From positions 1-50,097 of the forward strand of contig JAYKIL010000004.1 of the NCBI GenBank assembly GCA_035284745.1: DNA of 50,097 nucleotides, given 5' to 3'. Both the position numbers and the translations under genes were made by a program. The notes under the pieces were generated by a model. That model was not told the DNA's origin and did no database searches. It saw only the letters and a list, made by a program, of their open reading frames with translations. Below are positions 1 to 50,097 of this stretch, piece after piece. Position 1 is the stretch's first letter; every line of letters starts with the position of its first letter. Origin of the DNA: JAYKJB01 sp035284745 [NCBI: Candidatus Sericytochromatia bacterium] (GTDB taxonomy: Bacteria; Cyanobacteriota; Sericytochromatia; S15B-MN24).

Positions 1-1633
1 CTTCCCTCGCGTGATCGGCTTCCGAGTCGTGTGGTAACCCGATGCCGGTGGTGTAGGTCTTCTTGTCAGTGATGCCTCGGATGATGCCGAACTCTCGTCG
101 ATCCTGTTGGGCGAACCGCTGTCCTGCTTCGTCCGCGGGCGTTCCCTGGAGAATGATATTGATCTTGTGGGTGCTGTTAAGGTCTGCAACACGCGAGCCT
201 GCAACCTTTATTAGATTGATTCCTTCGGCCTGAGCACTCGGCGATGCACCGTGGTCTTGTCCACTGAGGACCCGCAGCGCCTCGGCGAGTCCCATGAGAT
301 TGATGGCGACGGGTGCGGTATTCCACGCGGCTCCGGTGGGGGGGGATTGGGCTGCGTAGAGGAAAGGAAAGGTCTCCGGTCCCCTGTGGGAGAGTCGTTT
401 GTTTCGTTCCTCCAGGTGTCGTGCTGCCCCATCAAGCAAGGTGCACAGGAGTTCTGTGGTTTCAAAACCCTGGCGTTTCGCCCGCAGGGCCAAGCGCGGT
501 AGATTGATGGTGATTCGGGCACCAAGCGCCACGCCACGCGAATGTGCGGGGGGGCACGGGAGGCAAACTTGGTCCCCAAAAACGGCGAGTGGGTTCTGAA
601 AATGAAGAAAGTCGATGCCACCCTGTGGGTGTGCGACGTCTAATGCTTCTTGAAACAGAGAAAAGTTTGGGTCTTGTGGCTTGAGATTCACCCCTTCCTG
701 AAGTTGAAAAACAAGGTGTGGCGTAGGACGACCACTTTCCTGCAACTGTTTGAGCTGTTGAAGCAGTGCACGGGTGATCGTGCGTCCGAAAGTGCTTGTC
801 TCAAGCCCTACGTGGAATGTGGTTCGCGGCTGACCCTCTATCTGACGAGACATCAGTAAATTGAGGTGGTGCACGAGCGTGATGATGCCTTGTTCGAGTT
901 CTCCCTCCGAGACGTTTGATGGAAGGTGGAGGGCCCATATGGCGTCAAAGTTCGGGATGCAAAGAGCTCCGTGCACTTCGGGCAAGGCTCCTAGGATGCT
1001 GGCAGTGGTGACAGCGGCAAGGTCGGCCACGGAATTGGGGGGGGGGAGGATTCCGCCGGTTGTCCGGAGTCCCTCTCGAAAAATCTCGCCTAATGGGACA
1101 TAGCCGCTATGGGGCGTTTGACCGAAATCACCGAGCCCGTGGATATGCCAGTCCCCGTTTTGGTGAGCATCGCGCTCGAATTTGGGCAAGAGTCGCTGCA
1201 AATTAAATTGTGCTGTCAAAGCCCGGCCGACCGCGTGATGCTTGGTCGGAGCGTTGATGCCAGAAGTCCTCTCTTTTGCTTGCAGGGCGTCGCTCAGCCA
1301 TTCCATCATTTCCGATTTCTTTTCCCGGACGCGGCTGCGTTCAGCCCGGTACAGGATAAAGGCTTTGGCCGTGCGGGCATGGCCATTTTCGATGAGCACT
1401 TTTTCGATCCCATCTTGGATTTGTTCCACTTCAGAGACCGTTTCGGGCGTGTCGCGGGTTCGATCCAAGGCGGTGATCACCTGATCAGCCAGATCCTCTG
1501 CCAAACGGTAGTCACTGCCTTGAACTGATTGGGCTGCACGCATAATGGCCGCAACGATTTTAGACCGGTCGAATGCAACCAGGCGGCCATCACGTTTCTT
1601 GATCGTCAACGGGTGCTGAGGAGGGATTGGCAT
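1..1633 (-). CDS. nrdD: Anaerobic ribonucleoside-triphosphate reductase (class III), 5' part only
   Basis: Reduces ribonucleotides to deoxyribonucleotides without oxygen by glycyl-radical chemistry. I read one open frame on the minus strand from the ATG at 1633, preceded by GGAG at a 6-nt spacing, to the window edge (about 544 codons, no stop). Residues 8-95 form an ATP-cone (KKRDGRLVAFDRSKI), the allosteric nucleotide-binding module. The body then shows class III landmarks: HIHGLGDF, PPPNSV, IPNFD, FQLQEGVN, ITINLPR and INLMGLAEAL. The usual GCR thiyl-cysteine region is replaced by a CLPC pair (C357, C360), so the protein is divergent. The zinc site and glycyl-radical loop would lie beyond the window start, so activity cannot be judged here. 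No nrdG activase is visible. Confidence 0.8.
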   Translation of the reverse strand, partial: MPIPPQHPLTIKKRDGRLVAFDRSKIVAAIMRAAQSVQGSDYRLAEDLADQVITALDRTRDTPETVSEVEQIQDGIEKVLIENGHARTAKAFILYRAERSRVREKKSEMMEWLSDALQAKERTSGINAPTKHHAVGRALTAQFNLQRLLPKFERDAHQNGDWHIHGLGDFGQTPHSGYVPLGEIFREGLRTTGGILPPPNSVADLAAVTTASILGALPEVHGALCIPNFDAIWALHLPSNVSEGELEQGIITLVHHLNLLMSRQIEGQPRTTFHVGLETSTFGRTITRALLQQLKQLQESGRPTPHLVFQLQEGVNLKPQDPNFSLFQEALDVAHPQGGIDFLHFQNPLAVFGDQVCLPCPPAHSRGVALGARITINLPRLALRAKRQGFETTELLCTLLDGAARHLEERNKRLSHRGPETFPFLYAAQSPPTGAAWNTAPVAINLMGLAEALRVLSGQDHGASPSAQAEGINLIKVAGSRVADLNSTHKINIILQGTPADEAGQRFAQQDRREFGIIRGITDKKTYTTGIGLPHDSEADHARE

Positions 1634-1905
1634 AAGAGGCTCCAGAAAAAATAAAACTTTTCGGTCGTTTAAGCACCACGCGGCACAGAATAAAACCGCC
1701 CAGCGCTGGAAGCGGGGCACTTGTGCGTTTAGCACATCTGCCGTTACCCGCCCTGGGAATAATGGTACCGGATTAGGTTAAAACGGGAATGGTGCTTCCG
1801 TTTGGCAGCACCTTCGGCGCAAGGCCCTCCCACCTTGTTGGCACGAAAACGTTCCCAATGTATTTAGCCGGGCCGAGACACACTCGTTTGAAGGTTTACT
1901 TCGCT
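1634..1905. other. Divergent intergenic region between nrdD and the AMIN-like gene
   Basis: 272 bases separate two divergently read genes. The region holds a 10-bp palindrome CCAGCGCTGG at 1700-1709 and a hairpin TGTGC-GTTTA-GCACA at 1722-1736. Either could be an operator, but I recognise neither. No convincing -35/-10 pair is visible on either strand, and I see no cobalamin-riboswitch or NrdR-box sequence. Confidence 0.4.
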
Positions 1906-4146
1906 ATGAATTCCGACTCGCTCCGTCGACCACTGGTCACCCTGGGACTTGTACTGGCGCTGATTGGCTCTTCGTTGCCTTTCGGAGCTGGTGAGGCCTT
2001 GGCGGCCGCCCGGACTCAGTTGGGGGCCGTGGCTTACGATCACCAATCGGACCAGCTCGTCATTCCGGTCTCGGGGGTGGCCCCTCGGGTACGCATCCAA
2101 CAACTGTCAGCCCGGCAGTTCATTGCTGACCTGCCTGGCTGTCACTTGCGGGGTGGGGGCTCCCGGTCTCAACGCGCTCAGCATTCAGCCCTGGCGGGCT
2201 GGTCGGCTGCGAACGAACCCGTCGGTAGAGGGGTGCGTTTGCGCTTGACGGTCCGAGACGAGGTTCGTCCCGATGTTCGCTTTGATGCCGTTCACCATCG
2301 TTTGTTGGTGACGTTCAATCGAGCGCCCGGTTCCCTGGCGTTGCTGCCCCGGACACCGGTTCGCCCGGCCGCGACAACGGTGCCTATTTTACCTCTGCGC
2401 CCGGTTCGGCCCATGGCGGTACCGAAAAAACCGCTGTTTTCGGTTGCGGTGAACAACGCTGCGTTGCCGGGGCGGGTTGAGGCAGTTCGTGCCATAGAAA
2501 CCCAATTGCCTGCGCGGCCCGTTCCGGTGTCTCCTCTGGTGCTGCTCGCCAGCCAGGACGGACCGGGTTGTGACTCAACTTCGCTGTCTACAGTTCCTCA
2601 GAGCGAGACGTTTCCCGCACGCCCCTCGGTGGTTGAAGGTGAAAACCGGGCAGAGTTGGTCACCAACGCGATCGCATCGAGGCGTTTGCTGGTGCGACCG
2701 CTTCCGACCAAGCCGTTGGTTCTGCTGTCTGCGGCCAACCCCAAAGTGGCGGCTGCTCGCATATCGCCACCTCAACGCCCGACGGTGAGAAAAAAGACGC
2801 CGCAATCGCACGTGGCCCGGAGAGCGGTCGTCAAGACGGCACGGCTGGGGCTGCCACGTTTCGATCAAAAGGCGGGGCATTTGGTGGTCCCGCTGACATC
2901 GGGCTCCATTGCCGCAAAGGACATCAGCCGCGTGAAGCTGAACAAACGCTGGTCTTACATCGACATCGAGGGTGCGATGCCATACTTTGCAGGCGTACGG
3001 TATGAGGAACGGCCAGACTTTGTGTTCCAACGGTGGGTGATGGCGAGACGACCTGGAAAACAGGCCACGCGAGTCTCGTTCGCGTCGGGGGTCCACGTGG
3101 AATTGGATGTAAAGGTGACACCCCGAGCCCTGCTCGTGGCGGTTGTTCCCACGGAAACGGTTTTGTCTCAGAAACCTCCGACACCGGCCGTAGCGCCTGA
3201 GACACCGCAAGAAAAAGATTTTCGGGACGCCTTTTACGCAGCGGTGGCTCCTCTGCCCCCTGGTTCGGAGGAAACCGTGCGTGAGCCTGCGCCCGCTCCA
3301 GCAAAATTGGAAGTGAAGATTGCAGACCCCATCAAACGGAATCCCGCTCCGGCAGGGGTCATCGAAACTCGGGTTCGCCGTCCTTTCTATGATGAAGAAA
3401 GATTTGGTTTAGCCATTCCTTACGAAGGCCGCACGCCGTTGTTCCGCTATGCGTCCAAGAGTGAGGAGTCCGCGATCATCGAGTTGAAGGCGGACGTCTT
3501 GAGCTCAGCACACCTGCAAGAGGATCTCCGTCGTAATTTGAAGTGGGGAAGCTGGAAACTGAATCGCAAGGGGCGGCCGGGTGTGCTGACGCTTGAGATG
3601 AATTTTGCAAGGCCCTCTGAGGTTTCGATTGCCGCGGACCCCGAGCGCCGGCAGTTGCTGATCATTCCCCAACCGAAACTGAGCCGCGTGGCCGTAGCGG
3701 AAGTGTCTGCGGTGCGGTCTTCCCTTTCCCCGGTTCAACTGGACAAGTCTGGGGAACACCTGTTCATTCCCTTCAAGGGCTCGGTCCCGCGCTACGTTCT
3801 CGAACAGGTGACTCCGACCTTCGCTTACGTGGTGTTCGAAGCATCTGCTTTGCGGGATGCTGGGGTTCAATTCCAAACACCCAGTGAACACCCCCGCTTG
3901 AATTACACCTTGGTCACCCAGCCAGAGGGAACCAGCACGGTTCGCCTCGCGGTGTGTATGGCGAGGCCCGCGACCGCGGCTGTTTTTCAAGACCCTAACA
4001 ATACCAGGCTGGTGGTAAGCCTTGGGAAGGAGCCCCCCGTGGCGCTTTCTAATGGCCCGAAGGTTCTTCAGGTTCCCCAGCCGTGGCCCGGGGCGCTCCG
4101 CGAGACGCCGAGTATCCCGACATCAGCCCTTCAAAATAATTCTTAA
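1906..4146 (+). CDS. Secreted protein with four AMIN-like modules
   Basis: Function unknown; likely a periplasmic or envelope-binding protein of 746 aa. I chose the ATG at 1906 because it starts a clear signal peptide (positively charged n-region, hydrophobic core, cleavage near GEALAA). An in-frame ATG at 1789 would add an unlikely leader. Four stretches share the beta-rich AMIN-like pattern of a short repeat ending in a hydrophobic IP or VP strand: near residues 39-110 (DQLVIPVSG), 314-420 (GHLVVPLTSG), 499-600 (FGLAIPYEG) and 607-720 (EHLFIPFKG). Linkers are Pro/Ala/Val-rich. AMIN domains in AmiC and PilQ localise proteins to peptidoglycan or septa; no amidase or secretin domain is present here. 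The gene stands alone and is followed directly by a terminator. The AMIN call rests on pattern, not on a profile match. Confidence 0.6.
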   Translation: MNSDSLRRPLVTLGLVLALIGSSLPFGAGEALAAARTQLGAVAYDHQSDQLVIPVSGVAPRVRIQQLSARQFIADLPGCHLRGGGSRSQRAQHSALAGWSAANEPVGRGVRLRLTVRDEVRPDVRFDAVHHRLLVTFNRAPGSLALLPRTPVRPAATTVPILPLRPVRPMAVPKKPLFSVAVNNAALPGRVEAVRAIETQLPARPVPVSPLVLLASQDGPGCDSTSLSTVPQSETFPARPSVVEGENRAELVTNAIASRRLLVRPLPTKPLVLLSAANPKVAAARISPPQRPTVRKKTPQSHVARRAVVKTARLGLPRFDQKAGHLVVPLTSGSIAAKDISRVKLNKRWSYIDIEGAMPYFAGVRYEERPDFVFQRWVMARRPGKQATRVSFASGVHVELDVKVTPRALLVAVVPTETVLSQKPPTPAVAPETPQEKDFRDAFYAAVAPLPPGSEETVREPAPAPAKLEVKIADPIKRNPAPAGVIETRVRRPFYDEERFGLAIPYEGRTPLFRYASKSEESAIIELKADVLSSAHLQEDLRRNLKWGSWKLNRKGRPGVLTLEMNFARPSEVSIAADPERRQLLIIPQPKLSRVAVAEVSAVRSSLSPVQLDKSGEHLFIPFKGSVPRYVLEQVTPTFAYVVFEASALRDAGVQFQTPSEHPRLNYTLVTQPEGTSTVRLAVCMARPATAAVFQDPNNTRLVVSLGKEPPVALSNGPKVLQVPQPWPGALRETPSIPTSALQNNS

Positions 4147-4170
4147 GCGCTGTTGAAGCCTTCTGACATA

Positions 4171-4200
4171 AGCCCCTCACCGATGGTGGGGGGCTTTTTT
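4171..4200 (+). terminator. Rho-independent terminator after the AMIN-like gene
   Basis: An 11-bp stem (4171-4181 with 4185-4195, one G-T pair) closes a GAT loop and runs into six T residues. It lies 24 bases after the stop codon of the upstream gene and isolates that gene from the protease operon. Confidence 0.9.
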
Positions 4201-4288
4201 ACGAAGGTTTCTGGACGCAAGGACCAAGTCTTTCGCCCTCATGCTCGCTTATCTTTGCTCTGGTCGGCGTTACGGGGGAGGGGCTTTT

Positions 4289-5350
4289 GTGAGGCTCGCA
4301 GTCGTTTTTTTGCTTTTGCTGATCGCGTCAACGTTGTTGGCCTGCCAATTTGTACTGCTTCCACACGCTATCTCCCCTGGAGAGGCTGTCACGATGACGA
4401 TTCAGAGCAAGAGGGCCTGGCGGACCGCTGATGCACTGCCGTCTGCCTGGAATATCCAACAGATTCAACCCGTGACGGCGGGGGGCCATAGCCCAGTGGT
4501 GGTCGCTGTTTTGGATACAGGGTTGGACCATCACCATCCGAGCTTGCCCCCAAGAGTATATCCAACAATTGATGTGGTCGGGCGCGATTGGTACACCCAC
4601 GACGATGCGACCTATGATTTTTCTGGGACCGATGGGAATGGGCACGGGACCCACGTCGCGGGCATCATTCTCGCCGTGGCGCGGCCCTCTCCCGTTTGGA
4701 TTCTTCCGGTTAAAGTGATTCCAGCTTCCGGCATTGGCAACGACGTTCAGTTGGCAGCGGGAATCGAGCGCGCACTGGCCTGGCGGGATCCGAACGACCC
4801 ACAACGGAGAGTTCGAATTATGAACTTGAGTTTGGCGAGTCCGGTGGTTTCTGAGCGGTTGACCCAGGTGATCCGTCGGGTGTATGCGCAGGGAATCTTG
4901 GTGGTGGGGGCCGCCGGAAACGATGGGGGTGCGGTTGACTTTCCGGGGAGTCTTCCCGAGGTTTTGACCGTTGGTGGAACGGGCGTTTCGGGAGATTGGG
5001 TGCCTTACTCCAGCTATGGAGATGAGGTGGATATTGTGGCTCCGGGGGGAGAAGAAAGCCAGCCTGTGATGTCTATTTGGCCGCTCCACATGACGACCAC
5101 CGATTTTTCGACCGGCGTTGTCTCCAAAGACTTATCGGCAGGTCTTATTGGAACGTCGATGGCCGCGCCGCACGTCAGTGGTGCTGCGGCGGTCTTGTGG
5201 TCTACTTCCCCTGTTCTCAGCCGCGCTCAGATTCGGACCCGGCTCCTGACGATGGCGGATCCATTATCGACGGGGCGAGCGGCTCGAACGGGATTTGGAA
5301 GGTTAAACCTGTTTCGTGCTTGGAATGGAACCCATCACGATGCCCGCTAG
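4289..5350 (+). CDS. Secreted subtilisin-like serine protease (S8), probable lipoprotein
   Basis: Extracytoplasmic endopeptidase of 353 aa. The GTG at 4289 is preferred to the ATG at 4241: it has GGAGG six bases upstream and begins directly with a signal peptide ending in LLAC, a slightly atypical lipobox. The full S8 catalytic set is visible: D76 in AVLDTGLDHHHP, H119 in GHGTHVAG, oxyanion N211 in AAGNDGG and S290 in GTSMAAPHVSG. There is hardly any room for an inhibitory I9 propeptide between the signal and the catalytic core, so it may not need autoprocessing. It is the first gene of a putative four-gene operon and overlaps the next gene by 11 bases. Confidence 0.9.
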   Translation: MRLAVVFLLLLIASTLLACQFVLLPHAISPGEAVTMTIQSKRAWRTADALPSAWNIQQIQPVTAGGHSPVVVAVLDTGLDHHHPSLPPRVYPTIDVVGRDWYTHDDATYDFSGTDGNGHGTHVAGIILAVARPSPVWILPVKVIPASGIGNDVQLAAGIERALAWRDPNDPQRRVRIMNLSLASPVVSERLTQVIRRVYAQGILVVGAAGNDGGAVDFPGSLPEVLTVGGTGVSGDWVPYSSYGDEVDIVAPGGEESQPVMSIWPLHMTTTDFSTGVVSKDLSAGLIGTSMAAPHVSGAAAVLWSTSPVLSRAQIRTRLLTMADPLSTGRAARTGFGRLNLFRAWNGTHHDAR

Positions 5351-6296
5351 CTTGCTGTGTAATGCCGTTCTCCGTTTTTTTGGGGTTTGCGTCCTCATTT
5401 CAACGAGTGCCTGCGTTCAATCTCTATTGCCGGTTTCCGGGGTGACGCTTTTTGGGCGCGTACTGGACCGCAGTGGGATACCGCTGTCCGGCGTTGTGGT
5501 GACAGATTTGAGCCGCAGTACATTGAGTGATCGGCAAGGTCGTTTTTTTCTGGCGAGTGTTGCCCGAGAGCTCTATTTTTCGAAGCCCGGTTTTCGTGGC
5601 CGCTCCGTTCAATTATTCTCTGAGAATGCGGTTCGGGTCAGCCTCTTGCCTGAAAACCCCGAGGTTGTTGTTGGAATCCATTCTCCGCAGGCTGAGGCCT
5701 CCTACAACGGTTTGAGAGAAGCGCTCAGGGAAGTGGGGGAGATACTGAATACCGATGCACTCGATCAGATAAACCGTTTGGATGTACTGATATTGTTGGC
5801 TCCAGATTCAACGGCTTGCACCAGAGCGGGGGATGTTTTGGCCTGGGTGCGCCGGGGGGGACGCCTGATTATTTGTGGAGAGTGGGGGGGGTATCCTGGA
5901 GTAGACGCGGACCGCTTGAATGATTTTGTTCGACCCGTTGGAATCCGTTATTTGGGAAACACACTTCGTGATCCTCTGGCACCGGATTTCAGGCTCCGTG
6001 GTGCTTCGGTCACACACCTTCCCGTCGATGATGTGAGGGTATCCTTTTTTGGGGCGACCGGTCTTGAGGTACGTTCTCCGGCACGCGCTTTCGTCAGCGT
6101 GGGAAGTGGGGTTTACAGCATTCAATCGCTGTCACCTCCTGCTGTGATAGCAGCAGTGGCCCCTTGGGGGCTCGGAAAGGTATTTGCATTGGGAGACACT
6201 TCTCTATGGCGAGACGAGGATTCCAGTGGGGCAGGGGTGGCGAATGTGTACCTGCCAGGCCATCTTCAATTTCTAAGGGCATTGCTTGAGTGGTGA
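5340..6296 (+). CDS. Putative lipoprotein with a carboxypeptidase-regulatory-like domain and a DUF4350/GATase-like domain
   Basis: Function unknown; 318 aa from the ATG at 5340, inside the end of the protease gene. A hydrophobic N-terminus ends at STSAC, a plausible lipobox. Residues about 35-100 follow the carboxypeptidase-regulatory-like pattern (FGRVLDRSGIPLSGVVV, later SDRQGRFFL), a small beta-sandwich common in cell-surface proteins. Residues about 110-318 resemble DUF4350 or class I GATase-like folds: DVLILLAP, VRRGGRLIICGEWGG, and near the end GKVFALGDTSLW followed by a terminal helix. Such domains lack glutaminase activity and often accompany membrane protein complexes. The translational overlap with the protease suggests the two act together at the envelope. 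Confidence 0.6.
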   Translation: MPASLLCNAVLRFFGVCVLISTSACVQSLLPVSGVTLFGRVLDRSGIPLSGVVVTDLSRSTLSDRQGRFFLASVARELYFSKPGFRGRSVQLFSENAVRVSLLPENPEVVVGIHSPQAEASYNGLREALREVGEILNTDALDQINRLDVLILLAPDSTACTRAGDVLAWVRRGGRLIICGEWGGYPGVDADRLNDFVRPVGIRYLGNTLRDPLAPDFRLRGASVTHLPVDDVRVSFFGATGLEVRSPARAFVSVGSGVYSIQSLSPPAVIAAVAPWGLGKVFALGDTSLWRDEDSSGAGVANVYLPGHLQFLRALLEW

Positions 6297-6348
6297 GCGG
6301 GCGCGTCAGCGGTTATACTGGTGCTTTGCGAATTGCTTGAGAGGTTTT

Positions 6349-8652
6349 GTGTCTTTCGTTTTTGAGGATCGCCACATTTTTCTCAATGGCTCTCCCTCAC
6401 TGGTGGTGGGAGGAGAGTTTCAATATTTTCGGATTCCCCGGGAACGCTGGCGTTCTTCGCTTGTCACCCTGCGAGACGCCGGTCTCATGTCGGTGTCGGC
6501 CTACGTGCCGTGGGTGTGGCATGCCCCCGAGGTGGGGACGTATGATTTTGTGGGGAATACCGATCCCGCGCGCGATCTCGTTGCCTTTTTGGAACTTTGC
6601 GCGGAACTCGGCTTGCCGGTGATCGCGAAGCCGGGGCCATTCATTTTTGCGGAGTACCAGGGTTTCGGAATTCCTTTGTGGTTGCCGGAGGAGTTTCCAG
6701 ACGTTTTGATGATGGTTCATAAACCACAGGCTTTTCCGCAGCCCGCATTGAACCACCCCAGTTATCTTGCTTTGGTAGAAGACTGGTTCCGGGCGGTTGC
6801 GGATATTTTGCGTCCGTTCGTCGAACGCGGTGTGGTTGTGGCTCTCCAGATCGACAATGAAACGGGATATCCTCAATTCGGCCAAGGGCCTCACTTGACG
6901 GACAGGAATCCGGAAACATTGACGTTGCTGCGCTTGGTCTTGGCCGAGCATTTTGGCACGATTCAGGCATTGAATGCCCAGTGGGGAACTGCTTTTGAAT
7001 CGTTTGAATCGGTTGAGCCGCCTGAAGAAAAACTGTTTACTTCAGGCCAAATTGAGAGCATGGCTCGCTGGGTAGAGGACTACATCGTTCAGTATCTAGG
7101 CCGGTTGAAGACGATGTGGGAGAAAATTGACCTGGGCGTCCATCTGTTTTTAAACGATATCTGGCTTGATTCTTGGCCCTCGCATATCGGAAAAAAGAAT
7201 CAGGTGGCGCCTCTCGCCTATGATATCTATCCTCGATACTCGCACCTGCCTATTCTTTTTGACCAGCCGTATAGCATCTCGTATGTTCCGAAACTGTTCG
7301 GCGCTTTCGTTAACCGGGGCCCCCTCATTGCGGCAGAGCTCGGCGCGGGGTGGCTGGACCCTGTGTGTGAGGTGAAACCGTCAGCCACCTTTTTGAGCAC
7401 CATGGCCGCCTATGCCCACGGCACACAGGCTTGTTATTACTACATTCTGGCGGACGGGACCGATCCGGATGGAGACTACGAGTTTCGTTCGTTTTTAGAC
7501 CTTCAGGGGGATCCCACCTCAAGACTGGACGCGTTGCGGCGCGTGGCGGATTTTTCTCGGGAATGGGGCCCGCGGGTGGCCCCGACCCGTGAGGTCTTTT
7601 CATCGGTGGCCATTCTGCATAACCCCGCGGTGACTCGTGAAATGATGGCGGCAGCTATTGATCCGCTCGGCGCGATGGCGCGGGGCTCCCAGCGCCCCAT
7701 TGACGAAGTCGTAACGATTGTTTCCGTGAATGCAGGACTTTTCGGGGCGTTGTTAGAGTCGGGGTATCACCCACGGGTTTGCAACTTGGACCACGTCAGT
7801 CTGGACGAGTTGCTTGCCATTCGCGTGGTCTTTTTTAATTCGATTGGAACCCTCGATCCCAAAAATCGCCGGAAGCTTGAGCATTATGTAGAACAGGGCG
7901 GCACCTTGGTGACATTAGGGACGCCGTTCGAGGAAAACACCTTTTTGTTTCCGGCCGTCGTCGAGCGGGTTCGAAACCCTCGCTCGTGGTGGGTGATGGG
8001 GCATATCGCCTGGGATTTTGTGAAGTTCTACGCGCGATTGGGGCGCTCATTTCGTCATCGCCTGTGTGCCTATACGATGGAAGGGATGCATCCCGCGATG
8101 TTGTTAACGCGCTATGCCACACGGGCAGGCCTTTGGCTGCGTGAACAGGCAGACAAAATGGAGCTGTGGTCTTCTCGTCTGATTACCTTGTGCAGGCCCT
8201 CGAAACCGGTGCAGCCCTTGCTGTGGCTCGGGCGTGAGGTGGCCGGGTATCAGACGGACCATGGAGCGGGACGCAGTGTTTTCATTGGCACCCTTTTGGG
8301 AGCTGCCTTTGATTCGCCTGGCTATTACTTGGACCCTTCGAGCCGGAAGCAGTCTGTCATCAGTTTTTTGCGACGGCACATGTCCGACTGGGGCGTCCAA
8401 CCCTTGGTTTCCGCGCCGGAAGGGCTTGAAGTCGTTCTTCGGGAGGATGCCCGGGTTCGAGTGGTTTATATTCTCAATCGCCATCAGGCTGCCCCTTTCA
8501 GTTTGACTTTTGACGTGCCGTGGGTCGGTTGGCGATTTGAGTCGGTATGGGGTTACACCGACCCCCCCCTGGATTGGGATGGGCAACGACTGGCCGGGCG
8601 CATTGAGGCCGAGGATGCGTTGGTTGTTCTGTGGGAACGTGATGACCCATAA
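6349..8652 (+). CDS. GH35/GH42-type beta-galactosidase-like glycoside hydrolase
   Basis: Predicted retaining exo-glycosidase of 767 aa. I start at the GTG at 6349, where GAGAGG lies four bases upstream and the protein begins just before the family start. The in-frame ATG at 6286 overlaps the previous stop and adds 21 unrelated residues. Clan GH-A landmarks follow in order: FRIPRERW, VSAYVPWVWHAPE, IAKPGPFIFAEYQGFG, then acid/base E171 in LQIDNETG and probable nucleophile E330 in LIAAELGAGW. The spacing of the two glutamates is closer to GH42 than to classical GH35, while the N-terminal wording is GH35. Residues about 430-560 look like a GATase-like trimerisation domain (VVFFNSIGTLD, YVEQGGTLVTLG). 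No signal peptide is visible, so it is probably cytoplasmic. Confidence 0.8.
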   Translation: MSFVFEDRHIFLNGSPSLVVGGEFQYFRIPRERWRSSLVTLRDAGLMSVSAYVPWVWHAPEVGTYDFVGNTDPARDLVAFLELCAELGLPVIAKPGPFIFAEYQGFGIPLWLPEEFPDVLMMVHKPQAFPQPALNHPSYLALVEDWFRAVADILRPFVERGVVVALQIDNETGYPQFGQGPHLTDRNPETLTLLRLVLAEHFGTIQALNAQWGTAFESFESVEPPEEKLFTSGQIESMARWVEDYIVQYLGRLKTMWEKIDLGVHLFLNDIWLDSWPSHIGKKNQVAPLAYDIYPRYSHLPILFDQPYSISYVPKLFGAFVNRGPLIAAELGAGWLDPVCEVKPSATFLSTMAAYAHGTQACYYYILADGTDPDGDYEFRSFLDLQGDPTSRLDALRRVADFSREWGPRVAPTREVFSSVAILHNPAVTREMMAAAIDPLGAMARGSQRPIDEVVTIVSVNAGLFGALLESGYHPRVCNLDHVSLDELLAIRVVFFNSIGTLDPKNRRKLEHYVEQGGTLVTLGTPFEENTFLFPAVVERVRNPRSWWVMGHIAWDFVKFYARLGRSFRHRLCAYTMEGMHPAMLLTRYATRAGLWLREQADKMELWSSRLITLCRPSKPVQPLLWLGREVAGYQTDHGAGRSVFIGTLLGAAFDSPGYYLDPSSRKQSVISFLRRHMSDWGVQPLVSAPEGLEVVLREDARVRVVYILNRHQAAPFSLTFDVPWVGWRFESVWGYTDPPLDWDGQRLAGRIEAEDALVVLWERDDP

Positions 8653-9862
8653 ACGGCGAGACGCTGGGGCAGCCTTTCAACCACGTCAGGGGGCGGATGA
8701 TTGGGGGTGGACACCTCCGGAAGTCGCGAAAACGACCTGGGGTGACGCGTGGGCATGGTTGGAAAATGAAACCGCTGGGTGGCTGCCTTGGTTAGGGCCT
8801 GGGGATGCAAAGCTAGCGGCCTTTCTGATATTTTCGCTGGCTGTCACCCTTGTCCTACAGTTCGGAACCTCTATTTTTGAATGGTTTCCGGCCTTTGCCA
8901 CTGGGGTCGCTTTCCTGAACGCAGGGGTGGCCTTGTTTCTTGGCGTCTTGATTGTTGTCCGGAGAAATTGGGAACGGGGGCCGGTGCTTCTCCTGCTTCT
9001 GAGCGCCGGGGTGTTTGTTGGTGCGTTGGGAAGTTGGGGGGCGAAGTCACAGTGGCGCAGGGGTTTGGCGGGGAGTTTTCATTACGCATTGCCCGCGCAT
9101 CCTGTTCCTCGACCCCAAGGTTCTCTTTCTGTGACCCTGCAGGCCCCCGATGGGGTCGTTTCGGAAGGGGCGTATTGGGGGGCTCATCGGCCTTACGGAC
9201 TGGTGTATGTGCCTGGTTGGCGGGCTTCGAGTCATTCTTTTTCGGTGGTGACGCTGGCAACATGGCTGTCCAATGACTTGGATGTTTTGGTTCTTGAGCC
9301 CCGTGGTCAGGGGAACAGTGGGGGTTTTAAAACCCGCGATGGAGAAGAGAGACACGATGTCCTGGCGGCTGCGAGGTATCTACGAGCCAATGGACACAAA
9401 CGAGTTGCCGTTCTTGCTGAACAAGATGCCTGCTTACCTGTGTTGTATGCGGCCGCCGAGAGTCAGGGCCTCGATGCATTGGTTTTTGTCGCCCCTTCCG
9501 CCCATTGGGGAGAGGGACTCGGCGGTGCCCTCAGTCCTCAGTCTTGGTGGGGGCGCCTCTACTGGCGCGTGGCGGCGGGCTTGCGTTTGTCGAATGGGCC
9601 GGAACCCCCCCCTGTGGCAGAGCTTTTTAAGCGCGTTTCGCCCACCCCCGTCTGGTTATTGGGGACGCAATCAGGAGCAGGCACTCCGCTGGATTCTTGG
9701 TACAAGGGGGCCCAGGAACCAAAAGGCCTTTATCTGTTCGGAGGTTCGGGACGCCCTGTGGACTGGGCTCACTTCTACGAATACTATCAGTCTGTTGCCC
9801 AGTGGTTGGCCTTGACGTTGGCCCCACCCCTTCAACGAACCGAAACTAGCCTTGGCGAATGA
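8642..9862 (+). CDS. Membrane-anchored alpha/beta-hydrolase-fold protein lacking the serine nucleophile
   Basis: 406 aa from the ATG at 8642, overlapping the glycosidase stop by 11 bases. Two or three hydrophobic segments occupy residues about 58-133 (AAFLIFSLAVTLVLQF, GVALFLGVLIVV, LLLLLSAGVFVGAL). The rest follows an alpha/beta-hydrolase core: GLVYVPGW (oxyanion strand), DLDVLVLEPRGQGNSGG, a helix with DVLAAARYL, and the strand-turn-helix VAVLAEQDACLPVLYAAA. In active enzymes that turn reads GxSxG. Here the residue at the serine position is Gln, and both glycines are Ala. A late His (DWAHFYEYY) is kept. I infer a non-catalytic or altered hydrolase fold, perhaps a binding partner. The 3' end overlaps the convergent flagellin gene by 17 bases. 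Confidence 0.65.
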   Translation: MTHKRRDAGAAFQPRQGADDWGWTPPEVAKTTWGDAWAWLENETAGWLPWLGPGDAKLAAFLIFSLAVTLVLQFGTSIFEWFPAFATGVAFLNAGVALFLGVLIVVRRNWERGPVLLLLLSAGVFVGALGSWGAKSQWRRGLAGSFHYALPAHPVPRPQGSLSVTLQAPDGVVSEGAYWGAHRPYGLVYVPGWRASSHSFSVVTLATWLSNDLDVLVLEPRGQGNSGGFKTRDGEERHDVLAAARYLRANGHKRVAVLAEQDACLPVLYAAAESQGLDALVFVAPSAHWGEGLGGALSPQSWWGRLYWRVAAGLRLSNGPEPPPVAELFKRVSPTPVWLLGTQSGAGTPLDSWYKGAQEPKGLYLFGGSGRPVDWAHFYEYYQSVAQWLALTLAPPLQRTETSLGE

Positions 9863-10832
9863 GTTCAAGCACTTGCCCGAGCCTGGCGTTGGCCTGAACC
9901 AGCATCGCCTGGCTGGCTTGTTGCATCACCTGTGACTTCGTCAAATTGGTCGATTCCGCGGCCAGATCGGCATCCCGGAGTGAGGATTCTGAGGCAGCGA
10001 CCGAGGTTTCAAATTTCTGCACGACGCCTAAGTGCAGTTCGAGGCGTTGTCCGATGGTGCCGAGGTAGGTTTCAGAACTCAGCAAGCCTGCTTTAGCGGT
10101 GTCAAGGAGGCCAAACGCAGATTGTACATTCTCTGGCGTTGCGGGACTGATATTCAATTTATTCGGGAATTTCTGGGCCCACGTGGTGCCAAAGGGTTGT
10201 CCTTCCAGCAACGGTGGGGGAACGGGGTCATCCGGTTTCGGTGGAGGGTAGATGCCAAACGAGCCCAGGAACACGGTTGTATCCGGATTGTCGTAAAGTT
10301 CCCTGTAACCGAACGCGCCCAAGACAAGGTCCCGCAAGGTGTTTCGAAGTGGATTGTAATCGACAGCCAACGTATCGCCAGGATTGGTGCCCACCATGAA
10401 GTTCAAGATTCGGTCCTGTGTTTCGTTGCCCTCAAAGCTAACGCGAAACTGCTGTGCCGTGATGAATGCTTGATAGAGCACGCCGCGCGTTTCATTCAAC
10501 TGCGTTTGATAGTAAGACAAATTTTCTTCGGTATTCGTGCCGTTGGCCGCTTGCAGAACGATGTCTCGCATGGTTTGTACGACCTCTACCACGCTGCGAA
10601 CACCCGTTTCGCCGATTCGCACGATGTTCAAGGCGTCTTGAATTGAGTTACTGACCGAGCGCGCTGCGTTCACCTGGGTCCGGTATGTTTCCGCCACGCT
10701 GAACGCTGCAGGGTTGTCAAACGAGGCATTCAATTTACTGCCACTTGAAATGCGGTCCATGGCCTTGTTCGTCTCTTTGGAGTAGAAGGTCACGCGGGCC
10801 GCTAACGTCGCATTTTGAATGGTTGAGAGCAT
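9846..10832 (-). CDS. fliC: Flagellin
   Basis: Filament subunit of 328 aa. The N-terminal D0/D1 helices (ATLAARVTFYSKETNKAMDR, RISSGSKLNASFDNPAAFSV) and C-terminal D1/D0 helices (SSLRDADLAAESTNLTKSQV, QASQAMLVQANARLGQVL) match flagellins. The surface-exposed middle is short and unusual, with proline-rich stretches (YPPPKPDDPVPPPLL), so the filament surface is probably simple. The start is supported by GAGGAGG seven bases upstream. A sigma-28-like promoter candidate lies 60-90 bases upstream. The gene ends the flagellar block and converges with the hydrolase gene, sharing 17 bases. No fliW, csrA, fliS or fliD is adjacent. Confidence 0.95.
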   Translation of the reverse strand: MLSTIQNATLAARVTFYSKETNKAMDRISSGSKLNASFDNPAAFSVAETYRTQVNAARSVSNSIQDALNIVRIGETGVRSVVEVVQTMRDIVLQAANGTNTEENLSYYQTQLNETRGVLYQAFITAQQFRVSFEGNETQDRILNFMVGTNPGDTLAVDYNPLRNTLRDLVLGAFGYRELYDNPDTTVFLGSFGIYPPPKPDDPVPPPLLEGQPFGTTWAQKFPNKLNISPATPENVQSAFGLLDTAKAGLLSSETYLGTIGQRLELHLGVVQKFETSVAASESSLRDADLAAESTNLTKSQVMQQASQAMLVQANARLGQVLELIRQG

Positions 10833-10890
10833 CAGACGCCTCCTCGGTCTGCCGCGGACCCTTCCGTGGGCACGCTCGGCTTGCTTTTCC

Positions 10891-10920
10891 TATGGTCGGT
10901 TGTTTCAGCGGGCAACTTGA
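10891..10920 (-). promoter_or_regulatory. Candidate sigma-28 promoter of flagellin
   Basis: On the minus strand TCAAGTTG, then 12 bases, then ACCGACCA. This resembles the FliA consensus TAAAGTTT-N11-GCCGATAA at 6 of 8 and 5 of 8 positions. Its position about 60 bases before the flagellin start, and the fliA gene in the same block, support the call. Confidence 0.45.
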
Positions 10921-10935
10921 GGGTGTCGACGCAAG

Positions 10936-13062
10936 TTAGCTCGCGGCGACCGCACTGAGGGTCACGTGTCCGACCGCCTGAACCCGGAATTTCGGGTGAA
11001 CTTCGCTGTGAGACAAAACCGTGAGGGTTGGAATATGGCGTTCCATCAACGGCTTAAGATGTGGGCGGACGGCCGGCTCACACAGGACAGCAGGTGTCAT
11101 TCCTTGGATGGCGGCTTCTTGGTAGGCTTGCCCGAGGCGTTCAACAATGAGGTTCTTTATTTGGGGGTTCAAGGCCAAGACCTGCCCCGCGGGGCCCTGC
11201 ATGATGGCATCTTTCATAGACTGCTCAGTGCGTTGATCCAAGGTGATCGCATAGATGACACCGTTTTCATCCGCCAGCGAGGCACAAATTTGGCGGGCCA
11301 TCGTGGCGCGCACCAATTCGGAGAGCAACTGCGGATCCTTGACGGTTTTTGAGAAATCGGAAAGTTTTTCAAGAATCGTGGCGAGGTCACGGATGCTCAC
11401 CCGTTCTTTCAACAGATATTGCAAAACCCGCTGTACCTCACCCAGTTCGAGTTTATCGGGCACCAGTTCTTTGACGGTTGTGGGTGCTTTCTCGCGCACC
11501 TTGTTCAGCATGATCTGAACCTCTTCTCGGCTCAAGATCTCTGCCGCGTGTGCCCGTACCACCTCGTCCAAGTGAGCAATCAACACGTTGGTGGGGTCTT
11601 GAACGATGTAACCCAGTTGACTGGCTCTCTGCGCCTCTGCGCCCGCAACCCAGACAGCCGGTTTTCCGAATGCCGGTTCGGTGGTGGGGAATCCGACCAA
11701 CTCCTCTGACGTGTCGGTGCTGTTGTTTTGAATGGCGAGGAGATAGCCAATCAGCAGTTCGCCCGTGGCTACTACGTTGCCTTTCACCAAAACTTGGTAG
11801 GTATTGGGGCGCAGGTTCAAATTATCCTTGAATTGGATGCCTGGCATAATAAATCCGAGTTCCATCGCGATGTTGACCCGCATCGGAACGACACGATCCA
11901 TCAGTTCGCCTCCCAGTGACGGGTCCACCAATGGGACCAAATCCAATCCCAATTCGAGCGTGAGGGGGGGGACGCCAATCATCTTCATGACGGTCTCAGG
12001 ATTTTTAAGGTCTTCCTCTGGGTCGGGTTCGCCTGTCCCATCCCAACCCGCGTCTCCGCCCTCAGCCGGCAAACCGTCTGCTGAGGAAGAGGTACCCATA
12101 ATTTTTGTGCGGTAAGCCATAAAGGCCGCGATGGCAACCCCCGCTGCGATGAGAAAGAAGGGCCAATGGGGGGGCAGGAAAAAACCGAACAAGAAAAGGA
12201 TGGCGGACGCAATACCCATCGTCTTCCCATCCGTAAACAATTGCGTCTTCAGGTCCATCGCCAAGTTGAAGTCTGAATTGGCACGTGTGGCAACGAAACC
12301 GGCTGACAATGAGATCAACAGTGACGGAATCATGGTGACCAGCCCGTCACCCACCGTCAGCAAGGTGTAGGTTTCGGCGGCTTGTGCCATTTCCATATCT
12401 TTCATCAAGACGCCCACCAGAAAGCCGCCGATGATGTTGACCACCATGATGACGATGCCCATAATGGCGTCGCCTTTGACGAATTTATTCGCACCATCCA
12501 TCGAGCCAAAGAAGTTGGCCTCGCGTTCGACGTCGCGACGCCGCCGTTTGGCTTCCGTCAGATCAATCATTCCTTGGGCCAATTCACCGTCAATCGCCAT
12601 CTGTTTGGCAGGCATCGCATCCAGGGTGAAACGGGCGGCTACTTCCGCCACGCGTTTGGAGCCTTCGGTCACGACGATGAATTGCATCAAAATGAGGATG
12701 AGGAAGATCAAAATACCGACGAGATAATTGCCGCGAATCACGTATTCCGCGAAAGTGTGGATCACATAGCCCGCTTCCGCGTAAAGCAGGATACATTTAG
12801 CGGTCGCCACGTTTATGCTCAAGCGCAGCAAGGTGAGAATGAGCAGCAGCGAGGGAAATGAGGCAAAGTCGAGGGGGCGAATGATGTAAAGGGACACCAC
12901 GACAGTGATTAAGGCCATCGCGAGGTTGGCGATAATGAGAACATCAAGCAACCACAACGGGATCGGTAGAATGAGGATGGCCAGAACGCACATTACGACC
13001 GCGGCAAGCGCCAAGTCGTAGAGCAGATTGGACGAATTAGCCGGAGCGCCGGCGGTGGCCAT
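10936..13062 (-). CDS. flhA: Flagellar type III export gate protein FlhA
   Basis: Inner-membrane export-gate subunit that couples proton flow to substrate export; 708 aa. The N-terminal half has about eight membrane helices (for example LALAAVVMCVLAILIL, LVGILIFLILILMQFIVV). The conserved cytoplasmic loop of the family is present (ARFTLDAMPAKQMAIDGELA, ANFFGSMDGANKFVKGDAIM). The C-terminal half is the soluble substrate-docking domain. I prefer the ATG at 13062, with AAGGA seven bases upstream, to the in-frame GTG at 13086, which has no Shine-Dalgarno. It lies after fliF, in the place where fliG would be expected. Confidence 0.95.
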   Translation of the reverse strand: MATAGAPANSSNLLYDLALAAVVMCVLAILILPIPLWLLDVLIIANLAMALITVVVSLYIIRPLDFASFPSLLLILTLLRLSINVATAKCILLYAEAGYVIHTFAEYVIRGNYLVGILIFLILILMQFIVVTEGSKRVAEVAARFTLDAMPAKQMAIDGELAQGMIDLTEAKRRRRDVEREANFFGSMDGANKFVKGDAIMGIVIMVVNIIGGFLVGVLMKDMEMAQAAETYTLLTVGDGLVTMIPSLLISLSAGFVATRANSDFNLAMDLKTQLFTDGKTMGIASAILFLFGFFLPPHWPFFLIAAGVAIAAFMAYRTKIMGTSSSADGLPAEGGDAGWDGTGEPDPEEDLKNPETVMKMIGVPPLTLELGLDLVPLVDPSLGGELMDRVVPMRVNIAMELGFIMPGIQFKDNLNLRPNTYQVLVKGNVVATGELLIGYLLAIQNNSTDTSEELVGFPTTEPAFGKPAVWVAGAEAQRASQLGYIVQDPTNVLIAHLDEVVRAHAAEILSREEVQIMLNKVREKAPTTVKELVPDKLELGEVQRVLQYLLKERVSIRDLATILEKLSDFSKTVKDPQLLSELVRATMARQICASLADENGVIYAITLDQRTEQSMKDAIMQGPAGQVLALNPQIKNLIVERLGQAYQEAAIQGMTPAVLCEPAVRPHLKPLMERHIPTLTVLSHSEVHPKFRVQAVGHVTLSAVAAS

Positions 13063-13142
13063 AGCAGTGTCCTTGTGTCCAGCCACTTAAATACGCGGCC
13101 GAGAATAACATAATCTGTCTACAGTGTAGGTCCCAAATGATG

Positions 13143-13173
13143 ACAAGGCATGTGATCGATACACATGCCTTGT
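13143..13173. repeat. Perfect 12-bp inverted repeat between fliF and flhA
   Basis: ACAAGGCATGTG and its exact reverse complement CACATGCCTTGT flank a 7-base spacer ATCGATA. It lies 78 bases after the fliF stop and 80 bases before the flhA start in reading direction. No T-run follows on either strand, so it may be a processing stem, an attenuator or an operator rather than a classic terminator. Confidence 0.6.
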
Positions 13174-13251
13174 ACCCTCGGGCGTCGGAAAGCGTTCTGT
13201 TAACCGAGCCCTTTTTCTGTAAAGAGAAGGCCAGGTAAGGGTTTTAAGTCG

Positions 13252-15069
13252 CTATGCGGGCACTCCGAGGCGACGCTTCAAATTGGTTGCCACCTGCCTG
13301 GCTTGAAAAGCAGGCAGGCTGGGTGAGCCCTGAAGACGATTGATCAAATCGTCTTGAGAGTCAGGCGGCATCACGGAAAGCACCATTTCTGCAAACCCAG
13401 GGTTCAATTGGGCCAGAATGCCTGCGGCCGTGCCGGGCCGTTCTTGCGAGAGTAATTCCGCGACCATCTCTGCATCCATTTGCTCCAGGAAGCTAAAAGG
13501 GCCGTCGTCTCCGGAGAAAGGAACCTCTCCGGTCATCTCTGCCGGGCCAAATGCGCCCAATGCGTTCGGGTCGAAGTTCTGAGGAATGCCGGTGTCTCCC
13601 AACGAATCGACCAAGACGTCCGTGGTGTCCTGCTTCCGGTTTGAGAGGCGGACCACCGCGAGTAACAGAAGCAACACCAAAAATCCACCCGCAATTCCCA
13701 AGATCCAGCTTAATGGAATGCCGCCTTCCTTTTTCTTCGAATTGGCGGGCTGTTTTGCTTGCTCTTGCTGTTCAAGAAGTTGCTTCAACATGTCGGTTTG
13801 GGAGGTATCAAATGCCACGGGCTGCACGACAATCTGATCCCCACGGCTTCCTACATCCGCACCCGAGGTGGCTGCGACAATTTGAACCATCGCTGGGACT
13901 CGTTCCGCGGGCAGGCCCTGTATTAGCGCCGTCACGGACAGACGTTTAATCGTTCCAACCTCCTCCTCCGTCAGCGTGTCATTCATGCTGTAAGTCCCGT
14001 GTTGGGTTGATTCGGCTGTGCGTTCGTAGGTTTTCTCTGGGGCGCCCCCAGCGATTTCGAGCGGATAGGTGTTGATTTTGGGCCCGTTCAAGGCGCTCCC
14101 TGGAGGGCCTCCCTGATTCGCGGCGCCACCGCTGCTACTCTCCCGCACCCTCTGCACATTGCTGGGCGCAGAGCGGCCCGAGCCATCTGCAGGGGGAGCA
14201 AAGAGCCTTGTTTTGGTCCGTTTTTGTGTGAAGTCTAACTCTGCTGCTACGCGCACCACACTTTTCCCGGGGCCAAATATTTTGTCGAGCAGGCTCTGCA
14301 CTTTATTTTCAATGGCGGTTTCTCTTTCCCGCGTGATCATGAGTTGACGGTCCAGAGCCTTCGCAATCACACGGTCTTCGACGTCGCCCGCGTTCTCAGT
14401 CATTCCATCGGATAGCAATGATCCGGCGTCTGAAACGACCGTGACATTGTTCGTTTTGAGGCCGGGAACTGAACTCGCCACCAAGTGTTGGATTCCCTCC
14501 ACCTGCTTCCGCGTGAGGCGCTTTGCCGGATCCTGCTTCACCATCACCGAGGCGGTGGTGGGTTTGCGTTGTTCGGTGAACAATTGTTCGTCCGGCATGT
14601 TCACAATGACCGAAGCACTCAAAACCCCGTCAATGCGGCGGATAATCCGCGAGAGTTCCCCGTTCAAGGCCCGGTTAAAGGCTACTTTTTTTTCGAAATC
14701 GGTGGCGACCAGCGAGCTGAGTTTTTCCCCGAAAATTTGTGAGAAGCCGAGATCCCCGTCTTTCGGGATTCCCTCCGCGGCGAGTTTGACGCGTGCCTCG
14801 TCCGCCTTCGTCCCGGGAACCTCAAGGGCGGTCCCGTTGTGGGTAATCCGGAAGGGAATGTCTGCCAACTGGAGGGCTTTGCCCGCCTCGCCGGATGTTT
14901 TTGGCTCCATGTTGCTGAAGAGCGTCACGTATCCGGGCGCAGGGCCTCCCGTAGATTCCACGCTGCCACCGCGCGGCATAAACGCCACGCCGGCCAGCAC
15001 AACAATGACGGCTATCAGGCCGCCAATCAGGGCTTTGGCCTGCGCCGGAAGTTCTGCAAAGAAGTTCAC
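13252..15069 (-). CDS. fliF: Flagellar MS-ring protein FliF with a FliG-middle-like C-terminal domain
   Basis: Forms the inner-membrane MS ring on which the motor is built; 605 aa. Start GTG at 15069 with GGAG seven bases upstream. Residues 12-32 form the first membrane helix. The YscJ/FliF ring-building motifs then follow (YVTLFSNMEP, ALEVPGTKADEARVKLA, KVAFNRALNGELSRIIRRID, VKQDPAKRLTRKQVEGIQHL). A second membrane helix lies near 454-474 (IPLSWILGIAGGFLVLLLLL). The cytoplasmic tail is unusual. Residues about 525-605 (FSFLEQMDAEMVAELLSQE, TAAGILAQLNPGFAEMVLSV, PPDSQDDLINRL) read like the FliG middle domain instead of the short FliG-binding peptide of enteric FliF. No fliG gene follows. Confidence 0.93.
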   Translation of the reverse strand: MNFFAELPAQAKALIGGLIAVIVVLAGVAFMPRGGSVESTGGPAPGYVTLFSNMEPKTSGEAGKALQLADIPFRITHNGTALEVPGTKADEARVKLAAEGIPKDGDLGFSQIFGEKLSSLVATDFEKKVAFNRALNGELSRIIRRIDGVLSASVIVNMPDEQLFTEQRKPTTASVMVKQDPAKRLTRKQVEGIQHLVASSVPGLKTNNVTVVSDAGSLLSDGMTENAGDVEDRVIAKALDRQLMITRERETAIENKVQSLLDKIFGPGKSVVRVAAELDFTQKRTKTRLFAPPADGSGRSAPSNVQRVRESSSGGAANQGGPPGSALNGPKINTYPLEIAGGAPEKTYERTAESTQHGTYSMNDTLTEEEVGTIKRLSVTALIQGLPAERVPAMVQIVAATSGADVGSRGDQIVVQPVAFDTSQTDMLKQLLEQQEQAKQPANSKKKEGGIPLSWILGIAGGFLVLLLLLAVVRLSNRKQDTTDVLVDSLGDTGIPQNFDPNALGAFGPAEMTGEVPFSGDDGPFSFLEQMDAEMVAELLSQERPGTAAGILAQLNPGFAEMVLSVMPPDSQDDLINRLQGSPSLPAFQARQVATNLKRRLGVPA

Positions 15070-15123
15070 CGCTGGTCTCCGCTATCCCCCCGAAGACCCC
15101 GCTGTGTGCAGGCCTGCGCCTGC

Positions 15124-15504
15124 TTACACTTGGGTCTGTAAGAGTTGGTTAAGGCTTGTGGCACTTTTGGACACGACAGCGGATGTGACTTGCATCATCA
15201 CGTCTGCCTTGGCCACTTGAATCATCATCGTATGAATATCGACAGGTTTCCCTGTCGCAAAGTCTAATGCGATACTCTCAGCCTTTGCCTTTTCAGACTC
15301 GACGGATTGCACCGCGTTTTTTAACACCTCACCAAATGTAGGTCCCTCTGAGGCCTCTAAATTTTCCAAGCCATCGAGCGGCATCGCCCCTTCCAAGATG
15401 GGCGACACCTGGCTGGCCCGTAGGCTTGGCCGGGAAAATTCAACGTCGAACTGCTTGAAGGGATCGGCCGCACTGATGCGATGAGTGTTGATGCCTGAAA
15501 TCAT
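15124..15504 (-). CDS. fliE: Flagellar hook-basal body protein FliE
   Basis: Small rod-base component linking the MS ring to the rod; 126 aa. The conserved C-terminal half is clear (FGEVLKNAVQSVESEKAKAE, DIHTMMIQVAKADVMMQVTS, ending LNQLLQTQV). The ATG at 15504 has GGAGG eight bases upstream. It sits between flgC and fliF as in most flagellar operons. Confidence 0.93.
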   Translation of the reverse strand: MISGINTHRISAADPFKQFDVEFSRPSLRASQVSPILEGAMPLDGLENLEASEGPTFGEVLKNAVQSVESEKAKAESIALDFATGKPVDIHTMMIQVAKADVMMQVTSAVVSKSATSLNQLLQTQV

Positions 15505-15562
15505 TTAAGAAGCCTCCAGTGCCTCTTTCCCGCGAAGGGGCGAAACCAAATGAGACGACCGA

Positions 15563-15982
15563 CTATCTACCAATTTCGATGGCCTTGGACATCATGCTCT
15601 TCGCGCTGGTAGAAACCGTGATGTTGGCTTCATAGGTCCGAGCGGCTGTGATCATATCCACCATCTCCGTGATGACGTTGACGTTCGGCATCGAGACAAA
15701 GCCCTGCGCATCCGCGTGGGGATGGCCGGGATTATAAATGCGTGGAAATGGGGTCTGGTCTTTGACAACGCCCGTTGCCTCAACCCCTCCGGGTATTTCC
15801 TCTCCCATGACCTCTCGTTTGAGGACCTCTGCAAAGATCGGGACCTCACGGCGATACGGCTCCCCATTGGGCCCTCGGGTCGTATTGGCGTTGGCGAGAT
15901 TATTGGATATTCTTTCAAGCCAAAACCGGTTGGCGGCCATTGCTGAGGCCGAGATTTCCATAACGTTCGCAAGCGTCGACAT
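15563..15982 (-). CDS. flgC: Flagellar proximal rod protein FlgC
   Basis: Proximal rod subunit, 139 aa. The N-terminal rod motif (ISASAMAANRFWLERISNNL, ANANTT) and the C-terminal motif (NVNVITEMVDMITAARTYEA) are typical of FlgC. The start ATG at 15982 has GAGG upstream. It directly follows flgB with 28 bases between them. Confidence 0.95.
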   Translation of the reverse strand: MSTLANVMEISASAMAANRFWLERISNNLANANTTRGPNGEPYRREVPIFAEVLKREVMGEEIPGGVEATGVVKDQTPFPRIYNPGHPHADAQGFVSMPNVNVITEMVDMITAARTYEANITVSTSAKSMMSKAIEIGR

Positions 15983-16010
15983 GATGTACCTCTTTTGCTT
16001 TCAGGCTTTG

Positions 16011-16427
16011 TTAGCGAGCCTGTGCAATGGTTCTGAGCAGTTGAAAGTCCTTCGAAATAACGGCTGCGAGCGCGTTGTACTTGTTCGCGACCATTGACAT
16101 AATTTCCTTCTCCACTGCGACCGTGTTGCCATCCAGTCTTTGAGGTCCGTCCGCAGACAATGTGGTGACTGGTTGCCAGGTTAGCAGAGGATTATTATGT
16201 GATTCTGTGACAGGAGCACCATGAGCGTTGAGCAGGTCGTAACCCAAGCCTTGCGGTTGGTGAGCGGCGTCTAGTGCCTCCCGCAGCGATTCTTCGAAGT
16301 TGACTTCGCGCCGGATGTAACCCGGCGTTGCGATGTTTGCGACATTATGTGCGACTGCGGCTTGACGCGCGGCAAGTCCATCGAGAGACCGTTCGACGGC
16401 CGTCATCGTCAATGATGTGAGATGCAT
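16011..16427 (-). CDS. flgB: Flagellar proximal rod protein FlgB
   Basis: Proximal rod subunit, 138 aa. It has the rod N-terminal motif (ARQAAVAHNVANIATPGYIR) and the FlgB C-terminal pattern (AVEKEIMSMVANKYNALAAV, ISKDFQLLRTIA). The gap between fliA and flgB is 83 bases, and the start has only a weak ribosome-binding site. Confidence 0.95.
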   Translation of the reverse strand: MHLTSLTMTAVERSLDGLAARQAAVAHNVANIATPGYIRREVNFEESLREALDAAHQPQGLGYDLLNAHGAPVTESHNNPLLTWQPVTTLSADGPQRLDGNTVAVEKEIMSMVANKYNALAAVISKDFQLLRTIAQAR

Positions 16428-16512
16428 GAAATGGAACCCCCGTAAGCATCATGTGACACGTTATGTCTATCTCATCAAGACAGAGGCGGGCAGGTGGGCA
16501 CAGTGCCGCACA

Positions 16513-17241
16513 TCACCAACTGATGAAGTCGTCGATAGATTTTTTCTTTCCGAGTTTGTGTCGCAATTGTTCGAGCGCCCGCCGGTGAATACGACTGACC
16601 CAAGACTCTGAAAGTCCGAGTTTCTGTCCGATCTCGGAAAATGACATGTGGTGAAAGTAGTAATACCGCAGGGTCGTGCGCTCCTGTATTGGGAGTTGTT
16701 CGATCGCGAGCCGCAGTATTTGCTGCAGTTCTTCTAGCTCCATCTCATGCTGGACGGTATCCGATTTACCGAGTTGCTTGAGAAGGTTAAAGTCTTCACC
16801 GTCTTCTCCGGAACCCTGCGGTGCATCCAAGGAGAGAATGTATGAATAGGTGATTTGCGTGACCTTGCTGGTCAAGGCAACCGCGTCCGATTGAACCTCC
16901 TCGTCTTCATTGGTGCCTGGCTCCACCTCTGCGGGTTTTGGCTGCTTGTTCTGGATGGTCGGCAGTTTGGGAAGGTTGTCGAGGATGGCCCCTTTAATGT
17001 AGTACGTGGCAAATGTCTCGAATTTGACCCCGCGTTCCGGGTCAAATCGTTCCGCCGCCGCCATCAGGCCCATCACACCGTCAGACACCAGATCCTCAAC
17101 TTCATAATGCCGTGGCAGTTTGGTCGAGATCCGCCGGGCGATGGAGCGTACCATGGGCAGGTATTTCTTCAGTTGCTCGTCATCGAATCCGGCTTGCCCC
17201 CGGGGCTTTGCTTGGACGTCGGTGGGTTTTTTTGTGGTCAC
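16513..17241 (-). CDS. fliA: Flagellar sigma factor FliA (sigma-28 type)
   Basis: Directs RNA polymerase to late flagellar promoters; 242 aa. Sigma region 2 is visible (LPMVRSIARRISTKLPRHYE, VEDLVSDGVMGLMAAAERFD, GVKFETFATYYIKGAILDNL), as is the region 4 helix-turn-helix (FSEIGQKLGLSESWVSRIHR). The segment between regions 2 and 4 carries an unusual acidic and Pro/Gln-rich insert (residues about 98-150), so region 3 is divergent. The GTG start overlaps the stop of the upstream flgJ-like gene by four bases (GTGA), implying coupled translation. Its position inside the rod/ring operon puts it under early flagellar control. No FlgM anti-sigma gene is seen. Confidence 0.92.
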   Translation of the reverse strand: MTTKKPTDVQAKPRGQAGFDDEQLKKYLPMVRSIARRISTKLPRHYEVEDLVSDGVMGLMAAAERFDPERGVKFETFATYYIKGAILDNLPKLPTIQNKQPKPAEVEPGTNEDEEVQSDAVALTSKVTQITYSYILSLDAPQGSGEDGEDFNLLKQLGKSDTVQHEMELEELQQILRLAIEQLPIQERTTLRYYYFHHMSFSEIGQKLGLSESWVSRIHRRALEQLRHKLGKKKSIDDFISW

Positions 17242-17576
17242 TGGACAGCCCCTTTTTGTGTCGGGTCTTGCCCATCTTGGCGCAACAATTGATGCAGCAT
17301 CGCCTCACGAAGCGTGTTGCCGCTGGCCGTTGTGTAGGCTTGAGCAAGTTCCTGGTCCATCAGGTGCATCAGCACGTTCGTATCGCCCCCCCCGAAAATA
17401 CCCCCTTCGTCCTCGCCCGCGGCTGATTCCCTCATTTCTCGAAACATCTGAGAAAAAAGGATGCTTGCGAAGTCGTCAACAGCCTTTTTGAGTTGTTCTT
17501 CCCGCGCGGCACTCGAAGGCTTTTGGAAGCCTTCAACAGGCATCGGTAAGAAGGTGGGGGCGACGATCGGTTGCAT
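17238..17576 (-). CDS. flgJ: FlgJ-like rod-binding protein (without muramidase domain)
   Basis: Predicted rod cap or scaffold in the periplasm; 112 aa. It matches only the FlgJ N-terminal domain (DDFASILFSQMFREMRESAA, GIFGGGDTNVLMHLMDQELA, LREAMLHQLL). The C-terminal peptidoglycan hydrolase domain of enteric FlgJ is absent, as in many non-enteric bacteria. I prefer the ATG at 17576, with GGAG five bases upstream, to a longer start at 17624. It lies 25 bases after flgI and overlaps fliA by four bases. Confidence 0.88.
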   Translation of the reverse strand: MQPIVAPTFLPMPVEGFQKPSSAAREEQLKKAVDDFASILFSQMFREMRESAAGEDEGGIFGGGDTNVLMHLMDQELAQAYTTASGNTLREAMLHQLLRQDGQDPTQKGAVQ

Positions 17577-17601
17577 AGAGGCTCCTTGATACCTTTTTAC
17601 C

Positions 17602-18735
17602 CTACATGATCTCCAAGTGCGCATTCAAGGCACCGGCTGCTTTGATGCTTTGCACGATGGAGATCAACTCGCGGGGCTTTACCCCCAGGGCATTCAGGGC
17701 CTTGACCAGTTGTCCAAGAGTAGTTCCACTTTCCATAGTAACCGCTTTTGCAGGTTGTTCCATGACGTTTATTCTGGAATTTTGCGTGACCACGGTTTGC
17801 CCTTGGCTGAAGGGCGCGGGTTGCGACACCGAGGTTTGGGTCTCCACCTTCACAATCAGGGCCCCGTGTGAGATGGCGACAGGGTCAATCCGCGTGTTGG
17901 CCCCCATCAAGACCGTTCCACTGCGTTCTTCGATGATGACTTTAGCCACGTGGTCCGGTTTTAGGGTGAGTTGCTCGATTCTTGCGATCAGTTCCGGAAC
18001 GCGATCGCGATAAACGTTGGTTACATAGCATCGCACCGTGCCCGCATCGCTGGCTTGGGCAACCGCCAAGGCACTTTTGTTGATGGCCTCTGCCATGCGG
18101 GCTGCGGTGGCGTAGTCCGGATTCACCAGGTTAATGTGCATAAATCCGGTGTTGTCAACGACCGTGACGGGAACCTCGCGTTCCACCAGACCCCCGTTGG
18201 GCACTCGCCCCACGACGACGTTGTTCTTCGTAGTTTGAGAGGCAGAAGCCGTCGAAACGAATCCACCCGTTGAGATGGGGCCTTGCGCCAGTACGTAAGT
18301 TCGACCGTCGGTGGCACGCAAAGGAGTTTGCAGCAACACGCCGTTGGTAATCGCACGCGCGTCCCCGATGCTTGCAACCGTTACATCCACACTCTGGCCA
18401 GGTTTGAGAAAAGGTGGCAGCGTAGCTGTAACGGTAACCAAGGCCGCATTGCGCGTTTGAAGCGAATTGCGCAGTTCATTCGGGGGAATGTTGTTGAGTC
18501 TTTGAATGACGTTCTCGAGCGCTTGGTTCGTGATCCGAACCTGTTGGCTGTCGCCGGTGCCCTGCAGGCCCACAACCAGCCCGAGGCCCGCCACTTGGTT
18601 GGGACGGGCGCCTTGGAAGGCCGCGATATCCTTGACTCTGACCTCAGCGCCTTGGGTTAAAATTTGCGCTTGGCTCACGGGCGTCAGCGCCAAAGTGAGC
18701 ATTAAGGTGACTGTCAGAAGTTGTAACGCGCGCAT
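17602..18735 (-). CDS. flgI: Flagellar P-ring protein FlgI
   Basis: Periplasmic bushing around the rod in the peptidoglycan layer; 377 aa. A signal peptide (LLTVTLMLTLALTPVSQAQ) precedes the mature start. Family motifs run through the whole length (VKDIAAFQGARPNQVAGLGL, VVGLQGTGDS, NVAAVTVTA-like strands, ERSGTVLMGANTRI, GTTLGQLVKALNALGVKPRE, ISIVQSIKAAGALNAHLEIM). Length is normal. Its presence with flgH shows a diderm envelope. Confidence 0.96.
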   Translation of the reverse strand: MRALQLLTVTLMLTLALTPVSQAQILTQGAEVRVKDIAAFQGARPNQVAGLGLVVGLQGTGDSQQVRITNQALENVIQRLNNIPPNELRNSLQTRNAALVTVTATLPPFLKPGQSVDVTVASIGDARAITNGVLLQTPLRATDGRTYVLAQGPISTGGFVSTASASQTTKNNVVVGRVPNGGLVEREVPVTVVDNTGFMHINLVNPDYATAARMAEAINKSALAVAQASDAGTVRCYVTNVYRDRVPELIARIEQLTLKPDHVAKVIIEERSGTVLMGANTRIDPVAISHGALIVKVETQTSVSQPAPFSQGQTVVTQNSRINVMEQPAKAVTMESGTTLGQLVKALNALGVKPRELISIVQSIKAAGALNAHLEIM

Positions 18736-18768
18736 AGTTGGAACTCTCTGCCAGAGGATAGGGACGAT

Positions 18769-19359
18769 CTACCACAACCAGTTGAATAGGCGAGTGAGAA
18801 GACCTGGTGTAGCTTTTGCGGTGGCGGGGCCGGAACCTTTGACATCGATATTGGCATCGGCCACCCGGCTCGAATCAATTCGGTTGTCGGGCGAAATGTC
18901 CAAGGGGCGTACTATTCCCCGTATGGTAATATTCGTCTCTTCATCGTTGACGCGGAGGAGTTTCGAACCCACAATGCGCAACGTCCCGTTCGGTAAGACC
19001 TCTTCTATCCGCGCAGTGACATCCATTTGTAAGCGCCCGTTCCGACTCGTCAGACCTTCCCCTTGGAAGTCATCCCTGCCGCGGATATCGGTGGCGTTCT
19101 GAAGCAATCCCGGAATAAGGCCTCCAAAATCGAAGTCGGTTCGAATTCGCCCGTCTTTTCTGCGGTTGGTCAGGGCGCTTGATTCGGCGATGGTTCGCTC
19201 GGTCACCACCACCGTAATCAGGTTTCCCACTCCCAGGTATGGTCGGGCGAAACCCGTCAGATTCTCGTTCGGGCCCTCGGTAAAAAGGGAATCTGCCCAC
19301 ACCGGTGAGGAAGAAAGGACCAGTGTGGCAGCGGCCAACCCAACGGCAATTTTACGCAC
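18769..19359 (-). CDS. flgH: Flagellar L-ring protein FlgH (no lipobox)
   Basis: Outer-membrane ring of the flagellar basal body; 196 aa. Motifs: GNLITVVVTERT, ARIEEVLPNGTLRIVGSKLL, VNDEETNITIRGIVRPLDIS. Enteric FlgH is a lipoprotein. Here the signal peptide ends SSPVWADSLF with no cysteine, so cleavage by signal peptidase I is expected and lipid anchoring is absent. GTG start at 19359 with GGAG eight bases upstream. The stop of flgA lies 5 bases before this start. Confidence 0.93.
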   Translation of the reverse strand: MRKIAVGLAAATLVLSSSPVWADSLFTEGPNENLTGFARPYLGVGNLITVVVTERTIAESSALTNRRKDGRIRTDFDFGGLIPGLLQNATDIRGRDDFQGEGLTSRNGRLQMDVTARIEEVLPNGTLRIVGSKLLRVNDEETNITIRGIVRPLDISPDNRIDSSRVADANIDVKGSGPATAKATPGLLTRLFNWLW

Positions 19360-19364
19360 GAGAG

Positions 19365-20072
19365 TTACTCCTCTAGTCGTAGTTCGACCTTGTTAGGCCC
19401 TGTGACGCGCGCCATAAATTCGTGCTTACTTTCTAAATTGACAATCTTTACCAGTTGTCCGATGCCCCCTGCGGAACGGGCCTGTCCCCTGCTGATAACG
19501 GTTAAACCCCCCGCTTTGACGGTGACAGAGACGTCCTCGCCCATTTTGATTAAATTGGGGACCTTAAACATTCTCGCTGTCAGCAGGGTCCCTGGGTAGA
19601 TATCCTGAGTGCACTCGTTCCCGATGACCTGCGCCAATTCCGTCAAGGGGGATTGATTGGGGTGATTCAGCGCGCGACGGCTCCATTCGAAGTCTTCCGC
19701 TTGCGGAATGCTGCCGCGGGCAATTCTTCTTCTGCTCACCAGGACGTTGCGCATCACTTGAATGTTCAGTCGAGGGAAAATCGTCCGAAACTTTTGACCG
19801 TTGACCAGCACTTGCACTGGAACGCTTGCAGTGCCTCCCAAGGAAGCATTTTCACTCACCCTGATGGACACTTTACCTGCAGGCAGAGCCGGAACGAGGT
19901 TATTCAATGACATATCTCGCCAGGCCACATCGATGTCGCCCTTCGATATCTGCAAGCGTTTCATCGCTTCGTGACGAACCGCTTCGATGACGTCACTTTC
20001 ACGCAATTGCGGAGCGGCATGTGCCGCCGGCGCTGCCGCGAGAAACAAGGTTGTCAATAACAGTCTTAACAT
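19365..20072 (-). CDS. flgA: Flagellar P-ring assembly chaperone FlgA
   Basis: Periplasmic chaperone for FlgI polymerisation; 235 aa. I choose the ATG at 20072 because it opens a clean signal peptide (MLRLLLTTLFLAAAPAAHAA); the frame extends upstream without Shine-Dalgarno support. The C-terminal SAF domain is clear (VSRRRIARGSIPQAEDFEWS, GTLLTARMFKVPNLIKMGED, VSVTVKAGGLTVISRGQA). It lies directly before flgH in the same operon. Confidence 0.92.
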   Translation of the reverse strand: MLRLLLTTLFLAAAPAAHAAPQLRESDVIEAVRHEAMKRLQISKGDIDVAWRDMSLNNLVPALPAGKVSIRVSENASLGGTASVPVQVLVNGQKFRTIFPRLNIQVMRNVLVSRRRIARGSIPQAEDFEWSRRALNHPNQSPLTELAQVIGNECTQDIYPGTLLTARMFKVPNLIKMGEDVSVTVKAGGLTVISRGQARSAGGIGQLVKIVNLESKHEFMARVTGPNKVELRLEE

Positions 20073-20275
20073 AGTGCTGTCCCAACTTAACAAGCTGGAG
20101 TTCTGGGCGTCGGTGAGGCCCGTTACGCTCAGTGCCTCGCGGCGGGCGAAAAGTGGGTGAAAGTGATGGTAAAACAGAACACTTCCTGTAACACCATCGG
20201 CATAGCAGGAAGTGGGCTTGACCAAAAAAGCGAGAGAAACCGCGCAGCGGGTGGTCTGCGAAGCGCTCAGGGAGA
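20073..20275 (-). other. flgG-flgA intergenic region with a 9-bp inverted repeat
   Basis: 203 bases between flgG and flgA, the largest gap inside the rod/ring block. It holds CACTTCCTG at 20180-20188 and its complement CAGGAAGTG at 20206-20214, with a 17-base loop. No T-run follows, so it could be a weak attenuator or processing site. I see no coding sequence and no convincing promoter. Confidence 0.4.
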
Positions 20276-21067
20276 TTACCGGAACAACTGGTTCGCCGTG
20301 TCCATCATTTTGTCGGAAACTTGGATGGCCTTTGAGGCGGTGTCGTAGGACTTCTGTGTGGCAATCATCGTGACCATTTCAGTCACAATGTCCACATTCG
20401 AAGTTTCCAGCATGCCCTGTTTGATAAGTCCACGCCCCTCAAGGGCGGGACGACCGACGGTGGGTTCTCCCGAAGCCGGCGTTTGCTTCAGCAAATTGTT
20501 ACCAATGGCTGATAATCCGGCAGGATTTGGAAAGCGAGCAATTTGAAGAACGCCAACCTCTTCTTGTTGCGGACTGAGGGGGCGACGAACCAACACGAGG
20601 CCATCTTCTCTGATATGAATGTCGGTGGCATCAATGGGAATCTGCAATTCAGGAGAGAGCACAAGGCCTGTTGACGTGACAATGCGTCGGTTTTGGTCCA
20701 ACTTGAACGAACCGTCTCGCGTGAAGGCCAACGTTCCATCGCGTTCTTGCACGATAAAGAAATCATTGACGAGGCCGATGGCGTTGCTCGAGTTGTCGAT
20801 GGCGAGGTGAAGGGGGTTGTTCGAAACTTGAAACGACCCGTGGGAATACAGTTTGGTCGACGCAATTGGTCGAACACCGCGCCCTACCTGATAGCCGGCA
20901 TACTCCAGTCCTGGTTGGTTGAGGGTCTGATAAACCAGGTCTTGAAAGTCGACCATGGACTTCTTAAAGCCAGTGGTATTCACGTTCGCCAAGTTGTTGG
21001 CGATGGTGTCGATACGCATTTGCTGTGCTTGCATACCCGTTGCCGCAGTCCAGATGCCGTGAATCAT
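20276..21067 (-). CDS. flgG: Flagellar distal rod protein FlgG
   Basis: Distal rod subunit, 263 aa, close to the family length of about 260. It carries the rod/hook N-terminal motif (WTAATGMQAQQMRIDTIANN, LANVNTTGFKKSMVDFQDL), an FlgG-like core (VGRGVRPIAS, FFIVQERDGTLAFTRDGSFK) and the C-terminal motif (LETSNVDIVTEMVTMIATQK). Start ATG at 21067 with AGAGGAA upstream. It follows flgF by 34 bases. Confidence 0.95.
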   Translation of the reverse strand: MIHGIWTAATGMQAQQMRIDTIANNLANVNTTGFKKSMVDFQDLVYQTLNQPGLEYAGYQVGRGVRPIASTKLYSHGSFQVSNNPLHLAIDNSSNAIGLVNDFFIVQERDGTLAFTRDGSFKLDQNRRIVTSTGLVLSPELQIPIDATDIHIREDGLVLVRRPLSPQQEEVGVLQIARFPNPAGLSAIGNNLLKQTPASGEPTVGRPALEGRGLIKQGMLETSNVDIVTEMVTMIATQKSYDTASKAIQVSDKMMDTANQLFR

Positions 21068-21101
21068 CGCGGTGTTCCTCTTGAAGTTTGGCGCAGGGCG
21101 T

Positions 21102-21836
21102 CTATACCGAGCGACCCAAGTCGTTGACGGTTTTGTTCAGAAGGTTGTCCTGAATGGTAATCGCCTTCTGGTCAAAGCTAAATGAACGGTTCAGCGCAAT
21201 CATGTTCACCATTTCACTGATAACGTTCACATTGGAGTTTTCTAGAAATCCTTGTTCCATGGAGTAACCGCCTTGGGCTGCCGGGACAGTGGCGAGGCTC
21301 ACAGGGAAATTGACGGACGAGACATTGGCGGGGCCCACAACCTTGATTTGCGCCACTTGATTATTTCCAGACATTACGCCGCCGTCAGGTCGAATCCGCA
21401 GTGTTTCTGTGGCGATGGCACCCAGCCTGATAAATTGGTTGTCGGCACCCAGGACGCGGGCGCCGTCTTGGGCGGCGAGGTAGCCCTCGGCATCTAGGCG
21501 AAAATCTCCATTGCGGGTCACTTTCACTGTTCCGTTGGTGTCCTGTGTTTGAAAGTATCCATCGCCGGATATCGCAAGATTTAATGGGTTATTGGTGCGT
21601 ACCAGCGAACCTTGATTTTCCCACCGGGCTTGCCCTGCATTGTAGACCCCCAAGCCCACCCGGTTTGCATCGGTGGGCCTGCTAAATTGCGTCACAAGGT
21701 CGCCGAACGTTTCCGGCAACAGTTGCGTGCGCTTGTAGCCAGGCGTATTCACATTCGCCATGTTGGCAGCCACTTCAGTCAATTGCTGCATCTGGAAATT
21801 CATGCCGCTCGCTGCGATGTAAATACCTTTTAGCAC
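21102..21836 (-). CDS. flgF: Flagellar rod protein FlgF (FlgG-like)
   Basis: Rod subunit of 244 aa, paralogous to the next gene. Motifs: IYIAASGMNFQMQQLTEVAA, NMANVNTPGYKRTQLL, DGYFQTQDTNGTVKVTRNGD, FLENSNVNVISEMVNMIALN. The order flgF-flgG supports FlgF, although single proteins of this class are hard to separate from FlgG. GTG start at 21836 with AGGTAA upstream. Confidence 0.88.
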   Translation of the reverse strand: MLKGIYIAASGMNFQMQQLTEVAANMANVNTPGYKRTQLLPETFGDLVTQFSRPTDANRVGLGVYNAGQARWENQGSLVRTNNPLNLAISGDGYFQTQDTNGTVKVTRNGDFRLDAEGYLAAQDGARVLGADNQFIRLGAIATETLRIRPDGGVMSGNNQVAQIKVVGPANVSSVNFPVSLATVPAAQGGYSMEQGFLENSNVNVISEMVNMIALNRSFSFDQKAITIQDNLLNKTVNDLGRSV

Positions 21837-21866
21837 GTCAGGTTACCTGTTTCAGAGTGAGGGGGA

Positions 21867-22205
21867 TTATGGGCGTTTGTTGCCTGAGGTGGGTTGGTCC
21901 AGAGCAAAAATGAAACCAATCACCTCGTCGACTGCATCAGCCAGGATTGGTGGAATAAGGCCGTCGGCCTCAATGGAAAGCTGTGGAGAGCGTTTGGGGT
22001 TGGTATGGGCTTGGGGAACGATGAAATTGAATTCACCCGGTGGGCTGTTGGGATCGAGTCGGATGGGAAATCCGGCCTCTTGAGAGGCGAGGGAGGGTTC
22101 GGTGTCACTCTGCGATGGCAGCGCCCTCAAGTGACCGGCACGTTCGCCCGGCGTTCGGGGGTGACGGGGGCGGCGCCGTTTATCATCGGGAGGGGATGGT
22201 GGCAC
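21867..22205 (-). CDS. Small protein with an FlhB-cytoplasmic-domain-like C-terminus
   Basis: 112 aa. The GTG start at 22205 lies two bases after the stop of the fliK-like gene, implying coupled translation; GGAG is ten bases upstream. The last third (DGLIPPILADAVDEVIGFIF) matches the end of FlhB-type cytoplasmic domains, where IPEELYEAVAEVLAFVY is typical. The preceding AGFPIRLDP resembles the HGIPI segment. The N-terminal third is Pro/Arg-rich and lacks the usual ALxYD and APxVVAKG motifs. Free FlhB-C homologues, such as YlqH after the FliK-like YlqG of Bacillus, occur in this same position. I infer an export-specificity accessory factor, but the weak N-terminus leaves room for a decaying gene. 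Confidence 0.5.
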   Translation of the reverse strand: MPPSPPDDKRRRPRHPRTPGERAGHLRALPSQSDTEPSLASQEAGFPIRLDPNSPPGEFNFIVPQAHTNPKRSPQLSIEADGLIPPILADAVDEVIGFIFALDQPTSGNKRP

Positions 22206-22207
22206 GG

Positions 22208-23317
22208 CTAAAGCACTCCCTGCACGCGCGAGAGACGCTTGATGTCACGTCGTTTCGGCAACAGTGTGCTAATGGAACGCGATGCCCCGAGTGCCTGACA
22301 CGCGAGAATATCGACTTGATAGTTGCGCTGACTCAACCGGCTTCGAAGCCCTGCCAGGCGTGGATCCAGTCTTTTCTTTATCTTGTCGTCTTGAACATCA
22401 AATCGGACAGAAAGATGCTCTCGCATGGACGTCATGTCGACAACCATCCGTCCTTGGGAGAGCGTTTCAACGGCCAGGGTGATACGGGTAAATGGTTGGG
22501 TATTTTCGCTGCCGCCGCCCTCTTCTTGAATGAAAATCTCAGCGGGGAGGGGTTGATGTTGGCGCCAAATGAAAAAAGGCAGATAGAAATTGTTCGCGCC
22601 CGGGGGAGTGAGGAGGCGATGGGCTTCCAAAAGGTCGCCAAGACGCCCTAACTCTGTGGCTGTATCAGGGGAAAGGCGTTTGGAATCGACGCGTGTGAAG
22701 TCCTCTCTGAGGCCTCCGAGTAATTTTTGGAAGTCTTTCAGTTGTCCGAGTAGATTTTTGTCGAGATGGCCCAGTTGCCAAATGCTGTTCAGTTTTTGGC
22801 CGATGCCGGCCAGTTGAGGGTTGCTTTCTCCCTTCACTGCCATCGTGAGGCGGGCCAATAAATGGCTCAGGGGGCCACCGCTCAGTAATTGCCCCATCGC
22901 TTGCATGTTGCCGGCGTTCACCGCGAGCCCCTTGCTCATCAACGCCACAATGGCCTCAAGCTTGGTTGTGTCGCCTTCCCCAATTTGGCTCCAAATTTGC
23001 GAAACCTCGTTGATCCGTTCGGGGTCCAGGCCTTCTCCATAACGCAACAGTTGTTGGGCGATTCTTAAATTTCCGAGTGTTGGTGAAAGGCCCATGCCCG
23101 CCAGCCGGGCCATAATCGAAGCATCCGTGTGGAATCCAAAATAGCGCGGGGTCGTTTTGCCCCTCGAAGCCCCCGTGAGGTCTTCGCTGCCCGATGCTTT
23201 GCCCGCCCCGCCCGCGTTTCCTGTTCCGGACAGCCCCAAGCCTCCCGGTGCGGTGGGATGTCGGCCGCCGGAAGGGTGAGTGCCGGAGAGTGGTGGGTTG
23301 CCCGGTATCTCAGGCAT
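22208..23317 (-). CDS. fliK: FliK-like flagellar hook-length control protein
   Basis: Predicted secreted ruler that sets hook length and switches export specificity; 369 aa. The N-terminus is Gly/Pro/Ser-rich and low in complexity, followed by helical stretches. The last 130 residues carry the FliK C-terminal pattern: NNFYLPFFIWRQHQPLPAEI, RITLAVETLSQGRMVVDMTS, HLSVRFDVQDDKIKKRLDPR, LAGLRSRLSQRNYQVDILAC. The start ATG at 23317 has GAGG seven bases upstream. As the first gene of the flagellar run and next to an FlhB-like gene, the context supports the call. Sequence conservation is loose, as usual for FliK. Confidence 0.7.
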   Translation of the reverse strand: MPEIPGNPPLSGTHPSGGRHPTAPGGLGLSGTGNAGGAGKASGSEDLTGASRGKTTPRYFGFHTDASIMARLAGMGLSPTLGNLRIAQQLLRYGEGLDPERINEVSQIWSQIGEGDTTKLEAIVALMSKGLAVNAGNMQAMGQLLSGGPLSHLLARLTMAVKGESNPQLAGIGQKLNSIWQLGHLDKNLLGQLKDFQKLLGGLREDFTRVDSKRLSPDTATELGRLGDLLEAHRLLTPPGANNFYLPFFIWRQHQPLPAEIFIQEEGGGSENTQPFTRITLAVETLSQGRMVVDMTSMREHLSVRFDVQDDKIKKRLDPRLAGLRSRLSQRNYQVDILACQALGASRSISTLLPKRRDIKRLSRVQGVL

Positions 23318-23432
23318 GGACGAACCTCAGAGTAATCAGCGCTCTCCGTCTCGTACCCCCGGAGGTCAGGCCGGAAAACGCAGGACCACTCCAGATTATG
23401 TTACTTCGCGAGGCCTGTGTCTATGATCAGGC

Positions 23433-23924
23433 TCACCAGCGTTTCCAGAACTGCCAACGCGGTGCGGCCTCCGGCCGGTTTCCGTGAAGTTCACGCAATT
23501 CCGCTTTCAGGGACTCAACTTGCGCAAGGTCTGATGCTTCGTCGTCGTGATTCAACTCATCTTCGACGGGGGGCGTTTCCCACTCGTCGTCTTGAGGCGG
23601 TTCAGGTGCTTCGTGACCGAGGCGGGTCTCAATCGCAGTACACGAGTCTTCAATCAACTCCAGAGATTTGATGAGCGCGAGCAAATCTGCGTCTTGGGTC
23701 GAAAAACACAATTGGCCTTGACCGTCGAAACGACGTTCCCAGTTGAAGTCACTTAACCACGCCCGCACCGTTTGTTCGGAAACGCCCAACTCAACAGACA
23801 GGTCGCTGACTGAGAGCAGGGGGGAGTCTAGGTCTTTGGGGATGATGACGTGCGATTTCATTTCAGGTGAACAGGCAACAACGCGACGGAACTTGGTGTC
23901 CGATCTATCGACGGCTCTAACCAT
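23433..23924 (-). CDS. MerR-like helix-turn-helix protein with acidic tail
   Basis: 163 aa, function not known. Residues about 36-90 follow the MerR-type pattern: a helix-turn-helix (LSVSDLSVELGVSEQTVRAW) and a wing-like segment ending at STQDADLLALIKSLELI. After it come an acidic, Pro-rich stretch (PEPPQDDEWETPPVEDELNH), a short helix and a basic aromatic end (PRWQFWKRW). The start is uncertain: the ATG at 23924 has AAGG nine bases upstream, the ATG at 23861 begins nearer the domain, and a GTG at 23954 is also in frame. It lies between ygfZ and the flagellar run, all on one strand, so it may regulate flagellar genes; this is inference. Confidence 0.6.
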   Translation of the reverse strand: MVRAVDRSDTKFRRVVACSPEMKSHVIIPKDLDSPLLSVSDLSVELGVSEQTVRAWLSDFNWERRFDGQGQLCFSTQDADLLALIKSLELIEDSCTAIETRLGHEAPEPPQDDEWETPPVEDELNHDDEASDLAQVESLKAELRELHGNRPEAAPRWQFWKRW

Positions 23925-23969
23925 CAACTGTAGCCTTGAATGCGTTATGTTCACTTGATTTGGGGTGTT

Positions 23970-24908
23970 TTATTCAGGTCGCCAGAACCATCGATCCGAC
24001 ACAGTTGCCGCAAAGCTTGTCCCGTCCTTCCCATGGAGCATCAGTTGTTGGTCGGGATGGGCAAAAGACCGTTTGATGACAGCCAGTACCCAATAACCCG
24101 ATGGGGCGTCCGGATCAGCGCTCACACTGCTGACTCTTCCGATGTTTTGGCTCTGATCTGATGGTTGATCTGTCCAAATTTCATCGCCGACGTGGGGCGC
24201 CGCGGACGTCGTCAAATCCAAAGCAACCAGGCTTCGCTGCACCTTGTCGTAATTCTTCAGCCTGGCAACGACCTCTTGGCCGATGTAGCAACCTTTGTTG
24301 CCGCTGATGGCTTTGTCCAGTCGGACCTCCCACGGATTGGTGCGTGGGTTAATCTCTTGTTCGGGGGCTGGAATTCCAAGAGAAATTCTCGCATTTTCGA
24401 TCTCATGGACCGTTGCCTCACGCCAGCCGGCGTCGGTCAATTGCCGCAGGGTTTTTGATGCAAGTTCGGGCGCGACACGCAGGATGCGCGCGCGGGGCCC
24501 GAATCCCGGCACTTGCCACCCGTTGCCGAGACTGTTGTTCGGATCAGTGGCTTGCAAACGGGTGAGATCCTCGGCACAGCGATCGCTGAGAACCATCCAC
24601 AAAGGTTCGTCTGGATGCCACTCCTCAACGGTGACATCTTCGGTGATGATATAGCGTTCGAGCCACGATTTGAGGGTACTGGTTTCACTGGTGTGAGTGA
24701 CCAAAATGTGTTCTTGGGGGCCACTGTCGACAACCACCCACCCCAAGAGCAGGCCTTTTTGGTCAACGAACGTCGTTTCTCGCGTTGCTTTTTCCGGCCC
24801 GGCAAGGAAATCGGCGGTGCTCGTGTTATGTAACAGGGCTCGGGCGTCTTTTCCTGTAAGGCGCAACAAGCGATAGGGGGCCTGAACAGAGAAAATTGAG
24901 TGATTCAT
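23970..24908 (-). CDS. ygfZ: YgfZ/GcvT-family folate-binding protein
   Basis: Tetrahydrofolate-dependent protein known to support iron-sulfur enzymes; 312 aa. The diagnostic motif KGCYIGQEVVAR is present with the conserved Cys at residue 207, and the GcvT-like fold is visible through the length (LLRLTGKDARALLHNTSTAD, DKAISGNKG, IGRVSSVS). The divergent neighbour is a cysteine desulfurase, the sulfur donor for Fe-S assembly, which fits this role. The ATG at 24908 is reasonable. On the minus strand, TATAAT lies about 90 bases upstream but without a good -35. Confidence 0.92.
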   Translation of the reverse strand: MNHSIFSVQAPYRLLRLTGKDARALLHNTSTADFLAGPEKATRETTFVDQKGLLLGWVVVDSGPQEHILVTHTSETSTLKSWLERYIITEDVTVEEWHPDEPLWMVLSDRCAEDLTRLQATDPNNSLGNGWQVPGFGPRARILRVAPELASKTLRQLTDAGWREATVHEIENARISLGIPAPEQEINPRTNPWEVRLDKAISGNKGCYIGQEVVARLKNYDKVQRSLVALDLTTSAAPHVGDEIWTDQPSDQSQNIGRVSSVSADPDAPSGYWVLAVIKRSFAHPDQQLMLHGKDGTSFAATVSDRWFWRPE

Positions 24909-25034
24909 AGGAGATCCAACATTGGCGCTGCTTTAAGGCAGCGAGGAATGGGGACGATGTGTATATGAAAGCGGATGCCCCCACATTATAGGGGGCAAAA
25001 GCCTGCCGTTACGAGGGCCGGGGGGGCAATCAAA
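24909..25034. promoter_or_regulatory. Divergent promoter region between ygfZ and the cysteine desulfurase gene
   Basis: 126 bases. GCCCCC and GGGGGC form a 6-bp inverted repeat at 24986-25005 that encloses TATAAT read on the minus strand. The -35 position for that box is poor, so a ygfZ promoter is only a candidate. The hairpin enclosing the -10 box could itself be an operator. Confidence 0.35.
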
Positions 25035-26234
25035 ATGCATCATATTTACCTTGATCACCAGGCGACAACACCGCTTGACCCAATGGTTCTGGATGCCATG
25101 ATGCCCTATCTTACGGAGCGTTTTGGCAATGCGGGCAGTCGGGCCCATCGCTTTGGGTGGGAGGCTGAAGAAGCCGTTGAAACCGCCCGTGGGGAGGTGG
25201 CTCGCGCGATTCACGCGATGGACCGTGAAATCGTTTTTACCTCGGGGGCGACGGAGTCGATCAATCTGGCACTTCGGGGCGTATGCGAGGCCTTGCAGGA
25301 AGAGGGGAGACACGTGATCACATCGGTGACTGAGCACCCTGCGACGTTGGCAACGCTGGGTCATCTGTCCCAGCAGGGATGGCATATCACATATTTGCCG
25401 GTGGATCGTGAGGGCTTGGTGTCTGCCGCCCAGGTAGAGGCTGCCATGAGTACTCAAACGGTCTTGGTCACTTTGTTACACGGAAACAACGAGGTGGGTA
25501 CCCTGCAACCGATTTCGGAAATTGGGCGATTGACCAGACGGCAGGGCATTTATTTTCACGTGGATGCTGCGCAAGCGTTGGGCCGTGTGGCCCTGGATGT
25601 GCAGGAGATGTGTATCGATTTGCTCTCGATGTCTGCGCACAAGGTATATGGCCCAAAAGGTGTCGGGGCCCTGTTTGTGAGACGGCGTGACCCTCGGGTC
25701 CGCCTCAGCGCGCAGATGCACGGAGGGGGGCAGGAACGAGGCCTACGTTCAGGGACCTTGAATGTACCGGGTATTGTCGGTTTTGGTCGTGCCGCCGCCC
25801 TTGCCTCTGAGCGATTACCGCTGGAAGCCGCGCGCTTGTCTGATTTGCGTGATCGCTTTGTCATGATGCTGCAAGAGGCGTTGCCGGCCGTTCATTTGCT
25901 GGGGCACCCCAAATTGCGGCTTCCAGGACACGCGATGTTGTGTTTTGATGGGATAAGGGCCGATGACCTGCTGCTCAATCTGAGGGGAGTGGCAGCTTCT
26001 ACGGGGTCGGCATGTGCGTCGGCCACTCAATCGCCGTCTCACGTCCTGAGGGCCTTGGGGTTGAATGATGAGCAGGCCGCTGGCTGCGTCAGGTTTGGCT
26101 TCGGCCGTTTTAATCACGAAGACGATATTTCTGAAGCGGTCAATCGGATTGTGCCAGTTGTCCAGTCATTGCGTGCTGTTTCTCCCCGTTGGGAACTTCA
26201 GAACCCTCCGCCGGGGTTGGCCTCTCGCGGATAG
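25035..26234 (+). CDS. Cysteine desulfurase (NifS/IscS family)
   Basis: PLP enzyme that removes sulfur from cysteine for Fe-S clusters or thiolation; 399 aa. I start at the ATG at 25035, where the family sequence begins (IYLDHQATTPLDPMVLDAM). Landmarks: IVFTSGATESINLALRG, the PLP lysine K203 in SAHKVYGPKGVGAL, RSGTLNVPGIVGFG, and the persulfide cysteine C327 in GSACASATQSPSHVLRALG. The short active-site loop fits the NifS/IscS group rather than SufS. No iscU or nifU lies beside it; the divergent ygfZ is the only Fe-S-related neighbour. The next plus-strand gene encodes a radical-SAM enzyme that needs Fe-S clusters. Confidence 0.93.
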   Translation: MHHIYLDHQATTPLDPMVLDAMMPYLTERFGNAGSRAHRFGWEAEEAVETARGEVARAIHAMDREIVFTSGATESINLALRGVCEALQEEGRHVITSVTEHPATLATLGHLSQQGWHITYLPVDREGLVSAAQVEAAMSTQTVLVTLLHGNNEVGTLQPISEIGRLTRRQGIYFHVDAAQALGRVALDVQEMCIDLLSMSAHKVYGPKGVGALFVRRRDPRVRLSAQMHGGGQERGLRSGTLNVPGIVGFGRAAALASERLPLEAARLSDLRDRFVMMLQEALPAVHLLGHPKLRLPGHAMLCFDGIRADDLLLNLRGVAASTGSACASATQSPSHVLRALGLNDEQAAGCVRFGFGRFNHEDDISEAVNRIVPVVQSLRAVSPRWELQNPPPGLASRG

Positions 26235-26291
26235 GGGGCTTGGCCGGCGCTGTGTTACGGGTTAACATAGACTTGTGGTAAGGAGGCTCCA

Positions 26292-26354
26292 ATGATGTGG
26301 CCCTCATACGCCCCCGCGTTTTGCGATGGTGAACATCCTCATTACGGACTTTGA
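26292..26354 (+). CDS. Possible 20-codon leader ORF upstream of kamA
   Basis: The tandem ATG codons at 26292 have one of the best Shine-Dalgarno sequences in the window (AAGGAGG, five bases upstream) yet open a frame of only 20 codons (MMWPSYAPAFCDGEHPHYGL). A second overlapping frame begins at the ATG at 26326 and runs 24 codons, ending with TGA at 26398-26400. Either may be a leader peptide acting on kamA. No run of a single amino acid suggests classical attenuation. Existence as a translated peptide is inference. Confidence 0.35.
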   Translation: MMWPSYAPAFCDGEHPHYGL

Positions 26355-26420
26355 GCTGCGCCCCCTTTTCTTCTTTGAGCCTCTGCGTGGGGCCTCGTGA
26401 CGAGAAAGGAGCGTCTTTTT

Positions 26421-27821
26421 ATGCTGTCCACCCCCTCTGAAAATTCTGTCGGCGCCGCCTCTGGCGATGAAGAAATCATACATAAACGTCCGCCCGCGGA
26501 GCCCTCTGCTTTTGTCCATCGTCATCTGCGCCAAGGAGAATTCTGGCGAGCCATTCCCGCGTATCAGGAGGTGGACGAGGATTCGTTTCTTGATCATATT
26601 TGGCAGGGCAAAAACTCCATCACCACTGTCGACAAGTTGATTGAAACAATTCGTGGGCTGGTGACCCAGGAGTTTATTGATGATGCCCGAGCGGGCTTTG
26701 CGCGCGCGCCGATGGCAGTTCGTGTTTCGCCGTATATGTTGGCAGGCATTGATTGGACTGACCCATACAACGATCCGATCCGCACGCAGTTTTTGCCATT
26801 GGGCTCGCGCATCCGCCCCGACCATCCCATGCTGACCCTTGATTCCCTGCACGAACAGGACGATGCGCCTGTGCCCGGTTTGACGCATCGCTATCCCGAT
26901 AAAGCACTTTTCTTGGCGTTGGATGTTTGTCCGGTCTACTGTCGTTTTTGCACGCGTTCGTATGCCGTCGGTGGTGATACGGAGGAGGTGGAGAAGGTTT
27001 CTCTGAATGCCAGCCCGAAACGCTGGCAGCGCGTCTTTCAGTACATCAGTGAACGCCCTGAGTTGGAAGATATCGTCATTTCAGGGGGGGATATGTACCA
27101 GTTGGCCGCGCCGCATCTAAAAACGATCGGTGAGACCCTGCTGAACATTCCGCATGTCCGCCGTATGCGCTTTGCGACCAAGGGGCCTGCTGTGATGCCT
27201 ATGAAGATACTGACGGATCACGCGTGGTTCGATGCGCTTTCCCACGTGGTAGAGATGGGGCGCAAGATGGGCAAAGAAGTGGTACTGCATACCCATTACA
27301 ATCATCCCAACGAGATCACCTGGATCACCGAAAAAGCGATGGCGCGCTGCTTTGAACGGGGTATCTTCGTGCGAAATCAATCAGTGCTGCAGCGCGGGGT
27401 GAATGACGACCCGGAAACGATGCGTATCTTGGTGAAGCGTCTAGGATACGTAAATGTTCACGCTTACTATGTTTATTTGCACGACCTGGTGAAGGGGGTC
27501 GAAGATCTTCGGACCACCTTGCAGACGGCACTGAACATTGAGAAATATGTGCGGGGCTCTACGGCGGGTTTTAATACTCCCACGTTTGTTTGCGACGCAC
27601 CGGGAGGCGGCGGTAAGCGAGACGTGCACAGCTACGAATACTATGATCGGGAGAATGGAATATCCGTCTACACCGCCCCGAGCGTGAAGCCCGGTCAGAC
27701 ATTCATCTACTATGACCCCGTTGATCAGTTGAGCCCCGTCGCCCAAGCGCGTTGGCGAGACAAAACCATTTACGAAGATATGATTGCTGATGCGGTGCGA
27801 CGGGCGAAAGAGAACATCTAG
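26421..27821 (+). CDS. kamA: Lysine 2,3-aminomutase (radical SAM, PLP)
   Basis: Converts L-alpha-lysine to L-beta-lysine; 466 aa. The ATG at 26421 is preferred, with AAGGAG nine bases upstream; an in-frame GTG at 26397 has no such site. Radical SAM cysteines C170, C174 and C177 lie in CPVYCRFCTRSYAVGG. PLP lysine K399 lies in CDAPGGGGK. The two substrate-binding aspartates of lysine enzymes are kept (LHDL and VCDAP), which argues against glutamate 2,3-aminomutase. The protein is longer than EpmB, and no epmA or ablB acetyltransferase is beside it, so beta-lysine use is unknown: osmolyte, EF-P modification and fermentation are options. It converges with recR, with five bases between the stop codons. 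Confidence 0.88.
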   Translation: MLSTPSENSVGAASGDEEIIHKRPPAEPSAFVHRHLRQGEFWRAIPAYQEVDEDSFLDHIWQGKNSITTVDKLIETIRGLVTQEFIDDARAGFARAPMAVRVSPYMLAGIDWTDPYNDPIRTQFLPLGSRIRPDHPMLTLDSLHEQDDAPVPGLTHRYPDKALFLALDVCPVYCRFCTRSYAVGGDTEEVEKVSLNASPKRWQRVFQYISERPELEDIVISGGDMYQLAAPHLKTIGETLLNIPHVRRMRFATKGPAVMPMKILTDHAWFDALSHVVEMGRKMGKEVVLHTHYNHPNEITWITEKAMARCFERGIFVRNQSVLQRGVNDDPETMRILVKRLGYVNVHAYYVYLHDLVKGVEDLRTTLQTALNIEKYVRGSTAGFNTPTFVCDAPGGGGKRDVHSYEYYDRENGISVYTAPSVKPGQTFIYYDPVDQLSPVAQARWRDKTIYEDMIADAVRRAKENI

Positions 27822-27826
27822 CCTCG

Positions 27827-28441
27827 TTAAGCCAGTTCTCGGCGGCCCTCAAGCGCCCGTACGAGGGTCATCTCATCAGCGAATTCGAGATCACCTCCCA
27901 TAGGGAGCCCAAAGGCAATCCGGGTCACTTTGATGCCCGCGGGCTTGAGGAGGCGGGCCAGATAGAGGCTTGTCGCCTCTCCCTCGACGGAGGGGTTAAT
28001 CGCGAGAATAACTTCTTCGACATTCCCGCCCGATTCATGGTCGCTGTGCAAGCGCGCGAGCAATTCTCGGACTTTAATTTGCTCGGGGCCAATCCCGTCG
28101 AGTGGAGAGAGCAGGCCCCCAAGCACATGGTACAGACCTTTGTATTCGCGCGTGCGTTCTAAAGCGACCAGATCGCGCGGTTCGGCGACAACGCACAGCA
28201 GGGTTCGTTGTCGCGTCGGGTTGAGGCAGAGTTCACAGGGGTCTTCGGCACTGAGGTTCTGGCAGTGTGAGCAAAATCGAACTTGCTGTTTGGCTTCTAA
28301 AAGCGTATTGGCAAGATGGGTGATGGCCGCTTCCGGCTGCTTGATAAGGTGGAACGCGAGGCGCTGAGACGACTTCGGGCCAATGCCGGGCAGTTTTTCA
28401 AGTTCTTCAATCAGTCGAGCGAGCGGCCGTGTGTAAAGCAT
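27827..28441 (-). CDS. recR: Recombination mediator RecR
   Basis: Acts with RecO/RecF to load RecA on gapped DNA; 204 aa, normal length. In order: HhH motif ([20 protein letters not shown]), a four-cysteine zinc finger ([16 protein letters not shown]), and the Toprim domain ([57 protein letters not shown]). It follows ybaB by eight bases, the common ybaB-recR order. Confidence 0.97.
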
Positions 28442-28449
28442 GGATCTTT

Positions 28450-28788
28450 TCAGAACTTCAGGCCAGGCAGGTTCATTCCACCCGTAACGGAGCCCATTTG
28501 GCTCTGCGCCAGACTGTCTACCTTGCTTTTCGCGTCTTTCAACGCGGCAAGGACCAAGTCTTCCAATGTTTCAACGTCCTCAGGATCCACCGCTTCCGGT
28601 TTAATGCGTACGCCAGTGACTTCCATCGAACCCGTCATGGTAATGGTGACCGCCCCACCGCCAGCGGACCCCTCGAGTTCTTGGCTGCTGAGGTCTTCTT
28701 GCATCTTTTGCATGGCCTCTTGCATCTTTTGGGCCTGTTTCATCAGTTTACCCATGTCCATGCCACCAAATCCGCCGGGACCCCGCAT
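28450..28788 (-). CDS. ybaB: YbaB/EbfC family nucleoid-associated protein
   Basis: Small dimeric DNA-binding protein of 112 aa. Typical features: [20 protein letters not shown] helix, an [20 protein letters not shown] strand region and an [20 protein letters not shown] helix. The ATG at 28788 has GGAG upstream. Co-directional with recR. An extended -10 element on the minus strand at 28886-28894 probably drives the pair. Confidence 0.95.
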
Positions 28789-28810
28789 CGCTTATCTCCT
28801 CTGAAATAAG

Positions 28811-28835
28811 GGCCTTGGGCGATCGCCACAAGGCC
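28811..28835 (-). repeat. Hairpin in the ybaB leader enclosing a GGCGATCGCC palindrome
   Basis: GGCCTTG at 28811-28817 pairs with CAAGGCC at 28829-28835. The loop contains the 10-bp palindrome GGCGATCGCC, the extended form of the cyanobacterial HIP1 octamer. It falls 22 bases before the ybaB start in the transcript. No T-run follows. Confidence 0.5.
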
Positions 28836-28885
28836 ATTAAAAGCCTCAGAATTTCCGCAACCATTGTTCGCGGAAGCCACGGCTT

Positions 28886-28894
28886 ATTATAGCA
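28886..28894 (-). promoter_or_regulatory. Extended -10 promoter for ybaB-recR
   Basis: On the minus strand the sequence TGCTATAAT is a perfect extended -10 element, about 98 bases upstream of ybaB. The -35 region is weak, as is common with extended -10 promoters. On the plus strand the same bases read TATTAT/TTATAG, with TTGTTC 15-17 bases before them, a weaker candidate for the sigma-factor operon. The two promoters would overlap. Confidence 0.55.
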
Positions 28895-28907
28895 CCGGGG
28901 AGGCCCC

Positions 28908-29588
28908 GTGGCCGGTGTTACAATATCATTGGCGCACACGGAACCCTTGGGCGTGGATTTTCGTCCCGTGAGCAGGAGTAAAAAATTAGGCGTGGATGAC
29001 CTACAGCAACGGGATGTTTGGGTTCGAGAGGCGCGGGCTGGCGGGCGTCACGCTTTCGAGCGCTTGGTCGCGCCTTATTTGCCTCGATTGTTTCGCTTGG
29101 CTTATCAGTTGACGCGGGACCCTGACGATGCCCAAGACATTCTTCAGGACAGCGTGATTAAGGCGTTTCGCGCATTCTCGGGCTTTCGTCAGGAAGCCGA
29201 TTTATACACCTGGTTGGCGCGTATTGTGCGCAACACAACGCTTGATGAATACAAGCGGGCGGTGAGGCGATATGAATCAACGCACGAGGTCATTCCCGAG
29301 CAATTGGTCCATACCACGGAACCGAAGGCTGAGCAGCAAGAGTTGCAGACCCTGATGCGCGGTTTGATTGATGACTTATCCGACAAATTGCGCGAGCCTC
29401 TCGTGTTGTATGACCTTGAGGGTTACTCGTATGAGGAGGTCGCCGCGATCCTAGAGTTGAATCTGGGCACCGTCAAATCGCGCTTAAATCGTGCGCGTCT
29501 GGCCCTGCGTGAGCGCATTGTGGATAGCCCTCGGGTGCTTGAAGGGTATCTGCCGTCTGCGTTCGCGGGAGCCAGCGAGAGGAGTTGA
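28908..29588 (+). CDS. ECF-type RNA polymerase sigma factor
   Basis: Extracytoplasmic-function sigma factor, 226 aa. Region 2 (HAFERLVAPYLPRLFRLAYQ, DPDDAQDILQDSVIKAFRAF) and region 4 (YSYEEVAAILELNLGTVKSR, LNRARLALRERI) are clear. The GTG at 28908 has GGAGG four bases upstream. Later in-frame GTGs at 28968 and 28992 lie closer to the domain, and the promoter candidate is very near the first start, so the N-terminus is uncertain. The anti-sigma gene follows after three bases, which identifies its regulator. Confidence 0.92.
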   Translation: MAGVTISLAHTEPLGVDFRPVSRSKKLGVDDLQQRDVWVREARAGGRHAFERLVAPYLPRLFRLAYQLTRDPDDAQDILQDSVIKAFRAFSGFRQEADLYTWLARIVRNTTLDEYKRAVRRYESTHEVIPEQLVHTTEPKAEQQELQTLMRGLIDDLSDKLREPLVLYDLEGYSYEEVAAILELNLGTVKSRLNRARLALRERIVDSPRVLEGYLPSAFAGASERS

Positions 29589-29591
29589 ACC

Positions 29592-30536
29592 GTGAGGTGT
29601 TCTGAGGCGGAAGTCCTTTTTAGCGATTGGCAGGATGGTCTTCTCGGTGAGGACGAGGCGAAACAGCTTGAGAGGCATCTTCGAGAGTGTGTAAGTTGCT
29701 GCGAACGGGAGGAGGGGCTGCGCGCCTTGGCTGTTTGCTTGCGTCAGCTCCCGGCCGTCGAACCACCGGTGGGCTTAGAAGCTCGGATTTTTTCTGCCTT
29801 GGCTGCTTCGGAAAGCGATGAGGTTCGCGTGCCTTCGCCCAAACGAGCGTCTGGTTTCGTATTAGAGTGCAACGAGGCGCAAGATGCCTTTACGGGTGCC
29901 CTTGAAGAGACACTTGTAACGGAGGATCGTTTGGCCTTTGAGCACCACCTTGCTTCCTGTGACGCCTGTAGAAAAGCCTTTGCGCAATTCGTGTCCGTGG
30001 TGCAACTGCTTGCGAAGGTGACCCCCGTCCCCGTGCCGGAGGACTTGGCCGAGAGAATCTTGAATGGGCTGCGCCAAGTGTCACGCCCGGTAGGGGGCCG
30101 GGCCTCCCGTACAACCCCGGCGCGGGCGGTGAAACCGCGCTGGAATCATTTCTTGTCTGGACTCGTGGGAGCGGCTGCGACGGCCGCTGCTGTCTTTGTG
30201 TGGAGTTATCTCCCGGGGGTTGGGGTGCCCAAATTAGAAGCCCGCGCGGTTCCTGTTTCGCAGGATGTGGCGGTACACATTCAGTTTGAGGCGGACGAAC
30301 GCCTCGATGGCGTCGTATTTCAGGTGGATCTCCCCGAGGGCTTGAAGTTTATTGATGACTCATCCTCGCCGTTATTGGCTCAGTCGGTGAGTTGGCGCGG
30401 AGCTCTTGAAAAAGGCAAAACGGTGGTGCCTATCGTGGTTCGGGGCACGCGACCCGGCAACTATACCATTGAAGCGGTTGTTCGCAAGGGTCCCCTGATT
30501 CGCAGAACGACCGTCGTTCTGCCGGTGGAGGGCTGA
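29592..30536 (+). CDS. Membrane anti-sigma factor with two zinc-finger modules
   Basis: 314 aa, predicted to hold the upstream ECF factor at the membrane. Two HC2-type (ZAS-like) modules are visible: H29-x3-C33-x2-C36 in RHLRECVSC, and H119-x3-C123-x2-C126 in HHLASCDAC. A single membrane helix lies at about residues 186-207 (FLSGLVGAAATAAAVFVWSY). The outer part (residues about 215-314) is beta-rich (VAVHIQFEADERLDGVVFQV, VPIVVRGTRPGNYTIEAVVR) and could be the sensor. A tandem zinc-finger pair in one anti-sigma factor is unusual. GTG start with GAGGAG upstream; its stop shares one base with the next ATG. Confidence 0.85.
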   Translation: MRCSEAEVLFSDWQDGLLGEDEAKQLERHLRECVSCCEREEGLRALAVCLRQLPAVEPPVGLEARIFSALAASESDEVRVPSPKRASGFVLECNEAQDAFTGALEETLVTEDRLAFEHHLASCDACRKAFAQFVSVVQLLAKVTPVPVPEDLAERILNGLRQVSRPVGGRASRTTPARAVKPRWNHFLSGLVGAAATAAAVFVWSYLPGVGVPKLEARAVPVSQDVAVHIQFEADERLDGVVFQVDLPEGLKFIDDSSSPLLAQSVSWRGALEKGKTVVPIVVRGTRPGNYTIEAVVRKGPLIRRTTVVLPVEG

Positions 30537-30823
30537 TGCGCATCGCTGTGTGTCTGTGGTTGGCGGCATGGGGCGTGGGTTTTTGGGTGCCCCCGACGTG
30601 GGCCGAGAGCCGACCCTCCCCGGGGCCTACGTCCCTCGGAATTAGCGGCGTGACGGTGGACGTGTTGCCGTTGCAGGCGCCCCCGGGGTTGGTCCTGCCC
30701 GCGCCTGCTGCCGAGCGCATTGAAATGCCACCCCATCTTCGCTCCTTTCGGGTTGCCCCGCGCGGAGGCGTTGTTCGCCCTTTGCCCTCACCGTCGACCT
30801 CGGCGAAGAGGTTGGTGCCGTGA
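30536..30823 (+). CDS. Small secreted proline-rich protein
   Basis: 95 aa, unknown function. A signal peptide (MRIAVCLWLAAWGVGFWVPP then TWAES) is followed by a Pro-rich mature part of about 70 residues with no recognised domain (PLQAPPGLVLPAPA). The ATG overlaps the anti-sigma stop (TGATG), and the stop overlaps the next start by four bases. Co-translation with the anti-sigma factor suggests a periplasmic partner of its sensor domain; this is inference from context. Confidence 0.65.
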   Translation: MRIAVCLWLAAWGVGFWVPPTWAESRPSPGPTSLGISGVTVDVLPLQAPPGLVLPAPAAERIEMPPHLRSFRVAPRGGVVRPLPSPSTSAKRLVP

Positions 30824-31377
30824 TTCCACTCGACCTGGAGGCGACGGTTCGTCACGACATTCGGTTGCCTGTTTCGCCCGGCGAAGCCTTTGAATACTTT
30901 TCAGGCAATGATGATCTGTTGCGAGAGTTTTTAGGGGCCGAACGCGTCGAGTCTTTGGGCCAGGGTTGCTTTCGTGTGCGCCTCAATCCGCATGGGGCTT
31001 TTGGTTGGAGGATACAGCCCTGTTTTGATGTGAAGTTTGTTGATTATCCGCCTGATCGCATCGAAATGAGGTCGCTGGAGGCCTCGTTGATGTCGGGGTC
31101 AGCGAACACCACCCGCTTTGATGCGGGGTTTTGCGGAACGGCTCATTTTCGCCAGGACCCCAGGGGGTGCTGCGTATCTTGTGAGGCCTCGATGCAGGTG
31201 ACCATTGGTATACCCGACTGGGTCCGTATGCTGATGCCCCCGGGGGCGCTGGCGCAATTTGGAAACGGAATGATTCGAGCAGCCATGCAAGGCTTGGCCG
31301 CTCGTTTAGGTCCTTTACTCGAACGGGGAATCGCTGCGAGTTTACCGGGAAAGGCGCCGCGATCAGAGATCGGTTAG
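30820..31377 (+). CDS. DUF1997-type SRPBCC-like protein
   Basis: 185 aa. The pattern matches DUF1997, a family known mainly from cyanobacteria and plastids: a coenzyme-Q-binding/START-like opening (RLPVSPGEAFEYFSGNDDLL), a strand pair (GCFRVRLNPHGAFGWRIQPC), and the typical end (VTIGIPDWVRMLMPPGALAQ, FGNGMIRAAMQGLAARLGPL). It probably binds a hydrophobic ligand in the cytoplasm. The GTG start overlaps the previous stop (GTGA), placing it fourth in the sigma/anti-sigma operon. It converges with the WD40 lipoprotein gene. Confidence 0.6.
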   Translation: MIPLDLEATVRHDIRLPVSPGEAFEYFSGNDDLLREFLGAERVESLGQGCFRVRLNPHGAFGWRIQPCFDVKFVDYPPDRIEMRSLEASLMSGSANTTRFDAGFCGTAHFRQDPRGCCVSCEASMQVTIGIPDWVRMLMPPGALAQFGNGMIRAAMQGLAARLGPLLERGIAASLPGKAPRSEIG

Positions 31378-31380
31378 AGG

Positions 31381-31467
31381 GGCACTTCCCAGGCACGCAC
31401 CCATCCATCCGCACTCACCGATAGGAGGGCACTTCCCAGGCACGCACCAATCCGTCTGCACTTACCG
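31381..31467. repeat. Tandem duplication (period 47 bp) at the 3' end of the WD40 gene
   Basis: 31381-31420 and 31428-31467 are 40-bp copies with four differences. Read on the minus strand, the distal copy encodes SVSADGWVRAWEVPL and a stop in its own frame, while the gene's present end is SVSADGLVRAWEVPSYR. Because 47 is not a multiple of three, the gene now stops inside the downstream copy. Confidence 0.9.
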
Positions 31468-33655
31468 AGTACAGTAAACGACCACTGGGGTCAAAAGCCA
31501 CATCGTGTACGGTCGTCGGGTGCTTGAACCTGGCGACCGCAGTGCCTTTCTCATCCCAGATAATCACCCGGCCGTCACGCCCCGCGCTGGCGAGCAAATT
31601 TTCTGTCGGGTGGAAAGTCACGGCCAACACCGCCGCGTCGTGAGGTCGGTTCAGCGTGTCGATCAGGTTGCCCGAATTAACGTCCCATCTTTTAATGGAG
31701 CCATCCGCCGAACAGGTGGCGATTTGCTGACTGTCTTGGCGCACGGCAACCCCCGTGACGACGTCTCTGTGACCACTCAATTGCCACAGGATACTTCCAT
31801 CTTGCCAGTTCCAAACGATGGCAGTTCTGTCATCGCTCGAACTCACCAGGAATCGACCATTGGGTGAAAAAGCCACATCGGTTGCTGCGGCCTCGTGGCC
31901 CCTCAGGGTTGTTTGAACGGCCCCACTCCGTGCATTCCAAATTTTTACGGACCCTCCACTACCTTGCCCTGAGGCGCTCGCAAGTAGCTCGGAGTCACTG
32001 GGATGGAAGGCCACTCCGTTCACCTGCCATCGCTCCTGGCTTCCGATGGCTTGGCCCAAGGTCACGTCATTGCGAGGGTCACCCACAGGATGAACCGTTA
32101 TTTTTCCGGGGTAGGCTGAGGTTCCACCATTGCCACCCGTCGCCACATAGCGGCCATCGGCGCTCACGTCAACGCAAAAAGCAAGGCTGGTTTCTCGGTG
32201 GCCATCGTAGCGCTGGGTCAGGCGACCTGACGTCCACTGAAAGACTTCTCCCGCGGCCCCAGCACTGTAAACGACGTCGGCGTTTCCTCTGGCGGCCACG
32301 GAAAAGACGGTCCCGCTGTGCGCTTTGTACGTAGCCCGCGGCGTGATTATCTCGAAATCCGCTGGGAGGATCGTAGCAATGGGCGCCAGCGTTGCACGTA
32401 CAAGTGGAGTCGGGGTTGGAGATGGCGTGGCAATCGGCTGAATGACTCTGATGGGGGTTGTGGATGGCACAGGGGTCGCCGTTGGCCGGGCCCGAATCTC
32501 CGTTTCCTCCGCTGTGTTTTCGACGGGCGGAAGGGCCTCTGAATCCGTTTTTTGTGTTTCATTTGGTTCCGCTTCCGCCGTGTTCGGGCGGGGGCTTTCA
32601 GCCACGGAGGAAGGGGTTTGCGCGGCGATTACTTCGGCGATTACCTCCGCGGGCGGTGGCGTTTCGGGTTCACCCAAGGCACTTAAAGCGATGGAACCAA
32701 GATTGACTAGCGCCTTCGCCTCTTCGACGCTGTTAGGAGGGGCTACTTCTCTATTCTCTCGCTTGAGGGCGTGGTCAGGGTGGAAGACAACCACCGTGTA
32801 AGAGCCTGCCAACACGTTCGCCAGGCTAAATTGACCTTGGTCGTCGGAGATGACTGACAGACTGACAGGTCCTGTTAATGAGACAGCGGCCCCACTCAGC
32901 GGCTGGCCGTCGGCGCCGGTGACAGTTCCTGCGGCGCGGAGGGGAAGTTCGCTCAATTTCGCGGGTTTGAGGTCGAAACTGAGGTCCGATGTTTTCCCTG
33001 CCCTGACTTCGACGGTTTGTGTCAACGGCGCATAGCCTGGAAAAGCAGCGGTGAGCTTGTAGGTGCCGGCTGCTAGGTTTGCAAAAGCGAATGCACCGTC
33101 ATCTTTGGCCTTGGCGATGTTGGTGGTTCCGGCGATAAAGATGTCTGCTCCGAGCAAGTCTTCGCGCTTGCCTTCCAGGGCAACCGTTCCAATGACGCTG
33201 CCCGTTTGCCTCAGGACCATACTGGCCAGATCTGTGGTTTGTTCGGGTGCGCTGAGGTCGACACGATTGCGAACTTTCATCAGGGTTGATTCAACCTGTT
33301 TTTCGGCAATCACGTGGTGTTCCCCAACAGGAACGCCGATTAACTCAAAACGACCCTCAGCATCCGACTTTGTTCGAAAATTTGGCAAGCCCTCAAGATA
33401 CACCTCCGCCCCGTCAATCACACCCGGCGTTTGGGCCAATGAGTAATCGATGCCATCGAATACCACCTTCCCACGGATGGTAGCTCCGAAGCGTTGTCCT
33501 CCCCCGTCATTCTGCACGGTCCCCGGGTCCACTGCCGGGGCCGGCGCGGGACAGCCTGCCAAGGCAGCAATCAACAGCAGTGCCGCCAGACGACCCAGGT
33601 TTCTCGGACGCGCGAAAGAGGGTGTGTGTGGGGTAGGCAAGGGGAAGATCCTCAT
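31415..33655 (-). CDS. Lipoprotein with carboxypeptidase-regulatory-like domains and a C-terminal WD40 propeller
   Basis: 746 aa from the ATG at 33655 (a TTG at 33670 is in frame; neither has a clear Shine-Dalgarno). The signal peptide ends LAALLLIAALAGC, a good lipobox. Residues about 50-330 hold three carboxypeptidase-regulatory-like repeats (GKVVFDG, DAEGRFELIGVPVGEHHVIA; GAFAFANLAAGTYKLTAAFP; AGTVTGADGQPLSGAAVSLT, QGQFSLANVLAGSYTVVVFH). A Pro/Thr/Glu-rich linker follows. From about residue 444, seven or so WD40 blades follow (VAFSPNGRFLVSSSDDRTAI, WNWQDGS; IATCSADGSIKRWDV; LLASAGRDGRVIIWDEKG). The last three residues come from an out-of-frame duplicate of its own 3' end. It is likely a surface scaffold; substrate unknown. 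Confidence 0.85.
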   Translation of the reverse strand: MRIFPLPTPHTPSFARPRNLGRLAALLLIAALAGCPAPAPAVDPGTVQNDGGGQRFGATIRGKVVFDGIDYSLAQTPGVIDGAEVYLEGLPNFRTKSDAEGRFELIGVPVGEHHVIAEKQVESTLMKVRNRVDLSAPEQTTDLASMVLRQTGSVIGTVALEGKREDLLGADIFIAGTTNIAKAKDDGAFAFANLAAGTYKLTAAFPGYAPLTQTVEVRAGKTSDLSFDLKPAKLSELPLRAAGTVTGADGQPLSGAAVSLTGPVSLSVISDDQGQFSLANVLAGSYTVVVFHPDHALKRENREVAPPNSVEEAKALVNLGSIALSALGEPETPPPAEVIAEVIAAQTPSSVAESPRPNTAEAEPNETQKTDSEALPPVENTAEETEIRARPTATPVPSTTPIRVIQPIATPSPTPTPLVRATLAPIATILPADFEIITPRATYKAHSGTVFSVAARGNADVVYSAGAAGEVFQWTSGRLTQRYDGHRETSLAFCVDVSADGRYVATGGNGGTSAYPGKITVHPVGDPRNDVTLGQAIGSQERWQVNGVAFHPSDSELLASASGQGSGGSVKIWNARSGAVQTTLRGHEAAATDVAFSPNGRFLVSSSDDRTAIVWNWQDGSILWQLSGHRDVVTGVAVRQDSQQIATCSADGSIKRWDVNSGNLIDTLNRPHDAAVLAVTFHPTENLLASAGRDGRVIIWDEKGTAVARFKHPTTVHDVAFDPSGRLLYSVSADGLVRAWEVPSYR

Positions 33656-33725
33656 CTTGGAGAGGGGCAACGATCGGAAATCAGCGGGCTTTTCATGCGG
33701 GTGAAGATGAAAATTCTTCGGAAGA

Positions 33726-33764
33726 CGCCAAATGGCAACGGCTAACTGCCGACGCCATTTGGCG
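33726..33764. terminator. Long two-part hairpin downstream of khpA
   Basis: CGCCAAATGGC at 33726-33736 pairs perfectly with GCCATTTGGCG at 33754-33764. Inside, CGGC and GCCG form a second stem around TAACT. It starts 8 bases after the khpA stop in reading direction, where an operon terminator is expected, but neither strand has a T-run. It may be a transcript-end stabiliser or a factor-dependent site. Confidence 0.5.
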
Positions 33765-33771
33765 ATGGGTC

Positions 33772-34020
33772 CTAGATCTCGGGCGCTAACAAATCGAGAC
33801 TGACTTGGCGTTGCGCCTTGAGTCCTGCCGCTTTCACGATGGTACGAACGGCATTGATGGTGCGCCCCTTGCGCCCTATGACGCGTGGGACATCCGCCTC
33901 ATCCACCGTGACGGTGAGCGTCGTGCGAGAACCCTCCTCGCTGACCTCGATTCCCACCGCTTCCGGATTGGCGGCGATGGCTTTGAGCAGAACCGCCGCG
34001 ACGTTTTGAACAGGATCCAT
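33772..34020 (-). CDS. khpA: KH-domain RNA-binding protein KhpA
   Basis: Small RNA chaperone of 82 aa, usually partner of KhpB. A single KH domain with the GxxG loop is visible (VPRVIGRKGRTINAVRTIVK). It follows rpsP after six bases, the common ffh-rpsP-khpA order. Confidence 0.95.
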   Translation of the reverse strand: MDPVQNVAAVLLKAIAANPEAVGIEVSEEGSRTTLTVTVDEADVPRVIGRKGRTINAVRTIVKAAGLKAQRQVSLDLLAPEI

Positions 34021-34026
34021 ATTCGA

Positions 34027-34287
34027 CTACTGCTTGGGCGTGGCAGCGGGCAACACCTCTGCCTTACGAAGCAGCGAACGGGTGGTTTCGGTCGGTTGCG
34101 CACCGTTACTCAACCACTTCTTCGCTTTCTCTGCATCAATGCGAAGTTCCACCGGGTTTGCCTGGGGATCGTAAAAACCAATTTCATCGATGACGGCGCC
34201 ATCGCGGCGGGTGCGGCTGTCTTGAACAACCACGCGATACTTGGGCCGTTTTGTTGCGCCAATCCGCTTCAGTCGGATTTTAACCAT
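34027..34287 (-). CDS. rpsP: 30S ribosomal protein S16
   Basis: 86 aa. The start ATG at 34287 gives the conserved N-terminus ([20 protein letters not shown]) followed by [25 protein letters not shown] lies ten bases upstream. The frame extends further upstream into the ffh end, but those residues are not S16. Small-subunit assembly protein, co-transcribed with ffh and khpA. Confidence 0.97.
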
Positions 34288-34351
34288 GATGTGATTTCTC
34301 CTAATGTAGACAAGGGTAAGCTGCGAGGACACCAGGGGGCGAGTGAGGCCC

Positions 34352-35803
34352 CTATTTAAATTTGAAAGGGAAGCCACCACCTGGCTTCGGTAGGTCGAAT
34401 GGCAAGCCTGGGATTCCAGCCCCAGCTGAACCAGTCATACCAGGCATACCGGGAAATTGTCCCTTTTTCAGGGCTTTTTGCAGGTGTTTGGGCATAGACT
34501 TCTGGAAACCCGCAAACTGCTTCATCACCTTATTCATGTTTTCGAAGTCTTTTAGAAGCTTATTGACATCTTCGACGCGGGTGCCTGAGCCTTTGGCGAT
34601 GCGAATTTTTCTGGACATATCGAGAATTTTTGGCGACCGACGCTCGCGGGGGGTCATTGAGGCGATGATGGTTTCAAATTTTTTCAACTGACCCTCGCCT
34701 TGGGCCAGTTGCTCTCCAGAGATGGCCTGTTTGAGACCGGGGATAGGCATCATTTCCAAGATCTGTCCCATCGAACCAATTTTCTTCATTTGTTGCAGTT
34801 GGTGGGCAAAATCTTCCAGCGTGAACTCCGCCTTCCGCATCTTCTCTTCGAGTGCTTTGGCCTCTTCTAAGCTAATGGCCTCTTGGGCTTTTTCGATCAG
34901 GGTGAGCACGTCGCCCATCCCAAGAATGCGAGTGGCGATCCGTTCGGGGTGAAAGGCCTCCAGCCCATCCAGCTTTTCGCTGGTCCCCATGAACTTAATG
35001 GGGCAGCCTGTCACCTGGCGAATTGACAAGGCCGCTCCGCCCCGCGTGTCGCCGTCAAGCTTGGTGAGAACCACCCCTGTGATGTTGAGTGTATCGTGAA
35101 AAGCTGACGCCATCTGTACTGCGTCTTGGCCGATCATCGCATCAACGACCAACAGAACTTCATGGGGTTGAAGTGCCGACTTCAGGCGGGTGATTTCCTC
35201 CATCATATCGCCGTCAATGTGAAGGCGGCCCGCCGTATCGACAAGGAGGTAGTTGAATGATTCGTCTTGGGCCCGTTGCAAGGCCTGACGACCTATCTCC
35301 ACCGGGTCAATGACACCCGGCGCGTGAATCGGAACATCAATCTGTTTCGCCAAGGTTTCCAGTTGCTTGATGGCGGCGGGGCGGTAGATATCGGCGGCTG
35401 CCAGCAACGGACGCATGCCCTGTCGCTTCAGCATCAAAGCCAGCTTGCCAGCCGTTGTCGTCTTGCCCATCCCTTGCAGGCCGGCCATCAGAACCACCGT
35501 CACTCCGGTTGGGGCTTTCGCGAGTGCTGCCCGCTCGCCACCCATGACGTTCACCAACTCGTCATGAACCAGCTTAATGAAGGTTTGCCCGGGATTGAGG
35601 CCTGAAAGAACGGCCTCGCCGAGGGCCTGCTCCTTCACCCTGCCAATAAAGGCCTTGACCACACTCAAATTAACGTCCGCCTCCAGCAAGGCACGTCGAA
35701 CTTCCCGAAGCGCTTCGTTGATGTTCTCTTCCGTCAACTTGGCTTGGCCGCGGATGAGCCTGGAAAATACGCCTTGTATTTTTTCTGACAGTGACTCGAA
35801 CAT
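34352..35803 (-). CDS. ffh: Signal recognition particle GTPase Ffh
   Basis: Targets membrane and secreted proteins co-translationally; 483 aa. The ATG at 35803 opens the N domain ([20 protein letters not shown]) with AAGG five bases upstream. G-domain motifs: G1 [42 protein letters not shown]. The methionine-rich M domain follows ([40 protein letters not shown]), ending in a Gly/Pro/Met-rich tail. A strong promoter lies about 130 bases upstream. It is first in an operon with rpsP and khpA and divergent from rpoB. Confidence 0.97.
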
Positions 35804-35931
35804 AGCGGCCTTCAGGCGGTGGGGGGACTTTGGGAACGGCTCAAAATCACAACGGCTGTGGTGACGGACTGAGGAATTGCTTGACCTGACTACCCAAAAG
35901 TTTGCCAAGACTAAACCCGGCAAAGGGTTAA

Positions 35932-35960
35932 ATTTTAGCGTTGTCGCGGTATTGAGTCAA
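35932..35960 (-). promoter_or_regulatory. Promoter of the ffh operon
   Basis: On the minus strand TTGACT (35955-35960), a 17-base spacer and TAAAAT (35932-35937) give a near-consensus housekeeping promoter. The leader to ffh would be about 120 bases. Confidence 0.75.
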
Positions 35961-36008
35961 GTTGATGCGGACGCTTTAACGTGTCGCGATCGTGCGCCAG
36001 TAGGGGCC

Positions 36009-36038
36009 TTGACGTTCTTGAATGGGGGGGCGTAAGAT
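36009..36038 (+). promoter_or_regulatory. Promoter of rpoBC
   Basis: TTGACG (36009-36014), an 18-base spacer and TAAGAT (36033-36038). It would give a leader of about 165 bases before rpoB and lies about 50 bases from the divergent ffh promoter. Confidence 0.65.
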
Positions 36039-36186
36039 GGTTGTTCTGCGCAAATTTTAATGGAAATTTAATTGATCGTCAGGTTTCAGTCGGGGTGCGC
36101 CCCTCGAACTTCAAAGCCTGAGTTTTCGGTCAGGATGCGGGCCCGCCGTTGCGGGGTGCGCAGTGGGCGCGAAGTCGTCCTTTAGT

Positions 36187-36202
36187 CCTTAAATGTTTAA
36201 GG
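36187..36202 (+). promoter_or_regulatory. Palindrome overlapping the rpoB ribosome-binding site
   Basis: CCTTAAATGTTTAAGG has 7-bp arms. The 3' arm ends in AAGG (36199-36202), the probable Shine-Dalgarno of rpoB nine bases before its ATG. Folding, or pairing with another strand, would mask the site, suggesting translational control. The loop of two bases is too tight for a full simple hairpin, so some arm bases must open. Confidence 0.4.
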
Positions 36203-36211
36203 GTGGTGTGA

Positions 36212-39200
36212 ATGCCTACAACGAATAAGCTCCGAGTAACCCCTTACAGCGGTGCGACCTCACTGGCGGATAACCTGCCAGATTTGATTGAGATTCAACG
36301 CAACAGTTTTCAATGGTTCCTTGAAGAGGGACTCAAAGAAGAATTGGTGTCGTTTTCGCCGATCAACGACTATTCCAATCGGTTGGAGTTACATTTCCTG
36401 ACGAATTACACGTTGGGAACGCCGAAATACACGGTAGACGAGTGCCGTTCGCGGGACGCTACGTATGCGCGACCCTTGCGGATTCCCGTGCGGCTGGTGT
36501 CAAAAGAAACCGGTGAGGTGAAGGAGCAGGAAATTTTCGTCGGTGACTTGCCGGTGATGACGGATCAGGGAACCTTTATCATTAATGGTGCTGAGCGGGT
36601 CATCGTTTCGCAGATCGTGCGGTCGCCGGGTGTTTACTACAAGCGGGAGACTGACCCTTCGGGCAAGAAAGTATATTCCGCCACCATCATTCCGAACCGG
36701 GGTGCCTGGCTGAAGTTTGAGACGGACGTCAACGATCTTATCTATGTTCGAATTGACAAAACCCGGAAGCTCTTGGCAACGGTTCTGCTCCGCGCCTTGG
36801 GTTATCAAAACCACGAAATGTTGGAATTGTTCCGGCATCAGGACTACCTTCAAAAGACGCTGGATGCCGACAAGACGGAAACCATGGAGCAGGCGCTCAT
36901 CGAGGTTTATAGAAAACTCCGACCCGGCGATATGCCCTCCGTGGAAGGCGGGCGTTCCGTGTTGTTCGCTCGCTTCTTCGACCCGAAACGTTACGATTTG
37001 GGTCGAGTGGGCCGTTACAAGGTCAACAAGAAGTTGGGATTGTCAACCCCGATGTCGGATCGCATCCTGACGCGTGAGGACATTGTAGGGGTCATCGAAT
37101 ACCTGATCAATCTTAACTTTGACGTAGGCCAGGTGGATGATATTGACCACTTGGGCAATCGACGGATTCGCTCGGTGGGCGAATTGCTTCAGAATCAGTT
37201 CCGTGTCGGTTTGACTCGCCTGGAGCGGATCATCCGAGAACGGATGACCATTCAAGAGCCTGAGACTTTGACGCCTCAGAATCTGGTGAACGCGAAGCCT
37301 TTGGTCGCGGCCATCAAGGAGTTCTTCGGGTCATCACAGTTATCGCAGTTTATGGACCAGACCAATGCGTTGGCTGAATTAACCCACAAGCGCAGACTCT
37401 CGGCTTTGGGACCGGGTGGTTTGACCCGCGAGCGCGCAGGTTTCGCGGTGCGCGACATTCACCCGTCTCACTATGGCCGTATTTGCCCTGTCGAGACTCC
37501 GGAAGGACCTAACGCGGGCCTGATCGGCTCTCTGGCGACCTATGCGCGCGTCAACGAGTACGGCTTCATCGAGGCGCCCTGGCGTCGGGTGGTGCAGGGT
37601 AAACTGACAGAGGAGATCGTCTATCTGACGGCGGAGGAGGAGGACGAATTCCGGACGGCTGCCGGCGATACGCCCCTGACTGCCGATGGGACGACCTTCC
37701 GTGACGACAAGGTGCCGGTCCGTTACAAGGCTGAGTTCTTGTTTGCATCGCCGACCGAGGTGGACCTGATCGGTGTGTCTCCCATTCAGATTATCTCGGT
37801 CGCTACCGCGCTCATTCCTTTTATTGAGCACGATGACGCGAACCGCGCCCTGATGGGATCGAACATGCAACGGCAATCGGTGCCATTGCTGCGCCCCGAG
37901 CGTCCTCGGGTGGGAACGGGTCTGGAAACCCGTGCTGCGATCGACTCAGGCTTGGTGGTGACTGCTGCGGAGGGCGGCACGGTCAGTCGGGTTGAAGCCA
38001 CCCGCATTCAAGTGAAAAGTGACAGTGGTCGGGATCGTTGGTATCAGCTGACGAAGTTTCTTCGTTCGAACCAAGACACCTGCTTGAACCAACGCCCCAT
38101 CGTGGCGAAGGGACAACGGGTTGAGGCGGGACAGGTGCTGGCAGATGGCCCTGCCACCCACCTTGGCGAGCTGGCGTTGGGACAGAATCTTCTCGTAGCC
38201 TTTATGCCTTGGGAAGGCTATAACTTCGAAGACGCGATCCTGATAAGCAAGCGCTTGGTGATGGATGATGTCTTTACGTCAATCCACATTGAAAAATACG
38301 AAATTGAGTCGCGGGCAACCAAGCTGGGCAATGAAGAAATCACCCGCGAGGTGCCGAACGTCGGCGAAGATGCCTTGAAGGACCTCGATGAGCGCGGGAT
38401 TATCCGAATCGGCGCGGAGGTTGAGCCGGACGACATTCTGGTCGGCAAGGTCACGCCAAAGGGCGAGTCTGAGCATCCACCCGAAGAGAAATTGTTGCGT
38501 GCCATTTTTGGCGAAAAAGCACGGGATGTCCGGGATACCTCGTTGCGGGTGCCCCACGGTGAAAAGGGTTGGGTTGTCGATGTGAAGGTCTTCGCCCGAG
38601 ACCAGGGAGATGATTTATCTCCTGGCGTCAATCAGGTGGTGAGGGTGTACATCGCTCAGAAGAGAAAAATTTCCGTTGGGGATAAGGTGGCGGGTCGCCA
38701 TGGCAACAAGGGTATCGTTTCAAAGATCCTTCCCCCTGAGGATATGCCGTTCTTGCCCGATGGTACCCCGGTGGACATTGTATTGAATCCCTTGGGTGTT
38801 CCGTCCCGGATGAACGTGGGACAGTCCTATGAGACGCTCATGGGTTGGGCCGCAAAGAACCTGGGCATTTACTTTGAGATCCCTCCTTTCGACGAAATGT
38901 TCGGCGAGGAGAGCTCTTATGACCTGCTGCGGCAGCAATTGGATTCCGCCAGAGAGACCTCATCGCGGGACTGGATCAGCAACACCGGTAAAATCACGTT
39001 GTACGACGGTCGTACGGGTGATGCTTTTGATCGCCCCGTGACGGTGGGCACCATCTATATGATGAAGCTCGTTCACTTGGTAGATGACAAGATTCACGCG
39101 CGGTCGACGGGTCCCTACTCTTTGGTGACCCAGCAACCCCTCGGTGGTAAGGCGCAGTTCGGAGGACAACGTTTCGGTGAGATGGAAGTGTGGGCTTTGG

Positions 39201-39511
39201 AGGCCTATGGAGCGGCGTACACGCTTCAAGAGATTCTGACCATCAAATCAGACGATGTTCCGGGCCGTGCCAAGGCTTACGAGGCCATTGTTAAGGGCAA
39301 AAACCTCTCGAAACCGGGTATTCCTGAGTCGTTCAAGGTGTTGATTCGCGAGTTGCAGTCTTTGTGTCTGGATGTTCACGTTGCGACGCAAGATGGCCGC
39401 GAGATTGAACTCTTTGAGGAAGACGAGGATACGCGCAATCGTTTGCGCACCCAGTTGTCGCGTGTGATGTCGATGCCGATGGGCGTCGAGGAGAAGGAGA
39501 CCTTTCGGTAA
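36212..39511 (+). CDS. rpoB: RNA polymerase beta subunit
   Basis: Catalytic subunit of RNA polymerase, 1099 aa. This is a short form, lacking the large lineage-specific inserts of proteobacterial RpoB and close in length to cyanobacterial proteins. The rifampicin region is conserved ([39 protein letters not shown]). The residues equivalent to E. coli D516, H526 and S531 are D382, H392 and S397, that is, the sensitive type. C-terminal motifs include [40 protein letters not shown] and a switch region near the end. rpoC follows after five bases. Confidence 0.98.
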
Positions 39512-39516
39512 GTCCT

Positions 39517-42500
39517 ATGACTCAGCATTTTGATTACATCAAAGTCGGCATCGCCTCTCCCGACCGCATTCGCAGTTGGTCCCGCGGTGCTGTGACCAAA
39601 CCAGAGACCATTAACTATCGCACCTTGAAGCCCGAGCGGGATGGTTTGTTTTGTGAACGTATTTTTGGACCCGCGAAGGATTGGGAGTGCCATTGCGGCA
39701 AGTACAAGCGTGTTCGCCACAAGGGAATCATTTGTGAGCGCTGCGGTGTAGAAGTTACCGATTCCAAAGTTCGCCGTTATCGGATGGGCCATATCGATTT
39801 GGCTGCTCCGGTGGCGCACATTTGGTACCTCAAGGGTATTCCCAGTTATTTGTCGCAAATTGTGGACATTCCCCTGCGTCAATTGGAGGACGTTGTCTAT
39901 TTCAACTCCTACATCGTGATCGATCCCGGCTCGACCAATTTGCAAAAGATGGACATCATCTCCGAGGATGACTACGAGAATCTGATGGCCGATGAGAATT
40001 GCACGTTGGAAGCGGGGATGGGGGCGGAGACTCTGAAAGTTCTCTTGGCGGACTTGAATTTACCCGAACTCGGAGAGAAGCTCCGGATGGAGATTGTGAG
40101 TTCTTCGGGGCAGAAACGCGCGAAGGCCATCAAGCGCTTGCGGGTGGTGGATGCATTCATTCAGTCCAGCACCGATCCCTCTTGGATGGTTTTGGATGTC
40201 ATCCCGGTCATTCCTCCGGACCTGCGCCCCATGGTGCAGTTGGATGGTGGACGGTTTGCCACTTCGGATTTGAATGACCTTTATCGCCGGGTGATCAATC
40301 GGAACAATCGTCTTTTCCGCCTGCGCGACATGCACGCACCAGACATCATCATTCGGAACGAGATGCGGATGCTTCAGGAGGCCGTGGACGCCCTGATCGA
40401 CAACGGTCGTCGTGGGCGTGCGGTCGTTGGACCCAACAATCGGGCGCTGAAGTCCCTTTCGGATATCATCGAAGGGAAGCAAGGTCGCTTCCGCCAGAAC
40501 CTCCTTGGTAAGCGTGTCGACTACTCGGGGCGTTCGGTGATTGTTGTGGGGCCTTCTTTGAAACTTCATCAATGTGGCCTTCCCAAGGAAATGGCCTTGG
40601 AGCTGTTTAAACCGTTTGTTATGAACAAACTGGTGGAAAGAGGGATTGTTCAAAACATCAAGTCCGCAAAGAAGAAGATTGAACGCGGAGAGACCATTGT
40701 TTGGGACATCCTTGAGGATGTGATCAAGGGACATCCGGTGTTACTGAACCGCGCTCCGACCCTTCACCGCCTTGGGATACAGGCTTTTGAACCGGTGCTG
40801 GTTGAGGGGCGGGCCATCCAATTGCACCCCTTGGTTTGTACTGCCTTCAATGCAGACTTTGACGGCGACCAAATGGCCGTTCACGTTCCCCTCTCGGTTG
40901 AAGCGCAGACGGAAGCACGGTTGTTGATGATGTCGACCAACAACGTTCTTGCGCCGGCGACCGGTCGTCCTATCATCACGCCGACCCAAGACATGGTGTT
41001 GGGCTGCTATTACCTGACGACTCAAGATGCGAGCAAGAAAAAAGGAGAGGGCTTGACTTTTGCGACCCTGACAGATGCTGTCGGGGCCTATCAAACGAGT
41101 CACCTGGATCTGCACGCCCGCATCAAGGTGCGCATTAAACACGACCGTTTGCAGTCGGCGATTGGCGAGGTACAAGACCTCGAGCACGGTGGCAAGGGCC
41201 AGGTCATTGAGACCACAGTGGGCCGAATTATTTTCAACGACGCCCTTCCTTCGGGCTTCCCTTTCATCAACGCGTTGGTGAACAAGAGCATGCTCGAGGA
41301 CGTTGTGATGCGCGCCTTCGAAGAGTACTCGCCAGCCGACGCCGCGCTGTTAGCCGATCAGTTGAAGAGCTTGGGCTTCCGGTATGCAACCCGGGCCGGT
41401 GTGACGGTGGCGATTCATGACTTAACCACCCCTGATGAGAAACGGAAGGTTCTTGCCAGTGCGGAACAAGAAATCGAACGCTCCCGCCGGGCATACCTGC
41501 GCGGTGCCATCACGGAAGTTGAACGCCATAACAAGGCCATCGACACGTGGGCGGAGGCAACGGAAGAGGTTACGAAACTGATTGTCGACAAGTTCGATCG
41601 GTTGAATTCTGTGTACATGATGGCCTTCTCCGGTGCCCGCGGTAACCTGTCGCAGGTTCGGCAGTTGGTCGGAATGCGTGGCTTGATGGCGGATCCCTCG
41701 GGCCGTATCATCGACTTGCCGATCAAATCGAACTTCCGCGAAGGGCTGAACGTCACCGAATACATCATCTCCTCTTACGGAGCCCGTAAGGGTCTCGTTG
41801 ATACGGCGCTGCGAACGGCTGACTCGGGGTACTTGACCCGGCGTCTCGCAGACGTGGCGCAGGATGTCATCATTCGTGAGGAGGATTGCGGGACCGACCG
41901 GGGCGTCGCGTTGACCTCCATTAAAGACGGCGATTCGGTGGTCGTGTCGCTTGGTGAGCGCCTGAAGGGCCGCGTCTTGGCGGACCATGTCGTTGATCCT
42001 GCGACGGGAGAGGTGCTGGTCGAAGCCAACACCGTTTTGACTCAGTTGCTCGTCTCAATGATCGTGGGCGCGGGGGTTCAGCAGGTGAAGATTCGTTCCC
42101 CGTTGACGTGCCAGAGCCGAAACGGAGTCTGCCGTGAATGCTATGGTTGGTCACTGACCAATAACCAAAAGGTAGATATCGGTGAGGCGGTCGGCATCAT
42201 CGCGGCGCAGTCCATCGGTGAACCCGGCACCCAGTTGACCATGCGCACCTTCCATACGGGCGGTGTATTTACGAAGAACACCAGCACGGCGGTGGTGAAG
42301 GCCGAGCATCATGGCACCATTCAGTTGCCGGCAGATGTCTCGTCGCGTGAACATCGTACGCGTCACGGTGATGTGGTTTTGGTGACGGAACGGGAGCACA
42401 TCGTCACGCTGAAAACGGCGAAGAAAGCATACTCGATGCTTGTTCCAGCCGGCTACAAGGTCGTCGTGGAGGATGCGCAAGAGGTCCAGAAAGGCGCTGT

Positions 42501-45132
42501 GATCGCGGAATCGGTTGTTGAAACCGGGCGTACGAGCCGTAAGTCCCTTGAGAGGGCTTACAAGGATATCTCGGCGGATATTGCCGGGACCGTTGAGTTC
42601 GTTGGTTTCCGGCCTTCAGAGCGCCGGGACCGTCAGGGTAACGTTACAAAGACCGCTGATCGTCCCGGAGAGGTCTGGGTTTTGGCGGGCGATACCTATA
42701 CCTTGCCGGCGGGTTACCATGCGGTGGTGAAACCGGGACAGCACGTCAAGCAGAATGAAGTGCTGACTGAATATCGCATGGTGACTGAACACGGTGGGAA
42801 ACTCCGTTTAGGCGCTGACATTCGCACTGAGAAAGTGGATGGCCGGACGGTGATTACGGCGGGACGCGATGTGGCCATCGTGACTGCAAATATGGTTTTG
42901 CCTGGGACTGAGGTCGTTGCTGGTAAGAAGGACCTTTTCTTGCGAGCAGCGGATGGCAATGTGCTCACGCTCCGGGTCGTCGACGGGCAACGGGTGGAAG
43001 GCGACGCCGTCGTATTGGCTGACCACGTTGATGAAAGATATACCGTCTCTGGTACCGGGGAGGTCCGATTTGTCGAAGGATCCTTGTCCGAGCGTTCAGA
43101 TCGTCGCTTGGTGACGAAAAAAGGTGAGATCCTGTTCGTTCCGGAGGAGATGATCACCATCAACAAACCCGACAGTGCTTTGGGTTTCGGTCTGAAGTCA
43201 GGCATGTTCGTGGAGCCGGGGACCAGCCTCATTGATGGTCACGAATACTATACGAAGACCGCTGGTATCCTGGAGCTCTTCATTGATAATGACATGGTGA
43301 AAGAGGCCTACGTATATCCGGGAACGCGCATCGATGTTCCGGATGGGCTTGAACTTCACGTGAAAGAAGATGATCTCGTTGCGAAGGATGCCATTGTCGC
43401 GCAAGGATTCACCGCCCCCCACGAAGGCCTGATTAAGGTAATAGAGGGGCCCGAGGGCGAGCGGATTGTGATTGTTCGTTTGATCGAGCGCTTCCACGTG
43501 ATGCCAGCGGAGGACACCTTGCCGTTCAAGAGCACCACTGAGGAACTGGGTCTGAAGTCGATGACGCGGCTGGCCGTGAAGAACGGGGAACGGGTGAAGG
43601 CCGGAACCCCTTTGATTCGCACCGAGCTGGTTTTGACGAAAGGCGCGGGTCTGGGGAACCTGGCCGGGCGTATTGAAGTGACACCGAAGGGCGAGGCCGC
43701 GGAGGGAGAAGAACAAAAGTACGATTTCGCGATTGTCATCCTTGAGAACATGGCGCTGCGTCGCGACCTGCCGTCTGTCGGTCGTTTCGGCGAGCACAAG
43801 GAGGAGTTCATCGTCACCACTCTGGAGGCGAAAGACGGTGCCACTATCAAGCCGAAGACAACAGTCATAAAAACGGAGATCCTTTGCCACACGGACGGGG
43901 TCGTTCAGTTCCAAGCCGCCGAAGACTCGGAAATTCGACGGTTGGTTCTGATTACCCCAGAGCACGAGGTGCAGTTGGCTTGCAGCGGTAAATTGTTGCT
44001 TGAAGACGGCGCAGTGGTGCGGGAAGGTGACGAGCTTGCGGCGGGGGTCGTGGCCTCAGACAGCGGTAAACTTCGCGTACTGGAAAAGGGAAGGGTTGCG
44101 ATTCGGCACGGACGTCCATATCTTATCTCGAGCGGTACCCAGTTGATGGTGGACCAAGGGGATATGGTGCAGCGTGGTGAGAATCTAGCCACCCTCGTTT
44201 ATGACCGTGTCAAGACGGGCGACATCATCCAAGGCTTGCCGCGTGTCGAAGAACTTCTCGAGGGCCGGAAGCCGAAGGAATCGTCGATTATCGCGGAGCA
44301 CGATGGCACGGTTAAGCTCTTGGTCGATATCGATGAGAATGTCCGCGTTTTCATTGAAACCGAGGTGGGTACCGAGGAGTATGCGATTCCGGCCGGAGGA
44401 CGTTTGATTGCGTCTGATGGAGATACCGTTGCGAAGGGGGATCCGTTAACGGATGGCCCGATTAACCCTCACGACGTTCTGCGCGTGATGGGTGTGGAGC
44501 GCCTGCAGCGTTTCTTGGTGGACGAGGTCCAGATGGTCTACCGCTCTCAGGGCGTTGAGATTGCTGACAAACACATCGAGGTGATTGTGAGACAAATGAC
44601 CCGCAAGATGAAGGTGGATGATCCGGGTGATACCACGTTGCTTCCGGGTGAAATGGTGGATGTTCTGGAGCTTGACCGTGAGCAAAAGATGATCACGGAC
44701 AAGGAGGGCAAGCCCGCGGTGACCACACCAATTCTTTTGGGAATCACCAAGGCGTCTCTCAATACAGAGTCGTTCATTTCTGCCGCTTCTTTCCAAGAAA
44801 CCACCCGCGTGCTGACGGAAGCAGCCATCGAAGGCAAAAAGGATTGGTTGCACGGGCTGAAGGAAAACGTGGTGATTGGCCGACTGATCCCTGCAGGGAC
44901 GGGGCTTTTCAACCAACAGGATGAAGAGCCTGCGGTTGCGGATTACCTATTGCCGAGTACCGGTGCCCAACTGATTGGGGCGCCCGTCGGTGTGGGTGCT
45001 CGCGAGGAGGAGGAAGCCGAGGAGGGCTTCGCGTCTGCTGGCGATGACCTCAGTCCCGGTGAAGCGGTGATGCCGGAAGAGGGTGATGAGGAGGAGTCGT
45101 TCAGCGGCATGAGCACTGAAGAGCTCGAGTAA
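39517..45132 (+). CDS. rpoC: RNA polymerase beta-prime subunit, unsplit, with giant trigger-loop insertion
   Basis: 1871 aa, several hundred residues longer than most RpoC proteins. Zinc ribbon C58, C60, C73, C76 ([19 protein letters not shown]). The catalytic magnesium site is NADFDGDQ with D447, D449, D451. The second zinc site is C791, C865, C872, C875. The trigger-loop helix ([16 protein letters not shown]) ends near residue 916, and the conserved chain resumes at 1569 ([20 protein letters not shown]). The roughly 650 residues between are beta-rich sandwich-barrel-hybrid-like repeats, a form of the SI3 insertion. E. coli SI3 has about 190 residues; cyanobacterial SI3 is about this large, but in cyanobacteria the gene is split into rpoC1 and rpoC2. 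The protein ends with an acidic tail. A terminator follows. Confidence 0.97.
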
Positions 45133-45157
45133 CGCTGACTTTTCTCCCTAATTTCGC

Positions 45158-45197
45158 AATGGTGGTCGGTGCGATGGCGCCGACCACCATTTTTTTG
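45158..45197 (+). terminator. Rho-independent terminator of rpoBC
   Basis: AATGGTGGTCGG (45158-45169) pairs perfectly with CCGACCACCATT (45180-45191), followed by a run of T residues. It lies 25 bases after the rpoC stop. Confidence 0.93.
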
Positions 45198-45330
45198 AGA
45201 CTGAAATGCTGAAAAAGTGAGATAATCGACGCTCTATTTCAATGGCCTTTTGTGTACCCACCGATCTGCCATGGGGGGGTGCCAAAGGTGTGCGGAGTGT
45301 TAGCGGGGCAGTGGGGTCGAGGGCCTGGGC

Positions 45331-46467
45331 GTGCGTGTAATCTTGTCTATGTTAATTCTGCATCTCACGCTGGTGGCGGCGAGACAGATGTCGGGGATCG
45401 AACCCATCGCCCCTTATTTACAGGCCGGCACCAGCCGCTCGATGGCGGTGCTGTGGCGCTCCTCCAAGGCGGCGCTGGGTCGGGTAGAGATGACGCCCCT
45501 CACCGCCACTTCGCGGGAGGGGCCCGCCGAGGTCTGGTCCGCGCGTGAGCCGGGGGTTGGTGTGCTCCATCAGCTTCACGTAGAAGGTCTTCAGCCCGCA
45601 ACACTTTATCGTTACCGATGTTATGACGGGGACACTCCGGCGGGCGAGGGAGTTTTCAAGACCTTGCCTGAGCGGTCCGATGCGAGCTTTCGATTCGCCG
45701 TTCTGGGAGATTCCGGGAGCGGGAATGCCAATCAAATGGCTGTAGCGAGCGCTCTAGAACGTTGGAATCCGGACTTTGTTTTGCACACGGGGGACGTCAT
45801 TTACGAACGGGGTGAAAGCCAAAATTACATTCCCCGTTTTGTTCAGCCCTACCGGGCGATTATCAACAGGGCCGTGGTCTATCCAACGATTGGCAATCAC
45901 GATCACCGAACGGAGAGTGCGGCTCCCTATTTACGATTCTTTGAGGTACCACGTGAAACTCCGACCCAAACGGAGCGATGGTATTCTTTCAGGGCCGGCG
46001 CCATAGAGTTTTACGCACTCGATACGAATATCGCCTTTGGTCGAGGCAGCGAACAGTTTCGCTGGCTAGAGGCTGCCTTGGCTCGCTCTGATGCACCGTT
46101 GCGCGTTGCTTTTTTCCACCATCCGCCTTACAGTGGCGGGTCACATGGTTCCAGTCTTTACGTTCGCAGGGCACTTGGCCCGCTCTTTGAACGCTGGGAC
46201 GTGCGCGTGGTGTTTTCCGGTCATGACCACCATTATGAGCGTTCGTTACCGCGTGAGGATTTTCACGAGGATGGACGCCCGAGCACTTACTTTGTCACGG
46301 GGGGGGGCGGCGCATGGCTGAGGCCGGTGAAACGGGAAGCTTTTTCCGCAACAGCCCGCTCAGCGTATCATTTTCTGGGAGTGACTGTACAAAAGGGGCG
46401 TGAATTTCGGGTTCGGGCTATCGATCCTCTGGGAGACATTTTCGATGCCTGGGATCTGAAAATTTAA
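45331..46467 (+). CDS. Purple-acid-phosphatase-like metallophosphoesterase
   Basis: Predicted secreted phosphatase of 378 aa. GTG start at 45331 with GAGG eight bases upstream and a hydrophobic N-terminus (VILSMLILHLTLVAA). Residues about 25-112 form a fibronectin-III-like domain ending LYRYRCYDGDTPAGEGVFKT. The metallophosphatase core then shows the metal-site motifs in order: AVLGDSGSGN, LHTGDVIYERG, PTIGNHDH, AFFHHPPYSGG, FSGHDHHYER. This is the purple-acid-phosphatase layout. It is a single gene inserted between rpoC and the str operon. The promoter is not clear; GATAAT at 45221-45226 lacks a well-spaced -35. Confidence 0.85.
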   Translation: MRVILSMLILHLTLVAARQMSGIEPIAPYLQAGTSRSMAVLWRSSKAALGRVEMTPLTATSREGPAEVWSAREPGVGVLHQLHVEGLQPATLYRYRCYDGDTPAGEGVFKTLPERSDASFRFAVLGDSGSGNANQMAVASALERWNPDFVLHTGDVIYERGESQNYIPRFVQPYRAIINRAVVYPTIGNHDHRTESAAPYLRFFEVPRETPTQTERWYSFRAGAIEFYALDTNIAFGRGSEQFRWLEAALARSDAPLRVAFFHHPPYSGGSHGSSLYVRRALGPLFERWDVRVVFSGHDHHYERSLPREDFHEDGRPSTYFVTGGGGAWLRPVKREAFSATARSAYHFLGVTVQKGREFRVRAIDPLGDIFDAWDLKI

Positions 46468-46840
46468 CCTAAATTTATTATTAATTTTAAATGTTTTCCC
46501 CTTTCCCATACGCCCGGGTGCGTGGAAGACTGTTGTCGGAGAAGCCGTTGAACGGCTTGCTGAGTGCTTCTTGCAAAATTTCTGGCCCCTCGATTGTTGA
46601 TCAAGCCGGAATCGCGCAGTTTGACACCCATTCAGCCCAAACGGTATATTAAAAGGTCCTTATGGGTTGTTTGTGTCATTGGCATACTGCCCACAGGTCG
46701 TTTCCCGCATGCACTTCGGTGGTGGCGGGACCGTTCGGAGCCTTGTTGGTTCCTTGTCCTGCCCCGTTGTGCGGCACGTGGCCGTCCGTATGTACGCCGA
46801 CTGCCCGCATTTCGATTGTTATTCCTGAGGAGGAAGACCG
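46468..46840 (+). other. 373-bp region upstream of rpsL: promoter and leader
   Basis: The first part is AT-rich (TTTATTATTAATTTTAAA) and contains no clear terminator. A 17-base palindrome AAGCCGTTGAACGGCTT lies at 46542-46558. A good promoter lies at 46621-46650, leaving a leader of about 185 bases before rpsL. The leader is GC-rich and may hold regulatory structure. I see no supported coding sequence. Confidence 0.6.
46621..46650 (+). promoter_or_regulatory. Promoter of the str operon
   Basis: Consensus TTGACA (46621-46626), an 18-base spacer and TATATT (46645-46650). It drives rpsL-rpsG-fusA. Confidence 0.8.
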
Positions 46841-47245
46841 TTGCCCACAATTAGTCAGCTGGTTCGTAAGGAGCGGGCCAAGGTGATCGTCAAGACCAAG
46901 TCGCCCGCATTGCAGGCCTGTCCGCAGCGACGCGGCGTTTGTACACGCGTGTACACCACGACGCCCAAGAAGCCCAATTCGGCACTGCGCAAGGTGGCCC
47001 GCGTGAAGTTGACGAACCACATTGAGGTGACGAGCTACATTCCTGGCGTCGGCCACAATTTGCAGGAGCACTCCGTCGTCCTGATTCGTGGGGGTCGTGT
47101 GAAGGACCTCCCCGGTGTCCGCTACCACATCGTCCGAGGCACCTTGGATGCGGCTGGCGTGAAAGGCCGTATGCAGGGGCGTTCCAAATATGGCGCCAAG
47201 CGGCCCAAGCCGGGCCAAGCTGCTGCGGCCGGCAAAAAGAAGTAG
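46841..47245 (+). CDS. rpsL: 30S ribosomal protein S12 (TTG start)
   Basis: Decoding-centre protein of 134 aa. The conserved N-terminus ([15 protein letters not shown]) begins exactly at a TTG codon at 46841, with GAGGAGG upstream at a normal distance, so the rare start is well supported. Conserved loops [20 protein letters not shown] and [20 protein letters not shown] have the wild-type lysines linked to streptomycin sensitivity. The C-terminal tail is Lys/Ala-rich. First gene of the str operon. Confidence 0.97.
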
Positions 47246-47275
47246 TTTGTAAAGCTATTTGAGGAGTTAATTAAT

Positions 47276-47746
47276 ATGTCTCGTCGTGGCCGCATTGCGA
47301 AGCGCCCCCCCATTCCTGATCCCGTGTTTCAGAACATCATCGTGACCCGCTTCATCAACACCATGATGATCCAAGGCAAGAAGAGCCTTGCGGAGCGGAT
47401 TTTCTACACTGCGCTGGACTCCGCAGCGGCACGGGCAGGCAAGGAGCCTTTGGAGACTTTCCAAAAGGCCCTCCAGAACGTTCGTCCGTTGATCGAGGTG
47501 AAGCCTCGTCGTGTTGGTGGTGCCACCTATCAGGTACCCGTTGAGGTCAAGGCGGACCGTGGCACGGCTCTAGCGATTCGTTGGTTGATCGCCAATGCTC
47601 GGAAGCGGACCGGCAAGTCAATGATTGACAAGTTGGCCGGTGAGTTTAATGATGCGGCAACTGGGGTTGGAGCTTCGGTGAAGAAGAAAGAAGACACCCA
47701 CAAGATGGCTGAGGCGAACAAGGCCTTCGCACACTACCGCTGGTAG
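47276..47746 (+). CDS. rpsG: 30S ribosomal protein S7
   Basis: Head-assembly protein of 156 aa, normal length. Motifs: MSRRGRIAKRPPIPDPVFQN, VRPLIEVKPRRVGGATYQVP, VEVKADRGTALAIRWLIANA and HKMAEANKAFAHYRW at the end. GGAG nine bases before the ATG. Separated from rpsL and fusA by 30 bases each. Confidence 0.98.
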   Translation: MSRRGRIAKRPPIPDPVFQNIIVTRFINTMMIQGKKSLAERIFYTALDSAAARAGKEPLETFQKALQNVRPLIEVKPRRVGGATYQVPVEVKADRGTALAIRWLIANARKRTGKSMIDKLAGEFNDAATGVGASVKKKEDTHKMAEANKAFAHYRW

Positions 47747-47776
47747 CCAGCGGCCGAACGAAAGAAGGATCGGACG

Positions 47777-49864
47777 ATGCCCAGGCAATTCCCGCTCGAA
47801 CGGACTCGTAACATTGGTATTGCGGCGCATATTGACGCCGGTAAGACCACGACGACCGAACGGATTCTTTACTACACAGGCAAGGTGCACAAGATTGGTG
47901 AAGTGCACGAGGGTGCCGCAACCATGGACTACATGGTCCAGGAACAAGAACGCGGTATTACCATCACGTCGGCAGCGACCACTTGCGAGTGGCGCGATCA
48001 TCGGATCAATATCATTGATACCCCTGGGCACGTGGACTTCACGATTGAGGTGGAGCGGTCCTTGCGTGTTTTGGACGGCGTGGTGACCGTTTTTTGTTCG
48101 GTTGGTGGCGTTCAGCCGCAGACCGAGACTGTTTGGCGTCAGGCTAACCGGTACAAGGTTCCCCGGATTGTCTTTGTAAATAAGATGGACCGGGTGGGAG
48201 CAGACTTCTATCGCGTGATCGAGCAGATGCGTCAACGCTTGAAGGCGAATCCGATTCCGGTTCAGCTGCCTATCGGCGCTGAGGAGAATTTCGTAGGGGT
48301 CGTTGATCTGATCCGGATGCGGGCCATCCGTTACTACGATGATGTGGGCAAGGATATCCGCGATGAAGAAATTCCTGCGGATATGCTCGAGAAGGCGAAG
48401 GAATTCCGCCATCAAATGGTTGAGGCCGCCGCTGAACAGGACGATGCGCTTCTGAATAAGTATTTGGAAGGTGAGGAATTGACCGAGGAGGAAATCATCC
48501 TGGGTCTTCGGAAGGGTTGTTTGGCGATTAATCTGGTTCCTATGACCTGTGGTTCTTCGTTCAAAAACAAGGGCGTACAACCGATGCTGGATGCTGTCAT
48601 TAACTTTTTGCCAGCTCCTATCGATGTTGAAGACGTTCAGGGTATCAAACCTGGAACGGAAGAGCCTGATACCCGGAGAACGTCTGATGACGAGCCGTTT
48701 TCGGCGCTGGCGTTCAAGATTATCACCGATCCTTTCGTTGGGAAGTTGACTTTCTTCAGGGTTTACAGTGGTTCTTTGAGTTCGGGCAGTTACGTCTTGA
48801 ATTCTGTGAAGAATCAGCGCGAGCGTATCAGTCGCATTTTGCAGATGCACGCGAATTCTCGCCAAGAAATTGACCAGATTTTTTGCGGTGACCTTGCTGC
48901 CGGCGTCGGCTTAAAAATTACGACCACGGGTGACACGTTGTGCGATGAGAAATCTCCCATCGTGTTGGAGGCGATGGATTTCCCTGACCCCGTGATTCAC
49001 GTTGCCATTGAGCCGAAGACCAAAGCAGACCAAGACAAGTTGGGTGTCGCCCTCGGAAAGCTGGCAGAGGAGGATCCTACCTTCCGCGTGAAGAACGATC
49101 CGGAGACGGCTCAGACCATCATTTCTGGAATGGGAGAGCTTCACCTGGAGATTATCGTCGATCGCTTGTTGCGCGAGTTCAAGGTAGAGGCAAACGTGGG
49201 TAAGCCTCAGGTGGCGTATCGCGAGACCATCCGGAAGCCGGTGAAGCAAGAAGGCCGTTTTGTTCGGCAATCGGGCGGACGTGGACAGTACGGGCACGTG
49301 TGGCTTGAGATTGAACCCAACGAAGCAGGCAAGGGCTTCGAGTTCTTCAATAAGATTGTCGGCGGTGTGGTTCCTCGGGAGTACATTCCCGCCGTTGAAA
49401 AGGGTGTTGAAGAGGCGATGACCGGTGGCGTGATGGCGGGATTCCCGTTGATCGATGTCAAGGTGACGATCTTTGACGGCTCGTACCACGATGTTGACTC
49501 CAACGAAATGGCGTTCAAGATTGCGGGTTCTATGGCCCTAAAGGACGGTTGCGTCAAGGCGAGCCCTGTTCTCCTGGAACCCATTATGAAAGTGGAAGTC
49601 GTGGTGCCGGAAGAATACACAGGGGACGTCATTGGTGACCTTCAAGGCCGCCGCCGTGGTGTTGTCGAAGGGATGGAAGTCGCGATGGGGCTCCAAACGA
49701 TTCGCCTGATGGTACCCTTGGCTGAGATGTTTGGGTATTCGACCGATCTTCGGTCGGCCACCCAGGGGCGTGGTACTTACTCGATGGAACCGAGTCATTA
49801 TGACGAAGTGCCGAAGAACATCGCGGAAGGGATCATCGCGAAGGTGAAGGGCGTAAAGGTCTAA
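47777..49864 (+). CDS. fusA: Elongation factor G
   Basis: Translocation GTPase of 695 aa, full length. G1 [21 protein letters not shown]3 [16 protein letters not shown]4 [10 protein letters not shown]. Domains II to V follow, including domain IV ([20 protein letters not shown]) and domain V ([20 protein letters not shown]). AAGGA lies upstream of the ATG. Third gene of the str operon. Confidence 0.98.
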
Positions 49865-49926
49865 TCCTTTTCGTGGGGCAGATTGACCTCGCAACTTGTG
49901 AAGGTACGCAAGTTTCGTGACGTTTC

Positions 49927-49935
49927 TGCTATAAT
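49927..49935 (+). promoter_or_regulatory. Extended -10 promoter of tuf
   Basis: TGCTATAAT is a perfect extended -10 element, 35 bases before the tuf start, in the 106-bp gap after fusA. The -35 region is poor. It suggests that tuf has a promoter of its own in addition to read-through from the str promoter. Confidence 0.65.
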
Positions 49936-49970
49936 CAAGGTTAAGTTGTAAGAAAGGATCGTTTAACGAT

Positions 49971-50097
49971 ATGGCACGGCAAAAATTCGAGCGGAATAAA
50001 ACGCACGTGAACATTGGCACAATCGGCCACGTGGATCACGGCAAGACCACGCTGACGGCTGCCATCACGATGACCTTGGCAGCGTTGGGCCAAGCTG
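49971..50097 (+). CDS. tuf: Elongation factor Tu, 5' part only
   Basis: Only the first 42 codons are in the window. They give the typical N-terminus ([19 protein letters not shown]) and the P-loop [21 protein letters not shown] lies upstream of the ATG. The gene runs past the window end, continuing the usual rpsL-rpsG-fusA-tuf order. Confidence 0.97.

Follow-up and report, generated by a model that had tools for sequence, protein, structure and literature searches.

The window, by which we mean the whole stretch of DNA analysed (50,097 nucleotides), carries an unsplit rpoC gene whose predicted product is a sericytochromatian RNA polymerase beta' subunit with an SI3 insert (tail, fin, body and head) in the trigger loop. 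We consider it likely, with a probability of roughly 0.8, that this unsplit beta' with a full SI3 of the cyanobacterial type was inherited from the ancestor of the phylum, by then also devoid of GreA, and that the gene was split later on the stem of Vampirovibrionia and Cyanobacteria. In Cyanobacteria and chloroplasts this giant insert sits in a split gene; its presence in an unsplit gene of a non-photosynthetic relative suggests that the insert came before the cut. The following features of the window are used below, all on the forward (+) strand.

36212-39511, +, rpoB, beta subunit, 1099 aa (from the ORF list; entered in the RpoB+RpoC trees)
39517-45132, +, rpoC, single-chain beta' subunit, 1871 aa (from the ORF list and TIGR profile matches)
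41236-41265, +, site at which rpoC1 and rpoC2 are separated in Vampirovibrionia and Cyanobacteria, uninterrupted here (about residues 574-583)
42238-42264, +, N-terminal half of the trigger loop, TMRTFHTGG, residues 908-916 (from sequence)
42265-44220, +, SI3 insert of the cyanobacterial type, 652 residues, 917-1568 (from sequence homology, alignment and predicted fold)
42265-42537, +, SI3 tail, about residues 917-1007 (from structure comparison; boundaries approximate)
43159-43308, +, stretch of the SI3 head, INKPDSALG ... DNDMVKEA, residues 1215-1264 (sigma-contact positions of Synechocystis, from the available text of PMC10120043)
44221-44280, +, C-terminal half of the trigger loop, where the conserved RpoC chain resumes, residues 1569-1588 (from sequence)

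The rpoC gene follows rpoB after a gap of 5 bases and is one ORF of 1871 codons with zero internal stops, not the two genes of a split beta'. The best stretch of the TIGR02386 (rpoC) model covers residues 8-1002. TIGR02388, the model of cyanobacterial rpoC2, covers residues 583-1799 in one stretch (model positions 2-1226 of 1230) and scores 1242 bits (cut-off 467). As both models match within one RpoC chain, the gene is unsplit. A search of the window against Rfam at the gathering threshold gave zero matches.

The original prediction of a trigger-loop insertion of about 650 residues in an unsplit RpoC was confirmed. The conserved chain does break after TMRTFHTGG, as had been proposed: FHTGG ends at residue 916, DIIQGLPR starts at residue 1569 and 652 residues lie between them. 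The insert had been placed at 42265-44214; the start is correct, while the end was set two codons short of the measured position 44220. The wording of the chain at the exit from the insert had been compared with cyanobacterial RpoC2, and it matches in the alignment with such sequences.

A relationship between the insert and cyanobacterial SI3, on which the prediction hinged, was found both by sequence and by fold. With phmmer, the insert matched 8h3v (which we take to be the Anabaena structure), 8syi and 8gzg with E-values of 6.1e-130, 5.2e-125 and 6.1e-116, respectively, and the lowest of these values leaves no room for chance similarity. The alignment runs from end to end at 35-37% identity, lies between the two halves of the trigger loop, and is colinear throughout, with the invariant motifs RTRHG, DRQGN, PEE and QRG. 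The length of 652 residues agrees with the ~630-650 residues of the cyanobacterial type and falls within the 637-666 residues of the 14 Cyanobacteria measured. When the insert alone was used as a single-protein query against genome contigs, zero matches were returned. Compared with the nearest relative, pN/pS was 0.109 in the insert and 0.062 in the upstream core, with synonymous sites saturated, and the SI3 tail had the lowest identity among the seven blocks measured.

The predicted model of the insert is mostly strand and aligns with the SBHM modules of solved SI3, which bears out the earlier description of repeated beta-rich modules. Against 8emb_A, the crystallised SI3 of Thermosynechococcus, the alignment covered 532 residues with Z 25.9 and rmsd 4.7 (Foldseek E 3.2e-40). 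8emb_A is without the tail, and model positions 93-653 align with its positions 434-983; the tail is covered in the alignments with 8gzg and 9dvs, which start at model positions 7 and 2, respectively. Model positions 2-88 match the N-terminal part of E. coli SI3 (2auk) with Z 9.7, and the solved tail 8h02 had its best alignment on another module (model 98-646). The mean pLDDT of the model is 84 and its pTM only 0.57, so the relative placement of the modules is uncertain; matches to whole cyanobacterial RNA polymerase chains had an rmsd of at least 17, with the exception of 8h3v. The tail, fin, body and head fold of several SBHM modules was recognised by overall alignment. The available parts of PMC10802570 and PMC10120043 differ in this count, giving 8 or 9 SBHM modules.

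The closest relative found was the genome G008, whose RpoC is 91% identical over residues 1-1861 and which belongs to the same class as metagenome-assembled genomes titled Candidatus Sericytochromatia. Two genomes with this title, G004 (locus L004) and G005 (locus L038), are also included in the RpoB/RpoC clade of the window. Relatives were taken as the best 80 of 408 confirmed in an alignment scan, and bear on the cyanobacterial phylum only. By relatives and by tree, the organism is placed inside this phylum and hence not far from Cyanobacteria. A rooted RpoB+RpoC tree was built from 41 rows, following removal of two long outgroup branches (L163 and L165) from a set of 43; fragments (L117, L118, L122, L123) and similar rows had been left out of this set. 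SH-aLRT support was 100 for the phylum, 98 for Vampirovibrionia with Cyanobacteria and 93 for Sericytochromatia, and in the best tree Sericytochromatia fall outside Vampirovibrionia and Cyanobacteria. The same position is given in the available parts of PMC8047818 and PMC11505929. By the AU test, a grouping of Sericytochromatia with Cyanobacteria was rejected (p=0.00275) and a grouping with Vampirovibrionia was retained (p=0.087). In a tree of SI3 only, the three classes stood apart at support 99-100; EF-G, taken as a separate marker, carried too little signal to resolve their order. We infer that the class of genome G107 is Vampirovibrionia, as it forms a third class, sister to Cyanobacteria, of mostly small genomes, with no Photo_RC match in the 18 fetched.

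The state of rpoC was recorded across the three classes. In the sericytochromatian class, one frame runs across the split site in 12 of the 12 genomes covering it; among the 18 class genomes, the site is not covered in 6 (two RpoC matches stop short and four genomes are without an RpoC match). In the other two classes, a stop-to-stop check gave two frames in 26 of 26 loci fetched. Named cyanobacterial loci had two frames in 71 of 75 cases, with three showing rpoC2 only and one ending short of the site. Inspection of 20 rows showed the cut at one and the same loop. L036, one of the 71, has further frame breaks. L142 seems to be the contig of L006, so the fetched and named sets overlap by at least one locus. 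For some Vampirovibrionia and Cyanobacteria, listed frame lengths of 1880-2040 aa had suggested that rpoC1 and rpoC2 are fused; this lead was dropped because all 26 loci, about a dozen of which were of that kind, had two frames. Outgroup RpoC was in one frame in 10 of 10 cases, and at the insert site held 4-5 residues in six and 170-193 residues in four.

The intact gene had been proposed as a possible state before the split, and this is the best-supported reading because the sericytochromatian genes are unsplit in all covered genomes, a cut at one common loop is seen in the members checked of the two other classes, and Sericytochromatia lie outside these in the rooted tree. It is one step short of proof, since a grouping of Sericytochromatia with Vampirovibrionia would allow a phylum-wide ancestral split of rpoC that was reversed by fusion in Sericytochromatia, or independent splits at the same loop in the two other classes; on that retained tree, inheritance and re-fusion both take two events. 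We regard re-fusion or double fission as unlikely. The best rooted tree requires one event only, the grouping with Cyanobacteria is rejected, the unsplit outgroup and the published placements of Sericytochromatia argue in the same direction, and the reading frame shows no obvious linker where it crosses the split site.

The clear similarity of SI3 between classes would also be expected if SI3 or the whole RpoC had been transferred from a cyanobacterium into a sericytochromatian ancestor. This is very improbable, as in the SI3-only tree a branch with support 99 sets all 13 sericytochromatian rows apart and none falls within Cyanobacteria, RpoB+RpoC without SI3 gives the same grouping, and the cyanobacterial loci covering the site include no unsplit donor gene. 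Independent growth of an E. coli-like SI3 with two modules to equal size can draw on the HABAS additions known in other lineages (PMC11515920, available part), but is refuted by the colinear alignment of the whole insert with its invariant motifs, together with the E-value and the shared fold; we give it next to no credence. Hardly any weight is due, either, to a chimeric assembly joining rpoC1 and rpoC2. Frame breaks do occur at other places in the RpoC or RpoB of some related genomes (L122, L119); the artefact is refuted by the same single frame across the site in twelve other genomes, and by the 91% identity with G008. The distance from rpoC to fusA is also alike, 2.6 kb in the window and 2.7 kb on one G008 contig.

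GreA was searched for in genomes of the three classes and no match was over the cut-off in 18 (Sericytochromatia), 117 and 96 genomes, with a model that was over the cut-off in 9 of 14 control genomes. Three weak matches in the class of G107 were counted as no GreA, because they stay below the cut-off, match the C-terminal half only and come from frames 1462-1593 residues long. Sericytochromatia differ from Cyanobacteria in that a Photo_RC (photosystem II type reaction centre) match was found in none of the 18 genomes and Rho was over the cut-off in 12 of 18, compared with 0 of 128 other genomes sampled. Rho was abandoned as a clean marker of loss together with the split, because among the genomes grouping with the window (G008, G012, G013, G011 and G003 in the RpoB+RpoC tree, G002 in the SI3-only tree) only G013 has it; this patchy occurrence probably reflects repeated losses of Rho or gaps in the assemblies. 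The absences of GreA and Rho weigh less than in closed genomes, since 4 of the 18 genomes are without an RpoC match and the related assemblies may be incomplete.

The sigma-contact positions of SI3 read N, K, P, A, D, M, K in the window and N, K, D, L, D, I, R in Cyanobacteria. Three of seven are identical in the window, whereas all seven are present in 20 of 20 Cyanobacteria. Sigma factors were compared for 14 of 16 genomes, those of G107 and G097 being missed by the motif filter; at the position of sigma E89, all 8 sericytochromatian sigmas compared have A or P, so that the interface is altered on both sides. The contact residues are a feature of the arch and do not define SI3. Judged from the residues, the sigma arch of the cyanobacterial style is probably weaker in the sericytochromatian enzyme, or formed by other residues.

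By analogy with homologous solved structures, SI3 would lie along the exterior of the enzyme, with tail and fin over the rim helices at the secondary channel, where Gre/DksA-type factors could then not dock. Folding of the trigger loop on NTP binding would be expected to make SI3 swing; this and the occlusion of the channel are carried over from the cyanobacterial enzymes. The ancestor of the phylum may already have had the giant SI3 in a single chain and been without GreA, having lost Gre or never had it; fission of rpoC would have come afterwards on the stem common to Vampirovibrionia and Cyanobacteria, the split lineages being those from which Rho is absent, and refinement of the SI3-sigma arch last. 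We hold this order to be slightly more probable than even. If it is true, the origin of giant SI3 was unrelated to oxygenic photosynthesis, gene split or sigma arch, and it most plausibly began as an integral cap over the secondary channel. The expansion could be older than the phylum, the next outgroup, Margulisbacteria, lying outside our sample.

Literature searches, mostly without subscription papers, found no description of an unsplit rpoC with a giant SI3, and the available parts of PMC8047818, PMC6349859, PMC8190605, PMC10438808 and PMC11505929 do not describe the rpoC of Sericytochromatia. In the papers, as far as their text was available, giant SI3, a divided rpoC and missing Gre/DksA factors figure as a single set of features of cyanobacterial RNA polymerase. 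In the accessible sections of PMC10802570, the split and the lack of Gre/DksA are said to be possibly linked to the acquisition of SI3, the split is attributed perhaps to the size that beta' had reached, and fidelity is related to the elevated Mn content of photosynthetic cells. A lineage that has this SI3 in an intact chain of 1871 residues, and in which neither a Photo_RC match nor GreA was found, pulls these traits apart and gives them a relative order in time. It also offers a natural control for experiments on the effect of the split, and an ancestor-like enzyme for asking what the first role of SI3 was.

Among known systems, the E. coli-type SI3 (two modules, 188 residues, type 4 beta') occupies the same site and is resembled by the tail in its N-terminal part, but has neither body nor head; the flanking motifs are 193 residues apart in E. 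coli and 170-190 in three other insert-bearing outgroup rows. Plastid-encoded RNA polymerase, which has split genes, carries an SI3 of related fold (Z 13-14). In higher plants this SI3 is larger by about 160 residues, according to the available text of PMC10120043. Chloroplast transcription is run by the same polymerase lineage. The type 3 beta' of the HABAS/BEAN classification, whose trigger-loop domain has gained nine HABAS domains according to the accessible part of PMC11515920, is made of two polypeptide chains, in contrast to one here. A giant multi-HABAS insert is common to both, and the insert of the window, taken as a whole, is colinear with that of type 3 in sequence and fold. The cyanobacterial beta'1/beta'2 enzymes (8gzg, 8syi, 8h3v, 8emb) have SI3 at the same trigger-loop site, with the same size, fold and order of motifs, and likewise no GreA was found. 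They differ in having two genes and two chains where the sericytochromatian beta' has one of each, and in the sigma-contact positions, which are altered in the latter.

The polymerase genes and a neighbouring gene lie in the window as follows.

36212-39511, + strand: rpoB, head to tail with rpoC
39517-45132, + strand: rpoC, a single chain of 1871 aa
42265-44220, + strand: SI3 insert of RpoC, 652 residues, between FHTGG and [14 protein letters not shown]
45331-46467, + strand: purple-acid-phosphatase-like metallophosphoesterase, between rpoC and rpsL-rpsG-fusA

FHTGG ends at RpoC residue 916 and the conserved chain resumes at residue 1569. The single-chain rpoC model of NCBIfam has its best stretch at residues 8-1002; the cyanobacterial rpoC2 model gives 1242 bits (cut-off 467) in a single stretch over 583-1799. 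Because of the open reading frame, the insert borders and these two matches, the original prediction of an insert of about 650 residues in an unsplit RpoC, placed at 42265-44214, is correct to within two codons. Behind the insert, residues 1583-1648 (about 44263-44460) reach 41.9 bits with Pfam Apocytochr_F_C against a cut-off of 30.4, none of the stretches passing it alone, and match the NCBIfam cytochrome f model below its cut-off; the common HABAS/SBHM fold, not a cytochrome, is the likely source.

RpoC residues 917-1728, i.e. the insert and the chain after it, were used as phmmer query against all PDB chains. The top matches were 8h3v (E 6.1e-130), 8syi (5.2e-125), 8gzg (6.1e-116) and 8emb (7.2e-72), the last being the crystallised SI3 of Thermosynechococcus, and in the remaining 56 of the 60 rows listed (85 matched) the best stretch begins at query residue 592 at least, near the insert end. 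A four-row alignment gave 35-37% identity to cyanobacterial SI3, with the motifs RTRHG, DRQGN, PEE, VQRG-NL and KTGDI in all four rows. The AlphaFold2 model of the insert (33 rows) had a mean pLDDT of 84 and a pTM of 0.57, and Foldseek ranked cyanobacterial polymerase and SI3 entries first and plastid polymerases next. With VIA-align, model residues 93-653 were superposed on 8emb chain A 434-983 (Z 25.9, rmsd 4.7, 532 residues); the alignments to the whole-polymerase chains 8gzg, 9dvs and 8syi begin at model residue 2-7 and end at 648-651, but their rmsd is 17-19. The tail of the model (2..88) resembles the E. coli SI3 2auk (Z 9.7), and the best placement of the solved tail 8h02 was on a different module. 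Judged by alignment and predicted fold, the insert is the cyanobacterial SI3 with all its parts present. Between the window and its nearest relative, where synonymous sites are saturated, pN/pS was 0.109 for the insert versus 0.062 for the upstream core, and identity was lowest in the first block of the insert (72.8%); the insert is under purifying selection.

Of the named loci (the best 80 of 408 relatives), the four best, L001-L004, belong to UBA8530, NC_groundwater_1444, DBS2-1.bin124 and a MAG with the title Candidatus Sericytochromatia; the MAG of locus L038 bears the same title. Genome G008 carries an RpoC 91% identical to that of the window over 1-1861 and, on the same contig, an EF-G 93% identical. 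Because of these loci and identities, the window is assigned by sequence to the class Sericytochromatia, which was sampled with 18 genomes (the class of G004, the genome of L004). A Photo_RC match was found in none of the 18, and in 62 of the 146 genomes of the phylum.

The split state of rpoC was read directly from stop-to-stop frames. An RpoC match was present in 14 of the 18 Sericytochromatia genomes (none in G007, G009, G010 and G014), and it stops short of the split site in G015 and G019. The frame is uninterrupted over the site in all 12 covering genomes (G001-G005, G008, G011-G013, G016-G018), three of which are damaged elsewhere, G001 by upstream frame breaks and G002 and G003 by contig ends. 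Two frames were found in all 26 loci (18 + 8) from the other two classes. Among the named loci, again the best 80 of 408, 5 are continuous (L001-L004 and L038, whose genomes are G001-G005 of the class set), 71 have two frames, 3 the rpoC2 frame only and 1 falls short of the site. In 20 split rows from both split classes, rpoC1 ends about 8-26 residues past a GR(I/V) motif and rpoC2 starts at xN....K, the motif that comes next in the RpoC of the window. The outgroup RpoC is a single chain in 10 of 10 rows, with 4-5 residues at the insert site in six and 170-193 in four.

In Picosynechococcus sp. PCC 7117 (L057) the rpoC1 tail, TERTLPEGLPV, is longer than in the other rows compared. It resembles the LP stretch of the unsplit RpoC at the split site and may possibly be a remnant of the joined gene. 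No rpoB match was found within about 4-5 kb upstream of rpoC in L111 (G013), L112 (G011) and L113 (G012), whereas in the window 5 bases separate the two genes; some members of the class seem no longer to have rpoB and rpoC in one unit.

For the main tree the insert was removed, and RpoB and RpoC were combined in 41 rows and 2231 columns (LG+C20 PMSF). SH-aLRT support was 100 for the phylum versus the outgroup, 98 for Vampirovibrionia with Cyanobacteria, 93 for Sericytochromatia and 100 for the window with G008; FastTree gave the same grouping (0.92 and 0.97). This order, with Vampirovibrionia adjoining Cyanobacteria and Sericytochromatia outside, is also reported in PMC8047818 and PMC11505929. 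Constraining Sericytochromatia with Cyanobacteria was rejected (p-AU 0.00275), and the AU test does not reject Sericytochromatia with Vampirovibrionia (p-AU 0.0871). In the EF-G tree the class order is unsupported and Vampirovibrionia are broken apart, the window still grouping with G008, G012 and G013. The SI3-only tree keeps the three classes apart with support of 99-100, and therefore SI3 looks vertically inherited.

GreA (TIGR01462) was not found in the 18 Sericytochromatia genomes or the 96 of Cyanobacteria (the class of G037); in the 117 of the class of G107, which we take to be Vampirovibrionia, none was over the cut-off and three weak partial matches lay below it. The same model detected GreA in 9 of 14 control genomes. 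In all three classes a giant SI3 thus coincides with the lack of a GreA match, including the class with an unsplit rpoC. PMC10802570 describes SI3 tail and fin as obstructing the Gre/DksA docking site in solved cyanobacterial complexes. Rho was over the cut-off in 12 of the 146 phylum genomes, all within the 18 Sericytochromatia, and in only one (G013) of the six closest to the window, a hint that Rho was lost more than once or that contigs are missing.

According to PMC10120043, the SI3 head of Synechocystis contacts sigmaA E89, I92, R96, H235, E236 and G238 through seven positions. All 20 Cyanobacteria compared read N,K,D,L,D,I,R at these positions, against N,K,P,A,D,M,K in the window. In Vampirovibrionia (n=17) H replaces R668 throughout, S replaces N626 in nine and V or T replaces I666 in seven; in Sericytochromatia (14 rows) the positions are variable, with a gap or G at N626 in six and Q at R668 in six. 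With the numbering verified on 8gzg chain F (offset 4), all of the eight sericytochromatian sigmas compared have A or P in place of the acid at E89, seven have V at I92, five K at R96 and four Y at H235. The known arch looks like a later refinement, and a weaker or different contact, e.g. D665 with K96, is possible in the window.

Other genes of the window are listed below.

9846-21836, - strand: flagellar block (flagellin, FlhA, FliF, FliE, FlgC, FlgB, FliA-kind sigma factor, FlgI, FlgH, FlgA, two FlgG/FlgF-like proteins)
13252-15069, - strand: FliF, flagellar MS-ring protein, 605 aa, C-terminal Pfam FliG_M at 534-601
31415-33670, - strand: 751-residue protein, carboxypeptidase-regulatory-like repeats and WD40 propeller

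Pfam supports flagellin, FlhA, FliF and the sigma factor (sigma-70 regions 2 and 4); the rest of the block was named from sequence by eye. It looks as if a FliG part is fused to FliF.

Directly supported are homology and fold over the whole insert, the single chain in all covering class members, one cut loop in both sister classes, GreA not found and changed arch residues. We propose that the giant SI3 and the absence of Gre would have preceded rpoC fission, that SI3 would sit over the secondary channel and, by analogy, swing together with the trigger loop, and that the sigma arch would have arisen last. No description of a single-chain form with giant SI3 was found in the literature searched, most subscription journals lying outside the search; as far as seen, the parts are already known, and their combination and ordering are new. 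The classification paper PMC11515920 gives the beta' with giant insert, its type 3, as two chains, whereas the RpoC of the window is one.
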